Below, piece after piece: positions 1 to 64,000 of a DNA stretch of 64,000 nt. Below the pieces are notes generated by a model. The model worked only from the letters and a program-made list of their open reading frames with translations, was not told the origin of the DNA and did not search any database. Position numbers and translations under genes: made by a program. The stretch's first letter is position 1. Each line of letters opens with the position of its first letter. Origin of the DNA: a virus; IMG/VR virus record IMGVR_UViG_3300009154_002711, positions 62,001-126,000 of that record. The stretch is one strand, 5' to 3'.

Positions 1-205
1 CATTAAGCCGACCTTCTTCCACAACATCATCAACAGTAAAGGTGATGACGGGGAAGCTAAACACCAACACATGAAGGTGGAGTTGATTCTTTATGTACTC
101 CTCTTCATAGTGGTGGAAAATTGGGAACTGTGCAAGTCGATTGACAATGTTATCACAAATACCAAACAACCAATCTGACAGCCATTTAAACTGTTCTTGG
201 CTCAT
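1..205 (-). CDS. Hypothetical protein, partial (5' end only)
   Basis: The first 68 codons of a minus-strand gene run off the left edge of the window. The ATG overlaps the TGA of the upstream gene (ATGA), and GGAGGG lies just before it, which fits translational coupling. The visible part begins MSQEQFKWLSDWLFGICDN and is acidic and aromatic-rich. No family is recognised. Confidence 0.65.
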   Translation of the reverse strand, partial: MSQEQFKWLSDWLFGICDNIVNRLAQFPIFHHYEEEYIKNQLHLHVLVFSFPVITFTVDDVVEEGRLN

Positions 206-780
206 GCTCCCTCCAGTTCCAACTTCTGTAGTTCTTCTTCCGTCAATAAAGGCCAATCAAACTGTAAACTACTCAAACCATCCGGCACCAACTTAAGAAA
301 GGCCTCAAGTTGTTTAGCGCGACGGATATTCTCCTCTTTGCTTTTAGATTGGGTAAAAGTCTTCGGGTCGATGTAGATATCAACCTTAGCTTGCCAACCA
401 AGATTCTTCCAGAGGGCAAAAGCATTAGGACCTGACTTATTGTAAACTTCCTCTGAGACCACCTGTAAAGCAATGAGTCGGCCGTCAACTTGAACCACGC
501 ATTTAGCAAGATAGATATTAGCCATCAAGTAATCCACTTGAAGTGGAATCTTCCCCAACCGGCGAATCTGGGCTGGGGACAGAATACGACGGGCATTATC
601 TATCAACACTGCAGGCAACAAAGGGTTTGCTTTCTTGATGACCTTGGTGGTAAACACCATGTTCCAAAAGCCAGTTCGGACAGTTTCCAGTAAAGGAACG
701 GAATTAACACTAACTATCCGATCCAAGTCCAGTTGGGAATAAAACAACTTATTGAATCCGCAGGGTTGGGGCTTCATCAC
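202..780 (-). CDS. Hypothetical protein, 192 aa
   Basis: Soluble protein of about 192 residues with no signal peptide or membrane helix. The C-terminal third is charged and ends in a Leu/Glu-rich helix. A GTG start overlaps the preceding stop (GTGA) and lies seven bases after AAGGAG; an ATG one codon later is an alternative. It sits in a tightly packed minus-strand operon with overlapping neighbours on both sides. No family is recognised. Confidence 0.7.
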   Translation of the reverse strand: MMKPQPCGFNKLFYSQLDLDRIVSVNSVPLLETVRTGFWNMVFTTKVIKKANPLLPAVLIDNARRILSPAQIRRLGKIPLQVDYLMANIYLAKCVVQVDGRLIALQVVSEEVYNKSGPNAFALWKNLGWQAKVDIYIDPKTFTQSKSKEENIRRAKQLEAFLKLVPDGLSSLQFDWPLLTEEELQKLELEGA

Positions 781-950
781 AACTCATCTCCTTCAATTTG
801 CAAGAAAAGTGCATAACCCATGTTAAACTCGGCTTGAGTAACCAACATGGTATCAATGGTAACCAACTCAGGGGCTTGTTCACGAAGGGCCGTGACAACC
901 GCCTCGACCTTTTTCCAATTAAGCTTTGGTTCAGTCTGGTCCGATATCAT
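777..950 (-). CDS. Hypothetical small protein, 57 aa
   Basis: Begins MISDQTEPKLNWKKVEAVV and is acidic and probably helical. The start at 950 is preferred to one 33 bases upstream because an AGG-type site precedes it. The gene overlaps the end of its upstream neighbour by 20 bases and the start of the next gene by four. No family is recognised. Confidence 0.6.
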   Translation of the reverse strand: MISDQTEPKLNWKKVEAVVTALREQAPELVTIDTMLVTQAEFNMGYALFLQIEGDEL

Positions 951-1152
951 GTGAAGCCTCCCAGTATAAGATTTCCTGTTCACGATGCCAAGAGTACCAA
1001 GACATTAGCACAATTGGTAACCAGAGAAATACAATTACCACGTTCAGAAGAAATGGAAATGGCAATTCTCGGGTTTTGTATCCTACTTCCAGCATGTAAC
1101 AAAGCAATAGACAGACGACACCAATTCCAATGTAACAAAGCAACCAAATCAT
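931..1152 (-). CDS. Small two-helix membrane protein, 73 aa
   Basis: Two hydrophobic segments (about residues 2-20 and 32-51) are separated by a short polar loop (YKTRELPF), so this is probably an inner-membrane protein with a hairpin topology. GGAGGACTC directly precedes the ATG. The start overlaps the stop of the upstream gene (ATGA). Function is unknown; small membrane proteins are common among phage early genes. Confidence 0.65.
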   Translation of the reverse strand: MIWLLCYIGIGVVCLLLCYMLEVGYKTRELPFPFLLNVVIVFLWLPIVLMSWYSWHREQEILYWEASHDIGPD

Positions 1153-1400
1153 GAGTCCTCCTTTAAATGAAGTTTAACAACCTTCCAAAACTGTGGATCA
1201 GTCAACCCAGCATAAATTTCTAGCTGGACCCCAGTAGGACTGAGGATTTTAGTCACGGTAATCCCTGAGTCAGTACCTATTTCTAGAGTACAACCATCAG
1301 GCAAAGACCATTTAACATCAACTTGAAAGCGAGTAGCCGCAGAAGCTTCTTCCTTTTCGCCTCTCCCTTTCTTGTTATAAGTCCACAAGGTTATTTTCAC
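1149..1400 (-). CDS. Hypothetical protein, 83 aa
   Basis: Small, probably beta-rich protein starting MKITLWTYNKKGRGEKEE. The GTG start at 1400 is chosen because it forms a four-base GTGA overlap with the previous gene and has GGGGG six bases upstream; a TTG 12 bases upstream is an alternative. No family is recognised. Confidence 0.62.
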   Translation of the reverse strand: MKITLWTYNKKGRGEKEEASAATRFQVDVKWSLPDGCTLEIGTDSGITVTKILSPTGVQLEIYAGLTDPQFWKVVKLHLKEDS

Positions 1401-1621
1401 CGAAACCCCCAAATAATTAACCGAACAATGAGAGTTACCACCAGTACATGTACCAGCAGCGGTGAAGGAACAACGTGCACCTTAGGTTTAGGGAGATAGA
1501 CCACAGTAATGGTACCGGTAGTCTGTTTCTTAACCTGAGGCACAGGTAGTTGAGGAGCAGGAGGAACTGGCGCCCCTCTAAGGAGAAGGGGGCCAGCATA
1601 AGGCGGGGCAGCGATCTTCAT
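1397..1621 (-). CDS. Proline-rich protein with C-terminal membrane helix, 74 aa
   Basis: Starts MKIAAPPYAGPLLLRGAPVP. The N-terminal half is Pro-rich, followed by a basic PKPKVHVVPS stretch and a C-terminal hydrophobic helix (about residues 52-73), so it is probably a tail-anchored membrane protein. GAAGGAGAAACC precedes the ATG, which rules out a longer reading starting at 1756. It overlaps the next gene by GTGA. Confidence 0.62.
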   Translation of the reverse strand: MKIAAPPYAGPLLLRGAPVPPAPQLPVPQVKKQTTGTITVVYLPKPKVHVVPSPLLVHVLVVTLIVRLIIWGFR

Positions 1622-1670
1622 GGTTTCTCCTTCGGGGCCAAAACACAAAGCGCGGCGGGAATTGCAAACA

Positions 1671-2030
1671 TTAACCTTCCTCCAAGGTAAAGTTTTCAGC
1701 AATTTCATCATATGACATGTGCAGGACATCCGACACGAATTGCTGGGCAAGTTCACTAGTAATTCCCTGTTCAGGTAATTGTGCAGCTAAGTCCCAGAAG
1801 CCTCGTGGAACATTATGCTCCCACACGGCCAAGTTAATTAAACCTGTAGCAATGGCAAGCTCCTTAGTCCAAGGAGCTGCCCGAAGGGTGCAGCGTTTAG
1901 GCAGTTGCACACCCACAAGATAATCCTGAACGGCTTGAACAAGCGTACGAGGATCATCCGTATTATCACGGAAGGTAATCTGTTCTCGGTCTGTGTCTTC
2001 TAGCGGGGGCACAAGCAAGTTAATTATCAT
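1671..2030 (-). CDS. Hypothetical protein, 119 aa
   Basis: Acidic soluble protein beginning MIINLLVPPLEDTDREQITF and ending in an acidic tail. AAGGAG sits seven bases before the ATG at 2030, which decides the start. Residues 30-60 read as helix and the rest as mixed. No family is recognised. A stable hairpin (2064-2096) lies just upstream. Confidence 0.68.
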   Translation of the reverse strand: MIINLLVPPLEDTDREQITFRDNTDDPRTLVQAVQDYLVGVQLPKRCTLRAAPWTKELAIATGLINLAVWEHNVPRGFWDLAAQLPEQGITSELAQQFVSDVLHMSYDEIAENFTLEEG

Positions 2031-2063
2031 GGTGTCACTCCTTATCACGACATGAAGCAGAAG

Positions 2064-2096
2064 CTTCTGTCAGGGGTTTAATTCCCCTGAGAGAAG
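2064..2096 (-). other. Intergenic RNA hairpin
   Basis: Read on the minus strand, CTTCT-C-TCAGGGG pairs with CCCCTGA-C-AGAAG around the loop AATTAAA: 12 pairs with one C/C mismatch. No T-tract follows, so it is more likely a leader or processing structure than a terminator. Confidence 0.45.
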
Positions 2097-2102
2097 TCAG
2101 AG

Positions 2103-2372
2103 CTATACTTTAACTCTTGGTGTTCCTTTCTGGGTAGCATGTACCAAGATAGGTTCATACAAGGAAATGGTGTATAATCGTTCCCGAGAGAAGGCTTGGT
2201 AAGCAGCACAAGCCTTCTGTGCAATTTCTTGCGTGGTAAAGGTCATGGCATTGTCCCGCCCTTTAACCTCACCGATAGGAAGATTCTGAAACACCAATTG
2301 AGGTTTCATCTTACACGCCCCCAAGTAGTGATACTTGTTCAATTGAGACTGACAGATCCACAACTTACTCAC
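2103..2372 (-). CDS. Hypothetical protein, 89 aa
   Basis: Begins MSKLWICQSQLNKYHYLGAC and contains a QEIAQKACAAYQAFSRERLY helix. The GTG start overlaps the stop of the upstream frame (GTGA) and follows GGAG by seven bases; an internal ATG at 2309 after GGGGG is a possible alternative. No family is recognised. Confidence 0.6.
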   Translation of the reverse strand: MSKLWICQSQLNKYHYLGACKMKPQLVFQNLPIGEVKGRDNAMTFTTQEIAQKACAAYQAFSRERLYTISLYEPILVHATQKGTPRVKV

Positions 2373-2575
2373 GCTTCACTCCAGGTATAGGTTAATGGTG
2401 TCCTCTCCAGGCTGTGGACTAGCGGCCCGAAGATTAAGGATAAGAAAGTGGAGTGATCATACTCCACCGGGCAGTAAGGAGAACACCAGAACCAGTTGAT
2501 GATCCAACTGGGAGCGCCAAAGCTCCTCCCTAGGGAATTACACCCCAGGAAGCAACCAGAGCGGTTACAGTACAA
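2369..2575 (-). CDS. Doubtful small reading frame, 68 aa
   Basis: Fills the gap between two better-supported genes and ends in a GTGA overlap with the next one, but its only plausible start is a TTG with no Shine-Dalgarno site. The composition is odd (many Cys, Ser and Trp). AGGGAGGAG occurs inside it without a good start nearby. It may be non-coding leader. Confidence 0.25.
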   Translation of the reverse strand: MYCNRSGCFLGCNSLGRSFGAPSWIINWFWCSPYCPVEYDHSTFLSLIFGPLVHSLERTPLTYTWSEA

Positions 2576-2822
2576 TAATCAGAACACTGATGGTAGCGTC
2601 ATACCGTTCATTCAGCTCCAGGAATGCCGCCTCTAAATCCCCATGGGAAACGGGTTCACAACCCGGGAGAGAGATTGAGAACAGGCCAGTTTGGGTGGTA
2701 TAACTAACCGTATAATCACCTACCTGGGCCAAACGCGGCGCAGGAAAAGAGATAGGAGTAAACGCATCAAACGCTTGAGCAAAAGTTATGAGCCGTTGAC
2801 GAAATCCAAAATCCGTGAGCAT
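2565..2822 (-). CDS. Hypothetical protein, 85 aa
   Basis: Begins MLTDFGFRQRLITFAQAFDA. TTGGAGGATCATCAC precedes the ATG at 2822, giving ideal spacing. Probably a small alpha/beta soluble protein. No family is recognised. Confidence 0.65.
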   Translation of the reverse strand: MLTDFGFRQRLITFAQAFDAFTPISFPAPRLAQVGDYTVSYTTQTGLFSISLPGCEPVSHGDLEAAFLELNERYDATISVLIIVL

Positions 2823-2852
2823 GTGATGATCCTCCAAGAGAGAGAAAATTTA

Positions 2853-3119
2853 TTAAAGCGAGCCTTGAACAATCTCAAGGCCAATCAACGGGGCCAAGTG
2901 CTTAATCAAATAGGGGACGTCTCCCTGCTGAGCAGGTGCATCCGCTATTTTAACCAAGCCGTACTGTACCAGACCTTCTGCAACAAGTTGCATATTGGCC
3001 ATGGTAATTACTGGAATATCCAGCAGGTCCATGATCTGACACACCTCAGACACCAAGGGGTACAGGTATAAGTGATTCCCCTTAGCGTACAAGGTGTTGG
3101 TAACATTAGGGGTTATCAT
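2853..3119 (-). CDS. Hypothetical protein, 88 aa
   Basis: Begins MITPNVTNTLYAKGNHLYLY. AAGGAGACCTCTG before the ATG at 3119 sets the start. The gene overlaps the end of its upstream neighbour by 14 bases. The repeated amphipathic helices (VSEVCQIMDLLDIPVITMA) suggest a small helical protein. No family is recognised. Confidence 0.65.
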   Translation of the reverse strand: MITPNVTNTLYAKGNHLYLYPLVSEVCQIMDLLDIPVITMANMQLVAEGLVQYGLVKIADAPAQQGDVPYLIKHLAPLIGLEIVQGSL

Positions 3120-3345
3120 CAGAGGTCTCCTTCTTGGCCACAACCAGACAATGCTTCTCAACATCATCGACCAGAAATAAACCAAAGATAATTATGCCTA
3201 ACGCGCCAGCCACTGCAAAGCAGACTTGATCATTACGGTTTGCTACTTGAGTAGCAGCCCATACACCATGTCCAGTAAACAGCAAGAAGGCCGTGTACAG
3301 TGCCGTCCACGGCCGGCACCACAGCGCGCTGAGGAAAGAACCCAC
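3106..3345 (-). CDS. Small membrane protein, 79 aa
   Basis: Two hydrophobic stretches (about residues 14-31 and 42-59) are followed by an acidic/basic C-terminal tail, so it is probably an inner-membrane protein. A GTG start five bases after AAGGAGG is preferred; the ATG two bases upstream opens a different frame of only about 33 codons. A terminator lies just upstream, making this the first gene of its transcript. Confidence 0.55.
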   Translation of the reverse strand: MGSFLSALWCRPWTALYTAFLLFTGHGVWAATQVANRNDQVCFAVAGALGIIIFGLFLVDDVEKHCLVVAKKETSDDNP

Positions 3346-3368
3346 ATGAACCTCCTTAGGGAATAAAG

Positions 3369-3391
3369 GCTAAGTCCCCAACCGACTTAGC
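3369..3391 (-). terminator. Rho-independent terminator
   Basis: On the minus strand GCTAAGTC pairs with GACTTAGC around a seven-base loop, followed by CTTTATTC. It separates the genes ending near 3498 from those starting at 3345. Confidence 0.6.
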
Positions 3392-3497
3392 TTTGGATTG
3401 AAACTATTGAAACCACGCAAGGTTGAGTTACGTTAAGGTAGATTGGCTTAAGGTACCCATCTTGAAGCCCAGGATTGAGCTAACCATCAAACAAAGC

Positions 3498-3638
3498 TTA
3501 AGGATTGTTTTCTTTTAGTCTACGTATGACACCTTCACGCTTAGCCCGAGCTTGGCGCATACATTCCGGTGTACTATGCTGAGACTTTTCTAATCGTTGA
3601 CCCCGGCGGTCACAATCCAACAATCTATTCAAATGCAT
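3498..3638 (-). CDS. Very basic small protein, 46 aa
   Basis: Begins MHLNRLLDCDRRGQRLEKSQ and ends in an Arg/Lys-rich helix (ARAKREGVIRRLKENNP). Strong positive charge suggests nucleic acid binding, but this is inference. AAAGGAGGTCAC precedes the ATG at 3638; a longer reading upstream would overlap the neighbouring gene and is rejected. Confidence 0.6.
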   Translation of the reverse strand: MHLNRLLDCDRRGQRLEKSQHSTPECMRQARAKREGVIRRLKENNP

Positions 3639-3696
3639 GTGACCTCCTTTAATAAGTGCTGGTCCCAAGGGGTCGCTAATCCCCTGGAAGCAATCC

Positions 3697-3984
3697 TTAA
3701 TCTTGTTTAGGTCGATCAGTTTTATAATAGTTCTCCAAGAACATATCTGCAGTATAATCAGGAAAGTACCACCGGATAAAAGCTTCAAAGAAGGCAGGAT
3801 CTGTATTCTCCTGAAACCATTCTTCTTCTTTGCCATTAATCACCAAGACAATACCATTCCCTTCACAGAAGAAGTGAGTGATGGAAGCTTTGGTAATCAC
3901 CGTAGCGTATTGACCCTCCCCCAACCAAATAAAGGCAGCAGGGTGATCATGGTCACTTACAGTAAATCGCATTGGTATGTACAC
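3697..3984 (-). CDS. Hypothetical protein, 95 aa
   Basis: Begins MYIPMRFTVSDHDHPAAFIW. A GTG start at 3984 has GGAGG five bases upstream; a TTG 12 bases earlier would leave the ribosome site inside the gene. Small, beta-rich at the N-terminus, helical and aromatic at the C-terminus. No family is recognised. Confidence 0.6.
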   Translation of the reverse strand: MYIPMRFTVSDHDHPAAFIWLGEGQYATVITKASITHFFCEGNGIVLVINGKEEEWFQENTDPAFFEAFIRWYFPDYTADMFLENYYKTDRPKQD

Positions 3985-4138
3985 AGCAACCTCCAAGTAA
4001 CGTGTATTAGAGGATTAACGTACCTCCAGAAGACTCTTACGAATCAACGCCGAATGCTAGATAGCAAGAGCACCCACACGATTGCAGCTTAATCTGTGAG
4101 GTTAGACTCAGGTCAATCAGGTGACCTTTAAATTGATC

Positions 4139-4534
4139 TTAGCCTGGGATGGAGAGATACTCCCCATTCCCGAAGCGCTTGATCTGTTCAGGCAGCTCAT
4201 CCAGAGCTATAGTTGGCCAATAGGGTTGTAAAACCCCCAAAGCTAAAGCGGCCTCCCACACCGCTTTATTATCAACCAAGGGTAGCGTGACCAACACCTT
4301 GTGGTGCGCCGGGATGTCTTTGAGGTCTGATGGGTGACGGAGATAGAACTCCGCTCCCAGGTCTTCATCTTCGTCGAGATTGGTGTGCCCTGGGCAGGGC
4401 TTGAATACCACCTGGGTCTGAGGATTCTGGCGGCGTGCCTCCTCCTCAGCTACAAGTTCACGGCTACGGACTTGAATGCGGAGCTGGCGCTCCAATGGAT
4501 ACTCAGACATGATCTCTTGAACTGTACGTCCCAC
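4139..4534 (-). CDS. Hypothetical protein, 131 aa
   Basis: Acidic soluble protein with an Arg/Glu-rich helix near residues 15-36 (LRIQVRSRELVAEEEARRQ) and an acidic turn (DEDEDLG). A GTG start follows GGAG by seven bases. The 120-base gap upstream contains two stable hairpins. No family is recognised. Confidence 0.65.
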   Translation of the reverse strand: MGRTVQEIMSEYPLERQLRIQVRSRELVAEEEARRQNPQTQVVFKPCPGHTNLDEDEDLGAEFYLRHPSDLKDIPAHHKVLVTLPLVDNKAVWEAALALGVLQPYWPTIALDELPEQIKRFGNGEYLSIPG

Positions 4535-4581
4535 GAGTCTTCTCCAACTAGAGTTAGTAATGACCCGTCTCAGTATCGTCC

Positions 4582-4646
4582 CCCAGGCGAGGCCGGATCA
4601 AGCGCCCTGGGTGTACGGCTAGGAGTTAAAGGCATCCAAGCTAGCC
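4582..4646 (-). other. Paired intergenic RNA hairpins
   Basis: Two hairpins lie in tandem in the leader between genes. GGCTAG (4641-4646 complement) pairs with CTAGCC (4617-4622), and CCCAGG pairs with CCTGGG around a GC-rich loop (4582-4611). The gap has no open frame with a start. It could be a structured leader or a processing site. Confidence 0.4.
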
Positions 4647-4653
4647 TGCTAAA

Positions 4654-4941
4654 CTAAGAGAAACTGTCTAACATAGCCTGCACAGCAGCATAGTCCTCTC
4701 CCATAAGCTGCTGTAACAGCGGCTCATAGTTAGAGTTACTATACCAACCTGCCAAAGCAAGGCTGAGGGCTTGACGTTGCCGACTACTCAGGTGAGCAAT
4801 GTCTGCCTCACAAAGGCAGATATCTAGTAGGCCAGCTTGACCAAAAACATTATCCCACAGAGGGAATGCTACCGCTGCAGGCCAACGGCGGCATCCGGTC
4901 TCCTTCTGGATCTTATCAATCAACTGTTCAACTAATTCCAT
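4654..4941 (-). CDS. Hypothetical protein, 95 aa
   Basis: Begins MELVEQLIDKIQKETGCRRW; mostly helical, ending in a run of short helices. AGGAGATCATC before the ATG supports the start. The leader upstream carries the tRNA-like structure at 4994-5079. No family is recognised. Confidence 0.67.
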   Translation of the reverse strand: MELVEQLIDKIQKETGCRRWPAAVAFPLWDNVFGQAGLLDICLCEADIAHLSSRQRQALSLALAGWYSNSNYEPLLQQLMGEDYAAVQAMLDSFS

Positions 4942-4993
4942 GATGATCTCCTAAAGTAATGTAAACAAGTATTATTAATTCAACTCCCCTAGG

Positions 4994-5079
4994 AGAGCAT
5001 GTAACCAATACCCCAGTCAGGAGTCGAACCTGACTGACTGCCTTTGCTAGAGGGAGTCACCGGATGGGGTTGGTGCTCT
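4994..5079 (-). ncRNA. tRNA-like structured RNA (D-arm missing)
   Basis: On the minus strand the outer stem AGAGCA...TGCTCT encloses ACCAA...TTGGT and CCCCA...TGGGG. Inside lie two arms: an extended hairpin GACTCCCT-CTAGCAA-AGGCAGTC with a seven-base loop (one C/C mismatch), and a perfect T-arm TCAGG-TTCGACT-CCTGA. The core 5009-5070 is only 62 bases and lacks a D-arm, so it is not a normal tRNA. It lies in the leader of the gene starting at 4941. Confidence 0.5.
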
Positions 5080-5090
5080 GTCATCTACAG

Positions 5091-5474
5091 TTAATTCCGG
5101 TAGAACCCTAAGCACCCAATGGGCTTAGGCTCAGTCGCACTCTTGTACACAGTGCCTCGAACAGTAAGTAGACGATCTGTGCGCAAGCCTAGCGCTTTAC
5201 ACGCGCTAACGTATAAGGCAGAGACCACGTAGTAATGATCGGTATCTTGTGGATAAGCATCCACCGATGTAAACTCAAACGTTTTGCATGGTATACCATA
5301 GACCGCCTCTGTAAAGCGTTCCTCTTGTTTAGCATTGAGGAGGGTACCCGATGGCTCAATAACTTGTGCAGCCACCTGACCATCTTTTACAAGTAGCTTC
5401 CGAATCGAAGCATCAAATACAGTACTGTCCTCACGAAACAAGTTGATAATGTGCGGGGTCATGTTGTTGATCAT
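5091..5474 (-). CDS. Hypothetical protein, 127 aa
   Basis: Begins MINNMTPHIINLFREDSTVF. AGGAGCTGAC precedes the ATG. Mixed alpha/beta soluble protein of about 127 residues with a YYVVSALYVSACKALGL helix. No family is recognised. Its leader (5475-5559) carries two hairpins before the ribosome site. Confidence 0.67.
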   Translation of the reverse strand: MINNMTPHIINLFREDSTVFDASIRKLLVKDGQVAAQVIEPSGTLLNAKQEERFTEAVYGIPCKTFEFTSVDAYPQDTDHYYVVSALYVSACKALGLRTDRLLTVRGTVYKSATEPKPIGCLGFYRN

Positions 5475-5559
5475 GTCAGCTCCTTTAAAGCAAGGTTTGT
5501 TCGCAGGGTTAGGAAACCTGCTCGCCTTGGTCGGTCCAAGGACGGCTCCTTTTATTTAA

Positions 5560-5578
5560 AGCCCGTGGAGTCAGGGCT
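5560..5578 (-). terminator. Probable terminator
   Basis: AGCCC pairs with GGGCT around a nine-base loop and is followed by TTTAAATAAAA on the minus strand, just after the stop of the 5586-5897 gene. Confidence 0.4.
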
Positions 5579-5585
5579 GTTAGAT

Positions 5586-5897
5586 CTAAAGGATGTAACC
5601 ATCCTTAGGCATGTTAGCCTGAAGGAATTCCAGAATTCGCTGCTGCTGTTGCTGCGTGGTTTTGGGGAAATGATTAAAGATAGGTCGGCGCCCATCTTTG
5701 TTGTGGATAGAATCCACTCTGACAACAATTTGAGAATCGTTCTCCTCAAGAACCCCGCTTGTCTTGTACATCCCACCCCAAAGGTGGGGGAAGTACCAGG
5801 TTATAGCTTCCATCTCCAACGTCGCACCATTGAAACGCAGCTCGCTAATCCGAGCATTATCCCGTTCAACTAACTGTAAGTCAGTAACAATGTTCAC
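5586..5897 (-). CDS. Hypothetical protein, 103 aa
   Basis: Begins MNIVTDLQLVERDNARISEL with a GTG start seven bases after AGGAG. A Gln-rich stretch (TTQQQQQRILEFLQ) lies near residue 85. Probably beta-rich at the N-terminus and helical at the C-terminus. No family is recognised. Confidence 0.62.
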   Translation of the reverse strand: MNIVTDLQLVERDNARISELRFNGATLEMEAITWYFPHLWGGMYKTSGVLEENDSQIVVRVDSIHNKDGRRPIFNHFPKTTQQQQQRILEFLQANMPKDGYIL

Positions 5898-6026
5898 GAT
5901 GCTCTCCTTATCCCGTATCGTGGGTATCCGCCAGTCAGGTCAGACTGGATGACCAGGGCTTAGGACCTGGACCCCAGCAGGTGCTAGGGTGACCTTCATG
6001 CCTACCGGAGCAGGCACCCTTCGGTA
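5898..6026 (-). other. Highly structured 129-base leader
   Basis: Non-coding gap with consecutive minus-strand hairpins: TGCCT...AGGCA, CCAGG...CCTGG and CCAGTC...GACTGG, plus CCC...GGG beside the ribosome site. There is no T-tract and no start-preceded frame. It is probably a long structured 5' leader of the 5586-5897 gene. Confidence 0.4.
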
Positions 6027-6215
6027 TTAAGTTGCAGATTCAATAGTATATTGAAGTTTATGAGCTATTGCGTATGCTATAACTCCTTCAGCTTCCTTTT
6101 CATCAAGAGCGCACCGATCCTCATAATGGCTAGTTAGCCAAAAGCACCGCTCTGATAAAGTAATAACCCAACCATTCAAGACTTTGTTCCCCACCAACAA
6201 AATGGCGTATTTCAC
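6027..6215 (-). CDS. Hypothetical small protein, 62 aa
   Basis: Begins MKYAILLVGNKVLNGWVITL with a GTG start six bases after GGAG. A beta hairpin followed by an acidic helix (DEKEAEGVIAYAIAHKL). No family is recognised. It is preceded by the long GC-rich gap 6216-6490. Confidence 0.6.
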   Translation of the reverse strand: MKYAILLVGNKVLNGWVITLSERCFWLTSHYEDRCALDEKEAEGVIAYAIAHKLQYTIESAT

Positions 6216-6490
6216 AGCGCTCTCCTTTTGTTCCGCAACGTGCTTAGGGGCGCATGCACAATAAGCCCTCAGTCCAGCAACACCAAGGGGTGCTGCTACA
6301 CCACAGCGCTCCGGGGTTTACCCCTGTCATGCTGCAATGCTGGAGGCCCGAGCCGTACTCCTGGCCAGACCTCCAAAACCCTCAAGAGGATTTGGCTGTT
6401 AACCCTCAGGGGAGCCAGCCCCCCAGGAGGAAGGCTGTTTGGGCCGAAGGCGGAGACTGAGGGCGAAACTTCGGGTCGGTACTAATAAAA
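6216..6490 (-). other. GC-rich structured gap, candidate ncRNA or leader
   Basis: About 275 bases without a credible minus-strand gene and clearly richer in G+C than the genes on either side. Many short self-complementary units are visible, for example GGGGTTTACCCC, GCCGAAGGC, and GGAGGTCTGGCC with GGCCTCC. It begins right after the polymerase terminator and ends at the ribosome site of the 6215 gene. Overlapping plus-strand frames lack ribosome sites and are not accepted. Confidence 0.35.
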
Positions 6491-6492
6491 GG

Positions 6493-6530
6493 GTCGGTAG
6501 ACCCTAGGGAAACTAGGATAATCTACCGAC
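6493..6530 (-). terminator. Terminator of the polymerase transcript
   Basis: GTCGGTAGA...TCTACCGAC encloses the inner stem CCTAG/CTAGG seen in many cassettes at 10-19 kb, followed by CCTTTTATT on the minus strand. Confidence 0.65.
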
Positions 6531-6540
6531 GCGTTAAGTG

Positions 6541-9348
6541 TTAGTCAATGCCTAGGTCAACCACACGGTTATATTCTGCTACAACTTGTTTCTCCACCCC
6601 AAGGGTCAGAGCCACAAAGTAGAAGAAGCCCAGGTGTTTGATGCTACCTTCTCCTTGTTTAACCTTATCTGCTGTAAGAGCAGTAAAGTACAGGAGTTGG
6701 TCCTCAGAGAAGCCAAGAGTGTAAGCTTGAAGCTTATGCTCAATAGCAACCATGAGCGCACCATAGTTAGCCCCTTGAGACACTTGATCAAGGAGGATAC
6801 GGTAGTCCACCTCAATAGCCTTATAGGCAACCCGAACATCTTCATACTCATCAGTGGGCAGAGCTTGACCCATGATCTCCCAGCGAGAGAGGTTAGAGGT
6901 CAAGGTATCCACATCAAGTACAGGATGCTCAGTCAAGTTGGTGAGGGTTGACCACACGTAGTCTGCTACGTGACCATAGCCTAGAGAACGAATCTCCGCC
7001 AAGTGGGGAGACAATTTCTCATAGGTGGTAGCTTCTGCCACAGCCAAAGCCCGTGCTTTGGTAGCAGTAAAGCCTTGATCACGCAGCTCATTAACCCGAT
7101 CTACCAGCCCATGATCTTTCCACACTTCCTTAAGGTGGGAAATAGCACTAAGGATTGGGCTGATATCTTTGTAGGGCATTTCACCCACGCCACCCAAAGC
7201 TTTCCACAACTTAGTAGCTTCAAGACGAAAGGCATGTAAGCTCAAAGAGCTATCAACCGTCTTCTTCATGCTGTTGAGGACCGCTTGGATGTAACGAGCG
7301 AACTTGAACCTGATAGATGGCACCGCGCCTTCAGCACCGCTATCATCACCTTTGGTAAAGGCGGCAATCAGACCTGCACTATGGTACAGGAACATCAAGG
7401 CCTTACCGAGGTTAACAGCGACGCCCACTTTAGCATCCCCTTCTTTGACCACCATAGCCATGACGTTCTTCCACGTAGAGTCTCCACTATTGGAGTGCTC
7501 AGTCTTCGTGGTAAGCGAACCATGGTTGCTGATGCGGGTATCATTTAGGGTAAGGAACTCAGGTAAGATCCCCCCTTCACAATCCCCGTCAAAGTCACCT
7601 TGAATTTGCCCTTGAGTATAGGGAGTCATCAAGAACGCTGTTTGCTCGCCATGATCAATGACCTTTAAGGCCACCCAGCTAAAGTCAAACAACGCGGGTG
7701 CGCGATGGAAGATCATCACAGAACCCAGGGGGTATTTCCCTTTCAGTTCTGCTGGAACAATTACTTCATCATCTTTAATCCCGGTGTGGGGTAGGATGGG
7801 AAGATTGTATCCAGGCAAGCGATGAGTCAACATACGCTTCTTGAAGGCGTTAGTGAACTCGCTTGTGACATCTTCAAGGATGGACTTGGCCAGCGGAAGA
7901 CCAGCAGCTTGCATACGTAAGGCTAAACCTTGCGTACCAAACTGAGAACCGGCCTCATGCTCTTTGGCCAACGTGAGGAACTTGCCCTCATCCCAGAGCT
8001 TAGCCATCGCTTGCACCTCTGCAAGAGAGGATACATGGTAGGCAGCTTTTAACTCAGGGTGGGCAAGAGTATCCATGAAGCGCAGATCTACCCCAAAGTT
8101 CAGAAGAGTCTGACGGGGATTAATCCACACGTTCATGATCAACAGTTCCTCAGGTTTGAGGGTGAGCTGATCCCCGTGCTTGGGCAAAGCGGCACCTTTT
8201 GCGCATTGGGTGAAAGCCTCCACAATAAAGCACAAAGAAGCCTCAGGATTGATCTCACGCGCCGCTGCTACCAAGCGTTTCTGCTTGTGATCAGTAGGCT
8301 TATTGATCATACCTTTGGCATTCAACATGCCGTGGTTAAGGAGAGCCGTACCTTGAGCAGGCGTGCAGGTATGCCCCACAGCCTCAAAGATTTGCTCATC
8401 ATCAACCACTAACGCAAAGGGGCCATCCATGCTGACCTTGTATTTAATGCCAAGCTCTTTCGCGCTGACAAATACAATGTTAGCCAGGGAATGAAACAGG
8501 GGCGCACCAGGACGAAGGAGCGTTCTAGCCAGTTTATTAGCTAGGGCTGCATCCTCAGTCTGCTGAGGTTTATCTGTCCACACATAGGTCCCAGATGCAC
8601 CTTTAACCCCTAACAGGTATGGGTGATTAGGGAACGCTGCATGAGCATGCTCAGCAACAGGAGCCATGAAATGCTCTTTGCCTACATAGGCTTGAGTCAG
8701 TTCCGCGCTTTCGATCTGGTACGTTGAAATAGGCTTGTTGGCCCGCACCGCTTCTGCCTCAGCCTTCTTAACGGCCTCATGATCTTTGAGGACACTAGCT
8801 TTATAATCAAACATGTCAGCGCCCGTAGGACGACCAACTTGTTGAGTAATCAAGCCATTCTCAAACACCATAGGTTTGTACCATCCGGCCGCAAATGGGT
8901 CAGAGGTTTTAACCTTAGGCAACGGTTTCTGTGGCTGATTGAGCACACCCTTGACAAAGCTGATGCTATCTTTCCGCGTTACTTCAGAAGCATGTGCTTC
9001 TTTTTCACACGGGAATTTCACATCAGCATAAGCCCGAGGGAAGGGGCGCTCTTGCTGAGTCCATGCGCGCACTACGCCGTTGTGGAGCTTCTTAACGCTA
9101 ACAATCTTATCCAGATTACCATCAGCTTCGATCTTATACAAGATCTTAGCGACAGAGCTGAATGCAGACTGCGGCATTTTGAAGCCGTCAATAAAGAGGA
9201 TAGGGTTACCCCGATCATCCCGGACGATTTCCACAAGGTGCGACGAGATAGCCTTCTTGTAGAAGAAGTCAATCACGTAGCTGCGTACAATCTCATCGGT
9301 CTCGGAGACCAATTGAATGCGCGCTTTGACGTTCATGGTTTTAGCCAT
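6541..9348 (-). CDS. Single-subunit DNA-directed RNA polymerase (DFDGD type), 935 aa
   Basis: The catalytic signature of the beta-prime double-psi barrel is present: GDFDGD with Asp585, Asp587 and Asp589, which should bind the catalytic magnesium. It is preceded by HRAPALFD at 548-555, which matches the RAPTLH stretch upstream of NADFDGD in cellular beta-prime. The length is close to that of the phage polymerase YonO (about 900 aa), which also has DxDGD; the rest of the sequence shows no obvious multi-subunit partner. The second, lysine-bearing barrel was not located by eye. AAGGAG precedes the ATG by 11 bases. The gene appears co-transcribed with the basic protein at 9387-9962 and ends at a strong terminator. 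Probable role: transcription of a phage gene class in the infected cell. The polymerase fold is well supported; the promoter class is unknown. Confidence 0.8.
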   Translation of the reverse strand: MAKTMNVKARIQLVSETDEIVRSYVIDFFYKKAISSHLVEIVRDDRGNPILFIDGFKMPQSAFSSVAKILYKIEADGNLDKIVSVKKLHNGVVRAWTQQERPFPRAYADVKFPCEKEAHASEVTRKDSISFVKGVLNQPQKPLPKVKTSDPFAAGWYKPMVFENGLITQQVGRPTGADMFDYKASVLKDHEAVKKAEAEAVRANKPISTYQIESAELTQAYVGKEHFMAPVAEHAHAAFPNHPYLLGVKGASGTYVWTDKPQQTEDAALANKLARTLLRPGAPLFHSLANIVFVSAKELGIKYKVSMDGPFALVVDDEQIFEAVGHTCTPAQGTALLNHGMLNAKGMINKPTDHKQKRLVAAAREINPEASLCFIVEAFTQCAKGAALPKHGDQLTLKPEELLIMNVWINPRQTLLNFGVDLRFMDTLAHPELKAAYHVSSLAEVQAMAKLWDEGKFLTLAKEHEAGSQFGTQGLALRMQAAGLPLAKSILEDVTSEFTNAFKKRMLTHRLPGYNLPILPHTGIKDDEVIVPAELKGKYPLGSVMIFHRAPALFDFSWVALKVIDHGEQTAFLMTPYTQGQIQGDFDGDCEGGILPEFLTLNDTRISNHGSLTTKTEHSNSGDSTWKNVMAMVVKEGDAKVGVAVNLGKALMFLYHSAGLIAAFTKGDDSGAEGAVPSIRFKFARYIQAVLNSMKKTVDSSLSLHAFRLEATKLWKALGGVGEMPYKDISPILSAISHLKEVWKDHGLVDRVNELRDQGFTATKARALAVAEATTYEKLSPHLAEIRSLGYGHVADYVWSTLTNLTEHPVLDVDTLTSNLSRWEIMGQALPTDEYEDVRVAYKAIEVDYRILLDQVSQGANYGALMVAIEHKLQAYTLGFSEDQLLYFTALTADKVKQGEGSIKHLGFFYFVALTLGVEKQVVAEYNRVVDLGID

Positions 9349-9386
9349 GAGTTGGTATTCTCCTTACTAGTGATAGCTTAGTTGAG

Positions 9387-9962
9387 TTACGCAGCCAATT
9401 TGACTGCAAACGCAACAAGGCTAGCAAAGGTGTCTTTGGTGACAACCTTTTTAGCTGCAGGCTCCTTCACTTTAGTAGCAGAAGCTACCGCAGTAAAGAG
9501 TGGCACGGCCACCATTTTGATTTGGCGAGCCGCCCAAGCAGCCGCAGATGCAGCTACTTGTTTGCGTGCCACGCTGGCCGCTACTTGAGCGCGACGGACT
9601 TGCGCCCGCGCAGTCAATACCGCCTGAGCCTTGCGGCACAGTTTGGTGAGCTTATTAACCAACTTGGCTACGGTAGCACCCAGCAAGCGCTGTTGCGCCC
9701 ACTGGTACATACCTTTAGTAGCCAGGGCTTTAAGCCCCTTGTTAGCCCGGGCCAACACGGCTTTCACCGCATTGGTTGGTAGGCTCGCCACGTTACCGTG
9801 GAAAGCCCCTTGTTCCGCAACTGCAAGGGCAGCACGAAAAGTAACCGATTTGGCCAGAGTGGCCTTAATGCTGGCCGCTTTAGCGACCTTTAAAGCCGTA
9901 GCTGCAGAGCAGCCACGGAAAGCCACCATATAGGCGGCTAAGTTGTTAACTGTGTTTGACAT
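9387..9962 (-). CDS. Ala/Lys-rich basic protein, 191 aa (histone H1-like composition)
   Basis: Extremely Ala-rich with regularly spaced Lys and Arg and almost no acidic residues (for example KAASIKATLAKSVTFRAALA). It is predicted all-helical and strongly basic, similar in composition to bacterial histone-like or H1-like proteins, so DNA binding is likely but unproved. TAAAGGAGCG precedes the ATG. It lies 38 bases upstream of the RNA polymerase gene with no terminator between, so the two proteins are probably made together. Confidence 0.7.
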   Translation of the reverse strand: MSNTVNNLAAYMVAFRGCSAATALKVAKAASIKATLAKSVTFRAALAVAEQGAFHGNVASLPTNAVKAVLARANKGLKALATKGMYQWAQQRLLGATVAKLVNKLTKLCRKAQAVLTARAQVRRAQVAASVARKQVAASAAAWAARQIKMVAVPLFTAVASATKVKEPAAKKVVTKDTFASLVAFAVKLAA

Positions 9963-10069
9963 GGTTTATTCGCTCCTTTAAAGTAACGGGTTACCACAAC
10001 CCACACGCCCAGAAGGAGGGGTGCAAATAAAAAGTCGGTAACCAAAAGGAGCAACCACATACACAATAA

Positions 10070-10168
10070 CTATTGAAGCTTATACTTGGGTCGTTCTAAG
10101 GGGCCGACCAAACCTCCACGGTCAACAGCAATCACCAAACCGAGCTCAACACTGCTAACAACAGTCAT
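10070..10168 (-). CDS. Small peptide, 32 aa
   Basis: Sequence starts MTVVSSVELGLVIAVDRGGL and ends PLERPKYKLQ. AGGAGG lies eight bases before the ATG. It is a short hydrophobic then basic peptide in a typical cassette position. Its 3' end shares a sequence (AACGACCCAAGTATA) with the small gene at 11279. Confidence 0.45.
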   Translation of the reverse strand: MTVVSSVELGLVIAVDRGGLVGPLERPKYKLQ

Positions 10169-10228
10169 GTCTAATCCTCCTTCAAGAATAGGCAGAGAGA
10201 AGGCTCCCTGCCTACAAGTTAAAGGAGT

Positions 10229-10525
10229 TTATTTGGCAACAAATTCCCTGCAACCTCTATCTACACTGTGCGGATTAACCGCACACGACAACGCGGAGCT
10301 AAAGCTGTAATACTTACAGCCATAACAAGGCCTTAAAGCCTTTACAATCTCCCAGTCTTCCTCCGAACAGTAGCCTGAGGCTAGAAAGAAACTAACCTCC
10401 TGCTCCGCATACTCAGCTTGACGCTCTTCCTCTTGAGCACAGAGAAGGGCAAGGGCATCAGCCATAATCTCCCCTTGAGATTGATCTTTGATTCCCTGTG
10501 CTTCAGCGTGTGTGTAGTAACCCAT
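10229..10525 (-). CDS. Cys-cassette protein, 98 aa
   Basis: The acidic helical N-terminal two-thirds is followed by a C-terminal cassette CYGCKYYS...LSCAVNP...GCREF, that is C-x2-C, C-A-V-N-P and C-R-E. Two other genes here (11631-12053 and 14283-14738) end in the same pattern. Four cysteines suggest a metal-binding knuckle. Such endings occur in cyanobacterial hypothetical proteins (recalled, not searched). GGAG precedes the ATG by seven bases. Confidence 0.65.
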   Translation of the reverse strand: MGYYTHAEAQGIKDQSQGEIMADALALLCAQEEERQAEYAEQEVSFFLASGYCSEEDWEIVKALRPCYGCKYYSFSSALSCAVNPHSVDRGCREFVAK

Positions 10526-10590
10526 GGTGCATCTCCATTACGCCACAAATCGAGGTGGCTAAATAAAGAGTCGGTATATACAGAAAGAAA

Positions 10591-10628
10591 GTCGTTAACT
10601 CCTAGGGAAACTAGGATAAGTTAACGAC
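10591..10628 (-). terminator. Cassette terminator
   Basis: GTCGTTAAC...GTTAACGAC with inner TCCTAG/CTAGGA, then TTTCTTTCTG and GTATATACCGACTCTTTATTT. Its sequence is identical to the hairpin at 19054-19091. Confidence 0.7.
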
Positions 10629-10636
10629 TAGATTAA

Positions 10637-10942
10637 TTAAGCGGTGTAATAGTCAACTACAACCAAATTGCCTTTCAAGAAGGCAACAAGATCATAGTAC
10701 TCGCCTTTATTAACATAAATCAAAACCTTCTTAGCCCCAAGAGCCAAGAAAGCTTGAAGCATTTCGCATGCGGTTGCATGTGAGAGGTTTTTGAACTTGG
10801 TGCGATTAGCACCAGTGTTGTAATCTTGCTTAGCCGCACGGAAGCGATTATGCTTGAGGACTAGCACTTGGCGATCCTCCACCTCTGAAAACGAGATGCA
10901 AAAGGTCAACGCTGGGGTGATAACATTATGTTCTTGTAACAT
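10637..10942 (-). CDS. Hypothetical protein, 101 aa
   Basis: Begins MLQEHNVITPALTFCISFSE. The start at 10942 follows the conserved leader GGCTTATTGGAGAGACAC shared by several cassettes. Beta strands then an amphipathic helix (HATACEMLQAFLALGAKKVL). No family is recognised. Confidence 0.62.
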   Translation of the reverse strand: MLQEHNVITPALTFCISFSEVEDRQVLVLKHNRFRAAKQDYNTGANRTKFKNLSHATACEMLQAFLALGAKKVLIYVNKGEYYDLVAFLKGNLVVVDYYTA

Positions 10943-10990
10943 GTGTCTCTCCAATAAGCCGCCTTTAAAAGAGGGCGAACTCAAATAAAG

Positions 10991-11010
10991 AGTCGGGGTT
11001 TCCCCCGACT
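10991..11010 (-). terminator. Cassette terminator
   Basis: AGTCGGGG-GAAA-CCCCGACT followed by CTTTATTTG on the minus strand: a perfect eight-pair stem. Confidence 0.7.
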
Positions 11011-11017
11011 TGTTTAT

Positions 11018-11185
11018 TTAGATCTTACCATTCTTAAGAATGGCCTCCTCCCATTCTTGCATAGCCATCCCGAAGACGATCTCCTGATCATCTTCAGGCG
11101 CAGCAGCGGCTGCTGCATATGCTTTGCACACTAGCATAAATAACAACCACTGCTGAGCAGTGGGAGTTACACAATAAACTCTCAT
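11018..11185 (-). CDS. Small protein, 55 aa
   Basis: MRVYCVTPTAQQWLLFMLVC at the N-terminus, a run of alanines, then an acidic helix ending EAILKNGKI. The ATG follows GGAGAGA in the conserved type-1 cassette leader. Possibly membrane-associated through its first 25 residues. No family is recognised. Confidence 0.5.
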   Translation of the reverse strand: MRVYCVTPTAQQWLLFMLVCKAYAAAAAAPEDDQEIVFGMAMQEWEEAILKNGKI

Positions 11186-11278
11186 GTTCTCTCCAATAAG
11201 CCACCTTTAAAAGAGGGTAGCTCAAATAAAGAGTCGCGTTATCACACACAATAATTATGGAACTCTATACTTGGGTCG

Positions 11279-11356
11279 TTATAGGTAGGCAACAGCCACA
11301 CCAACGCTAGCGTTAACCAAACTAAACATGTAACAACTAATCAAAAGCCTGCTCAT
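11279..11356 (-). CDS. Small hydrophobic peptide, 25 aa
   Basis: MSRLLISCYMFSLVNASVGV then AVAYL: one short hydrophobic helix. GGAGGG lies six bases before the ATG. Likely a tiny membrane peptide; its coding status rests on the ribosome site and cassette position only. Confidence 0.4.
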   Translation of the reverse strand: MSRLLISCYMFSLVNASVGVAVAYL

Positions 11357-11409
11357 GATTAACCCTCCAAAGTAAGTGGGAGGAAGGCCCCCCACTTTAG
11401 ACAGGTTAA

Positions 11410-11553
11410 TTATTTCTTAGCTGCGGCAGCTTCTTCATCACGCTCATCTTGAAGCCATTGCTCCCAGTAAGCATCCATCTGGAGCTTATGAATCCACAGA
11501 TTCCAAGCCAGTGTGTGGTTCACCAACTTGACAATCATCTTCACTTTAGTCAT
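11410..11553 (-). CDS. Small protein, 47 aa
   Basis: Begins MTKVKMIVKLVNHTLAWNLW and ends in an acidic helix then AAAAKK. It follows the type-1 cassette leader with GGAGAGTACC before the ATG. Trp-rich and helical. No family is recognised. Confidence 0.5.
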   Translation of the reverse strand: MTKVKMIVKLVNHTLAWNLWIHKLQMDAYWEQWLQDERDEEAAAAKK

Positions 11554-11596
11554 GGTACTCTCCAATGACTCACCTTTAAAAGAGGGCAAGTCAAAG

Positions 11597-11624
11597 AAAA
11601 GGTCGGGATTTCTCCCAACCTTTT
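11597..11624 (-). terminator. Cassette terminator, bidirectional
   Basis: AAAAGGTTGGGA-GAAA-TCCCGACCTTTT, flanked by A and T runs, so it can act on either strand. Confidence 0.65.
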
Positions 11625-11630
11625 AATCAA

Positions 11631-12053
11631 TTAAACAGTGTAATCACGGCACAAAGTGCCAAACCCTAGGGGGTTTACAGTACACGGAAGCCGCCACTCC
11701 CCGGTGGCGTATTTACACGCCTCACAGGGATTAGGTTCCTGTTCCGCACACCAACGGTTGTAAGCTTCTACCGCATCTGGCTCAAGCTGTTCATCTTGAG
11801 CAAGGTGGTAGGCCTCCCGGCGCTCTTGCTCCGTCAGCTCCCGCGGGTCTAACCATGCGTCATAAGCGGGAGAGTTCTCCCAAAGACACATAGCGATTTC
11901 TTCCCGAATCGCCCGTTGGCGATCAGTGAGCAGACGAGTTGGAACTCCGACCCAAGGATCTTGCAGCACAGACTGCTTAGCAGCCCAGCGCTCAAAATCC
12001 CAGTGGTTTTGGTTGACCAAAACGATCTTGGTAGCCTGAGTAACTTTAAACAT
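11631..12053 (-). CDS. Cys-cassette protein, 140 aa
   Basis: Starts MFKVTQATKIVLVNQNHWDF; the MFKV start is shared with two other cassette genes and follows AAAGGAG. The middle is charged and helical (LTEQERREAYHLAQDEQ). The C-terminus is CEACKYATGEWRLPCTVNPL...CRDYTV, nearly identical to the end of the 14283-14738 protein although the rest differs, so the cassette behaves as a mobile module. Possible metal binding by four Cys. Confidence 0.68.
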   Translation of the reverse strand: MFKVTQATKIVLVNQNHWDFERWAAKQSVLQDPWVGVPTRLLTDRQRAIREEIAMCLWENSPAYDAWLDPRELTEQERREAYHLAQDEQLEPDAVEAYNRWCAEQEPNPCEACKYATGEWRLPCTVNPLGFGTLCRDYTV

Positions 12054-12114
12054 TTGCGCTCCTTTAATAGTGGAGGACAAATAAAGAGTCGATAATACTT
12101 ATCCTAGAAAAGAA

Positions 12115-12152
12115 GTCGGCAATCCCTAGAGAAACTAGGATAGATTGCCAAC
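12115..12152 (-). terminator. Cassette terminator (double module)
   Basis: GTTGGCAATC...GATTGCCGAC with inner CCTAG/CTAGG, TTCTTTT tail, then CTAGGATAAGTATTATCGAC and CTCTTTATTTG. Confidence 0.68.
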
Positions 12153-12157
12153 TCAAA

Positions 12158-12670
12158 TTACCACTTCATGGTAGCCTTAGACCAGCCATCCGGAGCTGCA
12201 TCTAATACTTCCATCAGATCTCCCGCCAGGTGGTAGCTAGCAGGAGAGGGCTTTCCAGAAGGCAAGGTCAGCTTCTGAGGCTCTTCAGCCTCGAAGTCAA
12301 CCTGAAGAAATAAACGCACCATTGCATCTATTCCTATAGCTTTGGAAAGCCGAAAGGGAGGTAAGTTGCCCCGGTACGAAACCGGCGATAGCGTCACGTC
12401 AACGCCAATCACACGATTCTCATACTGAAAGACCACATCAGCACCGTATACCCAATCCAGAATGGACCGGGCAGAACAGGTGTTGATAGGTCTCCCAATG
12501 ATCCCCTCCAAGCTTTTCAGCTTACGAACACCTAAGAACCGCTGAGCGGTAGCTAGAAGTTCGACTTCGCTTGGACGAGGCCATGAGGCAAAGGTAGAGG
12601 GATGCAGCTCAATCAAACGAATGAACTGCAACTCAACTACCTTAGGATCGTAATACCCATCTTGGGACAT
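12158..12670 (-). CDS. Hypothetical protein, 170 aa
   Basis: Begins MSQDGYYDPKVVELQFIRLI. The segment GADVVFQYENRVIGVDVTLS resembles the strand-D-strand-D core of some PD-(D/E)XK nucleases, but the catalytic Lys is replaced by Thr, so this is only a weak resemblance. AGGAACTCGT precedes the ATG at 12670. No firm family. Confidence 0.6.
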   Translation of the reverse strand: MSQDGYYDPKVVELQFIRLIELHPSTFASWPRPSEVELLATAQRFLGVRKLKSLEGIIGRPINTCSARSILDWVYGADVVFQYENRVIGVDVTLSPVSYRGNLPPFRLSKAIGIDAMVRLFLQVDFEAEEPQKLTLPSGKPSPASYHLAGDLMEVLDAAPDGWSKATMKW

Positions 12671-12758
12671 ACGAGTTCCTCTTGTATTGTGCCAACTCTT
12701 GGACGACCACACCAAGAGTAAGAACTACTGACACAGGATTGTAGGACTCAGAAAGAAA

Positions 12759-12796
12759 GTCGCTAACTTCTAGGGAAACTAGAATAGGTTAGCGAC
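12759..12796 (-). terminator. Cassette terminator
   Basis: GTCGCTAACC...GTTAGCGAC with inner TTCTAG/CTAGAA, followed by TTTCTTTCTG on the minus strand. Confidence 0.65.
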
Positions 12797-12803
12797 TAAT
12801 TAA

Positions 12804-13058
12804 TTACGCGTAGTAACGGCAGGAGCTGCCATTAGCACGGGCGGTACGGCCCGCACGATCAAACTTGACGCGGCTTTTGCCGTCACGGTTGTTTTTGCTA
12901 CGGCTAAAGCAGGAACGGCAAGCGCTGGGATTACCCCAGAACCCGCCGTCAAACTTGGCATCGCCTGCCAAGAAGGTTCCGGAAGCAACGTAATAAAAGA
13001 AGGTGTTACCACCTTTCCCGTATACGTAGCTTTCCTCATCGTGAGTAACTTTAAACAT
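12804..13058 (-). CDS. Gly/Cys-rich small protein, 84 aa
   Basis: Starts MFKVTHDEESYVYGKGGNTF. A central CRSCFSRSKNNRDGKSRVKF stretch and a final CRYYA resemble a shortened, basic version of the Cys cassette in neighbouring proteins. AAAGGAG precedes the ATG at 13058 inside the type-2 leader. A different frame of the same DNA (12800-13039) is open but lacks a ribosome site. Confidence 0.6.
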   Translation of the reverse strand: MFKVTHDEESYVYGKGGNTFFYYVASGTFLAGDAKFDGGFWGNPSACRSCFSRSKNNRDGKSRVKFDRAGRTARANGSSCRYYA

Positions 13059-13113
13059 TTGCACTCCTTTAATAGTGGAGAACAAATAAATAGTCGATAT
13101 ATACAGAAAAGAA

Positions 13114-13134
13114 GTCGAGGGAAGGCCCCTCAAC
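13114..13134 (-). terminator. Cassette terminator (double module)
   Basis: GTTGAGGG-GCCTT-CCCTCGAC, TTCTTTTCTG tail, then TATATATCGACTATTTATTTG. Confidence 0.6.
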
Positions 13135-13142
13135 TTCATTAA

Positions 13143-13715
13143 TTAACGTTTACGCGCCGCCCGAAGGTGGAATACAAAACGACTGGGTAAACGATAGCGT
13201 TCTGTAAGCGGATCACTCAGGACTGAGATCAGAAGATCCCAATCCCTCTTGGGTAGGGAAGCCACCTTAGGCATTATATCAAATAACACCCCTGCATCAC
13301 AAACCCTCCATCTATACCTGATGAAGTTCAGATCTCCATCAAGAAGGTATTCTCTACGCAGGCAAGGTTTTACCTTACCATTGTAGTAAACAGAGATTAC
13401 TCCTCCATCCCGGCGAATGCCAAAGTATGCATTTCTCATTTGTATGAGAATGTATACTAAAGCATTAATTAGCATAAAGTGCGCATGCACTCGCCCATTA
13501 TACTTGAAGGGAACTTTAGGCCCCACATCAAATATAATGTCAACATCTGGAAGAAACCCATAGTGGCAGGCTTCCCAAGCCGTGGCCACCCCGGAGATGG
13601 GGAGCCACACCAACACATCCCCTGTAGACAGGGTTACTGTCCGAGTGATTTCAAAATCAAAGGGACACGAAATAAACTGAGCATACTGCTCATTTGAAAG
13701 CATGTAGTGTTTCAT
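13143..13715 (-). CDS. Hypothetical protein, 190 aa (paralogue of the 14856-15494 product)
   Basis: Begins MKHYMLSNEQYAQFISCPFD. It shares with the 14856-15494 product an N-terminal FDF-x-R-V strand motif, a central IRRDGG/beta region and the C-terminus (PKRDWDLLISVLSDP...LRAARKR versus SKREYDTLIGILSGP...LRAARKA). AAAGGGAG precedes the ATG. The basic C-terminal tail may contact nucleic acid. Function unknown. Confidence 0.65.
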   Translation of the reverse strand: MKHYMLSNEQYAQFISCPFDFEITRTVTLSTGDVLVWLPISGVATAWEACHYGFLPDVDIIFDVGPKVPFKYNGRVHAHFMLINALVYILIQMRNAYFGIRRDGGVISVYYNGKVKPCLRREYLLDGDLNFIRYRWRVCDAGVLFDIMPKVASLPKRDWDLLISVLSDPLTERYRLPSRFVFHLRAARKR

Positions 13716-13788
13716 GGCTTTTTAAACTCCCTTTAGAGTACAGGTAACCACACCTGGAGTCCACAAAAGGGATGAACTCAGAAAAGAA

Positions 13789-13824
13789 GTCGTAGCTAGC
13801 CCCATCATGGCGTTCAGCTACGAC
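13789..13824 (-). terminator. Cassette terminator
   Basis: GTCGTAGCT...AGCTACGAC, a nine-pair stem with an 18-base loop, followed by TTCTTTTCTG on the minus strand. The same tail is reused by the next leader. Confidence 0.6.
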
Positions 13825-13915
13825 TATCTTAGATATACTCTCTCCTATGCGGTTATTGCAGTAGTACGAGAGCTTCTGTTCCCAGGCTTATTCAGCCCGA
13901 TGTATAGAGAAACTC

Positions 13916-14110
13916 TTAGCGGATGTAGATCCGTTTCTGAGTTTTCTCTACTGTGCAAGTTGCGCTATTAAACGCAGGATCGCACAGGGTATACAACAGT
14001 TGATATTCTTGGCGAACATCTTTGTACTGTGTATTACCTACATACACACTATATCCTTGGTACATGACCAAGTGGATAAGTGTGCTTAGAGAGATTAGTA
14101 ATGGGTGCAT
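13916..14110 (-). CDS. Hypothetical small protein, 64 aa
   Basis: MHPLLISLSTLIHLVMYQGY at the N-terminus is hydrophobic, then a polar Tyr-rich segment with two Cys and a basic end (KRIYIR). CGGAGTTAGTA precedes the ATG. Possibly membrane-associated or exported. The 172 bases upstream are non-coding with a hairpin at 14170-14187. Confidence 0.5.
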   Translation of the reverse strand: MHPLLISLSTLIHLVMYQGYSVYVGNTQYKDVRQEYQLLYTLCDPAFNSATCTVEKTQKRIYIR

Positions 14111-14236
14111 TACTAACTCCGTAAGTCCCTCCGAGTAACGTCCTTAGGGGTCTACGTATCCGCTATTAATTCTCTTCGACAAGAGAACCACAGGTTAAAC
14201 CCGGAGTTGACGGATAAAGTGCAACTCAAATAAAGA

Positions 14237-14274
14237 GTCGGAACTTCCTAGGGAAACTAGGATAAAGCTCCGAC
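14237..14274 (-). terminator. Cassette terminator
   Basis: GTCGGAGCTT...AAGTTCCGAC with inner TCCTAG/CTAGGA, then TCTTTATTTGAG. The hairpin is identical to the one at 14814-14851, so one module is a recent copy. Confidence 0.68.
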
Positions 14275-14282
14275 TATATCAC

Positions 14283-14738
14283 TTAAACTGTGTAGTCACG
14301 ACACCCCTGCCCAAAGGCCAGGGGATTTACGCCACAAGGGAGGAGAGCCTCCCCTGTGGCGTATACACAGCCCTTGCAAAGGTTTTCCGACTCCGGATAT
14401 GCCGGTGGCGGACTATATAATTGGTATGCCGGGTGAAGGGCAATATTGCCCTCAAATACCGGTGGCAGATCTTGCCACCGGTCCTCCCACACCCATACCG
14501 TTATGTGACATGCCCAGAAGGGCAGTAACGGTATGGCACCGTCTGCATCCTGCACAGGCAGGATGACCATATAATTATTAAATTGCGGATCCTGATAGTG
14601 GATCCGAACGCGGGGAGTTTCCCTCGCCTCAATCTTAGCCGTGCTAAGATTAAGGTTGGCTTGGGCTTTCGCCCGTTTTGCTGCATACGCAGCGTATCCG
14701 GGAAACGTAGCCAATGTAGCCAGGTTGGTACGTGCCAT
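14283..14738 (-). CDS. Cys-cassette protein, 151 aa
   Basis: Starts MARTNLATLATFPGYAAYAA after the type-1 leader (GGAGAGACAC). An Ala-rich basic N-terminus, a beta-rich middle (RVRIHYQDPQFNNYMVILPV), a Pro-rich linker, then CKGCVYATGEALLPCGVNPL...CRDYTV. The last 32 residues closely match the 11631-12053 product. Probable metal-binding tail; function unknown. Confidence 0.67.
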   Translation of the reverse strand: MARTNLATLATFPGYAAYAAKRAKAQANLNLSTAKIEARETPRVRIHYQDPQFNNYMVILPVQDADGAIPLLPFWACHITVWVWEDRWQDLPPVFEGNIALHPAYQLYSPPPAYPESENLCKGCVYATGEALLPCGVNPLAFGQGCRDYTV

Positions 14739-14813
14739 GTGTCTCTCCAATAAGCCGCCTTTAAAAGAGGGCAGCTCAAATAAAGAGTCGATAATACTTA
14801 TCCTAGAAAAGAA

Positions 14814-14851
14814 GTCGGAACTTCCTAGGGAAACTAGGATAAAGCTCCGAC
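14814..14851 (-). terminator. Cassette terminator (double module)
   Basis: Same hairpin as 14237-14274, followed by TTCTTTTCTAGGATAAGTATTAT and a second CGACTCTTTATTTG. Confidence 0.68.
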
Positions 14852-14855
14852 TTAG

Positions 14856-15494
14856 TTATGCTTTACGAGCAGCACGAAGGCGCGCCACTAAATCTTTAGG
14901 CACTTGACGACAAGGACCAGACAAGATACCTATCAAGGTATCATACTCTCGCTTTGAAAACGCGTCCATCCCAGCGATTAGCCAGGACTCTCCATCGGGA
15001 CGTTCAACCCTCCAACCGGTGTTAACCGGCACTGGGGACCAAGTCCACCAGCTACCATGAGGTAAGGTAGACTTATGCAGCAAGGCATAAATCTTGTTAC
15101 CCCGCTCTAAGTAAAGCGTGTTTCCACTAATTTCTAGCCTCAAACTAAACCTGACCAAGATCTTGATCACCGTGGCAAGGTGCCACTTATATACGTAAAG
15201 CTTAACATTGTAGCGGTTAATCTCCGGTGGCTCAACGGGAGCCAACATTACTGCGGCTACCCAAAGGAGGCAGCGCACCGCTGCTGGAGGGCAACTTACA
15301 CCCTCCGCATAGTACGAGCCAGGGGCTAGACACCCCGGAATTTGTGATACCTGTAGGAGAGCGGTATAGCCCTCCTTGGGAATGAGTAGAATAACTCGAC
15401 CCATGGTTGTGGGCACGACGGCCCTCACATTAAAGTCAAACATCCCGGTCAGGATGGACGAAACTTTTTCTTCGGTCACGTTTACTTTAAACAT
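14856..15494 (-). CDS. Hypothetical protein, 212 aa (paralogue of the 13143-13715 product)
   Basis: Starts MFKVNVTEEKVSSILTGMFD. Beta-rich core, Trp-rich segment near residue 145 (HGSWWTWSPVPVNTGW) and a C-terminal helix ending LVARLRAARKA that matches its paralogue. A hydrophobic patch (AAVRCLLWVAAVMLA) lies near residue 75. It sits in the type-1 leader cassette, though the start is only weakly preceded by GGAGACATCAAG. Confidence 0.63.
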   Translation of the reverse strand: MFKVNVTEEKVSSILTGMFDFNVRAVVPTTMGRVILLIPKEGYTALLQVSQIPGCLAPGSYYAEGVSCPPAAVRCLLWVAAVMLAPVEPPEINRYNVKLYVYKWHLATVIKILVRFSLRLEISGNTLYLERGNKIYALLHKSTLPHGSWWTWSPVPVNTGWRVERPDGESWLIAGMDAFSKREYDTLIGILSGPCRQVPKDLVARLRAARKA

Positions 15495-15570
15495 CTTGAT
15501 GTCTCCAATAAGCCGCCTTTAAAAGAGGGCGAACTCAAATAAAGAGTCGATAATACTTATCCTAGAAAAA

Positions 15571-15601
15571 CTGTCGAATGTAGTGCTAGTACATCCGACA
15601 G
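15571..15601 (-). terminator. Cassette terminator (double module)
   Basis: CTGTCGGATGT...ACATTCGACAG, tail TTTTTCTAGGATAAGTATTAT, then a second CGACTCTTTATTTG. Confidence 0.62.
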
Positions 15602-15657
15602 CTTGGTGGTCAGTTATTTAGATTGTCTATCCTCGCAGACCTACGAGGGTTAATTGG

Positions 15658-16101
15658 TTACGGGCTATCCGCGCATAAATCTTCAATGATGCTTAATACA
15701 TCATCAAAGTCCTGTGCAGGAAATACAACCCCTAACGAAGTGATGACAGCCCAATTAAAGCCATCATGTTCGTAGAAGCCGTACACACCCAACTTAAATG
15801 TGCCGATAACGACATCTAAGCTAAGTGGTTCCACCACAGGAGGTGCCACAGAATAACCCATAAGTACCTGTCCCCAGATGCCCAGGTCCGTGGCATAACC
15901 CTGAATAGCAGGATTAAGCCCATCGCCATAGGCCCAGTGCAGATGCAGGTCTTCAATAACCTCATGAACGGTAATACGAGTACCATCCTTGAAGGCCTTG
16001 AATCCCCACACCTCACCTTGTGGGTTATAGATTTGCTCAACAGTAATGTTAAGCTCCTCTACAACCCCAACTGGTGGCAGGAAGAAATGGAGTTTATCCA
16101 T
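15658..16101 (-). CDS. Hypothetical protein, 147 aa
   Basis: Begins MDKLHFFLPPVGVVEELNIT; AAAGGAGAAC precedes the ATG at 16101, and a longer reading to 16161 is rejected. Acidic, beta-rich, ending in an acidic helix (DFDDVLSIIEDLCADSP). No family is recognised. Confidence 0.65.
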   Translation of the reverse strand: MDKLHFFLPPVGVVEELNITVEQIYNPQGEVWGFKAFKDGTRITVHEVIEDLHLHWAYGDGLNPAIQGYATDLGIWGQVLMGYSVAPPVVEPLSLDVVIGTFKLGVYGFYEHDGFNWAVITSLGVVFPAQDFDDVLSIIEDLCADSP

Positions 16102-16202
16102 GTTCTCCTTTCTCCCGCGTGCAGATAACCAGCTAGTTATCCTACGTCTTATGGAGTTCAATCAACAAATAAAGAGTCGATAATAATTAATCTAGAAAAG
16201 AA

Positions 16203-16238
16203 GTCGCTAACCCCTAGAGACTAGGATAAGTTAGCGAC
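16203..16238 (-). terminator. Cassette terminator (double module)
   Basis: GTCGCTAAC...GTTAGCGAC with an inner CTAG pair, TTCTTTTCTAG tail, then ATTATTATCGACTCTTTATTTG. Confidence 0.65.
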
Positions 16239-16245
16239 TTAACTT

Positions 16246-16320
16246 TTAGAAGCTAAAGTACGCGATGATCATCGCTATAATAGCGATGAACAAAGAACCT
16301 TCAGCAATCTTCTTCAACAC
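16246..16320 (-). CDS. Single-helix membrane peptide, 24 aa
   Basis: MLKKIAEGSLFIAIIAMIIA then YFSF: a basic start and one membrane helix. A GTG start lies eight bases after AAGGAGG. The ribosome site is next to a six-pair leader hairpin (TTAGGT-ACAC-ACCTAA). Possibly a small regulatory membrane peptide. Confidence 0.5.
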   Translation of the reverse strand: MLKKIAEGSLFIAIIAMIIAYFSF

Positions 16321-16354
16321 AGAAATCACCTCCTTAGGTGTGTACCTAAAGAAG

Positions 16355-16377
16355 AGGTCGGGGTATTCCCCCGACCT
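16355..16377 (-). terminator. Cassette terminator
   Basis: AGGTCGGGG...CCCCGACCT followed by CTTCTTTAGG on the minus strand. Confidence 0.62.
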
Positions 16378-16381
16378 ACTA

Positions 16382-16930
16382 TTAATCTTTACTAAACGTT
16401 AAGACACCTCCAGTATCAAGGTAGATACGAAGGATTTCCCAATCGCTTTTATACGATAGGTGTGGAAGGAGTTTTTGAAGATCTCCTTTCATACCCATAC
16501 GTATAAGCAAATCTGGGGTTTGGAGCCACGAACTCCAGTTGAGTTGGTTTGTGCAGTGACTAAACCAATCATTATCTAAATTGCCCGTACGAGCAAGTTG
16601 ACTGATTTGGGAATCAGTCAAGGTGTAAAACTTCTTATCCCGCGCTTTAAGCGGGACAATGAGTTTCCCGGGTAGAGCATTAGGCCCCACCTGTGCAGCA
16701 ACTCTCTGCTGTACCCGGATCTCCCCTAAAGGAGTGCCCACGATTCCCCACCAAAGATGGAACAAATCATGAACAGAAGGTACTGCTGCCCCCTGTTCAA
16801 TGTACCACTGACAAAGGGAACCCCCCCCTTGTAGTCTAAATAACTTTATGGGACATTGTTGCTCCGCGTCATCAACGCGGATAAACAATAGCGAGCCCAT
16901 CCGGTGACCACTCTTCTTAGATAATCCCAT
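16382..16930 (-). CDS. Hypothetical protein, 182 aa
   Basis: Starts MGLSKKSGHRMGSLLFIRVD; GGAGAGGATC precedes the ATG. It contains LTDSQISQLARTGNLDNDWF. The end (YKSDWEILRIYLD) loosely resembles the C-terminal helix of the 13143 and 14856 paralogues. Its leader has a CTCTAC...GTAGAG hairpin. No family is recognised. Confidence 0.63.
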   Translation of the reverse strand: MGLSKKSGHRMGSLLFIRVDDAEQQCPIKLFRLQGGGSLCQWYIEQGAAVPSVHDLFHLWWGIVGTPLGEIRVQQRVAAQVGPNALPGKLIVPLKARDKKFYTLTDSQISQLARTGNLDNDWFSHCTNQLNWSSWLQTPDLLIRMGMKGDLQKLLPHLSYKSDWEILRIYLDTGGVLTFSKD

Positions 16931-16981
16931 GATCCTCTCCCTGGAGTACCTCTACGAAATTGTAGAGCAGTAGTCCAAGAA

Positions 16982-17014
16982 AAAGAGTCGGAGGTTGCTA
17001 GCCTCCAACTCTTT
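16982..17014 (-). terminator. Strong bidirectional terminator
   Basis: AAAGAGTTGGAGG pairs with CCTCCGACTCTTT over 13 positions (one G-T pair) around CTAGCAA, followed by TTC. Confidence 0.7.
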
Positions 17015-17020
17015 ATTTAC

Positions 17021-17416
17021 TTATTGCGGTGGGAATTCAAAGAACTCCACGATGGTAGTCAACGGGAGGTGCACCCATTTAGAGTAATGCACCTCCGTTA
17101 ACATAACATTTGACGCATAGGGCAGGGTGCCCTCAGTCATGGAGAGTGTAATATGAGGGTGCGTGTTATCGCACACCTCCTGGATCTCCTCAGGAAGGAG
17201 AACTGACAGGGCTTGCACCCTATCATCGTGGTGTGACAGCATAGCTGTCACAATAAGCTGCTGACCAAGCAGGTGTTGATAGCCGACGCTATCAACCCCG
17301 AACTTGAGCGTGCAATGGAAGTGTTTAGCTTCCACTGGAAACTCGAAGTTCACAGCAGCTTTGACTGCTGCGATGGCCTCAGCAGTCAAAGAAAGCCAAA
17401 GAATTCCCTTTGCCAT
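17021..17416 (-). CDS. 2H phosphoesterase-like protein, 131 aa
   Basis: Two H-x-T motifs typical of the 2H phosphoesterase superfamily are present: HFHCTLKFG (His34, Thr36) and HPHITLS (His88, Thr90), 54 residues apart. The size fits single-domain members. Superfamily enzymes cleave 2',3'-cyclic phosphates or cyclic oligonucleotides; phage members include the anti-CBASS protein Acb1. The start MAKGILWLSL at 17416 follows AGGTGAATGAC; a GTG nine bases upstream is an alternative. A hairpin CTGGGG...CCCCAG abuts the ribosome site. The fold call is fairly firm; the substrate is unknown. Confidence 0.7.
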   Translation of the reverse strand: MAKGILWLSLTAEAIAAVKAAVNFEFPVEAKHFHCTLKFGVDSVGYQHLLGQQLIVTAMLSHHDDRVQALSVLLPEEIQEVCDNTHPHITLSMTEGTLPYASNVMLTEVHYSKWVHLPLTTIVEFFEFPPQ

Positions 17417-17457
17417 GTCATTCACCTGGGGTGTGAAAGATTTGCCCCAGAAAAGAA

Positions 17458-17495
17458 GTCGGTAATCCCTAGAGAAACTAGGATAGATTACCGAC
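17458..17495 (-). terminator. Cassette terminator
   Basis: GTCGGTAATC...GATTACCGAC with inner CCTAG/CTAGG, followed by TTCTTTTCTG, which leads directly into the next leader hairpin. Confidence 0.66.
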
Positions 17496-17501
17496 AGCTA
17501 G

Positions 17502-17849
17502 CTACAGGTAGACCCTGCAGTTAGTCAGGAGTATAGGATACTCCTCTCTTAACCAATCTCGATCCTCCTCTAAAAGAGGGACAGGATCCTCATTATCAAT
17601 ACGATAATGAGTGGCACGATTGCACACCTCATCACCGTTCATTATATCTTCAACAATGTAACCATCTAAGGTTACAAACTCACTGTTAAACATGGAGCAA
17701 AGCTCCTGTGTAATATAGCTCTTACTCCTAAAAGGAGTAATGGGGCCTAAGTCCCCATTGTTAATTTGATCTCTCTCGACTGTATCCCGGGTAACTTTAC
17801 CCACAGCCAGTAAACAAAACTCATAGGCCTCAGCAGTAAACTTGATCAT
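17502..17849 (-). CDS. Hypothetical protein, 115 aa
   Basis: Starts MIKFTAEAYEFCLLAVGKVT with AGGAGGTTCACC before the ATG. Acidic alpha/beta protein (EDIMNGDEVCNRATHYRIDN). Its leader contains GAGATC...GATCTC and GGGG...CCCC hairpins. No family is recognised. Confidence 0.65.
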   Translation of the reverse strand: MIKFTAEAYEFCLLAVGKVTRDTVERDQINNGDLGPITPFRSKSYITQELCSMFNSEFVTLDGYIVEDIMNGDEVCNRATHYRIDNEDPVPLLEEDRDWLREEYPILLTNCRVYL

Positions 17850-17914
17850 GGTGAACCTCCTTGACAGAGAGGGGAACCACCCCGAGATCTTTAATAGAGG
17901 ATCTCAGAAAAAGA

Positions 17915-17952
17915 GTCGAAGACTATAAGAGGAGGCTCTTACAATCTTCGAC
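17915..17952 (-). terminator. Cassette terminator
   Basis: GTCGAAGA...TCTTCGAC followed by TCTTTTTCTG on the minus strand. Confidence 0.63.
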
Positions 17953-17957
17953 TCCAG

Positions 17958-18281
17958 TTAGGCATCATAAACAAGGGTATTACCCCCAGCTTTCTGAAAG
18001 CCTAAACTTAAGAAGGCCAAGCTCCGATGCTCAGCCAAGCCATCCCCCTCATAAGGAATGGCCATTACTTCAACCCCAGCCAAGGGGCCAGCGGTCCATT
18101 GGCTGAAGGTACGACAAAGCCATCGTACAATCCGGACTTTCGTCCTAACTTCAGCACTAACAATAGTATAACTATTATTAATGCTAAAGCTAATAGACCC
18201 CGAGCTTGCAGTCCCACGGAACTCAAGCTCAACGGCAACCCCATCAATTAGGGTTACCGCTTTGATAATGTCTAGTTCCAT
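17958..18281 (-). CDS. Hypothetical protein, 107 aa (GNAT-like C-terminus, paralogue of 18595-18987)
   Basis: Starts MELDIIKAVTLIDGVAVELE; a GTG 15 bases upstream is possible. Neither has a clear Shine-Dalgarno site, and the leader is only about 30 bases after the terminator tail. The C-terminal half (VRTKVRIVRWL...GDGLAEHRSLAFLSLGF) parallels the 18595 product and ends like the last strand-helix of GNAT acetyltransferases. The acetyl-CoA loop is not convincing, so function is open. Confidence 0.58.
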   Translation of the reverse strand: MELDIIKAVTLIDGVAVELEFRGTASSGSISFSINNSYTIVSAEVRTKVRIVRWLCRTFSQWTAGPLAGVEVMAIPYEGDGLAEHRSLAFLSLGFQKAGGNTLVYDA

Positions 18282-18308
18282 ATTAGAAACTATCACAACA
18301 GAAAAAGA

Positions 18309-18328
18309 GTCGAGGCAGTTGCCCCGAC
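18309..18328 (-). terminator. Cassette terminator
   Basis: GTCGGGGC-AACT-GCCTCGAC followed by TCTTTTTCTG. Confidence 0.63.
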
Positions 18329-18372
18329 ATCTTAGTTAGAATTTCTTACCCGCGCTAACTACGCGGACACCC

Positions 18373-18528
18373 CTAAAGTCCAGCCCCAAGCTGGTCTAGG
18401 GTGATGAACCCTAGCCTCCAAGCTTGAAGCCAACAGTTGGAAGGGGTGCACTCCTCAACTGTTGTGAACATCTTCACTACCAACTGGCGCTCAGCATCAG
18501 TCAGTAACAAAGCTAACTGTGGGCACAT
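18373..18528 (-). CDS. Small protein, 51 aa
   Basis: MCPQLALLLTDAERQLVVKM then a Cys- and Trp-containing stretch ending ITLDQLGAGL. AAGGAGG lies nine bases before the ATG. Two helices are likely. No family is recognised. Confidence 0.5.
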   Translation of the reverse strand: MCPQLALLLTDAERQLVVKMFTTVEECTPSNCWLQAWRLGFITLDQLGAGL

Positions 18529-18567
18529 AAAGAATCACCTCCTTAAGGTTATGCTCACAGAAAAGAA

Positions 18568-18589
18568 GTCGAAGGGAAGGCCCTCCAAC
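18568..18589 (-). terminator. Cassette terminator
   Basis: GTTGGAGGG-CCTT-CCCTTCGAC with TTCTTTTCTG downstream on the minus strand. Confidence 0.58.
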
Positions 18590-18594
18590 TTCTT

Positions 18595-18987
18595 TTAGGT
18601 GATAAGAAAATAACTATCACCATACTCGGCAAAGCCGAGTGAATCAAGAAATTTGCAGCGGACACTGTGATGGCCATCACCATCACAGGGAAACGCGCAA
18701 ACAATGGTGTTTGCGGGGAGACCCGCGATGTGTGCTTTTACAGCACGGTACGCGGTACGGACCGCGCTTGTTGGGACGACGCTGTGGTTAGCAGCATTGT
18801 AACCAACGGAGCCATTAACATCTGCATCGAGGACGATGCAGCTGACGTAATCATCACCGAAGAAGTCTTCGGTGACGAAGAAGTTGACGCTAAGCGCGCC
18901 AACGGTGATATCAGCATTGAAGCTGACATCAACAGGAGTATTAGATACTCCTGCTTTGAGATTAGTAAGTTGGCGAATGGTATTCAT
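18595..18987 (-). CDS. Hypothetical protein, 130 aa (GNAT-like C-terminus)
   Basis: Starts MNTIRQLTNLKAGVSNTPVD; GGAGGGGGGGA precedes the ATG. N-terminal beta strands, then AVRTAYRAVKAHIAGLPANT, FPCDGDGHHSVRCKFLDSLG and a final strand YFLIT. The end resembles the C-terminal part of GNAT acetyltransferases and matches the 17958 product. Function is not assigned. Confidence 0.62.
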   Translation of the reverse strand: MNTIRQLTNLKAGVSNTPVDVSFNADITVGALSVNFFVTEDFFGDDYVSCIVLDADVNGSVGYNAANHSVVPTSAVRTAYRAVKAHIAGLPANTIVCAFPCDGDGHHSVRCKFLDSLGFAEYGDSYFLIT

Positions 18988-19053
18988 TCCCCCCCTCCTT
19001 CTGTTACCCAGATTAGGTAACTCAAATAAAAAGTCGGAGGATACAGAAAGAAA

Positions 19054-19091
19054 GTCGTTAACTCCTAGGGAAACTAGGATAAGTTAACGAC
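19054..19091 (-). terminator. Cassette terminator (double module)
   Basis: Identical hairpin to 10591-10628, tail TTTCTTTCTGTATCC, then a second CGACTTTTTATTTGAG. Confidence 0.68.
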
Positions 19092-19098
19092 TAGTCAC

Positions 19099-19221
19099 TT
19101 AAGGGCAGCGATAAACGATGCAGATGGCTGCATCGAGAGTAGCCAAATACAGGGCTAATCCAACGTTGACAAGAATCGCGGCGAGGGCCGCGATTAAAAT
19201 ATCCAATGCGTATTTGCGCAT
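19099..19221 (-). CDS. Small membrane protein, 40 aa
   Basis: MRKYALDILIAALAAILVNV then a second hydrophobic part and CIVYRCP. A basic start plus a long hydrophobic helix. GGAGACACC precedes the ATG. The leader hairpin GTTACC...GGTAAC is shared with the leader of the 18595 gene. Confidence 0.52.
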   Translation of the reverse strand: MRKYALDILIAALAAILVNVGLALYLATLDAAICIVYRCP

Positions 19222-19283
19222 GGTGTCTCCTTGTTACCCAGATTAGGTAACTCAAATAAAAAGTCGGTATATACAGAAAAGAA

Positions 19284-19307
19284 GTCGGTAACCAAGGGGT
19301 TACCGAC
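19284..19307 (-). terminator. Cassette terminator (double module)
   Basis: GTCGGTAACC-CCTT-GGTTACCGAC, tail TTCTTTTCTG, then TATATACCGACTTTTTATTTG. Confidence 0.68.
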
Positions 19308-19314
19308 TATGAGA

Positions 19315-19521
19315 TTAGAATCCAAGGGCGCTAAGGCCATCTTGGATTGTCTTGAGTCTAGTTGGGGTGGTACGATACCCCCCTGCTAGACAGACAAGAT
19401 GAAAATATAAATCTGGGTTTTTTGTACAAAACGGATTTGCCGAGTATACGGTATCCACCGAAGGGGTGAACACGGAAACGGAAACGGAAACAATCAAAAC
19501 AAAACGGATTAACTTTGACAT
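19315..19521 (-). CDS. Exported small protein, 68 aa
   Basis: Begins MSKLIRFVLIVSVSVSVFTP: a basic n-region, a hydrophobic core and a likely cleavage after VYSA, leaving about 38 residues with two Cys that could form a disulphide. The core is written by a tandem GTTTCC repeat. The type-2 leader places AAGGAG before the ATG. It is the first gene of the leftward array. Function unknown. Confidence 0.55.
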   Translation of the reverse strand: MSKLIRFVLIVSVSVSVFTPSVDTVYSANPFCTKNPDLYFHLVCLAGGYRTTPTRLKTIQDGLSALGF

Positions 19522-19744
19522 TTGAACTCCTTAATAGTGGAGGACAAATAAAGAGTCGAGGCACAGAGGCTCCCAGTGTCAAGGGTATGAGCTAAAAAAT
19601 CTAGACGAAAACACATATATGCCGGGGGGGTATAGCAAGTACATATATGGCCTATTCAGAAAATTTCTAATTTTTTGGTGGGAAGTCGGAATTTCCCGAT
19701 TCGAATCTGATATGGTTAGAAAGTATACACCGGAGAGTTGCCTT
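19522..19744. promoter_or_regulatory. Divergent intergenic region before the LOV gene
   Basis: Non-coding gap between the leftward array and the rightward LOV gene. Leftward it has TTGACA (complement of 19577-19582) and CGACTCTTTATTTG. Rightward it has AAGTATACACCGGAGAG, similar to the GTATATACCGAC element in cassette modules, with GGAGAG serving as ribosome site. A poly-G stretch occurs at 19622-19629. Promoter positions are inference. Confidence 0.35.
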
Positions 19745-20488
19745 ATGCCATTTTTAAATACCCTAATCGGATTCCTATCCGAGAATACTAACGGTGGGGT
19801 TATTGTAGATGTAACTCAGAAAGATTCACCAATAATCTACGTGAACAAAGCTTTTGAAGAACTTACAGGATATAGCGCTACAGAAGTAATAGGAAAGAAC
19901 TGCAGATTTTTACAAGGCGGCGACAAGAATCAAGTCGGCATTCTACAATTAGGATTAGCGATTAACCAAGGAATAGGCTGTAAAGTATTGCTCCGCAATT
20001 ATAGAAAAGACGGCTTAATGTTTTGGAATGATTTAGCAATCACGCCAATCAAAGATGACGAAGGAAAGGTAAAATATTATATAGGAATTCAATCCGATAT
20101 AAGTGCAAGATTAGAAGGAACAAGAAGTTCTCAGGATACTTTAATCAAGTTCACTAAACTGGACATGGAGTTATTACAGATCCAAAGAGACATAAGTAAT
20201 CTATTAAAGATTGTACAGATTGGAAATGGTAACCCGAGTTTAATTCGTAGAGTGGACAAAGTGGAAACAAGATTAGATGACGTGCAAAAAGATATCTCTG
20301 AGTTAAAAGCTTTATATATAAGTGAAAGTGAATCTATCAGAGATACTTTAGGAACAATAGTAGAGAACACGCAGACTAATAAGGGCACAACCAGTGCAGC
20401 AATAATTACAGCAATAGCCACAACAATCATAGGATTACTAACTATTTTTGGTCCTCAATTAGTAACCTTATTACATTTAGTTAAGTAA
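19745..20488 (+). CDS. LOV-domain blue-light sensor with coiled coil and membrane anchor, 247 aa
   Basis: Residues 12-122 form a PAS/LOV domain with GKNCRFLQGG; Cys53 is the photoactive cysteine. Gln57, Asn85, Asn95 and Gln116 fall at +4, +32, +42 and +63 from it, the same offsets as the flavin-contacting residues of oat phototropin LOV2 (C450, Q454, N482, N492, Q513). Arg54 is kept, but the second phosphate-binding Arg (+17) is Gly. Residues 135-205 are a probable coiled coil, and 217-240 a C-terminal membrane helix. No kinase or other output domain is present, so signalling may be by oligomerisation at the membrane. The start at 19745 follows GGAGAGTTGCCTT; an in-frame ATG at 19619 lacks such a site. 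AT-rich like the genes to its right. The domain call is strong; the role in infection is unknown. Confidence 0.88.
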   Translation: MPFLNTLIGFLSENTNGGVIVDVTQKDSPIIYVNKAFEELTGYSATEVIGKNCRFLQGGDKNQVGILQLGLAINQGIGCKVLLRNYRKDGLMFWNDLAITPIKDDEGKVKYYIGIQSDISARLEGTRSSQDTLIKFTKLDMELLQIQRDISNLLKIVQIGNGNPSLIRRVDKVETRLDDVQKDISELKALYISESESIRDTLGTIVENTQTNKGTTSAAIITAIATTIIGLLTIFGPQLVTLLHLVK

Positions 20489-20512
20489 CCTTAATACCCG
20501 ATATTACTTTCC

Positions 20513-23500
20513 TCAAGTAGTCATTACAGACATATCATTCCCGGCCACATCTTGGAAGTGGTATTCATATTCCTGATTATTAATAGAACTAAGATAAGAA
20601 GTCTGATTTAATTCAGAATCATCATATTCATCAATAGAATCAGTAATAGAGACCTCCGCGATATTAAGAACATCAGACTCTCCAGCAGAGTTAATAAGCT
20701 CAAGCCGATATCTTTCAGCTTGGGCTTGTTCATATTCATTCTCAATAGCTTGAGCAGTCAAGGAAGTAACAGGGGATTCTTCTCTAGTAGCTGTCCGGAC
20801 AGCCATAGCCGCAGATAACCCCGCGGCAAGCGCACCAAACGCGGCAGTAATAAGTCCGGATCCCATATTAGCAAGACCACGAGAAGCAAGTTCTCCAACA
20901 TTAGTACCTTCTTTCCCTATAAATTTAGCAATAGGTGTTGTAATAACATCAGATAGGATAGTACTACCAACAATATTTCCTGCAAGACCGAGGGCATAGC
21001 CCCCTAAGATTTCATGTCGGGTATCACTATCAGACATATCCCTCATAGATTTAACTGCAGAGGTAATATCCGAGGCCATCATAAAAGCGGATCTCATAGG
21101 AGCGAAAGTATTAGAAGACATAAGGCCATGACCAACAGATCTACCTAATTCAGCAGGATCAGTATTAGACTCTCTACCTAAAGCGCCACCAACAATAGAA
21201 GCACCGATAGTAGTAACTGCCAGCATACCATATCCAAGGAATCCCATAGGAGTATTATTAGACATAGCATTTTTAAAGTTTCTAATAAGGCCACTAGGAG
21301 GATTAATATGTGCGCGCAGTTCATTAGATTGCGCTAATCTAGTAACCATTTCATTAGCTTCATAAGGATTCATTTGTTTAATATTATTATGTAAAGCATT
21401 AGAGAGATCCACAAGATTTTGATTATGTTCATTAGAATCTGGTGCTGAAGTAGACTCATAAGCAGCTTGTGCAATAAACATCATAGTTTCCTTAGCAGTT
21501 TGTCCAGAGATACCTAATCTAGAAGCATCACTAATAGCACGATCAATAATAAGTTTTCTACCTACAATTCGTTTAGCCGTTTCATAATCAATTACTTTGC
21601 TTTGTGGTCCAGCACTAGTAGAATATTCATGAGTATAACTTGCAGTACTGGGGTCAGTACCAATCATACCCGTAGCTCTAATATAAGAAACACCATTAAC
21701 AATTTTACCAGAACCATTAACATAAATTTCCCCTGGGAAAGCTCTAGGACCATGGCTAGAATATTCAAGAATTTTATCAACAGCATCACTAAAAGTCTTA
21801 GTCTTCATAGTCTCATCAATAGAGGCTCTAAAGCCAGACATAATTTCTTTAATATTTACATTATGTAATTTACCTCTACCAAGGATATCAGTAATAGTAG
21901 TACCAGCACCTTCACGGCTAGCAAAGTTTACTGATTCCGTAATAAGGGCTTGACCAATATGTGCAGCGGCCAAAGCCAAATCACCAATATCAGCTTTACT
22001 TTCAGTAGTTAAAGCTTTCTGAACCCCATACATCTTTTGAATATTAAGTAATCCTTTATGCATAAGTTCATTAACTTTATTACGGGCATCAGGAACAGAA
22101 AGGGGATCAAAGTCAATAGAACCCAATCCAGCTTCACCAAAAGGAGCAATAGTATTACTAGTATTAATACGACTAGCCATAAGTTCACGCTCATTTAAAG
22201 TAGAAGTAACAAACTTAAATAGATCATGATACTGGTGTGCTTGTAGAACTCTATTCATAGTATCTTGAAGATCCTTAGTATAAGTAACAGTACCAGTAGT
22301 ATCAGTAGCAAAAGCTCTAAGAGCAGCAATATCAGAATTATTCATTGCCGATCTACCCAGACTATCTTCTGCAAGCGTAACCAACCGGGTAATCTTCTCA
22401 CTACTCCCTCCAGTAACTAATTCTTCATCTAAGGTTTGGAATAAGTTAGCCGCAATTCTACGAATAGTTTGCAGTTTAGTATGAGGAACTTCTTTAGCAA
22501 AGTCATGAGCAATTTCATCACTACTAAGAGATCCCACATGTGCTGCAAGAGCACCATAGCTTAAATTTGTAAGGATTTTATTAGAGATAGATTCTGTAAG
22601 TGGAGTACCGGCATTACCTTGGACAGCAGATATATAATCTGCAACAGGATTAAGAAGCCCAGTAGCTTGAACAGCTTGATCAAGAGCTGCAGGTTGCAAC
22701 TTAGTTTTAGTAGGCTTGTCTTCATAAGCATTCTCATACAATTGATTTAATGCAGTATACATTTCGCTAGGAGATACTCCGGTAGCAGCATTAGGTTTAA
22801 TACCTTCTCTTCCCAGCATTTGCATTTGATAAGCAATACGAGATACAGACTCAATCGTTCTAGCTTTAGCTTTACCCATACTATCCGCTTGTAAAAACTC
22901 ATGACTAAATATATGAGAAGTAGTATCATAAAGCATACCCATATACTTAGTAGCCACTTGAGCAGTTTGTTGAGTAGCAGCCGCGGCTATATTTTGAGGC
23001 ATAATAACAGGGAACATTAGTTTAAGGTAACTATTAACAGTTCCTTCATTAGCAGAATACGCAGCCAAATGTTGGCTTAAGGTTGGATTACCTTGTATAG
23101 TATTAAGTTTATCTTCAACAGAAGCAGATTTAAAAGCTGCGGCGCCTGCCGCTCCAAGTTCTGTTGAGACAACAGTTTCAAACTCAGCACTATGAAAGTG
23201 ATCAATAATTTTAGTAGTAGATTCATACTGTGCTCTACCAAACTTATTAAGAAGAATAGAGTCTTCAATTGTTTGGGCATTAAGTCCAGAAAGAACTCTT
23301 GATTGACGTTTGAAGGTAGCTAAGATATTAGTATCAGAGGTAACATTTGCTGTTACTTGTTCATGAAGACTAACAATACGTTTATCCTCCATAATTCTTT
23401 CAGCAGTTTCTTCAGCAGATGTTGGGCCAAGTACACCATAAAGTGCATCATAAGTACTATGAACCGCATCAACTCCTGAAGTACCATAAGGAATAACAGT

Positions 23501-26500
23501 AGTATTTACCGCTTGTCCAGCGCTACGTAATCTATTAGTAGAATCTGTTACAGCTTGACTAATATCTGTAGTAGTAGGTGTTCTACCCAGGCGTCTACCA
23601 ATAATAGCATCACGTTCAGCCATTGCTTGTGCGCTACTAGTAAGAGCTTGAATGGTAGCCATATCCCCGTCATAATCCCCTTGCTGGTAGCCCATAGCAA
23701 ACTTAGACACGAATATACTATCAGAATTATTCGCGAATCCTAGCTGCACTCCGCGTCTTCCAGCAGCACGATTATTAAGAGTTCTCAGAGTAATAACCTT
23801 CAAAGCGGCGGGGGCAACACCCTGAGGTGCTCCTGCTCTTAGGAACATACTAAAGAATCTATCACTATATGCATCCACCTTAAGCATACTAAAAGTGTCA
23901 TTAATAACACCTAATAGATTACGATCATAGCCTTGTTTAGTAGTAGGATCTAAGATACCATAAGATTCCGCATGATGACGAAGACTATAGCCATTAAGTT
24001 TAATATCATCTAATATAGAACTGCCAGCAGTAGAACCAACCAAAGTACTCTTTAGAGTAGTTTCATCTAAAGTAAAGGGATTTGTAACAAAAAACTTAGG
24101 GTTAGTATAAGTATGAGCTTTAGTTAAAATATCAAACCCACTATCTAAGATTTCTTGATCTGCTCCCCCAGAGTAATAAGATTTATTAGATTTAGCTTTA
24201 GTAACATAATCATTCACCACACGTAATGCAGGATTAAGTCCCAGAGCAATTTCTCCCAACTTAACCTGATTAGATTCCATAGTAACACCAGAACCCCCGG
24301 CCGCTCTATGAATAGTGGTAGATAAGTATTGTTGATAAGTATCAGAATCAAGTAGGTTAGAAAGCGCTGTAATATAATTCCTCTTAGCCTCATTAAGAGA
24401 TTTCAGGTAAGAATACTCTTCAATAGATAACCCGTAGTTAATAAGCTTTTTACCATTAGCATTACTAACATTCTGACTCATATATTGAATCTTAGACATA
24501 TTAGTATCAGGATCTATTTCCTTTAAGGAAGTCGGCATTTGGTTAAAGACTTTAGTAATCTCTTGTTGACTTAGAACAAGTCTATTAATATATTGATCTG
24601 CATTATCTCTATTAGGATTTACATTAATAGATAATTGTTTAAGTTGTTCTGCTCCCAGTACAGGAATAAGTTCAAAGTCTAAGATAGTAGATTCAATATT
24701 TCTATGTACTCTAACTGCATTAGGAATAGCGGCCCCTAATTCAAATGTAGGAATCAGGACAGTACCCTTCTGCCTTGCGGCAAGTACTTCCTGTCTATAT
24801 TTATACATATCAGTTTCATTAATTCCACCTGCTGTTCTATCTGCCGCAGAGGTATTAACTAAGGTTTGTATTTTAGTATTTAAATCTATTTTATTAGTAC
24901 TAGATAATACATAACCAACAGCAGATTCTTTAGCTGATCTATACATAGAATCATACAAACTATGAATAGCCATAGCTTGATTTCTTGTCTCTTCATTTAC
25001 GACCAAGTGAGTAAGATCTAATCCACCATGCCATTGAGTATCAAAGGCAGGAGCAAATTCAGTTAAGCCTTGACTAAAAGCGCCGACAAGGAACATTCTC
25101 CCAATAGCTTGTTGAGTTAATTGTCTTAAGAGACCTATCTGTGATTGTTCACCGACAAGATCAGCAAAGGGAGTATTAGCAGTAAAGCCAAGGTGATCTG
25201 AATCATTAGCATAGTGTTCATATAAAGAAGCGTACTGACTAAACATATTAGCAGAAGTCTTGCGGCCAAATCTGGTATCATCTGCTCTAAAGGTATCTTG
25301 AGATAAAGTAATCAGATTAAAGTTAGGAATAATCTGTTGTAATCTTTGTAGAGCTGTATTATCTTTTGGTTTAGCCCCGAGCATTTGTCCTAATACAGAA
25401 GAGACTAAACCATCTAGTTCCTCATTAGCTGGGATTCTACTAGCTCTAACTTGTGTTTTAACCTGAGTATATAAAGAAACAGCTTCAATCAAGTAATAAG
25501 TAAAGTCTAATTTATGAGCTTGTGCTTGTTTTGCAGGAAGGATAAATCCAAACTTCTGACTTTGAGGACTCATTACTTCTGTATAAGCCTCTTTAAACAA
25601 CTGATTAATATATTGTGCAGGATCAGCATGTTGTATAAACTGATATAATTCATTATAGAAACCATGAGGAGACCCCGCAGTATAATAACTTTGCATAGCT
25701 GCCTTGACTTCAGGAGGTGTTTTATTATAGAAATCAATTTGCTCCTTAGACATTTTATTAACTAAACTTTCAGTAAGCTTTTTAACATCCTCAATAACTT
25801 CTTGAGTAAGTGTCTGCAAATGTTTAGTAGAACTATGTGTTTGAAGATTTCTTAATTCCATAATCTTCATGAAATCATCTTCATTAGTAGCCATTAACGC
25901 GCCATATCTAAGTTTAAGGGCACCAGACATTTTAGGTTGTGTCCCATACTTAAACTGTTTAGGAGATACAAGTCTATTAATAAGAGGGCTAGCTGTTGCC
26001 AAAGATCCCTTAAGTTTTGTTCTAAAGTCAGCACCATCATTAACAAAGAGTTTATCTTCATCAAAGACATCATTATTCATCAAGACATCTTGAACAGCAT
26101 TACTAAGTCTAAGGAATCTTCTAGCCCCAATACCTCCATAAATACCATCTAAGGCATTTGCTTGCGTTTCGGCATAAGTTCTATTCATACCTGCGGTAGG
26201 ACCTTTAGTATCAAGCAATCTAGCAGTAGGATTAGTATAAAGTTTAGCTTTAAAAGTGACAGCAGTATTACCAGATTGTTCTGGATCCACATTAATCATA
26301 ACAAACTGCATTTTAGCGCCGGTTCTATTTTCAGCTAAGTTAGGAACTTCAACAGTAAAACCTGCCCCCATACCAACAGATTTCTGTAGATTAGTAACAG
26401 CAACTTTAAATTCATCTTCAGTATAAAAGTTACCCGCAGTAACTAAATCTCTTAGTTTAGTAACTAAGTTATTATGTGTGTTTTGATCTGCGGTTGTTTT

Positions 26501-29500
26501 ATAGGGTTGGAATCTGATAGTAAGATCTACTAACCGCACTTGTGTAGTATCTAAAAGATCATAACCTATTTCAGGATTAAGTCCGGCCTCACCAGTCGTA
26601 AGTGCAACCACTTGCAGTGGTTCCCGAGGTCTTTCTATAGCAGCAAGCTGAGCTAATCTTAAAGCATCACTAGCTTCACCATAACCCATATGATAAACGG
26701 GTTCAGGCAAACCTGTTTCTCTAAACTGATTAGTAGCAGGATTAAACTGCCCATATTGATAAGAGAATCTAGGCGAAGCCAAGTTCTTAGTTCTTTGTCC
26801 TAATTGCCCAATAGATTTATGTGCTGTAAGAACGGCAACCATAGGAATTCTAAAAGGAGTTCCCGCGGCAGTATTACCGGTAACATCATCAAGTTTGTCA
26901 TAAGCCTGCATTCTAAAAGCAGCTTCCATAGTAAGAATAGAAGCAGCAGGATCTCCAATCTGAGTAATAGCTCCAAGCTTCTTAGCTTTATATCCTTTAG
27001 TTAATTGGCTTTGCATAGACAGAGAATACATAGTCTCTGAAGTACCATCAAGGTTATAAACAACTCCTTCAACTCCTGGAGAATCCGGACTAACTGGAGC
27101 CACTTTAATAACTTGTTCATTAGTAGTAAATAGATCATCATACATAAAAGGTTGATACTTATTACTATCCCCAAGTTGAGAATACCCCATAGTTTTAGTA
27201 GGGATAGGAACAGAAGCTTTAGTAAGCATTTTAAAGATAATACGCATCTCTTCGGTATTAAATCTACTCAGATCTTCGTTAGTTCCGGTAGATTTAATAA
27301 TTCTATATTTCATCAAGCGCATTTTATCAACAGTATCAGTAAGAGTAAGATCAGGATTATCCAATGCTCTATCATAAGCGCGTAATCTTTGTACCAATTG
27401 ATATTCCGCGATCTGTCCTAAAGCAATAATAGCTTGAGCGGAATTAAGTTTAACAGTTTGATTAGCCCCAAAAGTTCTACCAGCAATAACACGTTCTTTA
27501 TCTCCGGTATTAATAAGCATACTTGAGATTAAGGTGTCATATTTCTGCATATAGATATCACCTTTTTCAGTGAACCCAATATCATAGTTAAATACATCTT
27601 CCCCTGCATATTTAAGTCTAATTCTAAGACCTGATTGCGGTATTCCTGGTAAATGTTCTTGCATAAAGAGTTTAGAATTTAATCCACCCTTTTGATTAAA
27701 TTCCATAGTTTGTCTAATAAGCTCACTAGCTTTATTCCAAGAAGCTTTAGTACCAAATGCTTGTCTAGCCGCATTATTAAACTCCGCAGTACTACTATAA
27801 ATAGGACTACGACCACTAAGGGTATCTTCTCTAAAGAGTCCAAGTTCTTGTAGTCCTGATTTAAGTTGCCCTAATAATTGTGGATCATGTGAGTCTTTAT
27901 TACCAATAAACAAACCAGTCTCAGTATTACTGCGCAAAGCTCTAGCACTAATATTAGCCGAGGTCATCAATCCATATTGGGCATCACCATACTGATTAGT
28001 AACCAACATACTAGTTTGGTGTTGAAATCTTTGTGTAGACGAAAATCTAATCTTCCCGGCGGCAACAAGTCTATCAAATTCCCCGGGGTTAGTAGTATCA
28101 AAATATCGTCTAGCTTGTTCTAATCTAACATCCCCCCCAAGTTCTAATGGAGATCCCAGCATTAAAGTAAATCTATCTGTATTTAAAGCCTTAAGTATCT
28201 TAGTACTTATACCCGAAATAGTATTAGAAGATAGATCTAACTGATTAGTTAGTAAGTATCCTCTAGAAGTGCCCTCATCTAAGACAGTTTGTAATAATTT
28301 ATCCAGAGCAAGTTCATTAAGGTTACTACCCGTAGTACCAATAGGCCCTCTAGTATCTATAAGAGCAGTAGTTTGATATTTAGTAACTGCATCTATAGCA
28401 TCAGTAACCAATAATTGTTGATACTGGGTACCAAGGCTAGCTCCAGTAAACACAGATTCCACCCCAGCGCTATATTGTCTAATCTGTTTACCAACCAAAG
28501 TACTATCATTAAGCAGATTAGAGCCATGTAAACCAACAAACATTTGGTTAAACTGTGATGGATTAGTATAAGGTTCAGACATTCTACCAGTAGCACTAGG
28601 AGTTAAGTTCTGTTTACCCAACCCAGCAAATGCTATAAGTTGCCCATCCCCATACACAGATATATTCTTTTGGTGTTCAATTCCGCCACTAGAACCACTA
28701 CTAAGATCTTCATGGAAAACCCCAGAGGCACGAATCATATCATCAATAGCATTTACATTTCCACTAGTAAACGCATCCAGATAAGTTCTACCCCCAACAA
28801 TAGATCTTAAAGCATCACTATTAAGAACAATAGAGCCACCCCTACCTTGTTGTAAGAATGCTAGATTAATATCTAGTTTACCCCCATATTCAGCATCAGC
28901 CAATTGTAATAAGTTCTTAGCCATAGCAAAGACTTCCAAGTTACCTGAGGTAATACTACTAGAAGGTGCTTGCACAGTTAAGTTAATAGTTAATTTATTA
29001 AGGCTATTCTTAACAGTACTTCTAGGATTAAGTAGATAATCTGTAGCTGCGATCAGCATTTGATTAATCTGCCCTTCTTGTTGGAAGAAGGAGCTAAAGA
29101 TAGTCGCTTCACTAAAAGCAACAGGACCAATACCCGCAGCAGCAAACACATTAGCAAAGCTAGCTAAAGTAGGAGCACTAAGAATACCAGTAGGAGTTTC
29201 AGTAACATTTAGTAGAGATCTAAACCCCAAAGGATCCTCATTAAACTTAATACCTTTACGAACACTAGCAATACCCACAGTATCAAGCAAGAAGTGATTA
29301 GCCATAACAACCTGCATAGCACTAGAAGCAATGGCACTCATATTCAAATAGAAGTCATCATTAGCAAGCCTATCTGAGTCAAGAGTATTAATAGCAACTC
29401 CAGACTTAGTATAGAAATTTCTAAGTTCAGAGCTATAACTTTCTACAGGTTTAAAGAATGGTTGTAATGCACGTTTAAGTCTTCTATTAGGTTCTTGAGT

Positions 29501-30064
29501 AGGGTCAAAGTAATTAAATGCATTAGTGCCGGCCTCCATAAACAAGCTCAAACCTTCTCCTAAAGTTTGTCTATAAGATTGAACTTCAGCAGTTTCTTGG
29601 AATTGATAAGCATCCGCAGCTTCAATATTAGCTTCCAAATCTAAGAATGCCGTTTCAGAGGCGGAGCTACCAGCTCTATCAACATGATATTGTCTAGCAG
29701 CTTGACTAATAGCAGTAGCTAAATCCTTATTACTACTCATTGCAGTAAGTCTGAACTTTCTAATAGTACTACCATCAGGAGCTAATTCGCTTTGCACAAC
29801 TAAGCGATTATCTACAAAGTAATTATCTTGCCCAAATGGAGACGCACCTCTACGATAATAATAGGGGTTACTATCCCCGGACATATCAGTACCAGGAGAC
29901 TGGAACATCTTATCTCTAAAGACGCGTCTATTAGCATTTCTAGTATCATAGACCCCAGCAATACCTTTATCAATAAGCGCAGCAACATTATCATCAGAGG
30001 TAATGGCATAACCGCCCTGATAATACTGTCCTGTTATTTTATTCAAGAAACTATTATTGCGCAT
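20513..30064 (-). CDS. Giant putative virion RNA polymerase with N-terminal PLD-like region, 3183 aa
   Basis: Residues 2130-2134 read DYDGD within GYQQGDYDGDMATIQALTSS, the double-psi barrel catalytic loop of DNA- and RNA-directed polymerases; FLRAGAPQGVAPAALKVITL upstream matches the expected basic strand. Near residue 464 EHQKNISVYGDGQLIAFAGL then GKQNLT resembles a complete HKD motif, and near 682 HQTSMLV with LMTSANISARAL a degenerate one, so a phospholipase-D-like fold spans about 440-720. Gly/Ala-rich hydrophobic segments lie near 2940-2965 and 3065-3090. Very large polymerases with such a motif are packaged in virions of crAss-like phages. The ATG at 30064 has no obvious ribosome site; a TTG 15 bases upstream is possible. 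It faces the structural operon divergently. A tape-measure role cannot be excluded. Confidence 0.75.
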   Translation of the reverse strand: MRNNSFLNKITGQYYQGGYAITSDDNVAALIDKGIAGVYDTRNANRRVFRDKMFQSPGTDMSGDSNPYYYRRGASPFGQDNYFVDNRLVVQSELAPDGSTIRKFRLTAMSSNKDLATAISQAARQYHVDRAGSSASETAFLDLEANIEAADAYQFQETAEVQSYRQTLGEGLSLFMEAGTNAFNYFDPTQEPNRRLKRALQPFFKPVESYSSELRNFYTKSGVAINTLDSDRLANDDFYLNMSAIASSAMQVVMANHFLLDTVGIASVRKGIKFNEDPLGFRSLLNVTETPTGILSAPTLASFANVFAAAGIGPVAFSEATIFSSFFQQEGQINQMLIAATDYLLNPRSTVKNSLNKLTINLTVQAPSSSITSGNLEVFAMAKNLLQLADAEYGGKLDINLAFLQQGRGGSIVLNSDALRSIVGGRTYLDAFTSGNVNAIDDMIRASGVFHEDLSSGSSGGIEHQKNISVYGDGQLIAFAGLGKQNLTPSATGRMSEPYTNPSQFNQMFVGLHGSNLLNDSTLVGKQIRQYSAGVESVFTGASLGTQYQQLLVTDAIDAVTKYQTTALIDTRGPIGTTGSNLNELALDKLLQTVLDEGTSRGYLLTNQLDLSSNTISGISTKILKALNTDRFTLMLGSPLELGGDVRLEQARRYFDTTNPGEFDRLVAAGKIRFSSTQRFQHQTSMLVTNQYGDAQYGLMTSANISARALRSNTETGLFIGNKDSHDPQLLGQLKSGLQELGLFREDTLSGRSPIYSSTAEFNNAARQAFGTKASWNKASELIRQTMEFNQKGGLNSKLFMQEHLPGIPQSGLRIRLKYAGEDVFNYDIGFTEKGDIYMQKYDTLISSMLINTGDKERVIAGRTFGANQTVKLNSAQAIIALGQIAEYQLVQRLRAYDRALDNPDLTLTDTVDKMRLMKYRIIKSTGTNEDLSRFNTEEMRIIFKMLTKASVPIPTKTMGYSQLGDSNKYQPFMYDDLFTTNEQVIKVAPVSPDSPGVEGVVYNLDGTSETMYSLSMQSQLTKGYKAKKLGAITQIGDPAASILTMEAAFRMQAYDKLDDVTGNTAAGTPFRIPMVAVLTAHKSIGQLGQRTKNLASPRFSYQYGQFNPATNQFRETGLPEPVYHMGYGEASDALRLAQLAAIERPREPLQVVALTTGEAGLNPEIGYDLLDTTQVRLVDLTIRFQPYKTTADQNTHNNLVTKLRDLVTAGNFYTEDEFKVAVTNLQKSVGMGAGFTVEVPNLAENRTGAKMQFVMINVDPEQSGNTAVTFKAKLYTNPTARLLDTKGPTAGMNRTYAETQANALDGIYGGIGARRFLRLSNAVQDVLMNNDVFDEDKLFVNDGADFRTKLKGSLATASPLINRLVSPKQFKYGTQPKMSGALKLRYGALMATNEDDFMKIMELRNLQTHSSTKHLQTLTQEVIEDVKKLTESLVNKMSKEQIDFYNKTPPEVKAAMQSYYTAGSPHGFYNELYQFIQHADPAQYINQLFKEAYTEVMSPQSQKFGFILPAKQAQAHKLDFTYYLIEAVSLYTQVKTQVRASRIPANEELDGLVSSVLGQMLGAKPKDNTALQRLQQIIPNFNLITLSQDTFRADDTRFGRKTSANMFSQYASLYEHYANDSDHLGFTANTPFADLVGEQSQIGLLRQLTQQAIGRMFLVGAFSQGLTEFAPAFDTQWHGGLDLTHLVVNEETRNQAMAIHSLYDSMYRSAKESAVGYVLSSTNKIDLNTKIQTLVNTSAADRTAGGINETDMYKYRQEVLAARQKGTVLIPTFELGAAIPNAVRVHRNIESTILDFELIPVLGAEQLKQLSINVNPNRDNADQYINRLVLSQQEITKVFNQMPTSLKEIDPDTNMSKIQYMSQNVSNANGKKLINYGLSIEEYSYLKSLNEAKRNYITALSNLLDSDTYQQYLSTTIHRAAGGSGVTMESNQVKLGEIALGLNPALRVVNDYVTKAKSNKSYYSGGADQEILDSGFDILTKAHTYTNPKFFVTNPFTLDETTLKSTLVGSTAGSSILDDIKLNGYSLRHHAESYGILDPTTKQGYDRNLLGVINDTFSMLKVDAYSDRFFSMFLRAGAPQGVAPAALKVITLRTLNNRAAGRRGVQLGFANNSDSIFVSKFAMGYQQGDYDGDMATIQALTSSAQAMAERDAIIGRRLGRTPTTTDISQAVTDSTNRLRSAGQAVNTTVIPYGTSGVDAVHSTYDALYGVLGPTSAEETAERIMEDKRIVSLHEQVTANVTSDTNILATFKRQSRVLSGLNAQTIEDSILLNKFGRAQYESTTKIIDHFHSAEFETVVSTELGAAGAAAFKSASVEDKLNTIQGNPTLSQHLAAYSANEGTVNSYLKLMFPVIMPQNIAAAATQQTAQVATKYMGMLYDTTSHIFSHEFLQADSMGKAKARTIESVSRIAYQMQMLGREGIKPNAATGVSPSEMYTALNQLYENAYEDKPTKTKLQPAALDQAVQATGLLNPVADYISAVQGNAGTPLTESISNKILTNLSYGALAAHVGSLSSDEIAHDFAKEVPHTKLQTIRRIAANLFQTLDEELVTGGSSEKITRLVTLAEDSLGRSAMNNSDIAALRAFATDTTGTVTYTKDLQDTMNRVLQAHQYHDLFKFVTSTLNERELMASRINTSNTIAPFGEAGLGSIDFDPLSVPDARNKVNELMHKGLLNIQKMYGVQKALTTESKADIGDLALAAAHIGQALITESVNFASREGAGTTITDILGRGKLHNVNIKEIMSGFRASIDETMKTKTFSDAVDKILEYSSHGPRAFPGEIYVNGSGKIVNGVSYIRATGMIGTDPSTASYTHEYSTSAGPQSKVIDYETAKRIVGRKLIIDRAISDASRLGISGQTAKETMMFIAQAAYESTSAPDSNEHNQNLVDLSNALHNNIKQMNPYEANEMVTRLAQSNELRAHINPPSGLIRNFKNAMSNNTPMGFLGYGMLAVTTIGASIVGGALGRESNTDPAELGRSVGHGLMSSNTFAPMRSAFMMASDITSAVKSMRDMSDSDTRHEILGGYALGLAGNIVGSTILSDVITTPIAKFIGKEGTNVGELASRGLANMGSGLITAAFGALAAGLSAAMAVRTATREESPVTSLTAQAIENEYEQAQAERYRLELINSAGESDVLNIAEVSITDSIDEYDDSELNQTSYLSSINNQEYEYHFQDVAGNDMSVMTT

Positions 30065-30079
30065 ATAGTTAACTAACAA

Positions 30080-30180
30080 CTTACTATACTATATAGCAAA
30101 AGTATGGTAATATCTAAGGATGCGCAGATTACACAAGGCGCAGGTACTAAAATAAAACTAGTTTACAACGGACACACAAA
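30080..30180. promoter_or_regulatory. Divergent promoter region of the structural operon
   Basis: AT-rich 100-base gap between two divergent large units. Rightward AGTATGGTAATATC could be a -10-type element. Short of transcript data the elements are only suggestive. Confidence 0.3.
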
Positions 30181-30600
30181 ATGAGAAAGGATAAGTTTTA
30201 CAAGATCACGCTACCAACCGGGTTAGTAATTGAATTCAGAGAACCATTATTCAAAGAAGTAGAAACATTAAAGCATCAGTGGAAGAGCAAATTAGCAGCT
30301 AAGCAAATTGTATTAACCGATTTAGTTCCGGCCGCATGCATTGAAACTATTAATGGACAAGCTCCAGAAGAGCCAGATCCTATTGCATTACTAAGCACAA
30401 TGGTATACAGAGATGTATGTGCTTACACTAACTTCTTCAATGGAATGTGTATGCCTCCTGACTTGGCCAAACAGATTGAGGAAGCAGATTACAATAGTTT
30501 TTTCGAGACGGGGGAGATCAACTTCCAGACCAAGAACAACTTCGAGACTTCCGATGGCAAAGAGACCGTAGTCGTCAAGAAAACCGCCCAGAAACCTTAA
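30181..30600 (+). CDS. Frameshift-gene short product, 139 aa (possible tail assembly chaperone)
   Basis: Starts MRKDKFYKITLPTGLVIEFR, with a beta-rich start and a helical body typical in layout of phage assembly chaperones. Codons 107-108 lie on a T TTT TTC heptamer, and from there the -1 frame stays open for 591 bases. The last 100 bases are unusually GC-rich, as expected for DNA that codes in two frames. Weak ribosome site. The family is not certain from sequence alone. Confidence 0.6.
   Translation: MRKDKFYKITLPTGLVIEFREPLFKEVETLKHQWKSKLAAKQIVLTDLVPAACIETINGQAPEEPDPIALLSTMVYRDVCAYTNFFNGMCMPPDLAKQIEEADYNSFFETGEINFQTKNNFETSDGKETVVVKKTAQKP
30498..30504 (+). other. Programmed -1 ribosomal frameshift site
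   Basis: The heptamer T TTT TTC fits X-XXY-YYZ in the reading frame of the 30181 gene. A TAG in the -1 frame ends one base before it, so the -1 frame opens exactly here. The following GC-rich stretch (GAGACGGGGGAG) could form a downstream stimulatory structure. Confidence 0.7.
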
Positions 30601-31097
30601 GTAAATATCGGCATAATCGTATAACCACTTGGGAAAAGAGAGTATTTCCTACACCTGTACAGTTTGCTCATCTTTCCCCAATTGGCCCAATATTCCCGGA
30701 AGTAACTATATTAGATGGAATCTTCTACTTTGTATATAGTCACTTCTTATATAGACGAACTACAAAGTTTCGAGATAACAAGTACGATTTAACCAGGGCA
30801 ATACAAGAAAGATTAATTGATGACTATATAAATAGTTATGAGTTGCGAGATCTATATGAAATAAGTAAAGGTTGGGGAATGCCTGCTTTTGCTGAGCCAT
30901 TAACTGAGTTATCATATTTCTTAGTAGCCGCATTAAACTCAATACATTTAGAATATGTAGCAAAACTAAATAGACAGAAACAGGAAGAAGAACAAAAAAT
31001 ATTTAAGAAGTTTGAAGAAGTTAATAAACCTGCACCTCAAGGTCCACCAAGAGTTGAGAGTGCATTAACCAAAGTACATGTACGAGGATTAAGTTAA
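30504..31097 (+). CDS. Frameshift extension (fusion product of 305 aa)
   Basis: This frame has no ATG, GTG or TTG until a TTG at 30843, yet it is open and protein-like from 30498 (for example PTPVQFAHLSPIGPIFPEVT). Read after a -1 shift it adds 197 residues to the first 108 of the upstream product. The tail is helical and ends in a Lys/Glu coiled coil and a Pro-rich linker. The G/GT chaperone genes of tailed phages have this layout. It overlaps no other gene and ends just before the portal gene. Confidence 0.65.
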   Translation, partial: RDGGDQLPDQEQLRDFRWQRDRSRQENRPETLSKYRHNRITTWEKRVFPTPVQFAHLSPIGPIFPEVTILDGIFYFVYSHFLYRRTTKFRDNKYDLTRAIQERLIDDYINSYELRDLYEISKGWGMPAFAEPLTELSYFLVAALNSIHLEYVAKLNRQKQEEEQKIFKKFEEVNKPAPQGPPRVESALTKVHVRGLS

Positions 31098-32600
31098 ATG
31101 GCACAAAGAGGAAGGCCTAAAGGCAGTACCGTTAGAAATAATAACTCATCAGAGTTTGATTTTAGCGCAATGAATAAGCCAGTCTCTGGGGCAAAACAAG
31201 TAGGTACAAATCTAAATCCATTTAATGCAAGTCTAGTCCAAAGTTATTATAGATTACCTACGAATGCAATTCAGAGTTATATATACGCAGCAACAGTAGA
31301 ACCTACTATTCACGGAGCATTAGAATTAATCATCCGTAGTTTAGTAGGTGCTATTGGTAGTTATGAACACCCCAATAAAGAAATACAAGATTTTGTTAGA
31401 CAGAACTTATTAGAATTAGATGAAAGTTTAAGTAATATCTTTTATAACTTAACCTATAATAATTTAACTGCGGGATATGCAGTAGGTGAGAATATTTGGG
31501 CTTTAAAGAATGAGCAATGGTGGTTAAAGAATGTAGCTTGTTATCACCCTGCATCAATATTCTTCAGTGTTAACCACAGAGGAATTCTAACAGAAGGTGA
31601 AGCCAGTTTATTCGGCCCCTATACTACTGGAGTTTGGCAGCATCAATTCATGGGTACACCAATGAGACTACCCAGAAATAAACTAATAATCACCGCTCAC
31701 AAGAAAAGAGATAATAATTATTATGGGGAGTCAGCTATCAAACCCATATATAATCATTACTTAGCTAAAGGTCAAGTACTGCCCATGCAGTTAGTAGCAT
31801 TAGATAGATATGGTAGTCCATTAATCCATGCTAATGTACCTGCAATGCCTACAACCAGAATGTTAGAAGATCCAATTACTAAAGAGATTCGTCCTATGAG
31901 TATGGCAGAAGATCTAACAGAGAAAGTTAGCAATCTACAAACCGGTAGTACTATTGTTACAGAGCAGCCGCCAGGAGCTAACATTCAACCAATCAAGATT
32001 GAAGCTATTACAACCAGTAATAACTTTGGTAAGTCTTTTGATAATGCTACCCAACAATACAATAGAGAAATCTATAGAGGCTTATTAGTTCCGCAGTTAT
32101 TATTAGAAACCCAAACCGGAGTAATCGGACAAGGCGGGGCACCAATACACTTTGAAGTATTCAAGATTATGTTACAGAGTTTATATGAAGAAGTAATGGG
32201 GCCATTTCTAAGAGAGACTATTGGATCATTAGTATGGTATAACTTTAATGAGCGTAATCCGGGTAGCTTTCCTTTTATGCACAAAGATATTGCTACACAA
32301 GAACGCATTGCAGCATTACTAAAACAAGCTGTAGTGGATGGATTCCTAGACTACAATAATATTCAAGATCTAGATTATGGCAGAAGACTATTAGGATTAC
32401 CACAATCTAATACGGATGAATTAGCCTCACATGCTAAACAGGTAAGAGATAGAACTAGTAGCAAGCCTGAAGAAATTAAAACAGCAGGACAAGTCTTGAA
32501 GCAAGGATTAGCTGCACAAGACTTTACACCAGAACAGATACAAGCAATCTATCATTGGTTAGAAGAAGCATTAGATTTAAATAAGGAAGAAGAAGAATGA
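31098..32600 (+). CDS. Portal protein (DUF935/Mu gp29-like), 500 aa
   Basis: The body matches the Mu-type portal pattern: PTIHGALELIIRSLVGAIGS near residue 70, AGYAVGENIWALKNEQWWLK, PRNKLIITAHKKRDNNYYGE then SAIKPIYNHY (the wing/clip region), and FEVFKIMLQSLYEEVMGPFL toward the end. A dodecameric portal would form the DNA channel at the head vertex. The C-terminal 50 residues are acidic. It starts directly after the frameshift gene and overlaps the next gene by four bases. Confidence 0.8.
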   Translation: MAQRGRPKGSTVRNNNSSEFDFSAMNKPVSGAKQVGTNLNPFNASLVQSYYRLPTNAIQSYIYAATVEPTIHGALELIIRSLVGAIGSYEHPNKEIQDFVRQNLLELDESLSNIFYNLTYNNLTAGYAVGENIWALKNEQWWLKNVACYHPASIFFSVNHRGILTEGEASLFGPYTTGVWQHQFMGTPMRLPRNKLIITAHKKRDNNYYGESAIKPIYNHYLAKGQVLPMQLVALDRYGSPLIHANVPAMPTTRMLEDPITKEIRPMSMAEDLTEKVSNLQTGSTIVTEQPPGANIQPIKIEAITTSNNFGKSFDNATQQYNREIYRGLLVPQLLLETQTGVIGQGGAPIHFEVFKIMLQSLYEEVMGPFLRETIGSLVWYNFNERNPGSFPFMHKDIATQERIAALLKQAVVDGFLDYNNIQDLDYGRRLLGLPQSNTDELASHAKQVRDRTSSKPEEIKTAGQVLKQGLAAQDFTPEQIQAIYHWLEEALDLNKEEEE

Positions 32601-32878
32601 TAAAAGAATATAAAGAGTTTCTACAAAAAGCAATGAATTCAAATACTTTAATAGGTCTAGATACTGTGGAATATCCTGGGTTAAGATTAATGAATATCTT
32701 AACTTTAGGTAGAGAAACCTTTGTAGCAAATGTTATCTGTGCAAAAGACTTAAAGACTTATTTATATAGAGTAATGTTACCTTATACAGCTATTCAAAGT
32801 GTAATATATTATCCTGCAACTTGGGAAAGTTTATTTGGGGATGATGATTTAGAATCAGAAATTGAATACGAGGATTAA
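32597..32878 (+). CDS. Hypothetical protein, 93 aa
   Basis: Starts MIKEYKEFLQKAMNSNTLIG by ATGA overlap with portal and is translated in the same operon. Mixed strands, ending in an acidic tail (DDDLESEIEYED). No family is recognised; probably a head-assembly accessory. Confidence 0.65.
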   Translation: MIKEYKEFLQKAMNSNTLIGLDTVEYPGLRLMNILTLGRETFVANVICAKDLKTYLYRVMLPYTAIQSVIYYPATWESLFGDDDLESEIEYED

Positions 32879-33823
32879 GTGAATATCATTGATGAAACCA
32901 CAGCAATAGAACTTATTAAAAATATCCAATTACTTTCTAACACAGAGCAATTAGATATTATTAATAAGTTCTATTATCGTTTAAGTAATCATATGAATCC
33001 TACAGAAGATATTATTGCAGCAACAGCAGTATTAGCTAACTACTTAAGAACTAAGAATAATAAATTAGATATCTTTACAAACTATCTGGCAAAGAGGCAA
33101 AAAGTTCTCTTTATATGCACCTCTACAAGGTATGAAAAACACAGCGGGGATATTCCCAAGAGTACTGAACTTGCATATATTGTGCAACGTAAACTTGGAC
33201 AAGACAAGGTGACTGTGATGGATGCATATAAGCTGAACATTTATGTCTGCGAAGGTAATGTGTCAGCAAGGGAAGGAAACAATTGTGGTGTAAAAGAAGC
33301 CAAGCTTATAGATAGCACAAAGAATCCCACAGGCTATCATAGGTGTTGGGCTTCTATAAATAATCCCACAGATGAATTATGGAAGATCAGTAAAGCTATA
33401 TTTGAAAGTGATGTTATAGTATTCTGTTTATCAAATCGCTGGGGTAGTGGTTGTGCAATATATCAAAAGATTAAAGAGAGATTAAACTGGATTATTAATA
33501 GAGTAGACACCTTAAAAGAAACTCCGATAATAATTAATAAAGACTTAGGATTAATAATCACAGGACATAACTGGGGCACAGAAGAGTTACTTCTTAAAGA
33601 ACAACAAGTGTGGAATATGTTTGGATTTAATACCCCTAATGAGCTACAGATTAGTTATCAATTTAGTAATGATATTACTACAACAACTCCAGAAAGTTAT
33701 TCAGAAACATATAAGAAGTTTGAACAAGTCTTTAATGTTAATTTAATAACAAATGATTATTTAGCAAGAATTATAATAAATCCATACACAGGATTAAAAC
33801 AAGATGGAGCCGATTTAAAATGA
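32879..33823 (+). CDS. Flavodoxin-like NAD(P)H-FMN reductase family protein, 314 aa
   Basis: After about 75 helical residues, KVLFICTSTRYEKHSGDIPK begins a flavodoxin fold with a phosphate-binding loop. SDVIVFCLSNRWGSGCAIYQ then KIKERLNWI matches the strand and Gln-loop of NADPH-dependent FMN reductases. The central VCEGNVSAREGNNCGVKEAK has two Cys. A C-terminal extension of about 90 residues has no clear family. GTG start. Unexpected among head genes and less AT-rich in the central 170 bases, which suggests acquisition. It may supply redox or flavin chemistry; there is no direct proof. Confidence 0.65.
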   Translation: MNIIDETTAIELIKNIQLLSNTEQLDIINKFYYRLSNHMNPTEDIIAATAVLANYLRTKNNKLDIFTNYLAKRQKVLFICTSTRYEKHSGDIPKSTELAYIVQRKLGQDKVTVMDAYKLNIYVCEGNVSAREGNNCGVKEAKLIDSTKNPTGYHRCWASINNPTDELWKISKAIFESDVIVFCLSNRWGSGCAIYQKIKERLNWIINRVDTLKETPIIINKDLGLIITGHNWGTEELLLKEQQVWNMFGFNTPNELQISYQFSNDITTTTPESYSETYKKFEQVFNVNLITNDYLARIIINPYTGLKQDGADLK

Positions 33824-34014
33824 TAACAAGAAAAGGATTAAATGTCCAAGCAAGAAAGAATACAAATAATAAATATCAAGCTTATTTATATTGGGAGAAC
33901 AGGCCTATTAGTATTAAAGCTTTAAGTGAAGAAGAATTTGAAACCGAAGCAGATGTATTAATAAACTTTAAAGATAAGATAAAAGATATTAAACTTAAAC
34001 ATAGGGATTTATAA
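33820..34014 (+). CDS. Hypothetical small protein, 64 aa
   Basis: Starts MITRKGLNVQARKNTNNKYQ by ATGA overlap; basic and charged, ending in a Lys-rich helix. Translationally coupled at both ends. No family is recognised. Confidence 0.6.
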   Translation: MITRKGLNVQARKNTNNKYQAYLYWENRPISIKALSEEEFETEADVLINFKDKIKDIKLKHRDL

Positions 34015-35456
34015 TGAACAGTTTTGAATGGAATGGCTTAACTATAGTTATTGAATATAACGAAGGGGATATTCGCTTTGGCCGATATTGGTCTTGTAAG
34101 TATGGTTATATAGAAGACTACTTAGGAGAAGATGGTGTAGAGTTAGATTGTTATGTTGGAGATAACTTAGATAGCCCCAATCTATTTTTACTACAGCAAG
34201 TACGCTTAGATGGTACTCCGGATGAATCTAAAGTAATGATTGGATTTAATGATATTGATGAGGCTAAACAAGCTTATATTAGATGCATGCCTGTAAGATT
34301 CTTTGGGGGCATTAAACCAATTAGTTTTGATAGCCTTGAATATTTTCAGAACAAGATCTATACAACTACTCAACCGGTAAGATTTATTATTGATTATACT
34401 GTTCCTAATACTATAGAAGGAATTGATGCATATTTTGCAGATCCATTCTGTAAGGAATTAACCCAAGCACAGATCGCAGCTATTGCGGATAGCCCTGCAA
34501 TGTATGAATGTTATTCTAATACTGTCTTTATAGATAAAGCTATCCATGCTAAAGCTGTAGCTAAAGCTAAGAATAAGTTTGATGTATGGCCTAGTGCATA
34601 TGGCAGTTTATACATGACCAAATTATACAAAAGTATGGGAGGAAGATTCCGTGCGGAGAAGAACTCAACTAATGCTTTAAGTAATACTACTATTAGTTGG
34701 TCTAGTGGTTGGCAAGTATTAAGTAATAAAGGAGAAGTCTTAGAAGTAAAAGACAATACTACTAGACCTAAATGTTTATCTTATGATACCTGGAAAGCAT
34801 CTATTTCTCCGGAGATCCTAAGTGCTTATACTACAAAGTATGAAGTTCAAAGTAATACCGTAGAGTTAAAAACCCGTGCTGAAAAATACTCATCTTTATC
34901 AGAAGAATTATTAAGTATGTTTAATTTAAGTGATGGTGAAGATGACGATGCAGATTTACTTGAAGATTATATCCATCACAACTGCACAGATTATACATAT
35001 GATCAATTAGCAGAGATGCAAGATGAAGATCATATTCTTAATACTTTAATGGAATTATACGGTACAGAATATAATGATAGTGAAATAGAAGGGCTGGAAG
35101 AAGAGTTATCTGCGAATTATTATATTCCTAGTAAGTACAAAGATAAAGAAAGTGGAGGACTAACCAATAAAGGCATCTCGTATTCCAATAGGAAGTTTGG
35201 CACCAAGTTAAAAGCAGGAGTGCAACACAAACCCCGAAGTCCTGAAGAGTTTCGTCGTCAAGGATTATTCTTAACTAGAATGTATGGTCCTAATTCACAT
35301 GGCCCTTTAACCAATGCAGATGGTACTCCAACCCGCCGAGCATTACAGGCAAAGAAGTGGAATAGTAAGATTCCTAAAACGGCCGATGATGTTAGGGTAT
35401 TATATAAAAAAGGCAAACGGTTATTAGAAACTTATAGTAGATTAAAGGATAAATAA
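34014..35456 (+). CDS. Protein with phage InPase-like domain, 480 aa
   Basis: Residues 1-110 match the inorganic pyrophosphatase-like domain of Mu-like head proteins: IVIEYNEGDIRFGRYWSCKY, YIEDYLGEDGVELDCYVG, SKVMIGFNDIDEAKQAYI and GGIKPISFDSLEYF, in that order. The acidic residues of DGVELDCYVG fit a metal site. The middle is unassigned, with an acidic patch near 300, and the end is basic with PRSPEEFRRQGLFLTRMYGP. Probably a head or maturation protein. The start overlaps the upstream stop. Confidence 0.72.
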   Translation: MNSFEWNGLTIVIEYNEGDIRFGRYWSCKYGYIEDYLGEDGVELDCYVGDNLDSPNLFLLQQVRLDGTPDESKVMIGFNDIDEAKQAYIRCMPVRFFGGIKPISFDSLEYFQNKIYTTTQPVRFIIDYTVPNTIEGIDAYFADPFCKELTQAQIAAIADSPAMYECYSNTVFIDKAIHAKAVAKAKNKFDVWPSAYGSLYMTKLYKSMGGRFRAEKNSTNALSNTTISWSSGWQVLSNKGEVLEVKDNTTRPKCLSYDTWKASISPEILSAYTTKYEVQSNTVELKTRAEKYSSLSEELLSMFNLSDGEDDDADLLEDYIHHNCTDYTYDQLAEMQDEDHILNTLMELYGTEYNDSEIEGLEEELSANYYIPSKYKDKESGGLTNKGISYSNRKFGTKLKAGVQHKPRSPEEFRRQGLFLTRMYGPNSHGPLTNADGTPTRRALQAKKWNSKIPKTADDVRVLYKKGKRLLETYSRLKDK

Positions 35457-36370
35457 TGCATACCGGAACAACTGTTGCAGTAGAAGAAGCTCCAGATTCT
35501 ATAGCACCTGGACAAGATAGTGAGGATTGTCTAAGCACAAACTATAAGAAAGTATTTAATAATGATCAGTTATCAAAACTTTCAGATAAAGTAACTGAGG
35601 CATTAACTATTCACATGGGATTAAAAGAGATCTTAACTAATACTGAAAAGTTAAGTGAAGAATATAGTAATTACTTAGCAAAGACTTTAACATTAACTAA
35701 TCAGCTATTAAGCTTAGGTATTAATCAAGATTTAAGCCAGCTAAGTAGCTTAGGTAAAAGTAATCCAAAGAATCAATTTAATTTTATAGCAACTAGTTTA
35801 CAAGCAGTAAGTACAGAATTGCAGGAATCACTTAGTATTAATGTTCCTGGTAGTGTTTATACAATGACCTTAGATAATCCGCTACCAGATCAAACTCCTT
35901 TAGACAATGAACCGGCTAAGCCACAAGAAGATGCATTATTCAAAGTGCAAGAAGAGATGGATTCTAAACAAAATGGTTACGATAAGACTGGCTTAAAGAG
36001 TTTATATACCGGGCAACAATTCTATAGTAATTTAGTGGATGCGGCTGATTATAATTGTGGATTTGACGAATGCCCATTATTTAGTTATAGTATGGATGTA
36101 CTCGGGGTACCAGAAGATGAGGTAGATTTAAGTACATTCGTATTAAGTAAACTAGATGGTAGTGCTAGAAAAGCTTTAGCTGCCAGTGAATTTGGATTAC
36201 CCAAAGAGCGTAGGTTTCCTTTAAATGATAAAGCCCATGTATTAGCAGCCTTACGCATGTTTAAGTTAGGTAAGAATCTAAGTGATGCACAAAAGAGCAG
36301 TCTAAAAGCTAAGATACATGCTAAAGCTAAAGAGTATGGAATTGAAGTAGCAAGCGCAGAAAAACCCTAG
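35456..36370 (+). CDS. Head protein with DUF6582-type C-terminus, 304 aa
   Basis: The N-terminal half is helical with a long Leu/Ser-rich coiled coil (residues 40-115). The last 80 residues (SARKALAASEFGLPKERRFP...LNDKAHVLAALRMF...AKIHAKAKEYGIEV) match the small domain often found next to prohead proteases in phage operons. Overlaps the previous stop by one base. Confidence 0.65.
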   Translation: MHTGTTVAVEEAPDSIAPGQDSEDCLSTNYKKVFNNDQLSKLSDKVTEALTIHMGLKEILTNTEKLSEEYSNYLAKTLTLTNQLLSLGINQDLSQLSSLGKSNPKNQFNFIATSLQAVSTELQESLSINVPGSVYTMTLDNPLPDQTPLDNEPAKPQEDALFKVQEEMDSKQNGYDKTGLKSLYTGQQFYSNLVDAADYNCGFDECPLFSYSMDVLGVPEDEVDLSTFVLSKLDGSARKALAASEFGLPKERRFPLNDKAHVLAALRMFKLGKNLSDAQKSSLKAKIHAKAKEYGIEVASAEKP

Positions 36371-36408
36371 CAATTAGTATATAGTATAAAGAAGTTAGAG
36401 AAATAGTA

Positions 36409-37698
36409 ATGGCAGACAAACTACCAGATTTGAAAATCCCAGTTGCCAGATTAGGTACATGGCACCACCCCCGTTATGGCAGAGTTTCCTTCCGCCAATC
36501 CGACTTCAATGACATGAAAAGGAACTTTACTAATAGTGAGGCGGGGTTTAAACCTTATTTAACTTATGGACATGTACAAGGTGCTCAGGAACATTTAGAG
36601 AAGTATCCACCTACAATAGATGGATCTATTTCTAGAGGCACTTTAAAAGAATTACTACAAGAAGGGGATGTATTATATGGAATCTTTATTCCAACAAATC
36701 AAACAATTGTTGATCAGATTAAAGAGTCTGGATACAGACATGCTTCTGGGGAATTTACAAGAGGTGCTATGTCCAAGAACAGTGGTCAGAATATTGGTAC
36801 ATTATTAACAGCAGTCGCATTAACCAACGCACCATACTTACCAAACTTACCTTTAGCAACAACGCTAAGCATAAGCACAGATTACCCCAAGGATTTTATG
36901 CTAAGTTCTTATACAGATGAAGAAGTTCTAACCTATGGAGCTTCTGTTTTAGAAGAACTGTCAATGTTATTAAGCAGTAGTCAAATAAACGAGGACAAAA
37001 TGGATTTAAACGCAGTAAGAGTAGTCGAAGGCCACGAACAATTAGATGGAGTTATTAAGCCTCCAACACTAGACGGCCCTAACGTTCCTAAATATCCACC
37101 AAACGCAGACATGGCCCCAGTAGATTATCCAATCCTTCCTACTCAAGTACAGCAAGAAAATGTTACTACTTTGAGTGCGAATCCATTTGCTGCCAAGCCT
37201 GCTGATGAAAAAGCTAAGGATAAAGATATGGAAGACAAACTTGAGAAAATGTCTGCAGCAATCGCAACATTAAGTAGTACTGTAGCTACATTATCTCAAG
37301 CCAACGCTAATTTACAGACCCAGTTAAGTAATACTCAGCAAGAAGCCTCAAGATTCACTCAGTATGAAAGAGAAGCTAATAGAGCAGCAATCAAATCTCA
37401 ATTGTTATCTGAAGGTATTCCTTTAGGAATGGTTGAACAAGTATTTAGACTTGCTACCAGTTCATCTTCAAATACTATTAAGTTATCTAATGGTGCCGAC
37501 AGTGACTTATTTGCTTGGGGTGTTGACTTGTTAAGATCTATTCCTTCTACCATGAGAGTAAATCCTAGCCAAGTTGGTCAGCAATTAAGTAGTAATGCCG
37601 TAGCTCAAGGTCAAGAAAACATCTTCGCAAAAGTGGTTAGTCCTGAGCATGCTGAAGCATTACGTAAAGTAAAGATTAATTATAACGGAGTATACTAA
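36409..37698 (+). CDS. Prohead protease/scaffold fusion (Mu gpI-like), 429 aa
   Basis: Residues 1-170 resemble Mu-type proteases: VARLGTWHHPRYGRVSFRQS, FKPYLTYGHVQ with a His likely at the active site, and SGYRHASGEFTRG. Residues 280-330 form a coiled coil (scaffold core), and the C-terminus (EHAEALRKVKINYNGVY) is a capsid-binding tail. The gene sits just before the major capsid protein, as in Mu. Promoter-like TATATAGTATAAAG precedes it. Confidence 0.7.
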   Translation: MADKLPDLKIPVARLGTWHHPRYGRVSFRQSDFNDMKRNFTNSEAGFKPYLTYGHVQGAQEHLEKYPPTIDGSISRGTLKELLQEGDVLYGIFIPTNQTIVDQIKESGYRHASGEFTRGAMSKNSGQNIGTLLTAVALTNAPYLPNLPLATTLSISTDYPKDFMLSSYTDEEVLTYGASVLEELSMLLSSSQINEDKMDLNAVRVVEGHEQLDGVIKPPTLDGPNVPKYPPNADMAPVDYPILPTQVQQENVTTLSANPFAAKPADEKAKDKDMEDKLEKMSAAIATLSSTVATLSQANANLQTQLSNTQQEASRFTQYEREANRAAIKSQLLSEGIPLGMVEQVFRLATSSSSNTIKLSNGADSDLFAWGVDLLRSIPSTMRVNPSQVGQQLSSNAVAQGQENIFAKVVSPEHAEALRKVKINYNGVY

Positions 37699-37700
37699 CA

Positions 37701-38858
37701 ATGGCTGAATTAGCAACAGGCTTATATACACCATTTACTAGTCAAGGTGACATTCTACAAACGGGTACTACACAACTAACTGAACTTGCCCGTTCTTACG
37801 AGCAGCTTGGTAGTAGTAGTGTTTTAGATATTTTCTTCCCTGTAAGAAATGTCCCAGAATATAGAGTTAATATTGAACGTAAGAAATTCGGTGTGGGACT
37901 TTCCCAATTAGTTGATCCAGTATCTCGTTCTAGTTTCTTGCCAAAAGCTAAGTTTGAAAGACTATCTGTAGAACCTTTAACTATTAAAGAAGCAGGTACA
38001 ATCTCTCAATACGATATCAACACTGCTCGTAGAGTTGGTACTTTGAATGAGACTGCTGGATTGCTAAACATTGTAGAATTAGTCCAAATGTTAGTTATGC
38101 GCAGAAACAACTTGTGGAACTTGTTAAAGTCTCAAGTATTACTTGGAACCATTAATTATAGTGATCCTTCAAGAGGTGTTACTAAAGTCATTTCCTCAGG
38201 TATTCCTTCTGGTAACTTTAGAGATATTGTTACTAACTATGGAGCTTCTGGAGCATGGTCTCAATTAGATACTGCTAGAGTGATTAGTCAGTTGTTATTT
38301 GAATACACAAGATTGCTAGAATCTGGTAAGGCGCAACCTTCTCACATTATTATGCATCCTAGACTAGTAACTATTCTAACCATGAACCAAGAGATTCGTG
38401 AGTTAGGTTCTAGAGAATATCACACTCAAATGGGATTAGTTTCCTATGAGAATGGTAGATTAGCTGGGTTGGCAGGTTTGCGTATTGTAGAACAGCAAGG
38501 TATTTATGAAGATCCTGCTGATAACACTGTAAAGAGTATTTGGCCTATTAACCAAGTAGTTATCATTTGTAAGACTTCTTTTGATAGTTCAGCAATTGCT
38601 CCCACTGTAGGTAGAATGCACTATACATTATCTGAAGCTCCTGATGGACTTCCTGGAATGTATATTAGAGTTAGTCCTCCTAACCAAATCCCTGAACCTC
38701 AAGGTATCTCTATTGAATTAGGTGATTCTGGATTGCCTTTCCTAGTGTATCCTGAATGGGTAGCTGTATTGACTGTTGATACTGCTGCTGCGCTTAACGC
38801 CATTATTCCTAGTGCTGTTGCGAATAACGTTGCAGTTCTTGGTCCTAACAGTAAGTAA
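37701..38858 (+). CDS. Major capsid protein, 385 aa
   Basis: HK97-type organisation: N-terminal arm (TTQLTELARSYEQLGSSSVL), then an extended middle rich in strands, and a long P-domain helix (LNIVELVQMLVMRRNNLWNL). Length and position, directly after the protease/scaffold gene, fit the major capsid protein. Three bases separate it from the scaffold gene. Confidence 0.75.
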   Translation: MAELATGLYTPFTSQGDILQTGTTQLTELARSYEQLGSSSVLDIFFPVRNVPEYRVNIERKKFGVGLSQLVDPVSRSSFLPKAKFERLSVEPLTIKEAGTISQYDINTARRVGTLNETAGLLNIVELVQMLVMRRNNLWNLLKSQVLLGTINYSDPSRGVTKVISSGIPSGNFRDIVTNYGASGAWSQLDTARVISQLLFEYTRLLESGKAQPSHIIMHPRLVTILTMNQEIRELGSREYHTQMGLVSYENGRLAGLAGLRIVEQQGIYEDPADNTVKSIWPINQVVIICKTSFDSSAIAPTVGRMHYTLSEAPDGLPGMYIRVSPPNQIPEPQGISIELGDSGLPFLVYPEWVAVLTVDTAAALNAIIPSAVANNVAVLGPNSK

Positions 38859-38878
38859 CAATAAGGTAGGTAAAACAA

Positions 38879-39514
38879 ATGCCAAATATCACATATCTGC
38901 AACAATTAGGTTCTGGCGATCAACAAAGAGTAAACTCCTTAGGTACTTCTTACGGTATGATCAGTGGTAACAGTGGGATTCTAATTGGTCCTGAATGCAG
39001 CATTACTTCTAATGCTTTAACTGTTCCCGATCTTCAAATCAAGTTTGAAGGACTTGTATATTTTATTACTGGTGCTAACTACACAACTACATCTGTACTT
39101 AATGGTTATGCTTCTGCTCCTGATACCCACTCTGGCGGATACAACGTTTATATTCACCCTAAGTTGGCAGCAACTGGGTCTGAATTACTAGACGCCACCA
39201 CTCCACTAGAAGTTAAGATTGCTAGCTTTGCGTTTGCAACATATCCTACAGGAACGTCAACCTATAACATAGCTAACGCCACTGGCCCTGCTGGTGTACT
39301 AGCAACCCTTCCTGGAAGTTATCCTGCTATTCAATATGATTCATTTAACACAGCGAATCCTATTCCTGAAGCTAACGTGTTTACTTCTGATGCAGTCAAT
39401 GGTACCCGTAGAATTAGATACTACTCTAGAGATATTCTATTGTGCAAAATCTATCTAAATGCTAGTGGACAAACTGTAGTAGTAGATAACAACGCAAGAC
39501 AAGTCACAATCTAA
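38879..39514 (+). CDS. Probable head decoration or minor capsid protein, 211 aa
   Basis: Starts MPNITYLQQLGSGDQQRVNS; beta-rich with many Thr, Ser and Gly, no membrane helix. Directly downstream of the major capsid gene and upstream of a terminator, the usual place for decoration proteins. No specific family. Confidence 0.5.
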   Translation: MPNITYLQQLGSGDQQRVNSLGTSYGMISGNSGILIGPECSITSNALTVPDLQIKFEGLVYFITGANYTTTSVLNGYASAPDTHSGGYNVYIHPKLAATGSELLDATTPLEVKIASFAFATYPTGTSTYNIANATGPAGVLATLPGSYPAIQYDSFNTANPIPEANVFTSDAVNGTRRIRYYSRDILLCKIYLNASGQTVVVDNNARQVTI

Positions 39515-39532
39515 GCTAAACAATGCTATAGT

Positions 39533-39570
39533 ATGGGTGGTAGGGGGAGACCTTATCACCCATTTTTATT
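39533..39570 (+). terminator. Terminator of the head operon
   Basis: ATGGGTG...CACCCAT stem with a GG-rich loop, followed by TTTTTATTT on the plus strand, right after the head genes. Confidence 0.7.
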
Positions 39571-39582
39571 TAGGAGTATTCT

Positions 39583-39984
39583 ATGTATTATGTAAAAGTA
39601 TTAGTACCAATTCCAGAACAACCCTCTTGGGCTGTAGGAAAGATTATGCAAGTATCTGCTAGAAGTTATAATGAAATATTATCTGATCCTAAGCTAAGAG
39701 CTAAGTTTGAACCACAACCAGTTAAAATAGCTACACCTTCTTTAAGTACTAATACTTTAGATTACTTAATAGATACGTTAGCTCATACTGCAGAACAACA
39801 AGTCACACAAACAATAGAACAAGAACTATCTCAAGTAGTAGCTGATATTGCTCCTGCAGTTAAACCAGTAGAAGATGTCATTGATATTGTTAATAATCCT
39901 GTAAACGCAGTGGTATCAGAACTATTCCATCTTATAGATCCTAAGATTAAATCTCCTATAGATGATTTGATTAATCCTAAATAA
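39583..39984 (+). CDS. Hypothetical protein, 133 aa
   Basis: Starts MYYVKVLVPIPEQPSWAVGK after TTAGGAGTATTCT. A beta N-terminus with a conserved-looking KIMQVSARSYNEIL, then a long helical acidic tail. Possibly a neck or completion protein; no family is assigned. Confidence 0.55.
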   Translation: MYYVKVLVPIPEQPSWAVGKIMQVSARSYNEILSDPKLRAKFEPQPVKIATPSLSTNTLDYLIDTLAHTAEQQVTQTIEQELSQVVADIAPAVKPVEDVIDIVNNPVNAVVSELFHLIDPKIKSPIDDLINPK

Positions 39985-40001
39985 TAAGGATATAATATTA
40001 A

Positions 40002-41810
40002 ATGCAAGATATATCAAGGTTTAGACTTACAGTAAGTTTCCCAGATATAACATCTGGGTTAACTGTTACTGATATGCAATTAACTATTAATATGGTACGT
40101 AGTCTAAACGTAGTATTTAGTAGTACAGTTAGTCCTACAGATGCTGAGATACAGAATATTATAGTTAACTTTGGAGACCCTCAAGTAGCAATCTACTTAC
40201 AAGCTTGTCAAGATGTAAATGGAAAGTATTTATTTGCAGATTACAATTCTTTATCCGGTGCTCTACAGAATAACCAGAGTTTAAGAGATGGTTTAAGAGC
40301 AGCGACTGCTCATTTCTCTGCAGCTTATTTAATCAATTCTAAAGTTGGTCAGATTGAACAGCAACAAAAGATTGCTAAGCAGCATGAAGATACAGCTATT
40401 AGAATACTAACCCTATTACTAAAACCACAAGTACTTACTACTATGAATACTTCTAGTAGTACTACAGGAACTGCTAGTGATTATGTTAGTATGTATTTCT
40501 CCATGGCGCCTCAAGTAATCTTTAATAATAATATCCTAAATGATTTAGTTCCATATCCGTATATAACCTTAGTAAGAAATAAACAGAGAGCACAAGCAGT
40601 ATTAAACTACGGTGGTAGAGTAAGTACTGTTGAGTTTGCTAATGGTGATAATAGTATTGATATTATTAGTAAGATCTCAGATCAAATTAATAGTGAACCC
40701 AATCTAAACTTAATCACAGTACCGCATCAAGATAACGATACTCCTACTACTATAGTTAAGTTTGGTTATAGTTCTATTCAAGACTTTAGTGCAGATCAAC
40801 AAAGTATACTATTAAGTGCACAGAATTATATGCCTGTTAGTATCGATGAATTAAGAATTCATGGTAGATTATTAGATGCGCTACAAGATACAGAAGCGGT
40901 TACAATATATCTACAAAGATTAACTAATGGCAAGGGGACAATAACCTTAGGCAGTAACACAAGTTTTGATAATATATATACAGTTACAGGAACCAGCACT
41001 TTATTTACCCAAGAAGTTAGTTTAGGCGATTCCATTATAGTTAATGGCAATACATATCAAGTAGTTAATATAACCAGTGATACAGACTTAGAGATAAAGA
41101 GTTTATCAGGAACTCCTAGTTTTACCGCAGCCAGTTATACAATACAAGAACCCGGAATACCAGAAGTAGTTTATGGAACACAACACGATTATAATACTTT
41201 AACTAAGACTGGACCTTATGGATTACTAATCAATATAACTAATTCTAATGGTACAGTAGTTACCACCAATACTAATGCTAATAGTGTAATTAATACATTC
41301 TATTTCAGCGGCACTACCACAGCCACGCGTACTTTACAATATAGAATATCTACGACTCCTAGTGGGGCAATACCTCCTCAAGGAATCTATACAATAAATG
41401 TTACTACAGGCACTACTGCAGAGCAATTAGTATTATTATTACTTAATGATATTTACAGTAACAGAAACACTAATTTCCTTTTAGGAGCATTAACTAGTAT
41501 CAGCACTGCTATACAAATGACAGGTTTCAGAAGAACAGATCCACAGTATCAATTAATCATAGATATATTAGTAGTACCTACAGGAATAACATTTGCTAGA
41601 GGTACTACAAGTGTTGTTAGAGGTTCTTTTAGTACAAGTGCTAAGAGTTTAATACTAGATACCTCTTTAGCTGCGGGTAATGTAAGTAATGATGTTAGTC
41701 CAAATACAGGAATTCCTGTAGGAACTTTAATATCTAAATATAAACCAAATAGTGATATGCAACGGGTATTAGATCGAATTAATGATTCTTATGGATTACG
41801 AGGCTACTAA
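40002..41810 (+). CDS. Large beta-rich virion protein, 602 aa
   Basis: Residues 1-150 are helical; 310-390 contain the domain GTSTLFTQEVSLGDSIIVNG then YQVVNITSDTDLEI, of the type repeated in the sheath gene and common in phage decorating regions. The rest is Thr/Asn-rich beta. Probably a neck, collar or tail-terminator protein. Its stop overlaps the next start. Confidence 0.5.
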   Translation: MQDISRFRLTVSFPDITSGLTVTDMQLTINMVRSLNVVFSSTVSPTDAEIQNIIVNFGDPQVAIYLQACQDVNGKYLFADYNSLSGALQNNQSLRDGLRAATAHFSAAYLINSKVGQIEQQQKIAKQHEDTAIRILTLLLKPQVLTTMNTSSSTTGTASDYVSMYFSMAPQVIFNNNILNDLVPYPYITLVRNKQRAQAVLNYGGRVSTVEFANGDNSIDIISKISDQINSEPNLNLITVPHQDNDTPTTIVKFGYSSIQDFSADQQSILLSAQNYMPVSIDELRIHGRLLDALQDTEAVTIYLQRLTNGKGTITLGSNTSFDNIYTVTGTSTLFTQEVSLGDSIIVNGNTYQVVNITSDTDLEIKSLSGTPSFTAASYTIQEPGIPEVVYGTQHDYNTLTKTGPYGLLINITNSNGTVVTTNTNANSVINTFYFSGTTTATRTLQYRISTTPSGAIPPQGIYTINVTTGTTAEQLVLLLLNDIYSNRNTNFLLGALTSISTAIQMTGFRRTDPQYQLIIDILVVPTGITFARGTTSVVRGSFSTSAKSLILDTSLAAGNVSNDVSPNTGIPVGTLISKYKPNSDMQRVLDRINDSYGLRGY

Positions 41811-43027
41811 TGAAACCTTTAATATTAGGCTTAACTAAAATCAACTTTACTACTAACACCTTTCCAATAGTACAGTTTTATGGAATTAACTTTACTAATA
41901 TACAAACTATACAAGTTTATAATCTTAGTGGAATTACTTTTAATATAATTAAAGAATCTTTACAAGATAACTTCTTTGAAGCAGTTGCAGTAGTAGCTTT
42001 ACCTAATGGCTATACGCCTGTATATGCAACGGGATATGTAACTGTAGTAAATAACTTAGGAGAAGAAAGTAATACAGTTCCTATAAATATAACTAAGACT
42101 ACAGATTTAATAACTACACAAGATTTAATCTATAATACTTTATTAGGATTAGCCAACAATCCTTTATTAACCAGTCCTCCATTTAAAAATGCTGATGGTA
42201 CCGATCAATATCCTGATCCAGCCACTGGAAAGAATTATGTATTGTCCACCATTAGAGATTACGCAGGATTTGCTCCTGATCCGGGATTAACCCTATCTGT
42301 ATATCCTTATTCAACTAGAGAGAATAAACTCTTACCAGCTATTACAACAAACACTGGGACCTATTATAAAGACTACACATTAGCAGGAAATAAAACTCTT
42401 GGACAATGTAAAGAGATAACCATGTTAGTAATTGAATTAAGATTAACTGGGCCGGCATTAGATAATCAAACTACTATAACAACAGCATCTGGAAAAGTAA
42501 CACAGAAGTTAGACACATATGAAGGTGTAATAAGAGCTTACACAGAACTAATCAGAAGAATCTTACAGTATGATTTATTTGGGATTAACAACTTAGCCAA
42601 AGCTACCACATTAATTAAAGTAGATTATAAGAGTTCTAGCCCTTTTACTGACTCAGGTATTTATTTCCACTTAGTAGAAATGTATTGGGAAGTAGAATTG
42701 TTCAAGACTAATTATTATGCATATACAGTTCCTGCTACTACAATTGATATTCAGTATAGTTTAGATGATATCTACCCGAGTACTTTACCAGCTAACAGTA
42801 TTATAACAATTACACAATTAGCAACTACCATACCATTACCAAGTCAGTGGTTACCAGGAAACACAACACAATACAACAGCAGCTTTACATTTATATATAC
42901 AATAGGAGATCCTGGACTTGCAGGAGCTTTTACATCAGTTAATATAACTTGCCCAGATAATACAGGGTATTTATTATATTATGACAACAGTGGTTTACTA
43001 ATAAACAAGACTATTACAACAGGATAA
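41810..43027 (+). CDS. Virion protein, 405 aa
   Basis: Begins MKPLILGLTKINFTTNTFPI; residues 10-100 resemble an Ig/IPT-type beta domain, and 180-250 are helical (YEGVIRAYTELIRRILQYDL). It lies immediately before the tail sheath gene, so a tail-completion or neck role is likely. No precise family. Confidence 0.5.
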   Translation: MKPLILGLTKINFTTNTFPIVQFYGINFTNIQTIQVYNLSGITFNIIKESLQDNFFEAVAVVALPNGYTPVYATGYVTVVNNLGEESNTVPINITKTTDLITTQDLIYNTLLGLANNPLLTSPPFKNADGTDQYPDPATGKNYVLSTIRDYAGFAPDPGLTLSVYPYSTRENKLLPAITTNTGTYYKDYTLAGNKTLGQCKEITMLVIELRLTGPALDNQTTITTASGKVTQKLDTYEGVIRAYTELIRRILQYDLFGINNLAKATTLIKVDYKSSSPFTDSGIYFHLVEMYWEVELFKTNYYAYTVPATTIDIQYSLDDIYPSTLPANSIITITQLATTIPLPSQWLPGNTTQYNSSFTFIYTIGDPGLAGAFTSVNITCPDNTGYLLYYDNSGLLINKTITTG

Positions 43028-43031
43028 TCAT

Positions 43032-46000
43032 ATGGCAACCGACCAAAGAACTCCACGGGTATTAATTTCAGAACCAACTAATACAATAGTTGCTCCACGT
43101 ACGGTAAATTTAAACCGCATTGGAGTTTATGGCAGGTTTAGAAGAGGCCCTGCAAATACCCACACAACATTATCATCTAGAGATACCTTTTCTCGTAGAT
43201 ACGGAATTGATACAAACCCAGGATCCCTATGTGTACAGACCGCATTTGATCAAGGTGCTGGTGACTTTGCTATTTATAGAATTGTCCCAGGAGCTAGTGC
43301 AGCTACCGCCACTATTACCCTAACAGGAATTGTTGGTACTGCAGGAACTCAAGATGTTGCCTTATGGCATTATAAAAGTGGAGATACTAGTGGTACTGGT
43401 GTTGTAGTTGCTTATGCAGTAACCTCAATTGGGGAAACCGCTGCAACTATTATGAACAGATTAGTTAGTAATATTAACGCCAACCCTGTAACCGTTGGAA
43501 GATTAAACGCCGTGTATAATAGCACAGCTACTCCAAGTATTACTTTAACTACAACTACTATTGGTGCCGCTGCAAACACTGAGCAGTATTATATAGCAGT
43601 AGGAAGTAGTGGATTAAGTGGAGCGACACCAACATTTGCTAGTGGAGGCTATACCTTTAGTGGTGGAGCTAATGCCGCTACTGCAGGATCTATTACTTTA
43701 TATGATGCTACTGGCTTGTTACCTTTAGTAACTATCACAGATGTATCTGTAGGATACTCTAACTTAGTACTTACTGTTACCGCTGGTATTGGTAGTAGTA
43801 AATGGAACCTAACAGTACAAGATCAAAGTGCTAGTAATAACACAGTAAGTACTGTAGATGCTTTTGGTAACCCTATTGTTAGTAACGTTACTCAAAGTGG
43901 AAGACAAGAAGTATATACCGGATTAGATTTCCTTAACTTAGATATTCTAGGATTTATGCAGCAATTTGATAAGTCTGAATATATCAAAGCACAATATGTT
44001 GGTAGAGGTGGACCTAATGCTGCTGGCCCTAATGGAATTAGTGATATTAACTTACGTCCTACAAGAGCAGGAAAGCAATATGCAGTAAGTCTTACAAGAG
44101 GTTATAGACCTAATACTCAAGATGACACCGGGTATACCTTTGTTAAATCTTTAATAAGTGTAAGCCAAACAGTAAGAAATGCATTTAATCCTACTACCAC
44201 AACTACTACAACTTTTACTCAAGGTATTGATTATAAGTTGACTGGTAATACCGTTGATTGGTTGTATGATTCACTAGATCTAGCACAACCAGGAACAGTT
44301 ACAGTTACTTCTGCTAACTACTATCAAGTAATTGGTACTAATACAACCTTCTTAACTACGTTTAGTGTTGGTAACTTAATTAAATTTAATAGTGTCTCTT
44401 ACACAATCGCTAGTATTACTAATGATTTATTATTAACTCTAACAACTCCTGCTGCCGCCACAAGTGGAGCTTCTTATGTTAGAGATGATAACAGCACAGT
44501 TAACGAACCTATTAACGCGACCTCTATGATTATGCCTGCAGTAGGCAGCACAGTAGCCGCAGCTAACTCAGGAGCAGGTACTGGCTCTTTAACTAACGCC
44601 ACTACTTATTACTACGTAGTATGTGCAGGAGATGCTGGTGGATATACTACTTTAGGAACTGTGGTTAACGTTGCTGCTACAAGTACAGGAACTATTAACT
44701 TAACCTGGACTGCAGTAAGTAATGCTACTAAATACAGAGTATTCAGAAAGACTACTACTATTTCTGCTGGTGATACTTCAGTAAGTTACTATGATATTCT
44801 TAGTGGAACTACACTTAACTACTTAGATACTAACGCTGCCCCTACAGGAACTGCTACTGTTCCTTCTTCTAACACAACTACCGGAGTATTAGCAGCAGTT
44901 ACAGGACTAAACGCAGCTACTACATACTTCTATACTGTTTGTGCTTCTCCTGATAACGTAAACTTCACTACTATTAGTGGTAACGTACCAAGTGCAGTTG
45001 TAAGTAGCACAGGAATTGTAAACGTGACTTGGCCTATTTCTGCTGGTGCTAACTACTACAGAGTATTCAGAAAGCCAACAACTATTATTAGTGCAGGTGA
45101 TACTACTATTGGTTATTACACAATTACTGGTGGAAACATTACTACACTAGCTGATACTTTAGGAAGTCTTAATGCTACTACTGCCACAGTTCCTAGTACT
45201 AATGGTACCGGGTTAGCTACAGTACTTAGCACAACTCCTACTACTGTTACAGGAACTGGTACAGCCTTTATTAACCAGTTTGCAGTTGGGGATACAGTTA
45301 CTATTCGTACTAGAGCTTATAGCGGGGCTGCAACGCCTTTAGTATTAACCGCTACTACAGATGGAACTACTACTACAGTAACAGCACAACAACCTTATGC
45401 TTTTATTAATGCTAGTAACGTACCAGTAATTCAATTAGGTGATATTATCAGAATTGGTTCTGAGAATCGTAAGATTACAGCTATTACAAGTGCAACCGTA
45501 GTTGTAGTAGATTATGCATTCGCAGCTAACACTACCCAACCTTTATACATTGTACAAGATAGAGTGATTACTGCTATTGGAAGTAACACTTCCTTAACTG
45601 TAAGTTCTGCCTTTACTTACTTTGGAGCTAACTTAGCTTATGAAATCCTACGTAGAGAATTCTATACAGCTAACATTGTTTCTTGTAAAGACACAACAGT
45701 TGTAACAACTCCTTTATATGGTGGAAGTGATGGTCCTTTACCAAGTGCTCAAGATTATATCAATGCTATTAACACCAGTAACACTTATAACTTGAACTAT
45801 ATTGTAGTTGGTGCTGAAGCAGGAATCGTAGATAACTTTAACGTACATGCTGCACAAATTACTGCTGTAGATAACTCTGTAGAACTAACCGGATTACGTA
45901 TTGCAATCTTACAAGCTCCTAAATCTTGGACTACTACAGATACAATTGTAAGTAACTCCTTAACTTATGCACAACCAAGTGTATATAAAGGTGGAGCAGT

Positions 46001-46604
46001 AATGGTTTATAGTTGGCACACATATACAGCACAGACTTCTGTAGCTCCTCTTAGTGTTCCTGGTAATGGTTTCTATGTAGGGCACTTAGCAAGTACACCT
46101 TTCTATGTAAGTCCTGCTGCTCGTAGATCCAGTCCTACTATCAAGAATATTGTAGATACCACTCTAACAACCTCCCAAGATTACTACAATGCTATTGCTG
46201 ATGCAGGCTTCGAAGCCTTAATCTTAGACCCCGCTATTGGTCAATATCACTGTTTAACTGGGAAGACTACTTCTACTGATTCTAACTGGGTATATATCTC
46301 TGTAAGACGTGTATATAACGTATTACGTGAGAACATCTACTTTGCGTTAAGTTGGGTTAAATCTGAACCAGCAAGTACACAAAACAGCTACTACAATAGA
46401 ATTAATGACTCTGTAGATAATATCTTACAAAATGCTAAGAATCAAGGGATTATTGAGGCATTTGTACCAACAACTTCTACTGCTAGTAGTTCTGACAGAG
46501 CGGCCGGGATTGTTAAAGTCTATACATCTATTACCCCTGTATATCCTGCAGACTTTATTAATCTTGAGATCAATCGTAGTATCCCATTAGCAATCAATAT
46601 TTAA
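43032..46604 (+). CDS. Tail sheath protein with inserted FN3-like and beta repeats, 1190 aa
   Basis: The N-terminus (APRTVNLNRIGVYGRFRRGP) and C-terminus (YNVLRENIYFALSWVKSEPA, DRAAGIVKVYTSITPVYPAD) are those of contractile sheaths. The middle (about residues 420-880) holds two copies of a GTxTxF...VGD/V-type beta domain and two tandem FN3-like repeats with matching TYYYVVCAGD/TYFYTVCASP and KYRVFRKTTT/YYRVFRKPTT. At 1190 residues it is about twice the usual size, so the inserts probably decorate the outer tail surface. Confidence 0.78.
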   Translation: MATDQRTPRVLISEPTNTIVAPRTVNLNRIGVYGRFRRGPANTHTTLSSRDTFSRRYGIDTNPGSLCVQTAFDQGAGDFAIYRIVPGASAATATITLTGIVGTAGTQDVALWHYKSGDTSGTGVVVAYAVTSIGETAATIMNRLVSNINANPVTVGRLNAVYNSTATPSITLTTTTIGAAANTEQYYIAVGSSGLSGATPTFASGGYTFSGGANAATAGSITLYDATGLLPLVTITDVSVGYSNLVLTVTAGIGSSKWNLTVQDQSASNNTVSTVDAFGNPIVSNVTQSGRQEVYTGLDFLNLDILGFMQQFDKSEYIKAQYVGRGGPNAAGPNGISDINLRPTRAGKQYAVSLTRGYRPNTQDDTGYTFVKSLISVSQTVRNAFNPTTTTTTTFTQGIDYKLTGNTVDWLYDSLDLAQPGTVTVTSANYYQVIGTNTTFLTTFSVGNLIKFNSVSYTIASITNDLLLTLTTPAAATSGASYVRDDNSTVNEPINATSMIMPAVGSTVAAANSGAGTGSLTNATTYYYVVCAGDAGGYTTLGTVVNVAATSTGTINLTWTAVSNATKYRVFRKTTTISAGDTSVSYYDILSGTTLNYLDTNAAPTGTATVPSSNTTTGVLAAVTGLNAATTYFYTVCASPDNVNFTTISGNVPSAVVSSTGIVNVTWPISAGANYYRVFRKPTTIISAGDTTIGYYTITGGNITTLADTLGSLNATTATVPSTNGTGLATVLSTTPTTVTGTGTAFINQFAVGDTVTIRTRAYSGAATPLVLTATTDGTTTTVTAQQPYAFINASNVPVIQLGDIIRIGSENRKITAITSATVVVVDYAFAANTTQPLYIVQDRVITAIGSNTSLTVSSAFTYFGANLAYEILRREFYTANIVSCKDTTVVTTPLYGGSDGPLPSAQDYINAINTSNTYNLNYIVVGAEAGIVDNFNVHAAQITAVDNSVELTGLRIAILQAPKSWTTTDTIVSNSLTYAQPSVYKGGAVMVYSWHTYTAQTSVAPLSVPGNGFYVGHLASTPFYVSPAARRSSPTIKNIVDTTLTTSQDYYNAIADAGFEALILDPAIGQYHCLTGKTTSTDSNWVYISVRRVYNVLRENIYFALSWVKSEPASTQNSYYNRINDSVDNILQNAKNQGIIEAFVPTTSTASSSDRAAGIVKVYTSITPVYPADFINLEINRSIPLAINI

Positions 46605-46614
46605 GGAGTTCATA

Positions 46615-47286
46615 ATGTCTATTTTAAGTAAAGCGCCAGGGAATGCTGAATTAGTCCCATTTTCTGGATATGATTGTCAAGTATGGCTAGCAAACCAAGC
46701 AGATGGTAAACCAGTATTAGTGGGTGAATATACCTCTGGTACATTTACCATCAGAGATGCTACTGAAGCATACTTAACATTCAACCAAAGAATCCCTATG
46801 TATCTAAACGGAGAGATTCAGATTGCATGGGTATTAGAAAGAGGACTATTAGATCTAGGAATGATTCAAGAGATCTTTGGGGAAACCCAAATGACAAGAG
46901 CAGATAGATTTAATAGAGGTCCCAGATTCTCTTTAACTTTTAATGTAAATGCAGATGACTTATCTTCTAGTGGTTTAGTATCAGGTAGTCCCGAAGGCTC
47001 CGGTGCTCAATCTAACACCATTGATTTCTCTAAAGGGGGCTATGTTAATAATAACCCTAATGATTTAAGCTTCGCAGAAAGATACCCAGGATCTCCTACT
47101 ACGGGTGCATTAAGACCCAGATCTACATCTTCTAGACTTAAATTAGAGATGTGTAAATCAGATAGTTTTTCTATGGCAGCTATGTCAGGCCGACCTGTAG
47201 TAGCTACTCAGATTCAAGGACTAGCTGAAGGTTGGAAAATATTAGAGGGTAATAAAGGTTATAGTCCTCTTGGCCCCTTGTTCTAA
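46615..47286 (+). CDS. Tail tube protein, 223 aa
   Basis: AAGGAGTTCATA precedes the ATG. It follows the sheath gene, the usual place for the tube. The core VGEYTSGTFTIRDATEAYLT, then the IPMYLNGEIQIAWVLERGLL pattern, is repeated in the two following genes. It would form the rigid tube inside the contractile sheath. Confidence 0.68.
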   Translation: MSILSKAPGNAELVPFSGYDCQVWLANQADGKPVLVGEYTSGTFTIRDATEAYLTFNQRIPMYLNGEIQIAWVLERGLLDLGMIQEIFGETQMTRADRFNRGPRFSLTFNVNADDLSSSGLVSGSPEGSGAQSNTIDFSKGGYVNNNPNDLSFAERYPGSPTTGALRPRSTSSRLKLEMCKSDSFSMAAMSGRPVVATQIQGLAEGWKILEGNKGYSPLGPLF

Positions 47287-47309
47287 AGTTCGTAATCATA
47301 ATCCTATAT

Positions 47310-47342
47310 TAGACACTGTAGCAATGCAGTGTCTATTTTTTA
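47310..47342 (+). terminator. Terminator after tube gene
   Basis: TAGACACTG pairs with CAGTGTCTA around TAGCAATG, followed by TTTTTT. A near-perfect intrinsic terminator. Confidence 0.8.
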
Positions 47343-47377
47343 TGTTATACTTTTAAAGTAATATATAAACAACAACA

Positions 47378-47770
47378 ATGGAAGAATCTAAAGACTGGAA
47401 AGTTTGGGTAAGTAATACAGAAGGGACCACGTTAGTAGGAGAATATAAGACAGGAACTTTTACTATTTACTGTAGTGTAGAACAAGAAATAATGACTATG
47501 GAAAGTAGAATACCTAAATATTTAGCCGGGGAAAAACAAATAAAATGGAAACTAGAAGACGGTAGTTTAGATCATGATTTAATTACTAAGTTACGCCCCG
47601 AAAGAAAATATAGTTCAGGAATACGATTCTTTATTACAGGAAATACTATAAACGGGCCAGTAAAGTTATCATCATTAGCCTCAGATTACTTTAATATTTC
47701 TGGTGAAGAGAAGGTATTAGATAGCACAACCATTGTTGGCTATGCAGAAGAATATGATATAATACAATAG
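47378..47770 (+). CDS. Tail-tube-like paralogue, 130 aa
   Basis: Contains VWVSN...TTLVGEYKTGTFTIYC, RIPKYLAGEKQIKWKLEDGS and LDHDL, the same motif order as the tube gene. It may be an initiator, terminator or specialised tube variant. It has its own promoter region after the preceding terminator. Confidence 0.6.
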   Translation: MEESKDWKVWVSNTEGTTLVGEYKTGTFTIYCSVEQEIMTMESRIPKYLAGEKQIKWKLEDGSLDHDLITKLRPERKYSSGIRFFITGNTINGPVKLSSLASDYFNISGEEKVLDSTTIVGYAEEYDIIQ

Positions 47771-47791
47771 TAAATTAAGGTAATAATAACA

Positions 47792-48664
47792 ATGCTTACA
47801 AATTGCAAGATCTGGGTATATTCCAAGAAAGGTTTATGTACAGGCACATCAACATTAGTTGGTAGATATGAAAAGGGAAACTTTAGTGCTGAGATTGTAG
47901 AAGAGGCCTATCTAGACCTTAGTAAAAGAGTACCTACATATTTGGGCGAGGTAAAAATATATTGGGAATTAGAAGATGGAAGTTTAGATACAGAACAAAT
48001 CCTTAAGTTATCTCAACAAGATCCAACAATCAAATTCTTTATGACAGCTTGTACGGATGCCCCTATAACATCAGTCTCAGGCCTCCCATCCGAATCTCCT
48101 GGAATACTTAAACCAGGAATACTTGAATTTATTGAATGTAAATCTGATAGTTTCTTTGATCGGAACAATAAAGGCATTACATCTATTAAGGGCACCGCTG
48201 AAGGTTGGACAGTAGTACATGATATTAAATTTAACCTAGATTGTTTAAAAGTAGATAACTTAGCAACTAGATTATCTAAAGGTGAAACAGTAAAAGAAAG
48301 AGGGCACTTCAAAGTTTGGCTTAGCTTACGAGATATGCCTTGTGAAGTATTAGTGGGAGAATATAAGATTGGAGAAGCAAAGTATAATGTAGATTTAGGA
48401 GAAGACAATCCAGATCCCTTAAGTAAATCTTCCTTCAAGACTAAAGTTAGTTGGAGATTTAGAGATGGCGAATTAGATTACGAACTTATTAATTGTTTAC
48501 TAAAAAGAGCCAAGTATTATAATAGTCCTTATGAATTTTATATCATAGTAAATAGAAATAAACTATTTAATTTAGAATCTGAATTCCTTACTGAAGAAGC
48601 TGCTAAAGAAGCCAAAGAGAGTAAACTAATTACCGGAATTGCTAATGGTTATCAGAAACTATAA
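47792..48664 (+). CDS. Duplicated tail-tube-like protein, 290 aa
   Basis: Two copies of the tube-like motif: residues 1-90 (STLVGRYEKGNFSAEIVEEA, RVPTYLGEVKIYWELEDGSL) and about 180-290 (VLVGEYKIGEAKYNVDLGED, KVSWRFRDGELDYELINCLL). This makes four copies across three adjacent genes. Probably an adaptor in the tail tube or baseplate; no exact match is claimed. Confidence 0.55.
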   Translation: MLTNCKIWVYSKKGLCTGTSTLVGRYEKGNFSAEIVEEAYLDLSKRVPTYLGEVKIYWELEDGSLDTEQILKLSQQDPTIKFFMTACTDAPITSVSGLPSESPGILKPGILEFIECKSDSFFDRNNKGITSIKGTAEGWTVVHDIKFNLDCLKVDNLATRLSKGETVKERGHFKVWLSLRDMPCEVLVGEYKIGEAKYNVDLGEDNPDPLSKSSFKTKVSWRFRDGELDYELINCLLKRAKYYNSPYEFYIIVNRNKLFNLESEFLTEEAAKEAKESKLITGIANGYQKL

Positions 48665-48699
48665 TTTAACCTTATTCTGGACTCAATCCTACTTCATCT

Positions 48700-50007
48700 G
48701 CTCGTGTGGCGGGGTCACTATTGACACCCTCAAAAAGTACATCTAGAACCAAGGGAAAGAAGCATGAGAATCACCTACCAGTACCGGATGCGCCCACCCC
48801 CTAACCAAGAAGCCACAATGCTTGATTGGTTAGAACTGTTACGGAAGCAGTACAACTACCACTTGGGTGAGCGTCTGGACTGGGAACGGCTCAATAAATG
48901 CCCTGTAGACCGTTGCTCTATTATCAGTTGTCCAATTGCCCCACCCAAAGACAGACCTAGCTATTACAGCCAACAAAATGACCTACTCAATACCAAGAAG
49001 CTGTTTCCTGAGTACAAAGCTATTCACTCTCAGGTACTTCAAGATTGCGTAAAACGTATTGACCGCACTTGGCAGCGATTCACTCAAGGGGACAGTAACG
49101 GTAAGCGGTCAGGCCGTCCTCGATTCAAAAGCAAAGGCCGCTATCACTCATTCACTTACACCCAGATGAAACCAGGATGCTTGGATGGGAAACTGCTTAC
49201 CCTGCCCAAGCTGGGAGTCATCAAGCTTATTTTGCATCGTCCCATCCCAAACGGCTTTGTTATCAAAACCGCTACCGTCACGCATCGGGCGGACGGGTGG
49301 TATGTGTCCTTATCCTTGCTCTGTGATGATGTGCCCCTTTTGGCTCCAGACCCAAACCCAGAAAATACGATAGGGATTGACTTAGGGCTAAAGGCGTTCC
49401 TGGTCACATCTGAAGGTGAAGAAGTTGCTATTCCACAACATTACCGCAAAGCTGAGAAGAAGCTAAGGCGCATACAACGTCAGCTATCCAAGAAGAAAAA
49501 GGGCAGCAACAACCGCAATAAAGCCCTACGCCGGGTTGCCAAATTGCAGCAACGCACGGCTAACCAACGTAAAGATTTTCACCACAAGACAGCTTCTAAT
49601 CTTGTGGTAAAGCATCAGGTCATTGCTCATGAAGACCTGAACATCAAAGGCTTGGCAAAGTCCAGACTAGCCAAGTCAGTCAATGATGCCGGATGGGGTC
49701 AATTCCTGTCAATTCTCGCTGTCAAAGCTGCAAATGCTGGACGGATGACGATAGCAGTGAATCCAAACGGCACAAGTCAAGAATGTTCTAGCTGTGGAAC
49801 GCACGTCCCCAAGACCTTAGCCGACAGGTGGCATAACTGCCCTAGCTGTGCCCTGAGTCTTGACCGTGACCACAATGCAGCCCTGAACATCAAACAAAAG
49901 GCGGTGGGTCATCCCGTCTCTGCTAGGGGAGGCTTCCAGGATGCTGGGCCAATGAACCTAGAAGCCCGCTCTATACCGCTTTGCGGTTAGAGTCGGGAGT
50001 ATGTCAC
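48700..50007 (+). mobile_element. TnpB-only insertion element (IS200/IS605 superfamily, no tnpA)
   Basis: A GC-richer island within AT-rich structural genes contains one intact tnpB and no transposase tnpA. The right end carries ACCGC-TTT-GCGGT and GAGTCGGGAGTATGTCAC, likely the 3' end of the guide RNA (reRNA) region. Exact ends are not fixed; no direct repeats are expected for this superfamily. Confidence 0.6.
48764..49990 (+). CDS. tnpB: TnpB RNA-guided nuclease, 408 aa
   Basis: RuvC-type nuclease of IS200/IS605 elements. Catalytic acids are intact: Asp206 in GIDLGLKAFLVTSEGE, Glu290 in AHEDLNIKG and Asp369 in LDRDHNAALNI. A zinc ribbon has Cys341, Cys344, Cys359 and Cys362. The Arg/Lys-rich helix EKKLRRIQRQLSKKKKGSNN is typical. 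The VSARGGFQDAGPMNLEAR tail resembles cyanobacterial copies. Full length and probably active; it would cut DNA with a guide from the adjoining right end. Confidence 0.85.
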   Translation: MRITYQYRMRPPPNQEATMLDWLELLRKQYNYHLGERLDWERLNKCPVDRCSIISCPIAPPKDRPSYYSQQNDLLNTKKLFPEYKAIHSQVLQDCVKRIDRTWQRFTQGDSNGKRSGRPRFKSKGRYHSFTYTQMKPGCLDGKLLTLPKLGVIKLILHRPIPNGFVIKTATVTHRADGWYVSLSLLCDDVPLLAPDPNPENTIGIDLGLKAFLVTSEGEEVAIPQHYRKAEKKLRRIQRQLSKKKKGSNNRNKALRRVAKLQQRTANQRKDFHHKTASNLVVKHQVIAHEDLNIKGLAKSRLAKSVNDAGWGQFLSILAVKAANAGRMTIAVNPNGTSQECSSCGTHVPKTLADRWHNCPSCALSLDRDHNAALNIKQKAVGHPVSARGGFQDAGPMNLEARSIPLCG

Positions 50008-50028
50008 TAAACTAAATAACACTTTAAG

Positions 50029-50050
50029 ACTAGGCCCTGCCTAGTTTTCT
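50029..50050 (+). terminator. Terminator beyond the insertion element
   Basis: ACTAGGC-CCT-GCCTAGT followed by TTTCT on the plus strand. It probably ended the tube-gene transcript before the insertion. Confidence 0.62.
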
Positions 50051-50094
50051 AGTATTAAGTAGGATATACTATATACAAACAGCTCAGTGAACTT

Positions 50095-53000
50095 ATGAAA
50101 ATATATAATGATCGCGCTAGACATAATGGTACTAAAGACACCCCTGTATTATACAGAGGAATGAACCCGGGAATAACTTGTAGCCAAGGCGGTAATGACG
50201 CATTAACTCCTAAGTTTGTCTTGGTAGGAGTTGATAGAAGTTCTGATAACTTATTAAGCTCAGCTTATCCACAGATACAAGCCCTATGTAGTAAAGTATT
50301 CAATGGCCCCGTAGATAAATATGGGCAGTATTTAATAGCAGGCCAAATGGGAACCTTCAGATTCCATTCTGCTGTAGTAAGAATGACAAGATTCTTTGCA
50401 GTATCCAGTGCAACTATTACTTTAAGCATAGATGCAGATCAATATAATAAAAGCTGCGGTGGATTAAATACATTACAATATGATGATCTTAAAGAAGCTA
50501 CTAAGATAGACTTAAGTAATGTAAAACTTAAGACTGATAGTAGTGCGTCGATAAAAACCCAAACAGCTACTTCAACAACAACTCTTCCACCATTTTTATA
50601 CACATTATATCCAGACCTAGAAGTAAGAATCTTTGGTGGCTATAGCAAAGATAAATATGTAGAATCTACAGATTGGATGGAAGATAATTGGCAGTCTACA
50701 GATTCGGAACTAGCCCCAATATTCTGGGGAGTTATAGATACAATTAGTGTAAGTATCCAAAGCACGAATATATTCATTAGTCTAAACTTAAGAGATAATA
50801 TTAGATACTTTGTAGATACTAACTTAGTACAAGAGATTTTGCCCAGTAAAAATAATACTGCAGGTAATAGCCTAACTAGATTTGAAGTATTATCTTCAGT
50901 AATTTTAAACACCTTTTATAGATCTTCAGATGCAAGATTAATAAGTTCTTCCATTGATACTAATAATCCAGATGCTATAATTAATCCTATTGGATTTAAT
51001 CTTACCGATCCTGAAACAAGAAGGAAAGCTGTAGGAGCTACTGCTAAAGATGGAGGAACATTATCTGGGAATGCCCCAGTATTTACCAAGGAGCAAACGC
51101 CAGAACGAATTCCACAATATACATTTACAGCATTACCAAGACCTGTATACTTACAACCGGCTGTAGCTTTTGTTAGTGGAAGTGGCGGCAACTTAATTCA
51201 ATGTGCAACACTACCAACAGACCCTGAGGTTAAGAAAGCTTTAACAGATAACAACACTAAGACACGAGGAGAGTTATTAACTTTAGCAATTAGTAACTCA
51301 ACCCAAGCAGATACAACTAATATAAAGAAGTTAGCTGCTTTTAAAGCCGCCTTCTTAAGCAATATATATCTTGCTAAAAATAGTGTGTTACAAACCCCAT
51401 CTTTAGACTTACTTAGCACAGGTAACGCCACGGGCAGCTACTCTCAAGAAAGTCAAATAAGCGCAGCCAAAGGTATAACTAATAATAATGGTGACACCTT
51501 TCAAGATGTGTTTACAAAAGCTAATAGCGATACAACCAGATATAGTACTGAGACTTTACAAACCATATTTACAAATGGTATTACAGCTTTTGATTCTTTA
51601 AAAGACAAAACATACACGTCAGCATTAAATAAGAAACCACCTAGTAATTTTGGCTCTGGTACCTTAACTAAAGCAGATCTAATAGCTTATATATTAGATA
51701 CTAAAAGCGTAGACTTACAACAGAACACTCAAAGCTTAAGTGATACAGTACAAACTTATACTTATTTAAATGAAGGTTCTGCCCCACCGCCTAATATAGA
51801 TACCGTAGCTCAAACCATGGGGAATTACATCGTTACTAAAGGCTTCGCCCAATTATCAATGGTAGACCCGGATGATGTCAAGAACTACTTTCAGTATCAA
51901 GCTTTGGGAGATCCCTATAGATTAGATAAGATAGGATTACCTCCATTTGCTTTTATCTATACTCAGCGCAGTTATATCTCAGGTGATAGCGCCACACCTA
52001 ATTTATTCAAGGTAACTAACAAAGCACCTATAGATGTATTAAAGCATTTAGGAACTACTGAAGCAGTACCCACAGAGTTCTTCTTTGATCATAGAACAGG
52101 ACATTACTTTTATATTCCTAAAGCTAGCGCATTTGACTTTAATATAAGTAATGATGTTAAGCAGTATTTAAATAACTCAAGTCAGCTATCTACTTTAGGT
52201 GGACTTATTACAAGCACTAATGAAACCTTGGCTAGTACTACAGCAGATAGTACTACACAAGATGATGAGGTAACTGCAGCCCAAGCCACTATTACTGAAG
52301 CTAATAAGCAAGGGTTTGCAATTACAGGTAAAGATGGTAAAACTATTTACAAAATTAGACCTATAACGACCAACGATCTAACCTACTTTTCCCAAGTGGC
52401 AACCCCAGTAGACAGGCTACCAAATAAAGATCCCTCTACAATTTATTACACAAATGGTGGAGGATTCCTAGAACCTAATAGAAATATACAAAGAATTAAA
52501 TCAGATCCCACAGGAAATAACTATGATGCTTTTATTTTAGATCCCGCAGCAAAAGTAACAGATACTCTTTATGAACAAACTACAGATGGCAGTAAAAAAC
52601 CATTAGGCTCAGTTTTATCTGTATTACGTACCTCACCATTTACGCATTTTACTCTTACACCAACAGATAAAAATAATCCAATAGTGCAGCAACTAAAAGA
52701 TGCCACAGATATAGTTAATAAAGCTGCTACAAATAAAACACAAGCTAACCAAACAATAAGCAAACTAAATAAACAGGTTAGTGATTACAAAGCCCAACAA
52801 GATACTATAACCAAACAGCAAGAAGCTTTACTAGCAGCCAATCCTGATCTAGCAAAGACTCTAACTGCCCCGGCTGATGCAATCCCCAGACACTATTATG
52901 CTGTACTAGAGGATACTCAGATTAAAGATCTAAGAGATCCCTCAGGTAAATCTAGTGTAATCATTCCTAAATCAGTTAGTAATTGTAAAGTAGAATGGTC

Positions 53001-53625
53001 TTCTTTTGGTATGAAGACAGATATCCACATGACTAACCAGAAAGGAATTAATAATGGAACACTACAAGGTGTTGGTTTACACGCAGGAATTATTATAGAT
53101 GAAAGAGCCGGGATACCTAACTATGCCATCCCACCCAGAAATGTATTTATCTTTGATGAAACTGCTGACGAGAACATGACAAACGAGAACTTTGCAGTAG
53201 TTATGGCTATGGCTAGACTATGGGGTAGAGATACTAAAGTAGCTTTAATAACTATTCCTGGAGATCCCGGAGTTATTATTGGAGAAACAGTTAAGTTATA
53301 CAAGACTATATTAAATACTAATAATATCTTACAGTTATCTGCAGAAGCTAATAAAAGTGTTAATGATCAGAATGCTAGATTACATGCCAGCGGATGTAAC
53401 TTAGGACAAGGTGTTACTAATGCCGATAGTAAAAATCAACTTACTACAGTAGTCTATCAAGCTGATGTGCAAGGACTATTCGTTAACTTAAGTGATAGTC
53501 ATAAAGATCCTTATACCACAACCGAAGAAGGTTATACGTATAGAATAGAAGCAGTATCTCACATCTATAGACCTAATACAGATGTGGGATTTGAAACCCA
53601 GCTATCTTTAATTGAGGTGATTTAA
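50095..53625 (+). CDS. Baseplate hub protein (gp27/late control D-like), 1176 aa
   Basis: The last 400 residues match hub/late-control proteins: WSSFGMKTDIHMTNQKGINN, ALITIPGDPGVIIGETVKLY and the terminal YTYRIEAVSHIYRPNTDVGF-ETQLSL. The first part has beta domains with YGQYLIAGQMGTFRFHSAVV. A central 450 residues are inserted relative to typical hubs, with a coiled coil near 900-960. It would sit at the tail tip and hold the spike. Promoter-like TATACTATATAC lies upstream. Confidence 0.6.
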   Translation: MKIYNDRARHNGTKDTPVLYRGMNPGITCSQGGNDALTPKFVLVGVDRSSDNLLSSAYPQIQALCSKVFNGPVDKYGQYLIAGQMGTFRFHSAVVRMTRFFAVSSATITLSIDADQYNKSCGGLNTLQYDDLKEATKIDLSNVKLKTDSSASIKTQTATSTTTLPPFLYTLYPDLEVRIFGGYSKDKYVESTDWMEDNWQSTDSELAPIFWGVIDTISVSIQSTNIFISLNLRDNIRYFVDTNLVQEILPSKNNTAGNSLTRFEVLSSVILNTFYRSSDARLISSSIDTNNPDAIINPIGFNLTDPETRRKAVGATAKDGGTLSGNAPVFTKEQTPERIPQYTFTALPRPVYLQPAVAFVSGSGGNLIQCATLPTDPEVKKALTDNNTKTRGELLTLAISNSTQADTTNIKKLAAFKAAFLSNIYLAKNSVLQTPSLDLLSTGNATGSYSQESQISAAKGITNNNGDTFQDVFTKANSDTTRYSTETLQTIFTNGITAFDSLKDKTYTSALNKKPPSNFGSGTLTKADLIAYILDTKSVDLQQNTQSLSDTVQTYTYLNEGSAPPPNIDTVAQTMGNYIVTKGFAQLSMVDPDDVKNYFQYQALGDPYRLDKIGLPPFAFIYTQRSYISGDSATPNLFKVTNKAPIDVLKHLGTTEAVPTEFFFDHRTGHYFYIPKASAFDFNISNDVKQYLNNSSQLSTLGGLITSTNETLASTTADSTTQDDEVTAAQATITEANKQGFAITGKDGKTIYKIRPITTNDLTYFSQVATPVDRLPNKDPSTIYYTNGGGFLEPNRNIQRIKSDPTGNNYDAFILDPAAKVTDTLYEQTTDGSKKPLGSVLSVLRTSPFTHFTLTPTDKNNPIVQQLKDATDIVNKAATNKTQANQTISKLNKQVSDYKAQQDTITKQQEALLAANPDLAKTLTAPADAIPRHYYAVLEDTQIKDLRDPSGKSSVIIPKSVSNCKVEWSSFGMKTDIHMTNQKGINNGTLQGVGLHAGIIIDERAGIPNYAIPPRNVFIFDETADENMTNENFAVVMAMARLWGRDTKVALITIPGDPGVIIGETVKLYKTILNTNNILQLSAEANKSVNDQNARLHASGCNLGQGVTNADSKNQLTTVVYQADVQGLFVNLSDSHKDPYTTTEEGYTYRIEAVSHIYRPNTDVGFETQLSLIEVI

Positions 53626-54287
53626 TGATTATAGATCCAAGCCTACCCCAACCATTAGATAACCCCAAAGGGTTAATGACTTTGTGGAATCGTCTAGGTG
53701 ATAATGAATATAACCATAAACATGATATGGGAATATTCCCGGCTATTATTATTGATAACAGTAATTGGCAACGCGGCGTATATCTTATAGCCAACTTACA
53801 AATAGCAGGGAATAAAACTTATGCTGTAGATACTACACAGAATATTAGTTTTGGCTCTGGGAGTAATAAAAGAATAGAACTAAATACTAAAGTAGTTGTA
53901 AACTGTAATGGTTATAATAGTAATGGTGAATATTATATTGTTGGGATTATCCCTTCAGTAATTCACATGAATAGTGATAAGATAGATACTAGTAGCGCCA
54001 CCACTAATGCATTACCTTATGTACCTGAGATAGAGAACTCTAATAATCATATAGAGGTTAAATCAGGAGATCTATTTAGTGGAACCAACTCTCAAGTATC
54101 TTTATCAGATGGTGTTAACTCTTCTACATATCATAGAGGAACTAAATCAGAGAATATAGAATCAGGACATATAGTTATGAATACAGGATTCTGTATCCCC
54201 GCCCATGAATATTTAGCTACTGATATGGTACAAGTAAGTCAAAGTAATATAAATCTTAGTAATAAATTGAGTTCATATGTGGAATAG
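53625..54287 (+). CDS. Baseplate-associated protein, 220 aa
   Basis: Starts MIIDPSLPQPLDNPKGLMTL by ATG overlap with the hub stop. Beta-rich; NKRIELNTKVVVNCNGYNSN then GEYYIVGIIPSVIH resembles an OB-type barrel as found in spike N-terminal domains. No family is certain. Overlaps the next gene by 11 bases. Confidence 0.5.
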   Translation: MIIDPSLPQPLDNPKGLMTLWNRLGDNEYNHKHDMGIFPAIIIDNSNWQRGVYLIANLQIAGNKTYAVDTTQNISFGSGSNKRIELNTKVVVNCNGYNSNGEYYIVGIIPSVIHMNSDKIDTSSATTNALPYVPEIENSNNHIEVKSGDLFSGTNSQVSLSDGVNSSTYHRGTKSENIESGHIVMNTGFCIPAHEYLATDMVQVSQSNINLSNKLSSYVE

Positions 54288-55674
54288 TACAATAGATACA
54301 GAATTAAAGAGAACAAATGATTTGACTGTACTAACTAATAGTCTGCAGCCAATTATCTTAAGCATTCTACAAAGTTATAACTTTGTCCCTATTATTAAAT
54401 ATATAGAAACTAATACTGCCACCGGTTATATAGGAGATCAAACTAGCTTTATAAATACTTTAAGTAATTATACAAAAGCACAATATGATTTATTATATCC
54501 AACTAAACGAGAAGTAGACAGCACATATTCTTCGAGAAGTTCTAATATATTTAACCTGACTAATAGTGTAACGGCAACTCCTTATGCAACTATTGAACAA
54601 GATAACCAACATAGAAAAGATAACATTAATAGAACTAACCAGTTAACTTTACATTTAAGTTCTAAGCAAAGAGCTATTAGTGATATTTGTAATACAGTAG
54701 TTAATAGCTTTGATTTAGATTTAATAGATTACACTAATGCAATCTTAGAAAGCATTATTAAGCTTCAATGTTTGCAGAACTTATGTTTAGATTTAGATGG
54801 AACTATTGCTAATGAAACCTTACATTCCAAGCGCACTTTTAGTTTAGATACACATGAATATAAAGATTTGCAAAGCGGATTATATGCTAACCAAACTTTG
54901 TATTGGAAAGGTAATCTAATATATCTAAGCGGATTACAATTATTAAGCTTTAATCAAACTACTATAGATGGATTAGTAGGAAATCTTATAGGTAAAGTAT
55001 TAAATGGAATCTACTTAAAGGATTTACAAACCAATACTTATAGCGCTAAACAATTAATAGATAAGGCTAATAATTATTTAATAACTGTGTGGCAACCTAT
55101 AAAAGATCTACTAACTACTCACCAACAAATCTTAAGCACAAAGACTCCAAGTGATACTTATCAGAAGTTAGTTGATGGTAACATTCCATATCCTCCAGGA
55201 ACACTAACTATAGATGACTATTTATATGTAGCCTTTAGAAATGAACTAACAGATTCACAAAGAGTAGATTTAAGAACTTGGTATATATTCTGGAATTCAG
55301 ATAATTATTATTTATCTGCCCAAAGCGCAGTAGATAACTATTTATATCCCAGTGGGTTCGTATATACCGTAACCGCGCTTCTAGTTATCTATTTATATTT
55401 ATGTAAATTAACTCCGGCTAATATTCCTACATATCTAAATATAATGAATGATTTAGTTAATTATTATGGGATATCTTTACCACAAACAAAGAGTTATTAT
55501 TCAACTGTTATAAGCAGATTAACTCCAAGTACTAGTTATGATAGTTTATTTAAACTCTTTAGTATCTTATTAGCTGGAATAAACACACAATTAGGTGGGG
55601 AGCATATAGTTATTCAAAGCTTAACTACTATACATTCAGGAAGTCAATCAGGAGAATTATTAAGCTATGATTAG
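54277..55674 (+). CDS. Hypothetical virion protein, 465 aa
   Basis: Starts MWNSTIDTELKRTNDLTVLT; Leu/Ile/Asn-rich and largely helical, with several coiled-coil-prone stretches. It lies between hub and spike genes, so a baseplate or wedge role is likely. Overlaps both neighbours by about ten bases. Confidence 0.5.
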   Translation: MWNSTIDTELKRTNDLTVLTNSLQPIILSILQSYNFVPIIKYIETNTATGYIGDQTSFINTLSNYTKAQYDLLYPTKREVDSTYSSRSSNIFNLTNSVTATPYATIEQDNQHRKDNINRTNQLTLHLSSKQRAISDICNTVVNSFDLDLIDYTNAILESIIKLQCLQNLCLDLDGTIANETLHSKRTFSLDTHEYKDLQSGLYANQTLYWKGNLIYLSGLQLLSFNQTTIDGLVGNLIGKVLNGIYLKDLQTNTYSAKQLIDKANNYLITVWQPIKDLLTTHQQILSTKTPSDTYQKLVDGNIPYPPGTLTIDDYLYVAFRNELTDSQRVDLRTWYIFWNSDNYYLSAQSAVDNYLYPSGFVYTVTALLVIYLYLCKLTPANIPTYLNIMNDLVNYYGISLPQTKSYYSTVISRLTPSTSYDSLFKLFSILLAGINTQLGGEHIVIQSLTTIHSGSQSGELLSYD

Positions 55675-56254
55675 TAATAGACAGAATATAACAAATGGTT
55701 TAAATAACATAAGTATTAATGCTATGCAGCAAAGCAATTCATTAGTACAAATTAGTGGTGAGATAAGTAGAACAGAAGCTATTAAGAATAAGCTAGATAG
55801 TATGTTAAGTAGTGCTAAGAGTTATGTAACCTTACCAACTATTACACAAGTACAAGGGTATAATGATACACAATACTCTGCTTTATTTACTGATATCGGA
55901 TTAGAAAAGAACAATACAAGTTACGGCCGCACATTAATTTATGATAGCAAAGCAGATAAAGTTAATGAGTTAACTGATAACGCCACTGCAGGTATAAGTA
56001 GTCCGGAATATGTAGCAGCAATATCTTCTAATTATTCAGCAGATGTAGTTGATGAAGCCTTATATAAGAATGTATTACCTAATCAGCCTATAGATACCAT
56101 GACACAGGTGCAAGCTAATATGTCTAACTCTGATACTACTTCAAGTAGTAGTGATAGTTCAACAGCACAAACCATAGTTAAATCTACATTACAGTTAAGT
56201 TTAGCAACATTGAATATAAATAAATTAAATCTTATGGGATTAACCTATGGCTAA
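55667..56254 (+). CDS. Hypothetical virion protein, 195 aa
   Basis: Starts MISNRQNITNGLNNISINAM; helical, polar, with a Ser-rich DTTSSSSDSSTAQT linker near the end. Overlaps neighbours on both sides. Probably a baseplate component; no family. Confidence 0.5.
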   Translation: MISNRQNITNGLNNISINAMQQSNSLVQISGEISRTEAIKNKLDSMLSSAKSYVTLPTITQVQGYNDTQYSALFTDIGLEKNNTSYGRTLIYDSKADKVNELTDNATAGISSPEYVAAISSNYSADVVDEALYKNVLPNQPIDTMTQVQANMSNSDTTSSSSDSSTAQTIVKSTLQLSLATLNINKLNLMGLTYG

Positions 56255-57191
56255 TATTACACAAACATCTGCAGAAATAGCATCACCATCAACTGAAGGT
56301 AATAAGATACAGACTGCTTTATTAGAAGCTACTGATAAGAAACACTTGGATCAGTTAGAGAATGCTGGATTATTATTGCCGCAGTATGCACAGACGCTAC
56401 GAGATGAATTAAGTAGAATTAAAGATCCTTTAGTACCTCTTACAGATACCATATTAAAAGATGTATTAGGGCGGTCTATATTTAATTACCATAAGTTAGG
56501 ATTAGAAGCTTTAGGAAATACCTATGAGGCTAATAAGATAGAAATAACTAGCAACCGCCATATACTTAGTAGTAATAGTATGACCTTAAGTAGTGATTCC
56601 TTATTATTATTAACCAGTCCTATACTACAGACACAATCTTTAGATTCAATAGAAACTATTAGTAATACTAAATACAGTGAGATTCATTTAGAATGGGAAC
56701 AGTTAGGTACCAGTATTAGTTCTATAAATGGCTTTAAAATATTAAATGTTGGTGGTAGTTATACATCTATATTAGGAGTTAATTATAGCAGTTCTATTGG
56801 TAATAATTATACAGAGATTATCCAAGGACAACAGAGTATAAGAGTATTAGGAAGTCCTACTGCAGATAGCTCTTTAGATAGTTCTCTAGCCGCCAAGTAT
56901 AGTTATGCTAAGGGTGTAGAGGTATTAATACAAGACACCTTTAAACGCGAAGTAGATGGCACTGAGACAACATTAAATGCAGATACAGTTACCAGAACTT
57001 ATGAAGCTGATTACAATACCGAAGTTAAAGGAACTAGAACAGATACTTTAGATGTGGACTATAACATAGAAGTTAGTGAAGATTATAATCTGGTAGCGGA
57101 TACTATAAATATCACAGGTAATAACCAGATTACTTTACAAGTAGGAAGCACAGCAATTAGAATCAGAAACGGCGCCATTTATATAGGATAG
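56247..57191 (+). CDS. Tail spike/baseplate needle, 314 aa
   Basis: After a helical N-terminus, residues 95-314 consist of short repeated strands (HILSSNSMTLSSDSLLLLTS; SYTSILGVNYSSSIGNNYTE; TVTRTYEADYNTEVKGTRTD) ending QVGSTAIRIRNGAIYIG. This is the pattern of a triple-stranded beta-helix spike, as in gp5/gpV C-terminal needles. It would be capped by the PAAR protein encoded at 59623. Confidence 0.62.
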   Translation: MANITQTSAEIASPSTEGNKIQTALLEATDKKHLDQLENAGLLLPQYAQTLRDELSRIKDPLVPLTDTILKDVLGRSIFNYHKLGLEALGNTYEANKIEITSNRHILSSNSMTLSSDSLLLLTSPILQTQSLDSIETISNTKYSEIHLEWEQLGTSISSINGFKILNVGGSYTSILGVNYSSSIGNNYTEIIQGQQSIRVLGSPTADSSLDSSLAAKYSYAKGVEVLIQDTFKREVDGTETTLNADTVTRTYEADYNTEVKGTRTDTLDVDYNIEVSEDYNLVADTINITGNNQITLQVGSTAIRIRNGAIYIG

Positions 57192-57197
57192 AAACAT

Positions 57198-57848
57198 ATG
57201 TCATCATGTAGTCAACAGTTTAATAATTTAATTAACGCGGCTGTACAAGATGCAGCCAACTTTGTAGTACCAATAGTAGCAGATTACTTTCAGCCTTTAG
57301 CAGATAAATTGTCTAGTTTCTTTAATCAAAACAAAGGATTAGACTTTGCTAGTATTCAAAACAATATAAATGATTTTATTAATACGAATATTACAGACAC
57401 AATTAAGCAGTTAAGTAAAGACCTAACTGCAGCAAATACAAGTATTAATAAATATATTCAACAGCAAATAAAAGAGGCTTTAGATAATGTATATAGTACA
57501 GTAACAGATAGCATTACATCTTTATTTGGGAAAGCTTCTTTAGATTATTTAGCTAATAGTTTACCCGCATTACAAAGCACCTTAGGATGTTTACTTACTG
57601 ATCAATTAGGGCCATTAAATGATTTACTAAATGCTAAAGATAAACTAGTAGATGATTTAACAACTGAATTAGCCAATGGAACTAATCTATTAAATACAAT
57701 TACTAGTTATACTCCTCAACCAATGATTAATACTGCGTTATCTAATTACATGGCTATTCCTGGAATTCAACAAGCAGAACAAGTAGTTAAAACAGCTTTA
57801 GATAATAGATTAAAAGGTAAAGCTATAGTAGCCACAGGTAACCCTTAA
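57198..57848 (+). CDS. Helical virion protein, 216 aa
   Basis: Starts MSSCSQQFNNLINAAVQDAA; almost fully helical with coiled-coil-prone repeats (SIQNNINDFINTNITDTIKQ). Immediately downstream of the spike gene and overlapping the convergent endolysin gene by four bases. Function unknown; tail-core or ejection roles are possible. Confidence 0.5.
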   Translation: MSSCSQQFNNLINAAVQDAANFVVPIVADYFQPLADKLSSFFNQNKGLDFASIQNNINDFINTNITDTIKQLSKDLTAANTSINKYIQQQIKEALDNVYSTVTDSITSLFGKASLDYLANSLPALQSTLGCLLTDQLGPLNDLLNAKDKLVDDLTTELANGTNLLNTITSYTPQPMINTALSNYMAIPGIQQAEQVVKTALDNRLKGKAIVATGNP

Positions 57849-58486
57849 GCAAGTCCTAAGGCTTGTTTAGCATGTGCCCAGCAAACAATTCTATCAGTTT
57901 CTCCATTAGTACCACCATTAATAGCTCTACCTATTTGCTTAAAGGAATTAAGATCTTTCTTATCCGCCAATTCATTTAGTTCACGAGTATACCAGAACCA
58001 ACCTGCGCTCATACAAGCAAATCTTGGTGTAGCTAATAAATCAGGACTCATTACTAAAGTTAGCTCTGAGGGAATTAGTTTGCGCTTAAATAATTCTCTA
58101 GATAGAAAAGTATAATTAGCTTTACCTGTAAGCTGAATTAATCCACGCCCCCTATATTTATAGCCATCAGTAGGAATTGTATTCCCCATACGATTGGCAT
58201 AAACTATATTAGCAATCTTATCTGGTTTACGGGCATTTACTAGCGCTGTAGCATAGTTAAAGTATTTAGGGAATGTCTTAAGTAATCCCTGCACGCCATA
58301 GTTAAGATTCTCTACAACTGCTGTAAGAGCAGCGCTTTCATGTGCAATCTGTGCTAAGAATGCAGCTTGTCTATAAGAAGTATTTATCTCGAATACAATA
58401 CAAGTCTCATTAATAAATGGTAAATACTTATCAGCATTAGCATCAGAACATCTAATAGCCTGCATTAATTGTTGTTTAGTTATCAT
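57845..58486 (-). CDS. Endolysin, GH19 chitinase/lysozyme family, 213 aa
   Basis: AQIAHESAALTAVVENLNYG carries the catalytic Glu of the HES motif; KTFPKYF, ANRMGNTIPTDGYKYRGRGL and IQLTGKANYTFLSREL follow in the order of GH19 phage lysozymes. No signal peptide, so a holin is required. The ATG overlaps the stop of the 29-residue membrane peptide (ATGA), which supports a lysis pair. Confidence 0.85.
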   Translation of the reverse strand: MITKQQLMQAIRCSDANADKYLPFINETCIVFEINTSYRQAAFLAQIAHESAALTAVVENLNYGVQGLLKTFPKYFNYATALVNARKPDKIANIVYANRMGNTIPTDGYKYRGRGLIQLTGKANYTFLSRELFKRKLIPSELTLVMSPDLLATPRFACMSAGWFWYTRELNELADKKDLNSFKQIGRAINGGTNGETDRIVCWAHAKQALGLA

Positions 58487-58572
58487 TTTTGTATCTCATT
58501 CATAGTGTATATATAAATAACCGCTGTGATTATAACAAGAGCAGCCGCGGTAAGTCCTAATCCATAAACCAT
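58483..58572 (-). CDS. Candidate holin/pinholin, 29 aa
   Basis: MVYGLGLTAAALVIITAVIY then IYTMNEIQK: one membrane helix with a short charged end. AAAGGAGACTAAT precedes the ATG. It directly precedes and overlaps the endolysin, so it may be the lysis trigger. Size is at the low end for pinholins; function not proven. Confidence 0.5.
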   Translation of the reverse strand: MVYGLGLTAAALVIITAVIYIYTMNEIQK

Positions 58573-58590
58573 ATTAGTCTCCTTTATTAT

Positions 58591-59616
58591 CTATAAAGTA
58601 ATTATAGTAGTTAAAACAGATTGATTCCAGAAGTATAATCTGGGATGTCCTGAAGCAGTTTCATCAGCAACAACATAAACTAATCTAGGAGATAAACCAA
58701 TAACTCCTACAGTAGCTAAAGCATAAGTATTAAATTGAATTAATGGAGTTGCATTAACTATTCTAGAATCATCTCCAGCAGCTACAGTACCGATAGTTGT
58801 ACCAGTATTCTTACTAGCCGCATCTCCTAATGGAACCGCTCCATTAACATTATCCCCTAAATTAACTGTACCAACTGGAGCATTAGTAACTACTAAATCA
58901 TTAGCTGTGCTAGGAATATTAGTAGGAATAACATAATCCAATTGCGCAGGTAATACAGTTACATTAGGTAATTGTGTTGTGCTGAGAATAGTCTGAGATT
59001 GATCTTGTAACCCACCTCCATAAGCGCTAATAGTTAAGTTAGTAAATGTGGTTAATAGTGGCAACACAACAATAACTGTAATAGTATTCCCAGTAATAAT
59101 AGTCTTACATGATATAGGAATACCATTAGCATTAATACTAGAAGTGGTATTGGTAGAAGTTATTGTAACTGCTTTAGTATTAGTATTTAAAGTAATTACT
59201 GGAGATGTATAAGTATTAGTTAGTGCATTATAAGTCCAACCAATAAAGCTAATATAAGTTAAAGTCTGTAATAAGTTATCCGGGTAAGTATATTCTTGTC
59301 TAGTTAATACAGAATTTACTGCATATTGTGTAGTGGCCACAGAAGTATCTAATGCATAATTAATAACTGAGTAATCTCTATAAACAGAATAAGTAGAACT
59401 ATTTAATCGTTTAATCTTAGCTGGTTGAATATCCTGGATTAAACTTCTAGTCTTACTAATAAGAATATCTGTGCTGCCAATATATTCATCCGTTCCTTGT
59501 GTATACCGGATTCCTAAAGTAGGTTCTAATTCTACTTGTGTATAAGTTTGATATTGTGTATCTGGGGTAATAATATTAGCACCGACAATATCATTACCAT
59601 CAACATATAAAGCCAT
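58591..59616 (-). CDS. Tail fibre-like protein, 341 aa
   Basis: Thr/Asn-rich beta protein with LGDAASKNTGTTIGTVAAGD then DSRI, the fibre repeat LG-x-AA-x-N-x-GT. The C-terminal 60 residues (RLVYVVADETASGHPRLYFW) may be a receptor-binding tip. Lies in the minus-strand operon with PAAR and lysis genes. Confidence 0.65.
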   Translation of the reverse strand: MALYVDGNDIVGANIITPDTQYQTYTQVELEPTLGIRYTQGTDEYIGSTDILISKTRSLIQDIQPAKIKRLNSSTYSVYRDYSVINYALDTSVATTQYAVNSVLTRQEYTYPDNLLQTLTYISFIGWTYNALTNTYTSPVITLNTNTKAVTITSTNTTSSINANGIPISCKTIITGNTITVIVVLPLLTTFTNLTISAYGGGLQDQSQTILSTTQLPNVTVLPAQLDYVIPTNIPSTANDLVVTNAPVGTVNLGDNVNGAVPLGDAASKNTGTTIGTVAAGDDSRIVNATPLIQFNTYALATVGVIGLSPRLVYVVADETASGHPRLYFWNQSVLTTIITL

Positions 59617-59622
59617 ATTATA

Positions 59623-59883
59623 TTATCCTATTTGAACGTACATACCTTTAATCTGTTTACCACCACAGGGATGTTGATCTCCAACTCTATGTGCTTTAGC
59701 TCCTACTATAAATACTCTAGAAGACCCTGTACTAGCTTTAACACCGCAACAGGTAAGATTATCTACACTTCTAGCTGCTGCTTTACCACCTACAAATACT
59801 TTATTCTGTGTAACTAGAAGTAATCCCGGGCAGCTATTACATGCCCCTTTAGATTCTCTAGTTAATGTGTAGCCGAGTCGCAT
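59623..59883 (-). CDS. PAAR-domain spike tip, 86 aa
   Basis: Small Gly/Cys-rich protein with VFVGGKAAARSVDNLTCCGV and VFIVGAKAHRVGDQHPCGGK, the beta-hairpin repeats and His/Cys ligands of the PAAR family. It would bind a metal ion and sharpen the spike encoded at 56247. Overlaps the end of the upstream gene by 22 bases. Confidence 0.8.
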   Translation of the reverse strand: MRLGYTLTRESKGACNSCPGLLLVTQNKVFVGGKAAARSVDNLTCCGVKASTGSSRVFIVGAKAHRVGDQHPCGGKQIKGMYVQIG

Positions 59884-60104
59884 GATTTAACCTCCCACAC
59901 ATGAGAAGAAATCTCCTGTGCTACTTCTGCTGGACTAGTTGCTAAGTATACACTGTTATCTTTAGGCTCACCTATAATAATATATCCTGTAGCTAATAAA
60001 GAAGCATTGCCTTTAATTGTGATTACCAAACCATGATCTTCCTCAGTAATATCAAGTTGATTTAATAGTCTAAACAACTTTATTATGTTATTAAATAGTT
60101 TCAT
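59862..60104 (-). CDS. Hypothetical small protein, 80 aa
   Basis: Starts MKLFNNIIKLFRLLNQLDIT; beta-rich middle (GLVITIKGNASLLATGYIII) and a helical end. It overlaps the PAAR gene and probably acts with the spike. A longer start (to 60176) would place a hydrophobic leader but lacks a ribosome site. Confidence 0.5.
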   Translation of the reverse strand: MKLFNNIIKLFRLLNQLDITEEDHGLVITIKGNASLLATGYIIIGEPKDNSVYLATSPAEVAQEISSHVWEVKSCDSATH

Positions 60105-60160
60105 CCGAGATTCCCATGTATAATTAATATATAATACATTATACATTACATAGACTAAAA

Positions 60161-61225
60161 ATGGTAGCAACAACATTATTAGATCAATTAGGCACAGATA
60201 TTAATTGGGACGGCGATATAGGGATAATAACTAGAGATACTACAAGTGGTTATATAGATTTAACCTCATTAGTAAGCTTAGTAAAAGGCCCCGTAACAAA
60301 CTACGTATATGTATACCAAGTAATAACAATAACCCCTACCAGTACATATTTAGGAATTATCAACGCGGCTATACAGAACTGTAATTATGAAGTTATTAAT
60401 GATTACTCTTTAGTTGACGGTAATAATAACCCTATACTTTCAGTAATAGCCGATAATATAACTACAACTAGTAGTTTAACCTTGACACTAAATCTGGTAG
60501 CTGCAGCATATACAACTCCAAGTTATACAGTTAAATTACTTGGTAGTACTGGCAATGATATTACATCTCAATTCACAATTAATATTGGAGTTGTTAATCA
60601 GGAAGTAATCTTACAGCAGCCCATAACTATAACCGCTTTAAGTAGTCAGAACATAGTTGGAAACATTAATATACTTACAAGTAACTTTCAGTACGGCGCC
60701 TATATGATTAATGCTATTAATAACTACACTTATATTAGTGATACGTTAACTAATACTCCAGTAACAGTTAACTTATATATTAAAAACGCAATAGCAAAGA
60801 CTTTAACTTATACATTACAAATAGTAGATACGCAAGCTTATACAATAGTAGATTTATTAACTATAAGTGGATTAGAGAATCTAGATAAAGCTTTATTAAG
60901 GCGGCTAAATACACCACAAACATATATAGGTAGATTCATAGGAAGTATAGATGGATTAAGAACAGTAGACTTTAACTATGGTAATAGTTTGTATAATATC
61001 TTAAGTGAGCCACAAAGCGCAGCTAATTTCACAGATATACAGAATAGTATACGGAATGCATTATTAGCAGATCTTAGAGTAAGTACTGTTGATGTAAGTT
61101 TAACCTCACCAGCTCCAAGTAATGGACAGTTATTAATAAATATAAACTATGCCATTAGTGGAACCAATTCAACCAAGAATTTAGTTATTGGTTTTAATGG
61201 TAATAGTTTTGTAACAGTTTCATAG
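60161..61225 (+). CDS. Baseplate wedge protein with gp25/W-like C-terminus, 354 aa
   Basis: The C-terminal 130 residues follow the gp25/GpW pattern: LDKALLRRLNTPQTYIGRFI, a YGNSLYNILSEP helix, IQNSIRNALLADLRVSTVDV and a final strand pair. The N-terminus (LLDQLGTDINWDGDIGIITR) also looks like a gp25-type start. It would join the wedge to the sheath. Promoter-like TATAATACATTATA lies upstream. Confidence 0.6.
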   Translation: MVATTLLDQLGTDINWDGDIGIITRDTTSGYIDLTSLVSLVKGPVTNYVYVYQVITITPTSTYLGIINAAIQNCNYEVINDYSLVDGNNNPILSVIADNITTTSSLTLTLNLVAAAYTTPSYTVKLLGSTGNDITSQFTINIGVVNQEVILQQPITITALSSQNIVGNINILTSNFQYGAYMINAINNYTYISDTLTNTPVTVNLYIKNAIAKTLTYTLQIVDTQAYTIVDLLTISGLENLDKALLRRLNTPQTYIGRFIGSIDGLRTVDFNYGNSLYNILSEPQSAANFTDIQNSIRNALLADLRVSTVDVSLTSPAPSNGQLLININYAISGTNSTKNLVIGFNGNSFVTVS

Positions 61226-61237
61226 GAGTATAAATTA

Positions 61238-62305
61238 ATGGTAGATTTTTTAACATATGATCAAATGTTTAGTGGTGTTGAGAATAACTTAAAGACTCAA
61301 GCACAACCACTAACAGATTTTAACCAAGGGGCTGGACTAAGAATGCTAGTCCAAGCATTTGTAGCCACATTAAGTTTAAGAGAAACAAGATTAACTGAAT
61401 TGCAGAAGTCCTTTTATATCAAGACTGCAACAGGCACAGATTTAGATAATAGATTAGCTGACTTTGATTTCTATAGAATAGGTGGTAGTTATAGCACAGG
61501 AGCAATAACTATAAGCGGTACTGGTATTAGCGGCAGTATTACTATTCCTGCTAATAGTCTATTAATAGATCCTAATACTCAATACAGATATAGAACTAGT
61601 GATTTAGTATCCCTCTCTAATAACATATCTAAGACAGTTAATGTAACTGCAGAAGCAGAAGGATTCCTGAGTAATCAAAGTGTCGGAACTTCATTAAGCT
61701 TTGTTTCGTATCCCACAATAACCGCTACGGTAAGCACAGCTATAACCGCAGGTAATATTACAGAAACAGATGCAGGATTTGTGCAAAGATTCATTAGTTA
61801 TATAACTTCATTATCTAAATCTACTAAAGATGCAATCTTAAGTAGTGTACTCGGGGTTTCCGGAGTAGTAAGTGCTTATGTAGATAATATAACTAGTGTT
61901 CCCGGGGCATTTAATGTATATATAGATGATGGCAATGGCACAGCTAGTCAAAGCTTATTAGATTCAGTAGCTACGGCAGTTGGAACTGTAAGCGCTGCGG
62001 GAACTTATTATACTGTAAAGGCTATTACACAAGTACCAATAGTAGTAACTCTTACAGTTAAAACTACTAATACTTTAGATACTAATTTATTAAGTAACAT
62101 AACTACTAATCTAACCACATTATCTAACAGTTTAGTAATAGGGCAGACCTTATATTTAAGTCAGATACAACAAGCTGTAATGAATACTACAAGTACTTCT
62201 AGTGTTATCTTAAATGCTACTATTAGTTCACCTCTTACAGATACTATAATAGATAATACTAAGATTATTAGATTTAGTAGTATAGGAGTAAGTTATGCAA
62301 GCTAG
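61238..62305 (+). CDS. Baseplate J-like protein (Mu gp47 family), 355 aa
   Basis: PLTDFNQGAGLRMLVQAFVA then TGTDLDNRLADFDFYRIGGS, SITIPANSLLIDPNTQYRYR, AEAEGFLSNQSVGTSL and GVVSAYVDNITSVPGAFNVY follow the order of J-like proteins. AGGAGTATAAATTA precedes the ATG. Confidence 0.82.
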   Translation: MVDFLTYDQMFSGVENNLKTQAQPLTDFNQGAGLRMLVQAFVATLSLRETRLTELQKSFYIKTATGTDLDNRLADFDFYRIGGSYSTGAITISGTGISGSITIPANSLLIDPNTQYRYRTSDLVSLSNNISKTVNVTAEAEGFLSNQSVGTSLSFVSYPTITATVSTAITAGNITETDAGFVQRFISYITSLSKSTKDAILSSVLGVSGVVSAYVDNITSVPGAFNVYIDDGNGTASQSLLDSVATAVGTVSAAGTYYTVKAITQVPIVVTLTVKTTNTLDTNLLSNITTNLTTLSNSLVIGQTLYLSQIQQAVMNTTSTSSVILNATISSPLTDTIIDNTKIIRFSSIGVSYAS

Positions 62306-63404
62306 TAATTTAATAGATACCGATTATCTAACAGCAGACTTTCTACAAGCAGTTAAGTATTACATACCTACAAACACTAGTTTTAGTTGGTTTGATATTA
62401 CTACACCTCAATTAGATTCTCTACTAACAAGTCTTGCAGAAACCTTTGCTAAACAAGAAGAGCGAAGATTACTACTAAGATTTAATACTTTATTAGAATA
62501 TGCTAAAGCTTCTGATTTAGATACATTAGCTGCAGACTTTAATATAACCCGGCTAGCAGATGAGACTGATGCTAAGTTCTATAGCCGAGTAAAGTTATAT
62601 ATCTTAGGTGAAAGATGTACAGTAAGTGGTATTAGTGCATTTATAAAATCAATTGGTTATTTAGATACAGAGTTTACTATTACAGAAAGCTGGAGAAGTC
62701 TTAAACCGGTTGATGGTGATGTAGGAGTTGTAAGTCCTAAACGAGATGGCTTTAGAGCTGACTATGATATTACTCCATATGGAAATACTATTCAGCCAGG
62801 ATATATACAAATAGCTTTAGTTACTCCCAGTACAGATGATCCCAGATATGAATCCTTATTAGAACTACTTAATTTAGTTGTAGCAAGTGGAGTCAAAGTA
62901 ACATTTACAATGCTTAATCTTAGTATTCTATCAAATACTTTAAACACATTTACTATTACAACTACTCCAACAGTAATTATAAATACAGAAGAAGCAGACA
63001 TATTTACTAATGAGTTTAGTGCAGAGTTTGCTAGTCAGACTAATAACTTAAATATCTATATGTTTGATTCTGTAACTCCAATAACTGCCACTATAACTAG
63101 TGGGGATTATATCAAAACATTTACACTTAGTTTAGATAGAACAAACTTGCCAGATACAGTTACATTTAGCGCACAAGGATTACCTGCCGGGGCTAGTGCT
63201 AGTTTTACTCCTATGACTACAAATGGGAATACCACAACAGTTACATTAACTTTTAGTCCTGGAACTGCCACAGGTACTTATCCAATAGTATTAATAGCAA
63301 ATGCAGGAAACAAACAAGCACAGATAAATGTAAATGTAACCAGAACTGGTGGAACTTTAACAGGACAACCAATGGGATTATTACTAGCATTCACTTATAG
63401 TTAA
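62295..63404 (+). CDS. Mu gp48-like tail protein with C-terminal Ig-like domain, 369 aa
   Basis: Residues 1-190 resemble the J-neighbour family (LASLAETFAKQEERRLLLRF-type helix, then RLADETDAKFYSRVKLYILG then ERCTVSGISAF). Residues 260-355 are a beta-sandwich (FSAQGLPAGASASFTPM then TLTFSPGTATGTYPIVLIAN). The start overlaps the previous stop by 11 bases. Confidence 0.65.
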   Translation: MQASNLIDTDYLTADFLQAVKYYIPTNTSFSWFDITTPQLDSLLTSLAETFAKQEERRLLLRFNTLLEYAKASDLDTLAADFNITRLADETDAKFYSRVKLYILGERCTVSGISAFIKSIGYLDTEFTITESWRSLKPVDGDVGVVSPKRDGFRADYDITPYGNTIQPGYIQIALVTPSTDDPRYESLLELLNLVVASGVKVTFTMLNLSILSNTLNTFTITTTPTVIINTEEADIFTNEFSAEFASQTNNLNIYMFDSVTPITATITSGDYIKTFTLSLDRTNLPDTVTFSAQGLPAGASASFTPMTTNGNTTTVTLTFSPGTATGTYPIVLIANAGNKQAQINVNVTRTGGTLTGQPMGLLLAFTYS

Positions 63405-63416
63405 AGGATATTTAAC

Positions 63417-64000
63417 ATGACAGATACAATAAGAACACAGACAGATTTACTAAGCTTATTCGCCGCAGCACAAACTCCGGGATCTATTAATTCTCAAGAT
63501 ATGAGGGATACAATTGTTACATTATTTAATAGAGGTCGCCAGATCTTATTATCTAACGTAACCTATTATGTTAGAACAGATGGTAATGATAGTAATAGTG
63601 GTTTAGGTAATGATGCAGGCAGCGCTTTCCTCACAGTTAATCAATTTATAAATACTGTAACCACCTTAGAGTTAAATGGGTATACAGTAACCTGTCAATT
63701 AGCTGATGGAACTTATACAGTACCTATAGTATTAAAGGATTATAATAGTCGGGGTTCAGTAGTAATCCAAGGAAATATCAGTAATGCTTCTAGTGTAATA
63801 ATCCAAACTACTAATGCTGATTGTATTAGTGCTACTAATATTCAAAGCGCCTACACTATTCAATATGTAAAGCTAAGCACAATAACTTATGGTAGTTGTA
63901 TTAGATTAGATAATAGTGTCTTGAATATTAATAACTTGAATTACGGAACTGCAGTAACTGCGCATAATATGTTAACCAAGCATTCTATATTAAATTGTGG
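63417..64000 (+). CDS. Tail fibre/spike, partial (5' end only)
   Basis: AAAGGATATTTAAC precedes the ATG. After an N-terminal helix, YYVRTDGNDSNSGLGNDAGS then AFLTVNQF opens a right-handed beta-helix as in pectate-lyase-like tail spikes. The gene runs beyond the right edge. Confidence 0.7.
   Translation, partial: MTDTIRTQTDLLSLFAAAQTPGSINSQDMRDTIVTLFNRGRQILLSNVTYYVRTDGNDSNSGLGNDAGSAFLTVNQFINTVTTLELNGYTVTCQLADGTYTVPIVLKDYNSRGSVVIQGNISNASSVIIQTTNADCISATNIQSAYTIQYVKLSTITYGSCIRLDNSVLNINNLNYGTAVTAHNMLTKHSILNC

Follow-up and report, generated by a model that had tools for sequence, protein, structure and literature searches.

A phage-encoded LOV protein with a predicted coiled-coil and membrane tail: a possible blue-light switch of lysis timing in a large, probably cyanobacterial phage

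Introduction

What could a bacteriophage do with a photoreceptor of its own? The question is raised by a gene in a 64,000-base stretch of viral DNA (hereafter the window, which covers bases 62001-126000 of a virus record 155,514 bases long), which encodes a LOV domain followed by a coiled coil and a hydrophobic C-terminal helix. Cyanophage infections keep time with the alternation of light and dark, and one paper ascribes the rhythmic levels of phage transcripts to host photosynthesis (PMC7238727). A phage that carries a photoreceptor could sense light directly and time its burst accordingly. Judging from sequence, the protein may be a one-protein blue-light switch of a large cyanophage, acting on the timing of lysis; we give this reading a probability of about 0.4.

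The phage and its LOV gene

Genes for the portal, the major head protein, the sheath and the baseplate lie within the window, identifying the source as a tailed phage. The LOV gene belongs to the same record, in agreement with the first-pass annotation, made on the sequence alone, which had described the photoreceptor as phage-encoded. A second record, IMGVR_UViG_3300010885_025649 (212,497 bases), carries an identical LOV gene; around it the two records agree at 20,741 of 20,741 bases, and their other overlaps are 99.6-99.98% identical. Arithmetic on the overlaps at the two ends is compatible with circular permutation of a genome of about 216.1 kb. The replication genes of this phage include ribonucleotide reductase subunits, ThyX, a primase, DNA polymerase A and helicases. 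Intein domains occur in both the large ribonucleotide reductase subunit and ThyX (L024 9571-15215 and L026 12061-13989, pieces of this phage), and the small reductase subunit has a weaker intein match, below the Pfam cut-off.

The reading frame is as first described:

19745..20488, plus strand: P0001, LOV-coiled coil-transmembrane protein of 247 aa (ORF, Pfam, solved-structure search, AlphaFold2)
19732..19737, plus strand: GGAGAG, ribosome-binding-site-like, 7 nt 5' of the ATG (sequence)

An in-frame ATG upstream, at 19619, would lengthen P0001 by 42 residues to 289 aa; the start at 19745 is preferred because the ribosome-binding-like GGAGAG precedes it. The gene stands alone at its locus, convergent with a giant gene. 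Its GC content (0.349) and GC3 (0.296) are near those of the structural half (GC 0.353; GC3 0.234 for the capsid gene and 0.250 for the portal gene) and away from those of the early region on its left (GC 0.465; GC3 0.437-0.519 in three early genes), which leans to late expression. A promoter scan around the gene returned 4 sites for 4.7 expected, and no terminator was found there.

Several features of the surrounding DNA deserve mention in their own right. Near the LOV gene, GC falls from about 0.45-0.50 (window positions 1-20000) to 0.33-0.40 (20001-64000), a change that separates small minus-strand early genes from giant and structural genes. The minus-strand ORF at 20513-30079 encodes 3188 aa and has no PHROGs match at 0.001; its position resembles that of the 3562-aa gp080 of Microcystis phage Ma-LMM01, to which no similarity was found at 1e-3. 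Eight intergenic hairpins, seven of them distinct, are found on the minus strand of the early region (10588-19094). They have CCTAG..CTAGG-like inner stems in common and vary in their outer stems: 6 of 16 pairs are changed on both sides (as high in 9 of 500 shuffles), 98.2% of cells are paired, and the covariation score is 0.432 (as high in 0 of 500 shuffles). Since most copies lead into a T-rich stretch, the hairpins may serve in transcription termination or in RNA processing.

The LOV gene could be a mere passenger, either a functionless acquired host fragment or an assembly artefact. Its occurrence in a single phage population throughout the viral contig searches fits this view, and the two records may not stem from independent samples. 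Nevertheless, the gene is intact in both records, its frame is open, has a ribosome-binding-like site and is phage-like in GC and GC3, and the fused architecture is absent among the matches listed in 386 cyanobacterial genomes. We regard a passenger as very improbable.

Host

Two genes give clues to the host:

37701..38858, plus strand: major head protein (only matches, Ma-LMM01-type cyanophages)
48764..49990, plus strand: TnpB-family gene (61% identity with a plasmid gene of Trichormus variabilis)

Of 50,697 phage records, 10 match the capsid protein (26-27% identity), every one of them a Ma-LMM01-like cyanophage, and the seven best plasmid records for TnpB are all cyanobacterial. ThyX gave no host signal and a baseplate protein had no match among phage records. 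A photosynthetic host had been surmised earlier; the Ma-LMM01-like capsid and the Trichormus TnpB make this likely, while psbA and NblA were found in neither of the two records of this phage. On balance, the host is probably a cyanobacterium.

A LOV domain with its photoactive cysteine

The sensor part of P0001 comprises:

19748..19780, plus strand: N-terminal helix (residues 2-12), located where short LOV proteins have their A'alpha helix (AlphaFold2 model)
19793..20101, plus strand: LOV core (residues 17-119) (Pfam, solved-structure search, AlphaFold2, Foldseek)
19901..19903, plus strand: codon of the photoactive Cys53, in GKNCRFLQ (sequence, LOV alignment)

The profile search proposed in the first-pass annotation matches residues 19-120 to Pfam PAS_9 (E 4.5e-22). 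Among solved structures, 157 distinct sequences match P0001 at E <=0.001; in the best 60 of these, the top relatives are LOV domains (9vf7, 3.2e-34; 7r5n, 5.6e-34), PpSB1-LOV entries score about 1e-32, and the NPH1-1 entry 2v0u, which we take to be oat phototropin LOV2, scores 2.2e-21 with 113 residues aligned to 113. The earlier assignment to the LOV family is thus borne out, as is the claim that the flavin contacts are in place: Cys53, Gln57, Asn85, Asn95 and Gln116 are all present. At these five positions an alignment of 54 LOV domains, P0001 itself included, keeps C in 52/54, Q in 51/54, N in 54/54, N in 53/54 and Q in 48/54 rows. The same residues bear the same numbers in PpSB1/W619_1-LOV, a Pseudomonas short LOV protein (PMC5314338).

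The AlphaFold2 model computed on the LOV alignment has a mean pLDDT of 82.8 and a pTM of 0.62, with more than 90 in the LOV core. The best PDB matches to this model in Foldseek are LOV-kinase chimeras and short LOV proteins. A fold search of BFVD gave 20 matches at <=0.001, most of which carry a PAS or histidine kinase name; the best of them is 18% identical. P0001 is very likely a LOV protein of a phage.

In PpSB1-LOV the flavin phosphate is held by four arginines (54, 61, 66 and 70), and mutation of Arg 61 and 66 makes dark recovery 280-fold faster, according to the same paper (PMC5314338). P0001 keeps Arg54 and has Lys61, Ile66 and Gly70 at the other sites; position 70 is an arginine in 43 of the 54 aligned rows. 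As three of the four phosphate arginines are absent, a quick return to the dark state is expected. We predict a fast photocycle, making P0001 a reader of present light rather than a memory of past light; alternatively, the substitutions could mean weak flavin loading.

The predicted coiled-coil rod and membrane tail

Downstream of the LOV core, three helices are predicted:

20123..20221, plus strand: rod helix 1 (residues 127-159), with a hydrophobic 3-4 repeat (AlphaFold2, residue spacing)
20234..20377, plus strand: rod helix 2 (residues 164-211), with hydrophobic spacings of 3 and 4 (AlphaFold2, residue spacing)
20393..20482, plus strand: C-terminal hydrophobic helix (residues 217-246), predicted transmembrane (hydropathy, AlphaFold2)

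The 19-residue hydropathy of P0001 peaks at 2.16, at residue 218; AlphaFold2 confidence is low from about residue 211 on (46-62 per block), the last helix included. These predictions agree with the coiled coil and C-terminal membrane helix that had been noticed at first sight, and the protein is likely to be anchored in the membrane.

The tail (residues 125-247) matches the phage holin family phrog_689 with an E value of 2.8e-5, over residues 166-233, a stretch that spans rod helix 2 and the transmembrane helix. The match is weak but specific: none of six control tails, in which the coil was shuffled in heptad register and the transmembrane segment freely, matched the family. Pfam XhlA gave 0.028, below the cut-off. 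The nearest tail relative, the phage protein P0002, is 35% identical over 59% of the tail (E 3e-4). Searches with the tail found only the same phage among viral contigs, one match of E 0.8 among plasmids, and one weak match (1.5e-4 over 53 residues) in the 386 cyanobacterial genomes. Comparison with other phages suggests that the tail may be a holin-type lysis partner, a tentative reading that goes beyond the anchor proposed in the first-pass annotation.

LOV relatives in cyanobacteria, phages and viral contigs

The LOV domain matches at least 588 genome loci, and many of the best 80 are cyanobacterial, with up to 58% identity. Of 386 cyanobacterial genomes searched, with up to seven candidates scored per genome, 80 match at 1e-25 or better. 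The matches listed in these genomes are frames of at least 378 aa, except one broken frame of 157 aa, and the short LOV-coil-transmembrane form was not found among them.

Alternatively, the phage protein might be a membrane-tethered decoy, an acquired bacterial LOV module pairing with the LOV kinases or diguanylate cyclases of the host. LOV proteins dimerise via flanking helices; helices of that kind are predicted in P0001, and many of the best-matching LOV domains (best 80 of 588) lie in large cyanobacterial kinases and GGDEF proteins. A decoy would not need fusion to a phage-type tail, however, and the LOV tree places the window LOV with no host clade, so that we think a decoy improbable. 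The tree itself (57 rows) was rejected as evidence of origin: the window LOV is unplaced and belongs to none of the starred sets, the bootstrap is unsettled, and of the 54 inner branches 34 are open. L066, L089 and L079 sit on very long branches, probably because of the fixed-length cut.

The first-pass annotation had also called for a comparison with phage databases. A tblastn search at 1e-5 found LOV matches in 5 of 50,697 records of sequenced phages; four of these are short Listeria records, the fifth is a faecal one, and none is annotated. Three alignment scans of IMG/VR gave 23 distinct contigs with LOV-like matches, 18 of which keep the cysteine. Inspected by eye, these 18 comprise 11 kinases, three GGDEF proteins (one and the same protein on three contigs), one that is cut off and three without an enzyme. 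The enzyme-less proteins, in which Pfam finds PAS domains only, are those of the window phage (through its second record) and of two other loci, L010 and L020. The GGDEF protein, which contains NCRYLQ, lies beside a terminase-like ORF identified by eye (L141 5899-6900, also L142 and L143) and, from its sequence, is a candidate diguanylate cyclase under light control that a phage carries.

Among the literature matches listed, none describes a LOV photoreceptor encoded by a phage; most subscription papers and all bioRxiv preprints lie outside the scope of that search, which is therefore no proof of novelty. The only text found to contain both 'LOV domain' and 'cyanophage' is reportedly a diel plankton study (PMC6794264).

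LOV and PAS genes paired with coiled-coil/transmembrane genes

A sensor and a tail of similar architecture, fused in the window phage, occur as two adjacent genes elsewhere. At L010, with a terminase downstream, the end of the LOV ORF overlaps the start of a 119-aa coiled-coil/transmembrane ORF. At L020 the order is endolysin (phrog_17001, 2.8e-70; Peptidase_M15_4), LOV gene (joined by an ATGA overlap) and a 135-aa coiled-coil/transmembrane ORF starting 2 nt past the LOV stop; the L020 LOV domain lacks an equivalent of Gln116. At L138 the end of a LOV-like PAS protein without the cysteine overlaps an 86-aa coiled-coil/transmembrane ORF, and a search for close relatives of this pair found only itself. 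The small proteins of L010 and L020 score 0.037 and 0.034 against holin families, and no holin profile was found in the ORF before the L020 endolysin. A coiled-coil/transmembrane neighbour was not found at L137 (PAS without the cysteine) or beside the LOV-GGDEF gene near the terminase at L141. Upstream of its LOV ORF, L010 also holds, at 3797-4429, a coiled-coil ORF overlapping this multi-PAS LOV ORF; it matches GAF at 0.0011, below the cut-off, and its start resembles that of the LOV protein.

When 377 ORFs from 17 phage loci were filtered for the coiled-coil/transmembrane architecture, five passed: the LOV ORF of the window, the ORFs right after the LOV or PAS gene at L010, L020 and L138, and P0002, which had entered the 17 loci through similarity search. 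In the other pieces of the window phage none of 216 ORFs passed. In Ma-LMM01, of which 150 kb were covered, one of 163 did, a transposase; none did among 252 ORFs from 17 further viral loci, nor in the covered stretches of the 14 contigs with LOV kinases or LOV-GGDEF proteins. The filter was written after the candidates were known and some of the 17 loci overlap or are near-copies, so that these counts are support rather than a clean test. When the window tail was compared by profile with the L020 and L138 proteins, no homology was found (probability 0.2%), and the shared tail may therefore be convergent. Sensor and tail form a single protein in the window phage and come from overlapping or abutting genes elsewhere, once beside an endolysin, which suggests that LOV sensors and coiled-coil/transmembrane proteins cooperate at the membrane, with lysis as the most likely target.

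The pair at L138 raises the question whether light is the signal at all. P0001 could be a flavin- or redox-sensing PAS protein whose LOV fold senses redox or oxygen, light being incidental: the same gene pair exists at L138 with a PAS domain devoid of the cysteine, LOV variants without it are reported to be still able to signal (PMC5645311), and phosphate arginines are absent in P0001. On the other hand, P0001 keeps Cys53 together with the four named flavin contacts, and all three of the phages with an enzyme-free LOV protein retain the cysteine. Redox sensing thus appears improbable, slightly more so than a decoy.

A proposed light modulation of lysis

Blue-light control of lysis would proceed as follows. 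The N-terminal LOV domain would bind flavin and form the Cys53 adduct in blue light, a step strongly supported by the sequence. The coiled coil is predicted to carry the change onward, as in LOV-coiled-coil signalling proteins, and to end in a single C-terminal membrane helix, which would place the sensor on the inner face of a host membrane. The coiled-coil/transmembrane half would be an XhlA-type holin partner, whose oligomerisation or contacts light would alter, so that membrane permeabilisation and lysis would be advanced or delayed and burst time tied to light. P0001 would then be a light-modulated regulator of lysis timing, which we put forward tentatively. XhlA, XhlB and XlyA are all required for the formation of PBSX vesicles, in agreement with an earlier report on lysis (PMC5589764).

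The genomic position of the lysis candidate of the phage has to be set against this proposal:

57845..58486, minus strand: endolysin-like gene (GH19), the phage's own lysis candidate (Pfam, motif)

The gene scores 3.4e-5 with Pfam Glyco_hydro_19, at 24.2 bits just under the cut-off of 25.5, and has a motif in common with Ma-LMM01 gp069, annotated as an endolysin. It lies about 37 kb from the LOV gene, a distance that weakens the lysis reading: the two genes do not form a lysis cassette, and adjacency to an endolysin is seen only at L020, where LOV and coiled-coil/transmembrane proteins are separate genes.

The isolation of the LOV gene from the endolysin-like gene would also suit a different role, in which a light sensor tethered to the membrane works at an early stage, influencing the host or superinfection (adsorption, exclusion or host signalling), the tail serving as anchor and dimeriser only. 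Adsorption or replication of some cyanophages is light-dependent (PMC7238727), and the resemblance of the tail to holin-type proteins is weak. The phrog_689 match with its clean controls, the LOV or PAS genes beside similar coiled-coil/transmembrane ORFs in three other phages, once behind an endolysin, and a GC and GC3 that fit the structural rather than the early half all argue against early action, which we consider unlikely, though well short of negligible.

Blue-light control of lysis timing is our preferred reading. A broader form of it, in which we place a shade less trust, is that some phages time lysis by direct light sensing, LOV acting through an XhlA-type partner either fused or separate, and that PAS and coiled-coil/transmembrane pairs are a general environmental input to lysis, light being one of several. 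The diel synchrony of cyanobacterial killing would become directly testable with a single Cys53 mutant. A naturally occurring switch of lysis or of the membrane that answers to light would, to our knowledge, extend the range of LOV outputs.

Comparison with known systems

Among phages, the window phage is closest to Microcystis phage Ma-LMM01 (Fukuivirus), which has a capsid of 27% identity, a giant gene on the minus strand next to structural genes on the plus strand, and an endolysin with the GH19-like motif. Ma-LMM01 differs in having NblA, the giant proteins of the two phages are without similarity at 1e-3, and its one filter-passing ORF, in 150 of 162 kb, is the transposase.

The short bacterial proteins PpSB1-LOV, PpSB2-LOV and PF5-LOV and the LOV domain of Meiothermus Mrub_1259 are the best matches to P0001 in both sequence and fold. 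They share with it the LOV core, the N-terminal helix and the flavin-residue numbering of PpSB1/W619_1-LOV; unlike P0001, the short proteins have chains of 131-175 residues with no long coiled coil and transmembrane helix, and PpSB1-LOV has four phosphate arginines where P0001 has Arg54 alone. The LOV histidine kinases and LOV-GGDEF proteins of cyanobacteria resemble P0001 in the LOV domain (up to 58% identity, best 80 of 588) and differ in size, with frames of at least 378 aa bar the broken one of 157 aa in the matches listed at E <=1e-25.

For the tail, the nearest relative is P0002, which is 157 aa long, occurs in Xanthomonas phage PhiXhv-12 and Erwinia phage Ep032, and has LLKIV..GNG...LI.R and a C-terminal transmembrane helix in common with P0001. 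Unlike P0001 it has no LOV domain; it is annotated as hypothetical, and one gene separates it from a head-tail connector gene. Its scores against hemolysin families are 0.016 and 0.028 only, and it also matches many unrelated coils. XhlA-type lysis partners (PBSX XhlA; phrog_689, PF10779), of which we know none that carries a sensor domain, resemble the P0001 tail in combining a coiled coil with a C-terminal transmembrane helix, as predicted here.
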